Positions 1 to 25,260 of a stretch of DNA of 25,260 nt are shown here, piece by piece. The translations under genes and the position numbers were made by a program. This stretch comes from a virus: positions 1 through 25,260 of the IMG/VR virus record IMGVR_UViG_3300022562_000435; one strand, 5' to 3'. The notes beneath the pieces were generated by a model. It ran no database searches, was not told the origin of the DNA, and saw nothing but the letters and a program-made list of their open reading frames with translations. How positions within the stretch are numbered: position 1 is the stretch's first letter; the number at the start of each line of letters is the position of its first letter.

Positions 1-134
1 TATCAACAAATTTGTTATCATGTTCCTGGGTGTGTTCGCAAAAAAACTGGGGGCGCCGGCCCAAAAAGATTTTTATTGTACAAGGTTTACAAAACGACAA
101 TGGTGTATTATTTTTGTCCTAGGAGAATAGGAGC
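1..134 (+). other. Non-coding leader upstream of the first gene, possible terminator/promoter region
   Basis: No convincing gene is seen here. A 12-bp palindrome, AACAAATTTGTT, lies at 5-16. A G+C-rich hairpin candidate at 48-63 (TGGG pairing with CCCA around GGCGCCGG) is followed by ATTTTTATT and could end an upstream transcript. Further on, TTTACA (86-91) and TATTAT (106-111) resemble -35 and -10 hexamers, but their 14-base spacing is too short for a normal sigma-70 promoter. The stretch ends in a ribosome binding site, TAGGAG at 120-125. That this is an operon boundary is inference. Confidence 0.3.
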
Positions 135-404
135 TTGAAGTCTAAAGTTCTAAGCAAAGTTGTTTTAGTCACAGAGAAAGATGATTTATGTTCTTGTGAC
201 AAAGAGTTTAGCAAAATTTGCGTTGTGCGAATCGCAGGGAACCTTCCTTGCCAAGAAAGCATAGTTAGATTGACTCCAGTTGATCGTACGCTAGATGAAC
301 CTGATGGAGATCTTTCCATCTCTGATGGAGATCCTGAGATTCAGATAAGGAAAATTAAGAGTGAGTTTTTGAAGACTATCCAACATTTAGACAGGATGAA
401 GTAG
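135..404 (+). CDS. Small phage protein of unknown function
   Basis: An 89-residue protein that I do not recognise. It begins with TTG, nine bases after AGGAG at 121-125. No in-frame ATG occurs until near the C-terminus, so TTG is the most likely start. A closer AGGAG at 129-133 is too near the start to serve. The protein is soluble and charged, with two cysteines at residues 19 and 21, one more near 28 and one near 39. A duplicated 11-base segment (CTGATGGAGAT) near 301 and 322 encodes two DGD motifs. The C-terminal part looks helical. It is followed after one base by the kinase-like gene, so the two are probably co-translated. There is no basis for assigning a function. Confidence 0.65.
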   Translation: MKSKVLSKVVLVTEKDDLCSCDKEFSKICVVRIAGNLPCQESIVRLTPVDRTLDEPDGDLSISDGDPEIQIRKIKSEFLKTIQHLDRMK

Positions 405-405
405 C

Positions 406-1089
406 ATGATTATAGGTTTATCTGGCAAAGCTTTAGTTGGTAAAGATACTGTTGCAGATTATCTACTTGACAGATATGGGTGGAATCGGAAAGTAAGTTT
501 TGCCCATAACCTAAAAACATCCTGTAGCATCTTGTTTGGATTGACTTGGGAGCAGGTATCTACCCAAGATGGTAAGAAAACCCCGCTAGATAAACCTGTT
601 GTTGTAACAGAGCATGAAATCCGTTCTGTAATCGAATGGATGAGAAAAACACACACTGTAAACCTTAACGACAAAGATTACAGTCACCTATTAGGTGTAG
701 AGTTAGAAACTCCACGTGATATACTACAATTCGTCGGCACAGATATTATGAGATACTATGTCGATGACTATCACTGTGAAGTTGTTTTTAAAAAGCTTGA
801 CACACAAGACAAAGTAGTAATTACTGATGTTCGATTTCCCAACGAAGCAGTGAAAGTTTTAGAGTCCGGTGGTTACCTGATTCGTATAGAGCGCCCTTTA
901 ATACTTAGGGAGATATATGGTGCTGTACCTAATACAGCACACTACTCAGAGATCGCCTTGGATGATTGGGACAATTGGTCTTATAGGTTGAAAAACGATG
1001 GAGAACACCTTTCCAATCTTTATTCAATTGTAGATGAAATGGTGGTCTCTTTGGAGGTCAATAATGACACAGATCATAAGAAAGCCTAA
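406..1089 (+). CDS. Deoxynucleoside monophosphate kinase-like protein
   Basis: A 227-residue cytosolic enzyme candidate that would phosphorylate deoxynucleoside monophosphates to diphosphates and feed phage DNA synthesis. A P-loop is visible at the N-terminus (GLSGKALVGKDT, residues 4-15). TPRDILQFVGTD lies at about 102-113, the motif ITDVRFPNEA at 139-148, and HYSEIALDD at 179-187. This pattern matches the phage dNMP kinase group typified by T4 gene 1 product. The start ATG lies one base after the preceding stop and has AGGATGAAG upstream. The C-terminal end overlaps the next gene by 26 bases. A broader adenylate-kinase-like or dephospho-CoA-kinase-like NTPase is the main alternative. Substrate range cannot be read from sequence. 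Confidence 0.8.
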   Translation: MIIGLSGKALVGKDTVADYLLDRYGWNRKVSFAHNLKTSCSILFGLTWEQVSTQDGKKTPLDKPVVVTEHEIRSVIEWMRKTHTVNLNDKDYSHLLGVELETPRDILQFVGTDIMRYYVDDYHCEVVFKKLDTQDKVVITDVRFPNEAVKVLESGGYLIRIERPLILREIYGAVPNTAHYSEIALDDWDNWSYRLKNDGEHLSNLYSIVDEMVVSLEVNNDTDHKKA

Positions 1090-1267
1090 TAGACTCTACC
1101 CATTACCCCAAAATATCAGTGAGCTCGATGAACCCCATCCAGAGATTATTAGAGCTCGCCATACAAGGGTATCGACGTTCAAAAGAGGGTACGATAAGGC
1201 ATTGGGTGACAACCCGATAAATGATATTCCTGCTAGTACCCCGAGTAACATTCTATCAAAGCTGTAG
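1064..1267 (+). CDS. Small hypothetical protein overlapping the kinase gene
   Basis: A 67-residue protein with no family that I recognise. I start it at the ATG at 1064, because GGAGG lies at 1053-1057 with normal spacing. An in-frame ATG at 1034 lacks such a site and would deepen the overlap with the kinase gene. The protein is rich in proline, arginine and asparagine (RKPNRLYPLPQN near the N-terminus), has no cysteines, and shows no membrane segment or signal peptide. Its 26-base overlap with the kinase gene points to translational coupling. It could be a small early or regulatory protein, but nothing in the sequence shows a role. Confidence 0.6.
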   Translation: MTQIIRKPNRLYPLPQNISELDEPHPEIIRARHTRVSTFKRGYDKALGDNPINDIPASTPSNILSKL

Positions 1268-1278
1268 GAATTTAAAAG

Positions 1279-1545
1279 ATGTCAGAAAGAGAACCCGCAA
1301 ATCGTAAAGAGATGGGCGATCGTAAGTATAGGGAACGAATTCATAGAGATTCGAAGTACGCAGATTCTAATAAAAATTTGCCGTATTCGTTCTCTAAGCC
1401 CAAGAAAGACAAGCCTTGTCGTGTTCCCTTTACGTGTGTGCATTGTGGACGTGAGTCAGCTCACACTGAAGAAACTATAGCGGTAATATGCGGTGGTTGC
1501 AACCATCTTACGGTAGTTAGAACCGTAGAAAAAAAGGATGCTTAG
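1279..1545 (+). CDS. Small zinc-ribbon protein
   Basis: An 88-residue protein. The N-terminal half is very basic and polar (many Arg, Lys, Glu) and looks disordered. The C-terminal half holds two cysteine knuckles, CVHCGRE at about residues 53-59 and CGGCNH at about 71-76, about 15 residues apart. This is the layout of a C4 zinc ribbon. Small zinc ribbons in phages often bind nucleic acid or RNA polymerase, but this one has no recognised family. It sits directly before a NusG-like gene, so a role in transcription is possible but is only inference. A TAGGAAT element precedes the ATG by about eight bases. Confidence 0.65.
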   Translation: MSEREPANRKEMGDRKYRERIHRDSKYADSNKNLPYSFSKPKKDKPCRVPFTCVHCGRESAHTEETIAVICGGCNHLTVVRTVEKKDA

Positions 1546-1547
1546 TT

Positions 1548-2036
1548 ATGTCTTCTAAGTGGCACATTTGGGTGATCAAGCAGAATAAGTTTGATACTAT
1601 CAAAAGCTTTTTGGATCGAGATGTTCCCCAAGTTGAGGAAGTATTCTTCCCTACTGTATTAAAGGAGTGTCGTATAGGAGCCCGCTTACATAAGCGCCGT
1701 GTCCCATTGTACTCTGGTTATCTTTTTCTAAAGTACGAGGACAGTGATAACAAAATTTATTACAAGATTCGATCCAACCCATTTGTGACCAACTACGTTG
1801 GGCCTTGTGTTAATTTCAACGTAGAGGACATGAAGATAAAAGAAGAGTGGAACGTTCTTAATAAGAGTGTAGATATAGGAGATAGGGTTGAAGTAGTTAG
1901 CGGTCCTTTCAAACAATGCAAAGGCACTGTACATTCCTTTACTGGAAATAGGGTTACAATAAAGGTAAACCTATTTGATAGAGAGATTGACTATACACTA
2001 TCTTCAGAGGATTTAGAAATACTTGGAAAAGAATGA
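1548..2036 (+). CDS. NusG/RfaH-like transcription elongation (antitermination) factor
   Basis: A 162-residue protein with NusG-family architecture. An NGN domain (about residues 1-105) contains the diagnostic segment VPLYSGYLFLKYE at 52-64, matching the PGYvfv core of NusG/RfaH proteins. A KOW domain (about 107-160) carries IGDRVEVVSGPF followed by KGTV. NusG-family NGN domains bind the clamp of RNA polymerase and suppress pausing; specialised paralogues such as RfaH and LoaP act on chosen long operons. The length resembles RfaH. The gene lies just upstream of terminase and the virion genes and overlaps the next gene by ATGA. A plausible job is helping host polymerase through the late operon. 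The family call is firm; the target and effect are inferred. Confidence 0.87.
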   Translation: MSSKWHIWVIKQNKFDTIKSFLDRDVPQVEEVFFPTVLKECRIGARLHKRRVPLYSGYLFLKYEDSDNKIYYKIRSNPFVTNYVGPCVNFNVEDMKIKEEWNVLNKSVDIGDRVEVVSGPFKQCKGTVHSFTGNRVTIKVNLFDREIDYTLSSEDLEILGKE

Positions 2037-2800
2037 GTAAGAAAGATAAGAAGGGTGAGCCAGAGGGCCCAGTAGTCGATATAGAGACAGCTGAAGATAA
2101 ATTGGGGGTTGATCTCATTGCAGAGATTGCTGAGAAAGACTGGAAGACTGCACCTCTACCTTCTGAAGAAGAACTATCTAAAGAAACCCACAAAAGTCCA
2201 AAAGCCAGGTCAAATCCCAATAGTAGGAAAAATCTGGTACAGTACAGAGATAACAAGCCTACAGAAGTTAAGGAGAAGATTGTTAAAGGTCTTCAGTTCA
2301 AGACTAAAAGGGAAGAGGTCGACCCATTTGATTACATAAAGCTTCCCGCAGATTACGATCGTACTGCTATCTCCGTTCTCCTGCCTAGTAGAAAAGTCAT
2401 GAAGGATGCCGACGAAGAAAAGGCTTTCTATAGAACCTTCAATTACTTCCTTGCGGACTTCGATTTGGAGGAGTTAAGTTCCTCTGATATACAAGACATA
2501 GTAAGCCTTGCTGTCAACGATATGTTGGAGCAGAGGTTACTGGCACTTTCAGCGGCAGACCCTGTCAATCTCATGGATGCCTCGGCGACTATTGAAAAGT
2601 TCCGTAAACACTCTGAGAAAATAAAGGCTAACCTGGCCTCACGTCGCTCTGATAGAATTGATCCTAGAAATAAGCAAAACTTCAGTATTGTTGATCTTGT
2701 ATTCGCATATGACGACAAGAAGAAAGAAGAGTTTAACGAGAGGATTAGAGCACTCGATGAGGAGAAGAAGTCTTATAACTCAAGAGACCCCAAGAAGTAG
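2033..2800 (+). CDS. Hypothetical protein at the small-terminase position
   Basis: A 255-residue, very charged protein with no clear family. The first ~90 residues are Lys/Glu/Pro-rich and probably disordered. A middle segment (about 95-205) looks helical, including LEELSSSDIQDIVSLAVNDM and an Ala-rich stretch. The C-terminal region is lysine-rich with a likely helix and a polar tail. Its start lies inside the end of the NusG-like gene (ATGA), and it ends two bases before the large terminase gene. That location is where many phages encode the small terminase subunit, which recognises DNA for packaging. I see no clear helix-turn-helix, so TerS is only a positional hypothesis. A regulator or terminase accessory protein is possible. 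Confidence 0.6.
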   Translation: MSKKDKKGEPEGPVVDIETAEDKLGVDLIAEIAEKDWKTAPLPSEEELSKETHKSPKARSNPNSRKNLVQYRDNKPTEVKEKIVKGLQFKTKREEVDPFDYIKLPADYDRTAISVLLPSRKVMKDADEEKAFYRTFNYFLADFDLEELSSSDIQDIVSLAVNDMLEQRLLALSAADPVNLMDASATIEKFRKHSEKIKANLASRRSDRIDPRNKQNFSIVDLVFAYDDKKKEEFNERIRALDEEKKSYNSRDPKK

Positions 2801-2802
2801 CC

Positions 2803-4485
2803 ATGAAGAAGAAAAGCCGAGTAGAAGATAATTCACTATCCCTTATAGAGACATACAGGAAAAACCCTGTCTTAGGGGCCGAAGATCTGCTTGGAATCGA
2901 CCTGGACTTACCACAGAAAGTAATTCTAGAGGAAATGTGGTCCAAGCCCTATACGATCGTAACCGCTGGTCGTGGTTGTGGAAAATCTTTCCTTCTTTCC
3001 GTAGTCAGCGCTTTGTATGCTCTACTTTACCCTGGTAAACGAGTACTGATTATGAGCCCCTCTTTCCGTCAGAGCAAAATGGTATTTGACGAATTGAAAA
3101 AGAGGTACATAGGTAGCCCAATATTTAGAGAGGCCTGCCAAAAGAAACCCATTGTTGGGTCTGATATGTGTTATTTAAACTTACGTGGGCTTGGTGATAG
3201 GCCCGGATCTTCCATAGAAGCTTACCCGTTAGGAGATGGTACTAGAATTCGTGGTCTTCGCGGACACTTCATCTTGGTGGATGAGTTTGCACAGGTACCA
3301 GAAGAAATCTTTGAGATGGTTATTCGCCCAATGGGTGCCACCACGACATCACCAATGGAAAATGTCAGAAGATTACAAATTCTTCGTGACAGATTGGAGA
3401 GGGGGTTTCTTACTGAAGAGGAGTACCGACTTGAAAAAGAGGGGATGCAGACAAACAAAATTGTAGGCGTTACCTCAGCATACTATCAATTCAATCATGT
3501 GTACAAGAGGATTCAAAAATACCAGAAGGAAATAGAGAAGGGGTCTGACAAATACGGGCTCTGCTATGTTTCTTATGAGGATATGTCCGAAGGTTTCCTT
3601 GACGCGAACAACGTTGCGGAAGCTAAAGCTACCATGAGTAGGATTGAGTTTAATCTTGAGTACCGAGCCATATGGGAATCTGATAGTGATGGTGTTTTCA
3701 AAGCCTCCTTATTAGAATCGTGTAAGGGTCGAAACTGCCCAATACGGCTTGAAGGCGAAATTGGAAAGAAATACATCGTAGGGATTGACCCTGCACGTTC
3801 TTCTGACGCATTCGCGGTCGTTGTTATAGAGATAGGCAATCCATCTTTCGTAGTGCACGCATTTGAAGCAACTGGAGAAAAGTTCCCGAGAATGGCTCAG
3901 ATCGTATACGAGTTTTGTACGAAGTTTGATGTTACTCTGGCCATGATGGACGCAGGTTCTGGTGGAGGTGGTATAGCTATTAAAGATATTTTATCTAGCG
4001 ATCAGTTCTCAAAAGGGCACCTTATATTAGATATGGACGATGAGGATCATAAAAAACTTACAGGTAAACGTATACTTCGTATGCACGATCCGAAACCAGC
4101 TAGTTTAGCCGAGGCTAATTACTCTGCACTTAATCTACTTGAGCAGGGCCTTCTCAAGTTCCCATTCCCCCCTGTTGATGGTAATGAGGACAAAGAAGAG
4201 GTTTACGAGTCAATTAATAAGATGATGACTCAAACAACGTCCATTACTGTGACGGAAACTAAAAGTGGTCTGGCACATTTTGATATCCCTGCGACTGGTA
4301 AGGGTGATAGGAAGAAGGACTTGTATTCAGCATTTATTTTAGCTTCTAAAGCCCTGTATGATACAATCTCTGCACGAGAGGTAGAGAACTACTATGTTAA
4401 CCAGGGAGGATTGGTAATACCCGTTGATAGGGTACATCGAGGTCCCGTAATTAGCAATGTAATGAGGCTCCCTAATAGGCGATGA
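2803..4485 (+). CDS. terL: Terminase large subunit (packaging ATPase and nuclease)
   Basis: A 560-residue DNA-packaging motor protein, which docks on the portal, pumps DNA into the prohead and cuts the concatemer. The N-terminal ATPase has a Walker A motif AGRGCGKS (residues 55-62) and a Walker B ILVDEF (157-162, D160 and catalytic E161). A likely coupling motif VTSAYYQF lies near 223. The C-terminal RNase H-like nuclease shows the usual three acidic positions: D329 in VGIDPARSSD, D383 in MMDAGSGGGG and D506 in KKDLYSAF. The length is typical of the family. The Shine-Dalgarno sequence is weak and the start lies two bases after the previous stop, suggesting coupling. The portal gene follows after one base. 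Confidence 0.95.
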   Translation: MKKKSRVEDNSLSLIETYRKNPVLGAEDLLGIDLDLPQKVILEEMWSKPYTIVTAGRGCGKSFLLSVVSALYALLYPGKRVLIMSPSFRQSKMVFDELKKRYIGSPIFREACQKKPIVGSDMCYLNLRGLGDRPGSSIEAYPLGDGTRIRGLRGHFILVDEFAQVPEEIFEMVIRPMGATTTSPMENVRRLQILRDRLERGFLTEEEYRLEKEGMQTNKIVGVTSAYYQFNHVYKRIQKYQKEIEKGSDKYGLCYVSYEDMSEGFLDANNVAEAKATMSRIEFNLEYRAIWESDSDGVFKASLLESCKGRNCPIRLEGEIGKKYIVGIDPARSSDAFAVVVIEIGNPSFVVHAFEATGEKFPRMAQIVYEFCTKFDVTLAMMDAGSGGGGIAIKDILSSDQFSKGHLILDMDDEDHKKLTGKRILRMHDPKPASLAEANYSALNLLEQGLLKFPFPPVDGNEDKEEVYESINKMMTQTTSITVTETKSGLAHFDIPATGKGDRKKDLYSAFILASKALYDTISAREVENYYVNQGGLVIPVDRVHRGPVISNVMRLPNRR

Positions 4486-4486
4486 T

Positions 4487-6430
4487 ATGGACAAAAATAA
4501 TCTAGATTTGCAGCAGATTAAGAATTCTCTGGACGCCCGGTTTCGAAATGTCAGTGTGCACGACGTTGTTGATAATCAGGACGGCAGTGTGTCTATAGTT
4601 CTAAGTGGGGAAAGCGGTAGGTTGGAATCGGCCCTTGGCGTTTTAAACCAAAACTACCGCGAGCTTCCGGTTTTAGATAAGGAAGATATACGTAAGTTAA
4701 AGATTCTTAGGTCTGAAAAAGCGTCAGCAATTAGAAGGGACCCTTTAACAAAAGACTATCTTGACATTACAAAGAAGCCTTCTATTTCTACAGCCAGTCC
4801 ACAGGATCTCTACGCGAGAGCTATGGACTATTATAAGACTGAGGATGTTTATGGTTCTGCAATCGACTTACTAACCAATTTTGCTTCTAAAGGGATGAAG
4901 AATGATATTGATGACCCAGATATACGTAATTTCTTTGATAACTGGGTAGTAGACTCAGGTTTTGATGTTACAGTAGATCAGGTCTTTTTAGAGTTCTTTA
5001 GGAGCGGTTTTGTAAGAACATATAAAATTGTTGGTAAGTATGAACCGAAGATTAATTATATTTCCCCCATACCTGGGGAGAAAGTTAAAAAAGTCAACAA
5101 AGACGTTGCATCAGAATTCCTACAGCAACACAAGAGACGCGAAGAGCAGTTTGCAAAAGAAGTAGCCGCGAAAAAAATTAAGTGGTCAAAGTCTTACCTG
5201 CCTATTAAATATACTATTCTTAATCCTACCCAGGTTGAAGTCGACAAAACATCTTTACTTTTGGATCAACAGCTTATTTCATTGAAAGCTGAAGCTTTAA
5301 AAGGCGTTAAGACTTTGCTTCAAACTAAATCCTCAGACTTAACTGAATATCAAAAGAAAGTTCTTGACAGCCTTCCTACAGAGTTCAAGAATGCTGCTCT
5401 TAACGAGAAGGATCTACCTCTTGACCCATATTTAGTTGGAGCTATTGACTATAGGCGCCAGCCTTACGAAGCTTACCCATACCCACGTGGTGTACGTGCT
5501 TTCGAAAGTATGGAATACAAAAGGTCTCTAAGAGACGCCGACTATAGCACCTTAGATGGCATTACCAATTTTATTCTAGTAGTTACTATTGGTAACGACA
5601 ACTATCCTATAAAGGGACAAGAGCAGCTTGAAGCTGTAGCTGAGTTGTTTAACACTCCATCTAAGGCATTCAATGTAGTTTGGGATCACACTCTTAAGGT
5701 TCAGAGAATAGAGCCACAAGACGTCGGAGCTATTCTAGGTAAAGATAAGTACTTACAGGTAAATGAAGATATTACTGGAGCATTTGGTGTAATTAGGGCG
5801 CTTATAGATGGAGTTGGGAGTCCTACAAAGCCTGCCGCCGATCTAGCTGTTAAGTCTCTGCGCGAAGAGATCCATTACGCAAGAAAACAGGTTTCTAGAT
5901 GGATTTATAAAGAGTATAGGGATATCGCGGAAGCCATGGGCTTTGATAGGTACCCTAAAATACGATTCGATAATATGGTCCTGAAGGATGAGATCATGAT
6001 GATGACCGTCATCCAGGGAATGATAGACCGACGTATTCTTTCTTATAGGACAGGGCACGAGATGCTTGGATTCGATTTCGATACGTTACTGTCTGAACTC
6101 CAGTATGAGAAAAACTTGGTTCTTGATGGCTCTTTGGGTATTATAGGATCTCCGTATAATCCCAAAGCTGCCCCGCCAATGTCTAATGTGCAGACAGATC
6201 AAAGAACCCCTAAAGGCACTCCTTCTGAGGGCAGGCCAAAAAATAAACCTGCTAAAACCCCCTCACCGAACAGTAAGCCCGCTGATCCTTTGGCTGCTGA
6301 CAACAACACAGGGGCACAAGCATCGCTGTCGACGCTTTTACAAGACATGAGTGTAGACGAGTTGAGTGAGTTACTACACCTAACTAGAACTATAGCTTTT
6401 CAGAAGCTCTCAGAAGCGAGTGAGGAGTAG
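4487..6430 (+). CDS. Portal protein
   Basis: A 647-residue protein immediately downstream of TerL, where the portal is expected. Portals form a dodecameric ring at one capsid vertex through which DNA passes. Sequence character fits: RAMDYYKTEDVYGSAIDLL (about residues 111-129) is a portal-like N-terminal segment, and there is a central region with VVTIGNDNYP and a GVIRALIDGVGSP stretch. A long helical stem/wing (about 460-550) includes EIMMMTVIQGMIDRRILSYRTG. The C-terminal ~85 residues form a Pro/Lys/Ser-rich linker (TPSEGRPKNKPAK) and a short terminal helix, common in portals of large phages. A single-base gap from terL and a weak ribosome site suggest coupled translation. Alternatives are unlikely given size and order. 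Confidence 0.88.
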   Translation: MDKNNLDLQQIKNSLDARFRNVSVHDVVDNQDGSVSIVLSGESGRLESALGVLNQNYRELPVLDKEDIRKLKILRSEKASAIRRDPLTKDYLDITKKPSISTASPQDLYARAMDYYKTEDVYGSAIDLLTNFASKGMKNDIDDPDIRNFFDNWVVDSGFDVTVDQVFLEFFRSGFVRTYKIVGKYEPKINYISPIPGEKVKKVNKDVASEFLQQHKRREEQFAKEVAAKKIKWSKSYLPIKYTILNPTQVEVDKTSLLLDQQLISLKAEALKGVKTLLQTKSSDLTEYQKKVLDSLPTEFKNAALNEKDLPLDPYLVGAIDYRRQPYEAYPYPRGVRAFESMEYKRSLRDADYSTLDGITNFILVVTIGNDNYPIKGQEQLEAVAELFNTPSKAFNVVWDHTLKVQRIEPQDVGAILGKDKYLQVNEDITGAFGVIRALIDGVGSPTKPAADLAVKSLREEIHYARKQVSRWIYKEYRDIAEAMGFDRYPKIRFDNMVLKDEIMMMTVIQGMIDRRILSYRTGHEMLGFDFDTLLSELQYEKNLVLDGSLGIIGSPYNPKAAPPMSNVQTDQRTPKGTPSEGRPKNKPAKTPSPNSKPADPLAADNNTGAQASLSTLLQDMSVDELSELLHLTRTIAFQKLSEASEE

Positions 6431-6432
6431 AT

Positions 6433-8148
6433 ATGACCGAAAACTTATTGAAGCTCTACGCTAATTTGGATAGTATTGAACCTTCGACAGAGTTATCTGC
6501 CGCTTTAGGTATACCATCGCCAGAGCACAGGCAAATAGATTTACAATATATTACAGCTGTTTTCGTATCATCTGGGTTTAATTTAAATTCAGCGTATTTC
6601 CTACCCACAGAGCTTGCTAAGTCCAAGGGGACTATTGCTGAGAAGCCACTAGATTATGAGCACGAGCAGGATAAGATTGTAGGGCACTTGTACTCCAGTG
6701 TGTTTGCCTATAAAGACCGTAGTCTTTTTGACCCTGACGCTTTATATGCTAAAATGGGAGACGGTATTAATAGCGTATCCATGGATATCATCGCCGCTAT
6801 GCGTTTGTACAAAACGAGATTTCCAGAACTAGCGCAGGAAATCCTTGCTGGCGAATATAAAGTTTCTATGGAGTGTTATTACAAGGACTACGATGTTATT
6901 GTTGATAACGTTATCATTCCTAAGACTGAAGCCAAAGCACTTGGTCTTATTGGGGCAATTAATAAGGTAGTTAGGGTAGTTGAAGGGAATAAGGCTAAGG
7001 GGGATCATCGTGTAGGACGGGTACTTCGAGACATGTTGTTCTCTGGATGCGGGATTGTTAAAAACCCTGCGAACCCAGATTCCATTATTCTTGAGACCGC
7101 CACCACTAGAAACGACAATTATATATTAGACCTATGTAAGGTGGATAGTTATATGAAAGCCAAACAAGAAAAAGAAAGTATTATTGTCAATAGTCTTGGT
7201 GGTGCCGGTAAGGAAGCCGCTTACTTAAGTGCTTCCTATGGTGGTAGCCACTCACATGAGATTCAAACAGATAAGGACCAGACCTTTTGGGATGGGGGGC
7301 ACACGCATATTGTAATGCCTGACCAAGTACCCGATGGTATTCGAGTGTATTTCATCGGAGATGGTCAGCATAGGCACCCATTTAACGGAAACAACGGGGA
7401 TGTTGGTCCAGAATCTGAACATACACACAAGGTTTATATTGAGACTGATAGCGGGGGGTTCAGGGCTGTAGAATCTAGTCCTGCCATTAAGCCACACCGG
7501 CACGAGTTAACATCAGTCGATTTGAACGAGGAGTATTCCTCGACTATGCTTACAAAGGGTTCGGATATGGGAGCTACAAGTTATGGTGGTGTCCATTACC
7601 ATATTGTTACTCTTGAAGACGGGACTGAGTTAAAGACGCTTACTCCAATGGATGTTCTTAAAATGGATGTATACGACTCAGATACTTCTCATGGTATGCG
7701 TGCCAAATCTTCTGATAGTACAGTTGAGGGGGCCGGATTTACTGATGGGCACCCTCTATCTAAACCAGAGATTTGTGTCAACTTCAAGAGACGTGTGTAT
7801 GAGAAAGGAGGGGATAATCCTGGGCTACCTGCTAATGCAGATAAAACACCAGGCCTTGTTCCCCAGGTAGAGTCGTTTCCAGCACCAACAGGTGGTGGGG
7901 CGGGAAATACCATTACTCAGCAGGACTCTATTGTTCATGAAAACTGGTGCAAACTATTTGAGGCTCCTTGTACGACGCCTGGTGGTGTTGCTATGCATCC
8001 AGAATGCCTGCGTCTAGTTTTGAATAGAGCTACAAAGGATATAGTTACCGACTACTTTAAAAAGTTGGAAGAAAATAGGAATTCGGTTGGTGTTACCAAA
8101 GCACTTTCCTCGCTTAAGTCCGCTTTGAGGAAAGCTAAGGGCGAATAG
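6433..8148 (+). CDS. Probable prohead (capsid maturation) protease with histidine-rich insert
   Basis: A 571-residue protein after the portal gene. The first ~220 residues resemble phage prohead proteases, which cleave scaffold and capsid proteins before maturation. A possible catalytic histidine is H77 in LDYEHEQDKIVG; S145 in EYKVSMECYY is a candidate serine. LFSGCGIVKNPANPDS (202-217) resembles the end of such protease domains. Residues ~270-390 then hold six HxH motifs (H273/275, 290/292, 313/315, 330/332, 355/357, 388/390) in Gly-rich surroundings, suggesting metal binding. The last ~75 residues include several cysteines and a helical Lys-rich end. GAGGAG precedes the ATG. The protease call rests on motif resemblance and position; catalytic residues are not proven. 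Confidence 0.68.
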   Translation: MTENLLKLYANLDSIEPSTELSAALGIPSPEHRQIDLQYITAVFVSSGFNLNSAYFLPTELAKSKGTIAEKPLDYEHEQDKIVGHLYSSVFAYKDRSLFDPDALYAKMGDGINSVSMDIIAAMRLYKTRFPELAQEILAGEYKVSMECYYKDYDVIVDNVIIPKTEAKALGLIGAINKVVRVVEGNKAKGDHRVGRVLRDMLFSGCGIVKNPANPDSIILETATTRNDNYILDLCKVDSYMKAKQEKESIIVNSLGGAGKEAAYLSASYGGSHSHEIQTDKDQTFWDGGHTHIVMPDQVPDGIRVYFIGDGQHRHPFNGNNGDVGPESEHTHKVYIETDSGGFRAVESSPAIKPHRHELTSVDLNEEYSSTMLTKGSDMGATSYGGVHYHIVTLEDGTELKTLTPMDVLKMDVYDSDTSHGMRAKSSDSTVEGAGFTDGHPLSKPEICVNFKRRVYEKGGDNPGLPANADKTPGLVPQVESFPAPTGGGAGNTITQQDSIVHENWCKLFEAPCTTPGGVAMHPECLRLVLNRATKDIVTDYFKKLEENRNSVGVTKALSSLKSALRKAKGE

Positions 8149-8157
8149 GAGTGACCA

Positions 8158-8652
8158 ATGTCAACTAACAGGGGTGTTATTAAAGGAGTGAATGATTTAA
8201 AACATAAAGTGGAATTAGCAACAAATCTTTTACAAGAGATTTCGGAACGAGAATATTCGGCGAAGTGGGATACTCGTTATATTAACAATTTACCTAATGC
8301 GTCATTTGCAGTTGTTGAAAAGGGCTATAGCGAAGGAAAGGATAAGAGAGCGCGTCATTTACCGCACCACGATAGTAGTGTAACGTCGGCCACCGAGAAT
8401 TCTTCTGTGGATCTACCACATTACAGGAATGCGTTAGCCCGTGTGAATCAAATTAAAAGCATATTAGGTACAGAAAGTGATGCCGCTTTGAGAAAAAAGG
8501 CAGCCACTCATTTAGAAAAACATAGATCTGTTTTGAACCAAGGAAAAGCCAGTTTCAATCTTGTACAAGCCTGTCTATGGAATGAGTGTGAGGTTCTTTT
8601 TAAGAAAAACGTCGAACCACTTCTTTCCGATGCTATTCCGAAGGAGGAATAA
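8158..8652 (+). CDS. Capsid-module protein with DLPHYRNALAR motif
   Basis: A 164-residue soluble, mainly helical protein. It carries a segment I associate with phage head-module proteins: YINNLPNASFAVVEKG (about residues 41-56), then RHLPHHD, then VDLPHYRNALARVNQIKS (about 83-100). Such segments often occur fused to, or next to, prohead proteases. Here it is a separate gene right after the probable protease, which supports a role in prohead assembly or maturation. The exact function of this domain is not known to me. The start ATG has AGGAG about six bases upstream. The end overlaps the strong AAGGAGGAAT ribosome site of the next gene. A C-terminal helical region contains one cysteine pair (CLWNEC). 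Confidence 0.68.
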   Translation: MSTNRGVIKGVNDLKHKVELATNLLQEISEREYSAKWDTRYINNLPNASFAVVEKGYSEGKDKRARHLPHHDSSVTSATENSSVDLPHYRNALARVNQIKSILGTESDAALRKKAATHLEKHRSVLNQGKASFNLVQACLWNECEVLFKKNVEPLLSDAIPKEE

Positions 8653-8654
8653 TA

Positions 8655-8972
8655 ATGGTTAGAAAGGATTATGAAGGTATTCCCAAAAAAAGGAGGCTGT
8701 ACGTAGATGCGTCTGGCCACCAGATTCCTCTCGACAAGCGCAGCGGAGCTAGCCATTATCAGCTGGTCGCGTCTTCCGGGACGATTACTGGGGCTGGCCA
8801 TTTGACCGTGACAGGCACAGAGTTTAAGCCTGACACTGTAGTAACAGCGTCGTATAATAGTTCTAGCGCAGGCACTTTGCCAATTGCCATTACTTTAACA
8901 GATGGTACTGTTACTTTTAAAGGCGACGCTACTACAGATTTTTACTACATTGCGGTCAACTTGTCGTCTTAG
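8655..8972 (+). CDS. Small beta-rich hypothetical protein of the head module
   Basis: A 105-residue protein, unrecognised. The first ~35 residues are basic and polar (IPKKRRLYVDASG). The rest is Thr/Ser/Gly/Val-rich with alternating hydrophobic residues (GAGHLTVTGTEF, PIAITLTDGTVTF), which suggests a small all-beta domain. No signal peptide or membrane segment is seen. A strong AAGGAGG site precedes the ATG, and the start lies two bases after the previous stop. Placement between the protease-associated gene and the scaffold candidate suggests a minor capsid or cement protein, but this is position only. Confidence 0.62.
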   Translation: MVRKDYEGIPKKRRLYVDASGHQIPLDKRSGASHYQLVASSGTITGAGHLTVTGTEFKPDTVVTASYNSSSAGTLPIAITLTDGTVTFKGDATTDFYYIAVNLSS

Positions 8973-9015
8973 AGGCGTCTAGAATACAGACCTACGGATA
9001 ATTAGGAGGTTAATA

Positions 9016-9741
9016 ATGGATATTAACAAAGTCAAGGACGAGGTTACCAAGCTCGTCGAAGACATCCTCTCCAAGAAAGCAGAGGCTGGAATCCAGGCCG
9101 ATGTGGAGGAGGCTCTACGTGCTGCTGAGAAGTCGATCACAGATTTAGTGAATCGGGTAGCAGAAGTAGAGGCTCAGTCTGCAGTAAATGCGGGCACTAT
9201 CGAGGAGCTTGAGGGGTCAAAGGCCCAGCTTGAGTCCGAGTTAGCTGCAAAGACTGAGGAGCTTGAGGCCGCCAAGAAGCTCGGTGAGGAGCTATTGCAC
9301 CGTGCCCAGGCTGCTGAGGGGACCTTGGAGACGATGGAGAAGGACAAGCTGGTCGCAGACCGTATGTCTGAGCTCGACGGGCTGCGCGTGGCGCGAGCCG
9401 GAGAGGCCAGAGAGAAGCAGGTCGAGCTTGTACGAGCTATGTCCGACGACAGTTTTGCTGCTTATAAAGAGGAAATGGTAGCTCTTCGTGAAGAGCTTGT
9501 CGCGTCCATTAAGGAGGAGCTTGCTTCTTCTGGGACTAATAACACAGAGGCAGGATCTGCTGACGATTCAGAGGGGGTTGTTACCCCTCCCGCTGATGTC
9601 GCTAGCGCACTAGAGACTGCTTCTACTACTTTGCCAAATCTTGAGACATCTTCGACCAACAACCGTTGGAAGAACTTCGGCGAGGGTCTTGCTAATTATA
9701 TCAAGAGCCAGCGTGGCGAAGCGTCCAAGGATAAACGATAA
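9016..9741 (+). CDS. Probable capsid scaffolding protein
   Basis: A 241-residue acidic protein dominated by a long coiled coil (about residues 5-170), rich in Glu, Ala, Leu and Lys with heptad-like spacing and no cysteines. A Ser/Thr/Asn-rich acidic linker follows (about 172-212), then a short basic C-terminal end, NNRWKNFGEGLANYIKSQRG and KDKR. Scaffolding proteins are typically such elongated helical proteins with a basic C-terminal hook that binds the capsid protein. They fill the prohead and are removed by the protease. The order protease - scaffold - decoration - capsid supports this. Codon use is noticeably G+C-richer than upstream genes, consistent with high expression. TAGGAGG at 9003-9009 is a strong ribosome site. 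Confidence 0.72.
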   Translation: MDINKVKDEVTKLVEDILSKKAEAGIQADVEEALRAAEKSITDLVNRVAEVEAQSAVNAGTIEELEGSKAQLESELAAKTEELEAAKKLGEELLHRAQAAEGTLETMEKDKLVADRMSELDGLRVARAGEAREKQVELVRAMSDDSFAAYKEEMVALREELVASIKEELASSGTNNTEAGSADDSEGVVTPPADVASALETASTTLPNLETSSTNNRWKNFGEGLANYIKSQRGEASKDKR

Positions 9742-9753
9742 TAGGAGGATAAC

Positions 9754-10245
9754 ATGACGTTCGTTCTCAGACATCCTGCACAGGAAGTGCAATTTTTGAA
9801 GTTCACGGATTCTCCTACGGAGACCCGTCCTATTCCTGCTGGGCGTCTCGTTAGACTGGTAGATGACCGCACGGTTGACACTATTGCCGATGCCAGTAAT
9901 GCCGCTCAGTTCCCCGTAGGCTGGCTTATGCAGAAGGTTAAGGATGCTTATACCGATTTCCCAGCGAACTTTAGGCTTCGCGGAGATCTCGGTTCATCTG
10001 ATGCCTTCGTAGGCGATCCAGTCGCCGTTGCATGCGGCCCCGGGGCAGTATACGAGACAGATCAGTATGTAGATGAAGGTAGCGATGGTATTGCTGCCGG
10101 AACCCTGCTCTACCCAGATGACGACGGTAAGTTGTCAGACACCAACGCTGATAGCGCTGGTGCCGCTGCTGCTGTGGCCCTCAATACGTTGTCGGCCGCC
10201 AACACAGCTGCTGGAGAGATGCTCTTAATCAAGGCTTTGGTCTAA
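9754..10245 (+). CDS. Probable capsid decoration / head stabilisation protein
   Basis: A 163-residue protein just upstream of the major capsid gene, with strong AGGAGG spacing and G+C-rich codon use like its neighbours, so it is probably abundant. It is acidic and Ala/Gly/Asp-rich. It starts with beta-like segments (FVLRHPAQEVQFLKF) and includes PIPAGRLVRLVD and FVGDPVAVACGPGAVYETD, then an Ala-rich stretch (GAAAAVALNTLSAANTAAGE) and a final LLIKALV strand. A small, Gly/Ala-rich, barrel-like protein paired with a major capsid gene is the usual profile of head decoration proteins, which bind the outer shell and stabilise it. No specific family motif was recognised, so the call relies on context and character. 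Confidence 0.6.
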   Translation: MTFVLRHPAQEVQFLKFTDSPTETRPIPAGRLVRLVDDRTVDTIADASNAAQFPVGWLMQKVKDAYTDFPANFRLRGDLGSSDAFVGDPVAVACGPGAVYETDQYVDEGSDGIAAGTLLYPDDDGKLSDTNADSAGAAAAVALNTLSAANTAAGEMLLIKALV

Positions 10246-10255
10246 GGAGGTTGCT

Positions 10256-11329
10256 ATGGATACTCTAAGAGAGCTAAAAGAACTTTTCAGAGCCACGGCA
10301 GCGATTGACACAGAGCAAGGACAGAAGGCATTTCAGGAGTTCTGCGCAGCGATTCGTACTCCTATCCTTCAGGAAGTTAAGTATCAGTCCACTGTTCGAG
10401 ATCTATTCGCAGTCGAGGTTCTTGAGCCAGGTGCTCAGGCCGTTTACCCAGTCGCCGATGACTTTGAGCTTCCTGTTTGGGTTCTCCCTGGACTAGGTTA
10501 TGCTGCTCAGAATTTCATCGAGGGCGTAGGTGAGGATGTATATGTACCAACCTTCACCATTGATACAGCCGCCGATTGGAAGATTCAGTACGCATTGGAG
10601 TCTCGCGTAGACATCGCAGCGCGCGCTGCTCGTAAGGCAGCTGCAGCTGTTGCTGAGTACGAGGAGGAGAGTGGTTGGCGTGTTATTGTACCTGCTGGTA
10701 CGACTAATTTCGCTGCCACGGGCCTTCTACCTTCACGCACAGCTCCTGTTTACGAGGTTCCTGCCGCCTCTGCTGGGGCAGGCTATCTTTCTAAGGAACT
10801 CATCAATAAGATGATCATTGGGTTCCAGCGTGTCGGTCGTACCCTTACGGATTTGTGGGTATCCCCTGAGGATGCCGCGGATATCCGTGAGTGGACAGAG
10901 ACCGATATTGATCCTGTAACTCGTCGCGAGATTTTCCAGGCTGCTGGAATGGGTGCCGTTTGGAATGTCCAGCTGCACGTTCTTCCTCACCTGGGTGGAC
11001 CTGGTAAGTTCAACATCAATGGTTCTACTTCTTCTTATGGACTGTTCCTTGCCGATGGTGCTGGTGATTATGGTGACTACCACCTCGACAACCCGAACGT
11101 TGTTGGTTCCAATGGGGAGGTTACGACTGCTGGTGAGACTCAGATTTGGGGCTTCGATATGACAGCTAACGACTCGCTCGTTATGCCTGTCAAGCAGGAG
11201 TTCCAGGTATTCGATGATCCGACACTCCACCGCCGACAGAAGCAGGGCTTCTACGGTTGGGAGATCGTAGGCTTCGCGTGCCTTGATTCTAGAATGCTTG
11301 GACTCGGAGTAATCGACCGTAGTCTATAA
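10256..11329 (+). CDS. Major capsid protein (HK97-fold candidate)
   Basis: A 357-residue protein expected to form the icosahedral shell. It has a helical N-terminal arm (LRELKELFRATAAID), then VRDLFAVEVLEPGAQAVYPV (about 47-66). A central helix typical of the spine region is seen (VDIAARAARKAAAAVAEYEEESG, read in parts, about 118-140). Later come GFQRVGRTLTDLWVSPEDAADIREW (in parts, about 189-213) and a C-terminal QGFYGWEIVGFACLDSRMLG. This succession matches HK97-like capsid proteins of larger phages. Codon use is the most biased and G+C-rich of the window, fitting the most abundant virion protein. A strong AAGGAGG site overlaps the previous stop, and a strong hairpin follows the gene. No long N-terminal delta domain is evident, consistent with a separate scaffold gene. 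Confidence 0.88.
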   Translation: MDTLRELKELFRATAAIDTEQGQKAFQEFCAAIRTPILQEVKYQSTVRDLFAVEVLEPGAQAVYPVADDFELPVWVLPGLGYAAQNFIEGVGEDVYVPTFTIDTAADWKIQYALESRVDIAARAARKAAAAVAEYEEESGWRVIVPAGTTNFAATGLLPSRTAPVYEVPAASAGAGYLSKELINKMIIGFQRVGRTLTDLWVSPEDAADIREWTETDIDPVTRREIFQAAGMGAVWNVQLHVLPHLGGPGKFNINGSTSSYGLFLADGAGDYGDYHLDNPNVVGSNGEVTTAGETQIWGFDMTANDSLVMPVKQEFQVFDDPTLHRRQKQGFYGWEIVGFACLDSRMLGLGVIDRSL

Positions 11330-11338
11330 TATTTACCC

Positions 11339-11369
11339 AACTAAGCGCGCCCTTGTGGCGCGCTTAGTT
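11339..11369 (+). terminator. Perfect 13-bp hairpin after the major capsid gene
   Basis: The arms AACTAAGCGCGCC (11339-11351) and GGCGCGCTTAGTT (11357-11369) are exact reverse complements around the loop CTTGT. No uridine run follows. Instead, six bases later, a smaller hairpin (TTGCC and GGCAA, 11375-11386) occurs before the next ribosome site. This could be a partial or factor-assisted terminator, or an mRNA 3'-end stabiliser that keeps capsid mRNA abundant. The structure is certain from sequence; the function is inferred. Confidence 0.6.
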
Positions 11370-11406
11370 ACAAGTTGCCTTGGCAATTATTGTATTGGAG
11401 GTTTAA

Positions 11407-11922
11407 ATGATCAAGGGATATGTTATAAATAATTTAGGTAGAGGAAAACACATTTTTAAACGGTCGGTGCCCCCAGGGATGAAAGTGCCTTTAGACCAGC
11501 TCTACGAACTCTATTCAAAAAATTACGAAGGTAAGTTTGATACGGAATTTATAGACTGGCTTGAGAAAACGAAAATACCAAAAGGGTCAGGATTTGATAT
11601 TGTACTAGAGGCAATCCTACCTGACGATATAAAAGATACTGAAACAGGTAGTACAAATATTCCTGAAACCATAAGTTTCCTTATCCCCGTGGAGAGTGCT
11701 CAGACCGACCCAGAGCCAGAACCGGAAATTAGACTACCTCCGCCAAGAAAAATGACTTCACGTCAAATAGCGGATTTAAAGATTAAGGATAACCCAAAGA
11801 TAGTCCTTCAGCATATCAGCAGTGTCCATAAACTAAGGCGCGCTCTAACCCTCTGTAAGGATAAGCCGGGGAAGGAGACTTTGTCTCGCCTCATACGAGA
11901 GAGAATGACAGAGATTTCTTAG
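11407..11922 (+). CDS. Hypothetical protein with proline linker and helical C-terminal domain
   Basis: A 171-residue two-part protein. Residues 1-95 form a small domain starting IKGYVINNLGRGKHIFKR and containing FIDWLEKTKIPKGSGFDI. Residues ~100-114 are an acidic-proline linker (DPEPEPEIRLPPPRK). The C-terminal ~57 residues are basic and helical, with IADLKIKDNPKIVLQHIS and HKLRRALTLCKDKPGK. I recognise no family with confidence. The basic helical end could bind nucleic acid or a capsid partner. It is the first gene after the capsid hairpin, with TTGGAGG upstream of its ATG, and its more A+T-rich codons suggest lower expression than the capsid genes. A minor virion or vertex protein is possible. 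Confidence 0.62.
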   Translation: MIKGYVINNLGRGKHIFKRSVPPGMKVPLDQLYELYSKNYEGKFDTEFIDWLEKTKIPKGSGFDIVLEAILPDDIKDTETGSTNIPETISFLIPVESAQTDPEPEPEIRLPPPRKMTSRQIADLKIKDNPKIVLQHISSVHKLRRALTLCKDKPGKETLSRLIRERMTEIS

Positions 11923-11940
11923 AAAGGTGTTATTGACGTG

Positions 11941-12273
11941 ATGTACTTCATTATTTTATTAATAAGTGTAGTAGTAAATGAAGGGCTAGCTGAACTTGTA
12001 TCCAAATCTATGTTTTTTGGACCTTTTAGAGATTCTCTGGCTAGCAGCAACAATGGTGTTCTTGGGTTCTTTAGTAGGGCTATAACCTGCCCTTATTGCT
12101 GCTCTGTTTGGACGGCTATGTTTCTTACTACACTTGTGTTCATCTCATACAGACCTATCCTTACCGGGGATGTGTTAGTTGATGCATTCCTCTTCCTCGT
12201 AGCCTGCCACAGACTTGCCAACCATTTACATGATATAAGCGATAGGTACTTCTCTAAAGATATTTTGAAGTAG
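11941..12273 (+). CDS. Small membrane protein, DUF1360-like
   Basis: A 110-residue inner-membrane protein candidate. An N-terminal hydrophobic segment (YFIILLISVVVN) and two further hydrophobic stretches (VWTAMFLTTLVFIS; VDAFLFLVACHRLANHL) predict about three membrane spans. The motif CPYCCSVWTAM after a short amphipathic region matches the CxxCxxxW signature I associate with the DUF1360 family of small bacterial and phage membrane proteins, whose function is unknown. I start it at ATG 11941; a GTG directly before it (11938) is equally in frame and slightly better spaced from AAAGGTG. A membrane protein inside a virion operon is unusual; host-membrane modification or superinfection exclusion are guesses. 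Confidence 0.65.
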   Translation: MYFIILLISVVVNEGLAELVSKSMFFGPFRDSLASSNNGVLGFFSRAITCPYCCSVWTAMFLTTLVFISYRPILTGDVLVDAFLFLVACHRLANHLHDISDRYFSKDILK

Positions 12274-12289
12274 ATAGGAGTTTTTGTAC

Positions 12290-12634
12290 ATGAGTAGATT
12301 TATTGTGCATGACCGGGTCGGAGTCCGGGGACAGAATGTCCCTGTAGACGAAGATACCTTTAAAGACATTCCGGAAGAGTTATATTCAGACTTGGATAGG
12401 GTACAACAGTACGCTACTGAGTTGGAAAATGCAAGGCATGAGTTGGGCCGATTGATGCAGCTAGTCAGTCACCTTACCAATGTCTGCAATACAGCCGATC
12501 GTAATCTTACACAAGCAAAGAAATCTATAATCGAAGGTATGGATTTGGAAGATGCGAATTGGGCCATAGATTTTGAGAGGAAGCAGATAGGCAAAGTATT
12601 ACCAGTTCAAAAGCCTATGCCCAGGGTAGCATAA
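12290..12634 (+). CDS. Small helical/coiled-coil hypothetical protein
   Basis: A 114-residue unrecognised protein. Residues 1-25 are mixed (SRFIVHDRVGVRGQNV), followed by a long helical region (about 26-95) with heptad-like hydrophobics: LDRVQQYATELENARHELG and LMQLVSHLTNVCNTADRN. It ends in a short basic, proline-containing tail. I choose ATG 12290 because AGGAG at 12276-12280 is nine bases upstream; the in-frame TTG at 12284 would be only three bases from that site. It lies between the membrane protein and the fibre cassette. An assembly chaperone for fibres is conceivable, but nothing specific supports it. Confidence 0.6.
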   Translation: MSRFIVHDRVGVRGQNVPVDEDTFKDIPEELYSDLDRVQQYATELENARHELGRLMQLVSHLTNVCNTADRNLTQAKKSIIEGMDLEDANWAIDFERKQIGKVLPVQKPMPRVA

Positions 12635-12647
12635 TTGGCAGCATAGT

Positions 12648-13577
12648 ATGTCCATAGATACATCGAGGTTTGAGAACTCTATACGCTACGAAGTTGTGTT
12701 AGAGGATGGCCATACTGTAGAGTATTGGTCTACTTCTACGTCGGCTGCTAATTTATCCTTAGACACTACACATGTTACTGGTAAGAGCTCACTCTCATTC
12801 GATAAGATTGCAGGGGCAACATCTGCCACTATATATAGGAATCCATCTGAAATAGGTGTGTTAGACCTTAGTATGTTCGCTCTAACAGGGCGTTTTTATG
12901 TATGGGTATATTTTACTTCTATTGCAGATATTTCTAGCGTAACTTTGTCCTTAGGGACAGACTCGGCCAATTGTTTTAATTGGTCTAAGTCTGTATCAGA
13001 CCTACAGGATGGGTGGAACGAGCTACAGTTTAAATGTACTGATTTTTCCCAATCCGGGAATGGTTTAAATTGGTATAATATACAATACGTGGCCCTGTCG
13101 GTGGGTTTTAGTTCTTCTTCAGATACACTTACAGGTATCGTTCTAGACTCGATTACTATTCAGGACCCTCTGCACAATTATGCCGTAGGGGGTGATGTCA
13201 ATGTCGGCAACTCACCATATAACCACAGGTTATATCAAGTACTAGCTGATGTTACAAATGGTGTTGACAATACTTATTATTACTATATAGACTTAGATAC
13301 TTATAAGTATCTATCTTTACAGTTCATACTAGATGGTGGATCGGGTACAGTCACATGTACTGTAGAAATATCTGCAGCGGATGATGTGGCGTCCCCCTCT
13401 TCTGCCATATATGAGGATATGACCTCATCTTTTTTCTGCGTAAATAACTTTACGCAGAGTACTTACGCAATAGTAGACACTCCATTGCCTGCCAGGTATG
13501 GCAGGGTTAAAGTTGTTGCCAGCACTGGGGGAGCTGATGACGCGGACTGGAAGATCTATTTGGTGAAGACTTACTAG
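12648..13577 (+). CDS. Two-domain virion surface protein with jelly-roll-like N-terminal module (paralogue of 19945-20505)
   Basis: A 309-residue beta-rich protein. Residues ~9-172 form a module shared with the protein at 19945-20505. Both begin ENS(I/L)RY followed by (E/D)DG, then DT(T/L)HV(T/S)G with SFDK (near 39-53), then DGWNELQF or TGWNHLQF with G(N/D)GL(N/D)W (near 121-142), and end with a GIVLDS or GVLLDS strand. Such domains resemble carbohydrate-binding jelly rolls. Residues ~173-309 are a second beta domain, rich in Tyr, Ser and Asp, found only in this copy. No signal peptide is seen. Placement at the head of the fibre cassette suggests a surface-displayed glycan-binding or fibre-attachment protein. 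The fold is inferred from pattern, not proven. Confidence 0.65.
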   Translation: MSIDTSRFENSIRYEVVLEDGHTVEYWSTSTSAANLSLDTTHVTGKSSLSFDKIAGATSATIYRNPSEIGVLDLSMFALTGRFYVWVYFTSIADISSVTLSLGTDSANCFNWSKSVSDLQDGWNELQFKCTDFSQSGNGLNWYNIQYVALSVGFSSSSDTLTGIVLDSITIQDPLHNYAVGGDVNVGNSPYNHRLYQVLADVTNGVDNTYYYYIDLDTYKYLSLQFILDGGSGTVTCTVEISAADDVASPSSAIYEDMTSSFFCVNNFTQSTYAIVDTPLPARYGRVKVVASTGGADDADWKIYLVKTY

Positions 13578-13589
13578 AGGAGGCGCGCC

Positions 13590-14294
13590 GTGACAGTTTA
13601 TAGAAGTTCAGCTGTGGCGTTTAATTCTGGGTGGGATCAGACGTGTCTACTAAAATTAGGGGACTATTATTTTTGGGTCGATTCTGTAAGTACATTACGG
13701 ATCAAGCAAGGGTCCCCTACCTCCGATATGGATGGTACTCCAATAGGTAGTGGCGGAGGGGAAGTAAATACAGCTTCAAATATAGGTGCGACCGGAGTCG
13801 GGGTTTTTTATCAGAAAGTTGGTGTAGATCTTCAATTTAAGACGGTTACCTCAGGAAGCAACCTGATATATGTTCAGGATGATTCTTCGAACCACCAAAT
13901 AGCAATTGATGTCAGAAACGATCTGCCTGAGTGGAATGCCAATGCCCTACAAGGAAATTCTATCGCATCAGGAGTGCCTGTAGACGGACAGATTCTACGG
14001 TGGAACTCCGGAAGTTCTCAGTGGGGTTACGATTATGAAATGGCCGGACCAGGTATTAAGAGGGGTATTGTTGATAATACTTCATTTTCTGGTTCCCCAT
14101 ATAGATATAGTGTTTCCTTCGCTACCTCATATTCAGGTACTAGCTACTCTGTAACAGCCACACCAGTGTGCTCTGGTAGTGCTAGTTATCTTATATCTAT
14201 AGAAGATAAGACAGATTACGGATTTATAATTAATACGGGAAGTAATGATATTATTAATCTAGTAGAGGTCGACTGGCAGACCATAAGCATTTAA
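13590..14294 (+). CDS. Short fibre protein with H-type-lectin-like C-terminus
   Basis: A 234-residue modular fibre protein starting at GTG, preceded by AGAGGAGG. Residues ~20-54 (LLKLGDYYFWVD, LRIKQGSPTSDMDGT) resemble a common phage fibre N-terminal domain. A module NIGATGVGVF with LQFKTVTSG and IAIDV (64-108) is followed by the WNA module (EWNANALQG, DGQILRWNSGSSQW, 114-145). A C-terminal domain (~157-234) contains SFSGSPYRYSVSF, YSVTATP, DYGFIINTGSND and a final VDWQTISI. That last pattern is also found in the next three genes and resembles the H-type lectin fold used by many phages for receptor binding. It is the only fibre gene here lacking the YNSTEKRFKVYRNG domain. Confidence 0.7.
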   Translation: MTVYRSSAVAFNSGWDQTCLLKLGDYYFWVDSVSTLRIKQGSPTSDMDGTPIGSGGGEVNTASNIGATGVGVFYQKVGVDLQFKTVTSGSNLIYVQDDSSNHQIAIDVRNDLPEWNANALQGNSIASGVPVDGQILRWNSGSSQWGYDYEMAGPGIKRGIVDNTSFSGSPYRYSVSFATSYSGTSYSVTATPVCSGSASYLISIEDKTDYGFIINTGSNDIINLVEVDWQTISI

Positions 14295-14307
14295 GGGGGG
14301 AAATAAA

Positions 14308-15309
14308 ATGGCGTTATATATACAAGACATAGTACTAAACTCATTAACTTCTGATCCTACCGATCTTCAAGAAGGGTTGATTTGGTACAATTCTACAGAG
14401 AAAAGATTTAAAGTTTACAGAAATGGGAATATCGAGTCATTAAGCGATCTAGATGAGCTTACTTCCCACACCTCCGATCTAGCCAACCCGCACAGTACGA
14501 GTTTAGAGAAAGCTAGACAAGTCTATAGTACTGTTTCCGGCACTATTGACATGGATTCGAATAAAATCCTAAACGTTGGTGACCCAACCCTGGATGGGGA
14601 TGCTGTCAACAAGTTGTACGCTGATAGCTATGTCGGTGGTATTTTGGTTTCTGGTACCCCAACTAATGGCCAACACTTTTCCTATCACGCGGGGAACGGT
14701 GTATGGCAATTTTTGGACGCCGGCACTGTTACTATTACCGGTGCTACTAATATTGGCTCAGGGGAGGGTGTCTACGATAGTATCGTCAATGAGACTTTGC
14801 AGTTTCGTAGCATTGGGACCACTGACCCCTTTGTTACTATTTCTGGAAATATAGATAATACTGAAGTTCATGTTCACGTAGATAACACTGCATACCAATG
14901 GAATGCCAGATGGCTGGACAACATGCCTGTTTCTTCAGGCACCGCAAGTGGGCACCCTGCAGTGGGGGATTTGCTAACTTACTCCAGTTCTAATGGAGGG
15001 GAGTGGAAGCCCGTTGCTCAGTCGGTAATTGGATTCCCTCTTTATCTTAAAGCTGGTCTATTAGGACCAGGCTCTTTTTCGGGAAACCCCAAGGTCGCCT
15101 CGTATTCTGTTGTTGGAGTCCCCTTCCCTACTTCCTATGTAGTCACTGCTACTGCTGAAACTGTAAGTGGTACTGTGTATACTCCTGTCGTACAAAATAA
15201 GACAGGTAGTGGATTTGAGATTAATTTAGGAACAAATGACATTAGTTATCTAGTGTATGTTAACTGGACTGCCATGCCTGCAGACGAGGCGTCGGAGTTC
15301 CCGTACTAG
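14308..15309 (+). CDS. Fibre protein, tandem paralogue 1
   Basis: A 333-residue adhesin-like fibre. Domains in order: WYNSTEKRFKVYRNG start domain (residues ~8-50); NPH-type segment (N60) with SLEKARQVYSTVSG and NKILNVGDPTLDGDA (66-99); GQHFSYHAGNGVWQF (121-135); a VG-module, NIGSGEGVYD to EVHVHVDNT (148-194); WNA module (198-233); H-lectin-like C-terminus (~248-320) with GSFSGNP, YVVTATA, NKTGSGFEINLG and VNWTAM. Proteins with WYN/NPH/WNA modules are trimeric phage fibres, and the C-terminus probably binds the receptor. It shares long near-identical stretches with the next gene, including a 43-base identity. TAAGGGGGG provides the ribosome site. Whether it sits on the tail, neck or head is unknown. 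Confidence 0.75.
   Translation: MALYIQDIVLNSLTSDPTDLQEGLIWYNSTEKRFKVYRNGNIESLSDLDELTSHTSDLANPHSTSLEKARQVYSTVSGTIDMDSNKILNVGDPTLDGDAVNKLYADSYVGGILVSGTPTNGQHFSYHAGNGVWQFLDAGTVTITGATNIGSGEGVYDSIVNETLQFRSIGTTDPFVTISGNIDNTEVHVHVDNTAYQWNARWLDNMPVSSGTASGHPAVGDLLTYSSSNGGEWKPVAQSVIGFPLYLKAGLLGPGSFSGNPKVASYSVVGVPFPTSYVVTATAETVSGTVYTPVVQNKTGSGFEINLGTNDISYLVYVNWTAMPADEASEFPY
14504..14546 (+). repeat. 43-base exact direct repeat, copy A
   Basis: These 43 bases, beginning TAGAGAAAGCTAG and ending CCGGCACTAT, are identical to 15524-15566. The two copies lie 1020 bases apart at the same place in two tandem fibre genes whose flanks have diverged. They code for the (L)EKARQVYSTVSGTI segment. Confidence 0.9.
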
Positions 15310-15327
15310 CACTAAGGCTAAGAAAAT

Positions 15328-16323
15328 ATGCCGTTACGTATATCTGATATTACTTTGGATTCGATGCCCTCTGACCCACCTTCTCCAGAAGAAGGTGAGT
15401 TTTGGTATAATTCAACAGAGGATCGATTCAAGGTGTATAGAAATGGATCTATCGAGTCCTTAAGTGATTTAGATGAGCTAACAGCCCACTTAGCTGATTA
15501 TAATAACCCACATGGTGTTAGCCTAGAGAAAGCTAGACAAGTCTATAGTACTGTTTCCGGCACTATCGATATGGGCTCTAACAAGATTTTAAATGTTGGG
15601 GACCCAACTTTAGACGGTGACGCGGTAAACAAGCTATACTCTGACTCTTACGTAAACGGTATTCTAGTATCAGGTACCCCAAGTGATGGTCAACATTTTT
15701 CCTATCATGCAGGTAACGGTGTATGGCAATTTCTCCCCGCCCCTTCTATTTCAGGTGCGTCTAATGTAGGAGTTGGCGGTGTAGGAGTATTTGATGGTCT
15801 TTCTAATGGTGTCCTTCAGTTTAAGAACATAAATACGACTGATTCTTTCGTTACAATAACAGACGATGTTGGGAATAATGAAATAGATATACATGTAGAT
15901 AATACTTCTGCTGTATGGAATGCTAATAAGATTGACGGTATGACCGTGTCGTCTGGCGCCGGTGGTTTAAACCACCCTTTACACTTTGATGTTCTTACAT
16001 ATAATAGCAGTACTAAAACGTGGTACCCGGACATTACCCCTATATATTACTTGTACCAAACCACAATTAAAGCGGGAACGATATACCCAGGATCCTTTAC
16101 GGGGACCCCGCCAACAGCGACTTACACCTCTGTTGGAGGATTTCTTGATACAAATTACGGTGTAGCGGCTACCGCTTGCACGGTTAGTGGTACTGTATAT
16201 GCCTGCATTGTACAGAACAAGACCACTGATGGGTTTGAGATTGTTATGGGGTCTAATGATTTAAGTGACCTAGTCAGCGTTGGTTGGGTCGCCGCTGCTG
16301 ACGGAGAAGGGTCTGAATGGTAA
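15328..16323 (+). CDS. Fibre protein, tandem paralogue 2
   Basis: A 331-residue protein with the same domain order as the gene before it: N-terminal FWYNSTEDRFKVYRNG domain, NPHGVSLEKARQVYS segment, NKILNVGDPTLDGDA, GQHFSYHAGNGVWQF, VG-module (NVGVGGVGVFDG to EIDIHVDNT), WNA module (VWNANKIDGMTV), and an H-lectin-like C-terminus (GSFTGTPPTATY, YGVAATA, NKTTDGFEIVMGSND, VGWVAA). The N-terminal halves of the two proteins are near-identical, whereas the WNA and C-terminal parts differ strongly, as expected when the receptor-binding tip is under selection for change. The ribosome site is weak (AAGGCTAAG). A weak hairpin-plus-T-run follows. Proposed role: receptor-binding fibre alternative to or partner of its paralogues. 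Confidence 0.75.
   Translation: MPLRISDITLDSMPSDPPSPEEGEFWYNSTEDRFKVYRNGSIESLSDLDELTAHLADYNNPHGVSLEKARQVYSTVSGTIDMGSNKILNVGDPTLDGDAVNKLYSDSYVNGILVSGTPSDGQHFSYHAGNGVWQFLPAPSISGASNVGVGGVGVFDGLSNGVLQFKNINTTDSFVTITDDVGNNEIDIHVDNTSAVWNANKIDGMTVSSGAGGLNHPLHFDVLTYNSSTKTWYPDITPIYYLYQTTIKAGTIYPGSFTGTPPTATYTSVGGFLDTNYGVAATACTVSGTVYACIVQNKTTDGFEIVMGSNDLSDLVSVGWVAAADGEGSEW
15524..15605 (+). repeat. Repeat block shared with both flanking fibre genes
   Basis: Bases 15524-15566 are identical to 14504-14546 in the upstream gene. Bases 15568-15605 (38 bases, starting GATATGGGCTCTAAC) are identical to 16802-16839 in the downstream gene. Adjacent segments of this gene therefore match different neighbours best, which suggests recombination or gene conversion within the array. 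Confidence 0.88.
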
Positions 16324-16343
16324 CAGTAGCGCTACTTGTTTTT
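16322..16343 (+). terminator. Weak hairpin with T-rich tail after fibre paralogue 2
   Basis: AGTAGCGCTACT is a perfect palindrome. The stem can be extended to AACAGTA pairing with TACTTGTT with one bulged base around the loop GCGC, and it is followed by further Ts. The stem is short and A+T-rich, so at best this is a partial terminator. The 73-base gap to the next gene is the largest inside the fibre array. Confidence 0.35.
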
Positions 16344-16396
16344 AACTTCATAATATTCAATTCAGTGTATGGGTATATTTATTAGGAGGACATTAC

Positions 16397-17554
16397 ATGT
16401 CATCATTCGATGTAAGTAGTATACAACTTAATTCATTAAGTGAGGACCCAGCAAGTCTTGAAGAAGGCCAGCTTTGGTTTAATAGTACTGAGAAGAGATT
16501 TAAGGTTTACCGTAACGGTACTATAGAGACTGTAAGTCATTTAGATGAAGTCACAACCCATTCTACAGACTACAATAACCCACACGGTGTTAGCTTAGAG
16601 AAAGCTCGTCAGGTATATAGTACCATTTCTGGTACTGTTGATATGAATTCAAATCGTATTCTTAATGTTGGGTCCCCAAGTCAACCAGGGGATGCTATAA
16701 ATAAAACATACGCTGATACCCATATTACCGATTACAGCAATCCGCATGGTGTAAGTCTAGAGAAAGCTAGGCAGGTATACAATACTGTTTCTGGTTCTGT
16801 GGATATGGGCTCTAACAAGATTTTAAATGTTGGGGACCCGACTTTAGACGGTGACGCGATAAACAAACTCTACGCTGATTCATATGTAAATGCTATTTTG
16901 GTATCTGGAGTTCCTAGCACTGGGCAGCATTTGGTATTTAGAACACCAAACAATGTTTGGGTACCAGATAACGGTCCCACATTCTCTGGAGTGGAGAACG
17001 CCGGTGTTGGAGGTGTTGGCATATACGATACTATTACTAATGGGATACTTAAATTAAAAAATATTAATACGTCCGACTCTTTTATTACTATCAGTAATGA
17101 TACTGTAAACAAAGAAATAGATATTCATGTAGATAATACTGCATACCAGTGGACTGCTAATAGGCTTTTGGGAGTCCCAGTTGCATCGGGGACCTATCCT
17201 CTTAACGATGGTGTTGTATTGACGTACTCATCCTCCTTAGGGGCTTGGAGGCAGTACCCCACACAGGATTTTTCTTCTGTTCAGGTTCAAGGTACTATTA
17301 AGTCTGGTATTGCTGTAACAGCTGATTTCTCCGGGGCTCCTCTTGTAGCAACAGTAACTTTTGTTAATCCGTACTCTGATACAAACTATGTAGTTCAACT
17401 TTCTACCCAAGCAAACAGCACTAACGGCTATTTCCCCAACATTCAGAATATTACATCAGCAGGTTTTGATATAAATTTACGTGTGAATACCTCCACAAAC
17501 CTAGTCGGTATACATTGGTTCACCGTATGGAAGGGTGACGCTCAGGATTATTAA
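16397..17554 (+). CDS. Fibre protein, tandem paralogue 3 with internal 54-residue duplication
   Basis: A 385-residue protein of the same family as its two upstream neighbours. The N-terminal LWFNSTEKRFKVYRNG domain is followed by the NPHGVSLEKARQVYS-NILNVG unit twice, with NPH at residues 61 and 115, exactly 54 apart. The second copy matches paralogue 2 more closely at DNA level than it matches the first copy. Then come a GQH segment, a VG-module (NAGVGGVGIYD to EIDIHVDNT), a WNA-type module (QWTANRLLGVPV) and an H-lectin-like C-terminus (DFSGAPLVATVTF, NITSAGFDINL, VGIHWFTVW). The extra unit should lengthen the shaft and present the tip further from the virion. A strong AGGAGG site precedes the ATG. 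The location on the virion is not known. Confidence 0.75.
   Translation: MSSFDVSSIQLNSLSEDPASLEEGQLWFNSTEKRFKVYRNGTIETVSHLDEVTTHSTDYNNPHGVSLEKARQVYSTISGTVDMNSNRILNVGSPSQPGDAINKTYADTHITDYSNPHGVSLEKARQVYNTVSGSVDMGSNKILNVGDPTLDGDAINKLYADSYVNAILVSGVPSTGQHLVFRTPNNVWVPDNGPTFSGVENAGVGGVGIYDTITNGILKLKNINTSDSFITISNDTVNKEIDIHVDNTAYQWTANRLLGVPVASGTYPLNDGVVLTYSSSLGAWRQYPTQDFSSVQVQGTIKSGIAVTADFSGAPLVATVTFVNPYSDTNYVVQLSTQANSTNGYFPNIQNITSAGFDINLRVNTSTNLVGIHWFTVWKGDAQDY
16802..16839 (+). repeat. 38-base exact direct repeat of 15568-15605
   Basis: The sequence starting GATATGGGCTCTAAC and ending GGGGACCC is identical to the copy in the preceding fibre gene, and after one mismatch the next 18 bases also match. 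It lies in the second, duplicated NPH unit of this gene. Confidence 0.88.
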
Positions 17555-17575
17555 CATTGGAGTTTTAAAAAAATT

Positions 17576-19921
17576 ATGCGCATTACGGCCTTATCCGAAA
17601 AAATAGTAGTAAGTGAACTCTCTGGTGATGGAGTTTCTTTAGATGTAGATCAGTCTAAATTACATCACCAGATGTTGCAAGGGGCAGGTAAGAATACACA
17701 TGCCGCGATTGACTCGCACCTATCGTCTAGTCTAAATCCACACTGTGTAAGAGCTGAGCAGACAGGGGCTGTACCAGTTACAACTAAAGATAAGCCCAAC
17801 GGGGTACCAGGTTTGGACTCAGAGGGTAGAATTAAAGAAACCGTTATACCTATATCTATCGCTAGATATGGTGATGTTCAGAGGCATGCGAACTCCAATG
17901 CCAATCCACACAATGTTACTGCGGTACAGATAGGAGCAGTGAGTGTAGTTTCCGTAGGTGCTCCAGATGGTATTGCCCCACTTGATGGTAAGGGTAGGTT
18001 ACCGGAACGTTTCTTACCTGCTACTGCTGTTACACAAGATGATCTAAAGAAACACATTGAAAGGACGAATAATCCTCATGGTGTTACTCCTGGGCAAATT
18101 GGAGCCATACCTTCCTATGAAAAGGGGAGAGTTAATGGGGTTGTGCCGATAGGAGAAGATGGTAAGGTAGATATCGGGTTTTTACCAGATATTTTTACTA
18201 AAAGTCCCGATTTCGTACATCATACTTCTTCGTCAGCTAATCCTCACAAGGTAACTGCTGTGCAGGTAGGCGCGGTACCTATTTATTTGGTAGGGAAGCC
18301 GGACGGAGTTGCTGGTCTGGATAAGAACGGGCATATACCAAAAAGTTTGCTAGGTTCAGATATCCTTTATATGGAAGATTTAGATAAACACTCGTCCAAT
18401 ACCAGCAACCCGCACAAAGTTACGACTGATATCATAGGGGCGGTATCTAAGCATGACTTGGGTAGGCCCGGAGGGGTTGCACAGCTAGACGCTTCTGGAA
18501 GACTTCCTGAGAACTTGTTCCCAGATACTATAGTTACTACTAGTAGTTTAGATGGGCATGCTAGTAGAAAAGATAATCCACATAAGGTTACCCCTAGCTT
18601 AATAGGAGCAGTAGCTATTACAGCTGTAGGTTCTCCAGGGGGAGTTGCTGGATTAGGACCCGATGGTAAGATATCTGAAAAGGTTGTCCCAGAAACATTG
18701 GTACGGTCGAATGTATTTGAGTCACATAAGTATGAACTTAACCCACATGGGGTTACTGCAGATCAAGTTGGTGCTATAAGTGTTGTCTCAAAGGGCCGGC
18801 CTGGGGGCGTAGCCTCATTAGATGCACGCGGTATGCTTGATAAAAATCAAGTACCCTATGACGTTGTTTTAGACTCACAGCTAGAGTCCCATGTTGGAAA
18901 TAATGCAAACCCACATAATGTGACTCCCGAGCAAGTTGGGTCCGACTCTCCTTTTTGGAACGCGTGTAAGATTATGGGGATGGAGATTACAAAATCTACT
19001 CCATCTGATAATCAAATTTTACGGTGGTCTAGTGGAATTAATAAATTTGTTTTTGATTACGAGTCCATGGTTGGAGAGGTTAATACAGGTAAGTCTATAG
19101 GGGCTGGAGTAGAAGTTTATTCAGGTAAGAGTGGGGATATATTACTATTTAGAACCATTAGACCTAAGTCCAACTTATTGAAAATATCTACGTCGGAAGA
19201 TTTCAATTCTATAGAGTTTGATGTGAACGAAGCTAATGTAGATCACAGCAGAATTAAAAACTCTGGGGAATTTAGCCACGTTGTCATTGATTCTCATTTG
19301 AGGGACAAGAGCAATCCACACGGTGTAACTTCGACCCATGTAGGGAAAGATATAGCGCAGTGGAATGCGGATAGGATCCTAGGTAGAAAGGTGTCTACCT
19401 CAACTCCATCCGATGGGCAAGTCCTTAAATGGAATGCAGAGATAAACCAGTGGGTTCCTACAAATGAGGCCGCTCTACAAGCTGAGCCTAATGCCGCCGC
19501 GAACGTTGGTTTATCTGGTATTGGTATTTTTAAGCGAAAAGAGAACGCTGTACTTGAATTTAAGAAGTTACGTTCTCTTACAAATAAACTGGAATTAAGG
19601 GACGATGAAAGGAATTCATGCATTAACTTGGATATTAATGAAAGTACCATTGTGCATGATCGACTTTCTGGCTCTGGCAAATATAAGCACAGTGAGCTAG
19701 ATAGTCATATAGACAGTCGTAATAATCCACATAATGTGACACCTAAGCAGGTTGGGTCTGATAACCCGGAGTGGAATGCTAATAGAGTGCAGGGTATTTA
19801 TGTGGATACAGGCGACCTGCGAGACAACGATATCCTGGTCTATAGTAAAGAACACAATAAGTTTGTGTGTACGAACATTGTGGACCTAGTTAGATCAATA
19901 GTACAAGATTTGACCATTTAA
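17576..19921 (+). CDS. Long repetitive fibre protein with 56-residue NPH repeats
   Basis: A 781-residue fibre. Eight NPH motifs occur at residues 54, 110, 166, 222, 278, 334, 389 and 445, an almost exact 56-residue period. Each unit reads roughly NPHxVTxxQxGAV, GxPxGVAxLDxxGRLPE, and a hydrophobic-H segment. Two more NPH motifs (580, 717) belong to a second, ~136-residue repeat: WNA module (461, 596, 733) plus N(I/V)Gx(S)G module plus IDSHL/HIDS segment. This suits a long trimeric shaft. It lacks the H-lectin-like C-terminus of its neighbours and ends in a short helix. It could be a main shaft onto which the shorter lectin-tipped fibres attach, which is inference. The ATG has TTGGAG ~12 bases upstream, a loose spacing. 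Confidence 0.75.
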   Translation: MRITALSEKIVVSELSGDGVSLDVDQSKLHHQMLQGAGKNTHAAIDSHLSSSLNPHCVRAEQTGAVPVTTKDKPNGVPGLDSEGRIKETVIPISIARYGDVQRHANSNANPHNVTAVQIGAVSVVSVGAPDGIAPLDGKGRLPERFLPATAVTQDDLKKHIERTNNPHGVTPGQIGAIPSYEKGRVNGVVPIGEDGKVDIGFLPDIFTKSPDFVHHTSSSANPHKVTAVQVGAVPIYLVGKPDGVAGLDKNGHIPKSLLGSDILYMEDLDKHSSNTSNPHKVTTDIIGAVSKHDLGRPGGVAQLDASGRLPENLFPDTIVTTSSLDGHASRKDNPHKVTPSLIGAVAITAVGSPGGVAGLGPDGKISEKVVPETLVRSNVFESHKYELNPHGVTADQVGAISVVSKGRPGGVASLDARGMLDKNQVPYDVVLDSQLESHVGNNANPHNVTPEQVGSDSPFWNACKIMGMEITKSTPSDNQILRWSSGINKFVFDYESMVGEVNTGKSIGAGVEVYSGKSGDILLFRTIRPKSNLLKISTSEDFNSIEFDVNEANVDHSRIKNSGEFSHVVIDSHLRDKSNPHGVTSTHVGKDIAQWNADRILGRKVSTSTPSDGQVLKWNAEINQWVPTNEAALQAEPNAAANVGLSGIGIFKRKENAVLEFKKLRSLTNKLELRDDERNSCINLDINESTIVHDRLSGSGKYKHSELDSHIDSRNNPHNVTPKQVGSDNPEWNANRVQGIYVDTGDLRDNDILVYSKEHNKFVCTNIVDLVRSIVQDLTI
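17735..18916 (+). repeat. Coding tandem repeat, period 168 bases (eight NPH units)
   Basis: Each unit encodes about 56 residues beginning NPHxV; one interval is 55. The DNA units have diverged considerably while the protein period is strictly kept, so the repeat is old and structurally constrained rather than a recent slippage product. It lies wholly inside the long fibre gene. Confidence 0.85.
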
Positions 19922-19944
19922 AAATAACAAGTGGAGGTAGACCC

Positions 19945-20505
19945 ATGCCTAATTCTAGTAATGTTAAATACGAGAATAGTTTGCGTTACCGAATAAGATT
20001 AGACGACGGAGAATCATCTGCTACGTGGACTGACGGAGGGTACTCTACTGTATCAGGCATTGCATCCGACACACTACACGTCAGCGGCGCACATTCTGTT
20101 TCTTTCGATAAGGAAAGCACAGCTAGCGTTAACGGTTTCGTTGCTAAAGAGATAGACAGCGGAGGGGCTGATTTTAATGACATAGCTATAGATGGAGTTC
20201 TTAATGTAATGCTCTATCTACCAGCTTCGTCGGGAATAGACCATTTAGAATGCCGCCTTGTTAGTGATACTCCATTGGCGTATACTAACTATGTATCGTG
20301 GTCTGCGCCAACATTCTTAACTGGGTGGAATCATCTACAATTTCCACTACTAAGTGGTACTCAGACCGGTGATGGTCTTGATTGGACAGATGTGAGGTAC
20401 TTATCGGTTGGTGTTGTAATGTCAGCCGCTGGAAACAAAGTGGCGGGTGTACTTCTAGACTCTTCATGGATTAACGTCCCACTATTAACGACAACGGCAG
20501 CGTAA
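19945..20505 (+). CDS. Jelly-roll-like single-domain protein (paralogue of 12648-13577)
   Basis: A 186-residue protein corresponding to the N-terminal module of the protein at 12648-13577, without that protein's second domain. Shared landmarks: ENSLRYRIRLDDG (10-22), SDTLHVSGAHSVSFDK (41-56), TGWNHLQF (126-133), TGDGLDWTDVRYLSVGV (141-157) and GVLLDS (168-173). The fold is probably an all-beta sandwich of the carbohydrate-binding type. GGAGG lies eight bases before the ATG. It closes the fibre cassette, while its paralogue opens it. It may be an attachment or glycan-binding accessory for the fibres, or a surface decoration. The paralogy is clear in the sequence; the function is inferred. Confidence 0.66.
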   Translation: MPNSSNVKYENSLRYRIRLDDGESSATWTDGGYSTVSGIASDTLHVSGAHSVSFDKESTASVNGFVAKEIDSGGADFNDIAIDGVLNVMLYLPASSGIDHLECRLVSDTPLAYTNYVSWSAPTFLTGWNHLQFPLLSGTQTGDGLDWTDVRYLSVGVVMSAAGNKVAGVLLDSSWINVPLLTTTAA

Positions 20506-20515
20506 GGGGGTTGCT

Positions 20516-21427
20516 ATGCCAGTAGTTGTAACTATACGAGTATCTGATCCATCAGGGGCTATAGCTTCTGGATATGATAGTATAAAAGTATATAGAGCTA
20601 GTTATCAGGACGGTTACTTTTTAGAGATTACAACTGCGTCAACTCGACCGTCTTTATCCTCAACACAAATCTACTATAATTTTGAGGACACAACTGGAAC
20701 CTCGTCTTCATGGTATAAGACCTCTTTCTATGATTCGACGACCCCCGCCGAGTCTAGTTTATCAACTGCTACTAAAGGTATTGAAGTAGAGTTAGAACAT
20801 GTAGATATTACGTACCCTGATGAGATTACATTAACTTCTGTAGACCAGTATAACTTAGGTCGCATACGCCACTACATTGGCGACCCTAAGAAGGTTTTGC
20901 GGGACTACGTAAGTTCCAGTTGTACTAGCGGATATCAAAATGTTTCTGGTGATGGTCAAACTTATAAGTTAGATAATCGAGGGTGGCCTCTTAGGGTAGA
21001 GAAAGATTCCGTATCTTATACGTCGTCTTCTAATCCATATGTAACAGATTATAGCTATCTAACATTCAGCGGTACGGAGATTTCGACAGTCTCAGGTGTC
21101 ATAGACATTTGGTATGAGTCCTTTAGACATTCCGATAGGGAAATATTAAAGATATTCAACACCACTCCTAACCCACCGAATGTATCGTCGTCCTCTGTTA
21201 CCGATGAAATGCTTCGACTATATGCATCTATTTCGATTCTTAGAGAAGAACTCACTCAACTCATGGGGGAGACTTCTGGCTCTTTCACCTTAGTAGGCGA
21301 GATGTCGTATAACCCAGAACCACTCCTTCGTCAGAAGAGACAGCTTCTTAAGGATTTAGAGGATCAGCTTGATACTCTTATCGATGAAGCCAAGGTGGCT
21401 AATATAACTGGTGTTAGAATAGACTAG
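20516..21427 (+). CDS. Head-tail connector (adaptor)-like protein with Fn3/Ig-like N-terminus
   Basis: A 303-residue protein. Residues ~4-85 look like a fibronectin III/Ig-like beta domain (SIKVYRASYQDGYFLEI, then YNFEDTTGTSSSWYKTSF). Next comes YNLGRIRHYIGDPKKVLRDY (112-131), which resembles the LRxxIGD segment of phage head-tail connector (adaptor) proteins. A beta-rich middle follows, and then a C-terminal helical/coiled-coil region (~228-295) with LRQKRQLLKDLEDQLDTLID. Adaptors bind beneath the portal and seal the packaged head. The gene is followed by other neck-like genes and the tail tube candidate, which supports the call. The Fn3-like addition is an extra. TAAGGGGG precedes the ATG. 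Confidence 0.58.
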   Translation: MPVVVTIRVSDPSGAIASGYDSIKVYRASYQDGYFLEITTASTRPSLSSTQIYYNFEDTTGTSSSWYKTSFYDSTTPAESSLSTATKGIEVELEHVDITYPDEITLTSVDQYNLGRIRHYIGDPKKVLRDYVSSSCTSGYQNVSGDGQTYKLDNRGWPLRVEKDSVSYTSSSNPYVTDYSYLTFSGTEISTVSGVIDIWYESFRHSDREILKIFNTTPNPPNVSSSSVTDEMLRLYASISILREELTQLMGETSGSFTLVGEMSYNPEPLLRQKRQLLKDLEDQLDTLIDEAKVANITGVRID

Positions 21428-21436
21428 GAGGCTGCT

Positions 21437-21991
21437 ATGGGAATGATACCGCCAGGTCTTAAGAAGGAAATACGAACACGTTTCTTAGATTTAGTCTCAG
21501 AGCTTAAAAAGCCTATCGTTGTTTTTGGGCAGCCTTATAAGGAAGACTGTCCTAACTGCCTGCACGACCATAATGGCGAATCTATAAATCAGTTTGATTC
21601 TAGTTTTGCTGCACCTGTCGTTATATTTGGATCTACCGTATCACCCATATCTTTTACTAGAGGCCGATGCCCCGTGTGCCATGGACGAGGTAGGTTGGAA
21701 TCACCAAATATTTCAAATATCTATGGCCTTGTGCTGTGGAACCCCCCATCTGTAGATCCGTCTAAGGGGTCTATGGTGGCTACACCAGCTGGACTAGAGG
21801 GAAAGAATGTCGTCCGTATCAAAGTAGAGAAATGCTATTACGATGTTATCAGGGACTGCACCAAGATAGTTTTGGATGGGGTTGATTGTGTCCTAGCGAT
21901 ACCTCCAGTTCTACGAGGAACCGGGGAGATTGATGACATGGTTACCGCGTACCTATTTCCAAGCGCGGTTGGATCATCTGTAAGGGGGTAG
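21437..21991 (+). CDS. Neck-region protein with zinc ribbon
   Basis: A 184-residue protein carrying two knuckles, CPNC (residues 38-41) and CPVCHGRGRL (78-87), forming a likely C4 zinc ribbon around an intervening ~36-residue segment. The second knuckle resembles DnaJ-type CxxCxGxG motifs. The region after ~90 is beta-rich (YGLVLWNPPS, VRIKVEKCYYDVI, IVLDGVDCVLAI). No signal peptide. It lies between the adaptor-like gene and further neck candidates, with TAGGAGG upstream, so a head-closure (stopper) role is plausible, with the zinc site stabilising the fold. The zinc ribbon is seen directly; the neck role comes from position. Confidence 0.58.
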   Translation: MGMIPPGLKKEIRTRFLDLVSELKKPIVVFGQPYKEDCPNCLHDHNGESINQFDSSFAAPVVIFGSTVSPISFTRGRCPVCHGRGRLESPNISNIYGLVLWNPPSVDPSKGSMVATPAGLEGKNVVRIKVEKCYYDVIRDCTKIVLDGVDCVLAIPPVLRGTGEIDDMVTAYLFPSAVGSSVRG

Positions 21992-21994
21992 CAC

Positions 21995-22624
21995 ATGGAC
22001 TTTGAACGTGAAGCCGCTGTTAAGTTTAATGAGAACGTTAAGAAAGTTCTTATGGTCGACTTTGTAGGTGATTACTTAACGTTTTTCAGCAACTATTATG
22101 ATGAAAATTTAATACAAGCATTTAAATTTAATGATTTTGACAGAACGGCGCCAATATATCTAAAGCCAGATATTATGAACCACCTTAGGGTGGAGTTAAC
22201 TGCTATGGTTGGAAGAATAGACCCTAAAGGTACTATGTTATTACGAGGTCTAGACTCAAATGCTTTCTCTAAGCCATCTAGAAAAGATACTGATCCTTTA
22301 CGTCTATTCTACTTTTATATACACGGAACTGCTGACGCTTATGTTGCTCTGACCCAGGAGCATTATTTGAAAATGATGCCATTTCTGAAAGGTGAGTTTT
22401 TGGGTAGGTTTGGTAATATGCATCTAATGGAAATGAGTCGTTACGAGCAAATTTACACGACCATCCCAGATAATTTTAGAGTTAACTGGCCTAACCCGTT
22501 GAGTATTAAGCATCCGTTTTCTTTTGCTCCGCCAATTCGTATTTTCGAAGACACCTGGAGATACATGGAAACCAGGTTTACTGATTATTTCAAAAAAGCT
22601 GCTAAAATGACTTTCGGCTCTTAA
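21995..22624 (+). CDS. Hypothetical neck or tail-completion protein
   Basis: A 209-residue, cysteine-free, aromatic- and Met-rich protein (FYFYIHGTADAYV, FLKGEFLGRFGNMHLMEMSRY) with mixed helical and beta character. The Phe/Pro-rich part SIKHPFSFAPPIRIFEDTW lies near 168-186, and the C-terminus is an amphipathic basic helix. I recognise no family. It overlaps no neighbour but starts three bases after the previous stop with an AAGGGGG site, so it is part of the neck block. Proteins at this position are usually head-closure, tail-completion or tail-terminator factors. That is the best guess and rests on order alone. Confidence 0.6.
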   Translation: MDFEREAAVKFNENVKKVLMVDFVGDYLTFFSNYYDENLIQAFKFNDFDRTAPIYLKPDIMNHLRVELTAMVGRIDPKGTMLLRGLDSNAFSKPSRKDTDPLRLFYFYIHGTADAYVALTQEHYLKMMPFLKGEFLGRFGNMHLMEMSRYEQIYTTIPDNFRVNWPNPLSIKHPFSFAPPIRIFEDTWRYMETRFTDYFKKAAKMTFGS

Positions 22625-22667
22625 CGTTACGTGATATATATCTTATTCTTACTATGGGTGGTGATAC

Positions 22668-23438
22668 ATGACCGCATCTAGATTACGTTTAGAAAACGCT
22701 TCAATTTTCAATTTTATGAAATATGAGATCATCAGCCCAGCGTTCTCTGAATTGAGTTCGGTGGAAGATCTTGTCTATGATAGTAATCTAGCAGCCTATG
22801 TTGCTCAAAGTGCAATGGACCCTAGCCCAACCTCGGAAGGTCGCGGTTGGGTATTTTTTGATGACGCAACCGTAAATAGTCGTATTATTGTTGATACGAA
22901 CAGTGAACAGACTACCAAAGTCGTTGTGACTGGGGCATCAACTTACACAGTAAACTATCTCAATGGGTCTATAAAGAACCCAGATACAACACCAACCTCT
23001 GTACAATATTATTGGAATTATGTCTCTGTATTGCCTAGTTGGCCAGGGACTACCCCTCCCCCACTTCCTTTTGTTTATATGGGTATTGATGCCAATAGAA
23101 AAGAAGGTTTCCAATTAGGCGGCGGCGTACGCAATTTGAGGACAGTCAGTTTTGATATTTTTGCTACTACAGCATCAGAGCGAGACGATATTGCTGACGT
23201 TGTTCACTCAGCGTTGTTCAACCGTACTATCACCATCAGAGATTTCAGCGGGGGAGGCTACCTAAACTACGATGGAACATTCAATTCCTCCGTATCCATC
23301 CCCCCTCCCAATTTAGGTAATCTTATATTCTTAGATGTAACAATGAAGAACATCCACGTAGCCGGCGAATGGACGGATCTACACAAGTATCGAAGCTTAG
23401 TATCGGGTACCTACGAGTCTCTAGTAGACTCTAGTTAA
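22668..23438 (+). CDS. Probable tail-completion / tail-terminator-like protein
   Basis: A 256-residue protein directly upstream of the tail tube candidate. The N-terminal ~115 residues form a beta-rich domain (VVVTGASTYTVNYLNGSIKN). The second half contains FDIFATTASERDDIADVVHSAL (in parts, ~170-191), ITIRDFSGGGYLNYDGTF and a final IFLDVTMKNIHV strand. A segment in which an ER-containing helix is followed by short strands is common in phage tail-completion proteins, which cap the tail tube and contact the neck. The ribosome site is GGGTGG. A 186-base gap follows the gene. The call is moderate; a neck protein of another type is possible. Confidence 0.55.
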   Translation: MTASRLRLENASIFNFMKYEIISPAFSELSSVEDLVYDSNLAAYVAQSAMDPSPTSEGRGWVFFDDATVNSRIIVDTNSEQTTKVVVTGASTYTVNYLNGSIKNPDTTPTSVQYYWNYVSVLPSWPGTTPPPLPFVYMGIDANRKEGFQLGGGVRNLRTVSFDIFATTASERDDIADVVHSALFNRTITIRDFSGGGYLNYDGTFNSSVSIPPPNLGNLIFLDVTMKNIHVAGEWTDLHKYRSLVSGTYESLVDSS

Positions 23439-23439
23439 G

Positions 23440-23466
23440 GTGAACATACCTACCCCTTATGTTCAC
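23440..23466 (+). terminator. 9-bp hairpin in the gap before the tail tube gene
   Basis: The arms GTGAACATA (23440-23448) and TATGTTCAC (23458-23466) are exact reverse complements around a C-rich 9-base loop. There is no following T-run. It starts just after the stop of the upstream gene and could be a weak terminator, an mRNA-end stabiliser, or a structure controlling the small reading frame that begins in its right arm. Confidence 0.45.
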
Positions 23467-23578
23467 AATGGCTATGTGGTACCAGGACTGCGGTCACATG
23501 CAAATATATTTTAGGAAATTAACGGCATGGTTAGGAATGGATTTACCTATAGTGCGGGTGGTAGACGCCCAACAATAG
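23459..23578 (+). CDS. Possible 36-39 residue small protein
   Basis: Inside the 186-base gap an open frame runs from ATG 23459 (or ATG 23468) to TAG 23576-23578. It encodes a peptide with MWYQDCGHMQIYFRKL followed by TAWLGMDLPIVRVVDAQQ. The composition looks protein-like, including an amphipathic helix candidate. However, no good ribosome site precedes either ATG, and the first ATG lies in the right arm of a 9-bp hairpin. It may be a real tiny gene, a decayed fragment, or chance. The remaining gap, 23579-23624, holds only A+T-rich sequence and the AGGAGG site of the next gene. Confidence 0.25.
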   Translation: MFTMAMWYQDCGHMQIYFRKLTAWLGMDLPIVRVVDAQQ

Positions 23579-23624
23579 TTTAGTATTTTATTACATACTG
23601 TTATAGTTTAGGAGGAAACACACA

Positions 23625-25235
23625 ATGACATCTAGACGAAATAGAATTATCTATGCGAGCCAGAGTGTTATTGTCGAAGGTGATTACCTCTACAGAGTTC
23701 AGACCCTTGGGTCAACTACCACGTTCACTTCAAACGATGTGTTCGAGCTTGGTCAGTTGAGCATCATCGACATCGTTGATGACGTCCCCTCTGTAGCAAT
23801 TACCCTCGATACAAATGACTGGGGCTCAATTGACACTATCGCCTCTCTGGGAAGTGTAGATAAGTCTGGATTCGGTTCTACGGCGGTTGACGGAAACGCT
23901 AACCTTACGGTAGTTAGTGGTACGGTAGAGATTTCTTACTACCATGGTGTTGCTTTGGCGAACTTCGGCCAGCAATCAAGTTTCGACTTGTGGGCCCCTG
24001 TTCAGTCTGAGGCAGACCTTGGTACGGCCAATGATAACATTGACCAGACCTTGTACCTGCCTAACTGCTTCGTCAACAGCATTGAATTCGGATATTCAAC
24101 TGGCGCTAACGCTACTGAGAACTACGGTGCTGAGAGCGATAGCAAGACTTGGTTCTTGAATAGTGGGAAGTTTATTTCTCAGGAGGAGTGGGACCTAGCT
24201 GGGGGTGAGACTACGATTACCCTTGGTCTTGCTGCCGGTACACAGTCTGTAGCAACTCTTTCTGATACATCTCTTGGATTCCTGTTCTTAACAGATCTAG
24301 GAGAGCGCGCTATTCGTGTGACGACATCTGGAACCGGCGCCGAGACGTTCTATGCGGTTAACGACACGGCTGCTACAGCTACAGAGGCCTATTACAACTC
24401 TGCCACACAGGTAGTGACGCTTCCCACTGGTTTCACAGCCGTTGGTGGCGACTTGCTTACAGCTCGCTACGCAGCCGATGCGTATGCAAGTAATACCGGT
24501 GATGCTACTAGAGTTAAGGCCGGGTACTTCACTTCTCTTGTCGATGGAGACACAACCCGTCCTGAGGACGTTGGTGCTCTTCGACAAGGGCAGATTGAGA
24601 TCTACCTTGTAGATCCCGATGTAGTTGGGCCTGGAGATTCTTATGACATCGCCCTACGTCTAAGATCTGCTAGAGTTACTGCAGCTCTTACACGTGAGAC
24701 ACTTAACGAGCTAGGTCACCTTAAGCCTTATGACCGTCCGTTGACCTTCCCAGTTCAGATTACGACGGCCATTGAGACCACAGCTGGTGACCTTGAGACG
24801 TACGCACGTTTCGCTGGAAAGACAGCTGAGTATACTGCAGGTACGATTAACGATCTAGACCTCAACCACTTGTTGGTCAAGGACAACCTTATCTTGGTTG
24901 CCATGGTATACCAGCAGACGGACGAGTCCGCAGGTGGTATTGGTACCAACAGATTGGCACTAGACGTAGACATGGCGGGCACCGAGTACTTTGTACGCGG
25001 TGTTCGTTCAACCTACCCAGATCCAATCAACCCCGCGTCTCCGGTACGTGAGTACCCACTTAAGACTCTTGTTGTACCAGATCTTAAGATCACTGATGAG
25101 GGCTACACCAACTCAGTAGGTGCTAACGCGACCCAGACATTCTCATTCCGCAGCACGAACAAGCTTTTCGTTGTTAAGGGATACGTTGACATTGCAGATA
25201 TTGTAGTGTCACCTGGTTTACAGCTTAACGCATAA
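23625..25235 (+). CDS. Major tail tube protein candidate
   Basis: A 536-residue beta-rich, cysteine-poor protein with strongly biased, G+C-richer codons, like the capsid gene, so probably abundant. The N-terminal region ITLDTNDWGSID (near 59-70), after FELGQLSIIDIVDD (40-53), resembles the start of tail tube proteins. A later segment, TRETLNELGHLKPYDRPLTF (near 353-372), resembles a tail tube/sheath family motif. The middle part (~130-330) looks like an inserted beta domain, which would be exposed on the tail. It is larger than typical tube proteins (150-350 residues). No sheath gene is seen in the window, so a contractile tail cannot be decided. A strong AGGAGG site precedes the ATG. A tail sheath is the main alternative. 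Confidence 0.7.
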   Translation: MTSRRNRIIYASQSVIVEGDYLYRVQTLGSTTTFTSNDVFELGQLSIIDIVDDVPSVAITLDTNDWGSIDTIASLGSVDKSGFGSTAVDGNANLTVVSGTVEISYYHGVALANFGQQSSFDLWAPVQSEADLGTANDNIDQTLYLPNCFVNSIEFGYSTGANATENYGAESDSKTWFLNSGKFISQEEWDLAGGETTITLGLAAGTQSVATLSDTSLGFLFLTDLGERAIRVTTSGTGAETFYAVNDTAATATEAYYNSATQVVTLPTGFTAVGGDLLTARYAADAYASNTGDATRVKAGYFTSLVDGDTTRPEDVGALRQGQIEIYLVDPDVVGPGDSYDIALRLRSARVTAALTRETLNELGHLKPYDRPLTFPVQITTAIETTAGDLETYARFAGKTAEYTAGTINDLDLNHLLVKDNLILVAMVYQQTDESAGGIGTNRLALDVDMAGTEYFVRGVRSTYPDPINPASPVREYPLKTLVVPDLKITDEGYTNSVGANATQTFSFRSTNKLFVVKGYVDIADIVVSPGLQLNA

Positions 25236-25260
25236 TAATTATTTATATGTTATGCAGCCT

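Follow-up and report, generated by a model that had tools for sequence, protein, structure and literature searches.

Fibre and adhesin genes placed between the capsid genes and the neck genes of a virus raise the question of where on the virion their products act. We addressed this question for a 25.3-kb virus fragment (the window, 25,260 nucleotides), in which all called genes lie on the + strand, and in which TerL, a portal-type protein, the major capsid protein (MCP) and neck/tail-type genes flank a cassette of seven genes (12648-20505). An earlier note had read this region as five fibre-like proteins with two flanking jelly-roll-like proteins, and we confirmed these open reading frames, their strand and, for the first six kinds, their counterparts in a related genome, G001. 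The cassette spans 7.9 kb with gaps of only 10-73 bp between its genes, and consists of two carbohydrate-binding-module (CBM)-like jelly-roll proteins, JR1 and JR2, on either side of four paralogous fibres and a long repeat fibre.

Table 1. Features of the window discussed in the text, with the basis of each assignment.
Feature	Coordinates	Strand	Size and basis
163-aa protein directly 5′ of MCP	9754..10245	+	45-84% identity in relatives; decoration-type by position only
Major capsid protein, phage G gp27-like HK97 fold	10256..11329	+	PDB 6wkk E=3e-18; phrog_2522
Conserved gene A, head-neck core	11407..11922	+	between MCP and connector in most relatives
Conserved gene B, DUF1360 membrane protein, head-neck core	11938..12273	+	Pfam PF07098; in most relatives
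Conserved gene C, left neighbour of cassette	12284..12634	+	directly precedes connector in G009, G022
JR1, CBM-like jelly-roll (about residues 15-173), first cassette gene	12648..13577	+	309 aa; AlphaFold2
Fibre 1, fibre repeat and C-terminal domain common to fibres 2-4	13590..14294	+	234 aa; alignment; 64% identical to G001
Fibre 2	14308..15309	+	333 aa; tandem paralogue; PHROG fibre/decoration matches
Fibre 3	15328..16323	+	331 aa; tandem paralogue
Fibre 4, duplicated N-terminal repeat	16397..17554	+	385 aa; C-terminal domain weakly H-type-lectin-like
781-aa fibre with eight 56-residue NPHxVT repeats	17576..19921	+	repeat spacing; PHROG tail-fibre matches to E=3e-34
JR2, second CBM-like jelly-roll, last cassette gene	19945..20505	+	186 aa; homology to JR1
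Conserved right neighbour, putative connector/adaptor	20516..21427	+	label from conserved position only
Two conserved neck-type genes	21437..22624	+	184 and 209 aa; same order in relatives
Conserved neck/tail-type gene	22668..23438	+	256 aa; same order in relatives
Conserved putative major tail protein	23625..25235	+	in relatives followed by a 3,400-4,650-aa tape-measure-sized gene

We first considered the genes that frame the cassette. The MCP is firmly identified by its sequence match to the solved phage G gp27, while the 163-aa protein encoded upstream of it gave no convincing sequence match to phage G gp26. The cassette lies between the MCP block and the conserved neck/tail block. The earlier note had it splitting the capsid module from the connector, which is right as to position, except that the conserved genes A, B and C stand between the MCP and the cassette. 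Gene B carries a conserved CPYC/CGYC-type cysteine motif and is kept in the head-neck block of most relatives. As for the connector itself, a gene like that at 20516 was present in 20 of the 21 relatives searched (four of the seven of the first set); the name given to it earlier is a label by conserved position, for which PHROG, Pfam and PDB provided no support. Neither the putative connector nor the putative tail protein of the window had sequence relatives in the PDB, and neither matched those neck-candidate and sheath proteins of Astraea with which they were compared.

Relatives were collected by an MCP-based scan, which identified seven loci, and then 39 viral loci and three in metagenome-assembled genomes (MAGs), whereas a single-sequence TerL scan of viral contigs identified none. 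The MAG matches are short contigs assigned to Geobacteraceae, WOR-3 and Altiarchaeales, and a host cannot be called from such weak evidence. In about 34 MCP-sharing relatives, comparison revealed a core order of MCP, A, B, often C, connector, three neck/tail-type genes and the putative tail protein, ending in the tape-measure-sized gene. In most of these genomes the gap between MCP and connector is 1.1-3 kb and holds no fibres. In G009 and G022 the connector comes right after gene C, about 15 bp away, which provides the exact empty site: the same two genes are separated by 7.9 kb in the window.

The occupied sites differ widely in content. A jelly-roll-led cassette was found in five genomes (the window, G001, G002, G003 and G008), which form one group in the MCP tree (support 96/99), and the nearest group, with weaker support (81/66), is the empty-site pair. 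Although this clade keeps the jelly-roll-led organisation across wide MCP divergence, the contents differ: the window and G001 carry NPH-repeat fibres, and LamG-type lectin domains are found in G003 and G008, G003 having a beta-helix protein as well. Outside the clade, G005, which belongs to another MCP clade, carries a wholly different set of 12 genes in the interval, G027 has three genes that match part of the G003 cassette in order, and G028 encodes an 1841-aa pectate-lyase-like protein directly after the MCP. G021 and G024 have other inserts; since one of those in G024 encodes a histidine-kinase-like protein, the inserts are not all adhesins. The empty site and the differing inserts at one interval establish the MCP-connector interval as an accessory site with cassette turnover. 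Thus the gene-order comparison that the earlier note had suggested did find a fixed head-neck site, but one used for accessory insertion rather than a fixed gene order.

One explanation is that these are non-virion or moron-type genes, whose products would be made along with the head operon yet be secreted or work elsewhere, or that the block was passively acquired as a mobile element. Patchy presence among relatives fits this, as do homing endonucleases in the same interval in relatives. We nevertheless regard it as quite improbable, given that the cassette genes are tightly spaced on the same strand as their neighbours and show no GC shift against the surroundings, that no integrase was recognised and no long flanking direct repeats were detected at the cassette borders, and that the jelly-roll-led organisation persists in the clade despite MCP divergence. 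The endonucleases are observed as HNH/homing-endonuclease-type genes directly after the MCP in G003 (L028:12322-15440), G008 (L069:2484-4439), G009, G022 and G025, and some relatives carry further genes of this type within the cassette.

The cassette frames are real coding genes, since G001 has the first six gene kinds in matching order, with 49-64% identity wherever the full length could be compared. TerL, portal and MCP are about 70-87% identical between the two genomes. The faster divergence of several cassette genes is as expected for receptor-facing proteins, but it is not unique to the cassette, since some other genes are also just 50-65% identical to G001. The G001 counterpart of fibres 2-4 (L002, about 13989-15302) is split into two open reading frames by stop codons or frameshifts. 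Transcription units could not be drawn for the window because the scans for signals were weak: promoters were found at chance level (34 against 31.6 expected), and the excess of terminator-like signals was unconvincing (17 against 10.9 expected).

The fibre proteins were then examined for repeats and families. Fibres 2-4 are tandem paralogues, as reflected by DNA repeats of 214-272 nt at 61-79% identity. The C-terminal domain of fibre 4 reached the H-type lectin family PF09458 with E=0.024, below the cut-off. Among PHROGs, fibre 4 matched phrog_2647 'head decoration' (E=7e-15) and the tail-fibre family phrog_2710 (E=3e-13); the best stretch on phrog_2647 covers about 66 of 336 profile positions, short of a full-length family match. 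In the 781-aa protein the eight NPHxVT motifs are spaced 55-56 residues apart, with two more at 135-137, and matches were found in Goslar and SPbeta-like phages. The shared feature with the YomR and Goslar gp29-type fibre proteins is this NPHxVT-type repeat architecture; those proteins differ in lying in other gene contexts and in being about 25-30% identical over part of the length.

These matches bring up a second explanation, that the cassette encodes ordinary tail or side fibres out of their usual order, which assemble on the distal tail or along it. Fibre-type repeats and families of the ordinary tail-fibre kind are indeed present, as PHROG families of tail fibres were matched by fibres 2-4 and by the 781-aa protein. 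Structure prediction contributed little on the fibres: the AlphaFold2 model of fibre 3 was poor (mean pLDDT 44.5) and was left out of the structure search. No docking domain was identified.

Prediction was more informative for JR1. Its N-domain (about residues 15-173) was modelled as a jelly-roll, mostly at pLDDT 80-96; the C-terminal stretch of some 110 residues was predicted as a beta region at low confidence. Among solved structures, the N-domain nominally came closest to the turret head protein (8qpg) of the archaeal virus Haloferax tailed virus 1 (HFTV1), with VIA Z 14.3 and 2.5 A over 140 residues at 18% identity. CBM11, 30, 27 and 15 followed at Z 12.5-13.5; the turret match, being within one Z unit of CBM11 and CBM30, is tied with the CBMs. 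The model thus assigns the JR1 N-domain a CBM jelly-roll fold, which is the part of the structure prediction called for by the earlier note that succeeded, the fibre 3 model being unusable and docking domains not having emerged. JR2 is homologous to the N-domain at about 30% identity. JR1 had no Pfam match, neither the jelly-roll proteins nor the fibres had PDB sequence relatives, and database scans with the jelly-roll and 781-aa proteins returned only already known relatives. At sequence level, homology of JR1 to HFTV1 gp31 was not supported (hhalign probability 1%).

The predicted fold of JR1 suggests glycan binding but does not tell the position on the virion. Neither fold nor repeats fix the location, because tail proteins elsewhere also contain jelly-rolls and fibre repeats of related kinds. 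A lower-scoring fold match (Z 9.8) was to a phi812 baseplate domain, and in Streptomyces phages such as BillNye a jelly-roll-like sequence adjoins the tape-measure gene; both of these findings favour the tail-fibre explanation.

The distal adhesin genes of relatives bear on this explanation. The 145-kb G003 has a cassette, and its 3,587-aa tape-measure gene is followed by a long distal block in which Ig-like, Kelch and F5/8-type domains occur. This block is collinear with that of the cassette-less G014 through very large proteins, the largest matched ones reaching 1,855 aa in G003 and 2,631 aa in G014. Since G003 keeps the distal block, its cassette is an addition and not a relocated tail locus. 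The window phage would probably also have a separate distal block, judging by these relatives; the window itself ends before that region. Furthermore, rather than being encoded with baseplate or tail genes after the tape-measure gene, the cassette precedes the neck and tail genes, and cassettes recur in this one head-neck interval in several lineages. When the cassette proteins of the jelly-roll clade were compared with sampled distal and other structural loci, no match was found except for one G001 protein and endonuclease-type genes. On the other side, adhesin modules can move between loci: homologues of the 1841-aa protein that G028 encodes next to the MCP lie upstream of the terminase as well as in the distal region of G014. 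Weighing these points, we consider tail or side fibres rather unlikely, yet the most serious competitor.

We further compared the cassette with known systems in which appendage genes lie near head genes. In HFTV1 the turret genes (gp30-31) have neck genes on one side and tail-tube genes on the other, the virion touches the host with its head first, and the N-terminal CBM of the turret is proposed to make the first contact with host glycans (PMC12494034, PMC9973310). The capsid turrets (gp30 base, gp31 head; PDB 8QPG) share with the cassette an N-terminal CBM-fold domain and a gene position in the head-to-tail-tube interval; reversible glycan contact by the head is a proposal for both systems. 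However, there is no sequence-level support for a relationship, the turret head carries a deacetylase-like C-domain and is accompanied by a small base protein, neither of which was found here, and several large fibres accompany the jelly-rolls in the window. The head fibre of phi29 is a precedent for a fibre gene near head genes (PMC7602432): comparison of the phi29 record with the window order shows the gp8.5 gene likewise inside the head-connector block, and its role in host contact is non-essential according to the literature. Unlike the several beta-type fibres and jelly-rolls here, it is a single alpha-helical coiled-coil protein, and no cassette protein matched its family in Pfam or PHROGs.

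In Bixzunavirus (mycobacteriophage cluster C1), genes annotated 'head fiber' (gp99) and 'head decoration' (gp111) lie between MCP and neck/sheath genes, an arrangement seen for both Astraea gp111 and the window, and fibre 4 matches the gp111 family phrog_2647, mainly over a short repeat. The head-appendage labels are annotations, and the MCP is not clearly related to that of the window. For phiCbK, gp76 was put forward as the head-filament candidate on the strength of where its gene lies and of its lectin domain (PMC3556154). It resembles the cassette as a giant lectin-domain protein encoded nearer to the head than to the tail genes of a large siphophage with two-step adsorption, but it is a single glycine-rich protein of 2,799 aa with unrelated sequence, and its filament identity is that of a candidate. 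With these four systems encoding or annotating head appendages near head genes, the unusualness that the earlier note implied for fibres between head and neck genes was overstated.

With modest confidence, we prefer to read the cassette as an accessory set of adhesin genes that can be exchanged at a fixed head-neck site in large phages whose MCP is of the phage G type; its products are most likely appendages borne on the capsid or neck. This retains as the best interpretation the earlier idea of fibres on the head, whiskers on the neck or a glycan-binding apparatus on the capsid, on the grounds of the fixed site, the additional status in G003 and the CBM-like fold; the location is taken from gene order, there as here, and the likenesses to tail proteins and the tie of the fold match with ordinary CBMs count against it. 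JR1, JR2 and the presumably trimeric fibres would be incorporated into the virion as these appendages and would bind host surface glycans reversibly. Such a grip could hold the virion at the cell until distal tail adhesins engage and commit it, that is, a two-step adsorption.

Within the preferred reading, and overlapping it in probability, the appendages might be fibritin-like neck-collar whiskers instead of capsid-surface fibres. The cassette lies immediately 5′ of the putative connector and neck genes, as whiskers might lead one to expect. We hold this version to be unlikely, because no fibritin or whisker family was matched in Pfam or PHROGs, a jelly-roll with multiple paralogous fibres resembles multi-copy decoration at least equally well, and it is a capsid turret that nominally comes closest in fold.

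Few cultured viruses are known to carry adhesins on their heads, and in those the set is usually fixed and limited to one or two proteins. Across the relatives compared here, an entire adhesin set comes, goes and is exchanged at a single precise site, with collinearity preserved in the remainder of the structural module. Accessory adhesins encoded near head or neck genes are known as such; it is plausible that a swappable multi-gene cassette, its precise site and its large uncultivated lineage are new. More tentatively, and short of calling it probable, we propose that in a widespread uncultivated jumbo phage lineage the head-neck genome junction serves as a plug-in site for swappable capsid- or neck-borne glycan-binding fibres, allowing HFTV1-like head-first adsorption to be re-tooled independently of the distal tail. 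If the appendages are head- or neck-borne, they would give large phages a second layer of host range that evolves on its own, and the content of the MCP-to-neck gap would offer a simple genomic criterion for finding such phages.

Several further observations were made on the window and its relatives. Tape-measure-sized open reading frames of about 3,400-4,650 aa lie downstream of the 23625-like gene in G003, G005, G007, G009, G014 and G021. The sheath family PF04984 was not found in the nine relatives searched, where a divergent sheath is possible. The long tape-measure frames and the lack of a recognised sheath gene possibly point to very long non-contractile tails. G024, a 545-kb viral contig, carries three MCP-like genes (349950, 396016, 413232) and a fragment, which suggests either paralogous capsid genes or several genomes joined in the assembly. 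A 162-aa protein (window 1548-2036), which by eye only resembles NusG/KOW-type transcription factors, is kept upstream of the terminase in relatives at 33-78% identity. Finally, the 571-aa protein at the protease position (window 6433-8148) contains repeated His-rich stretches (HSH, HTH, HRH), and its relatives range in length from about 408 to 572 aa.
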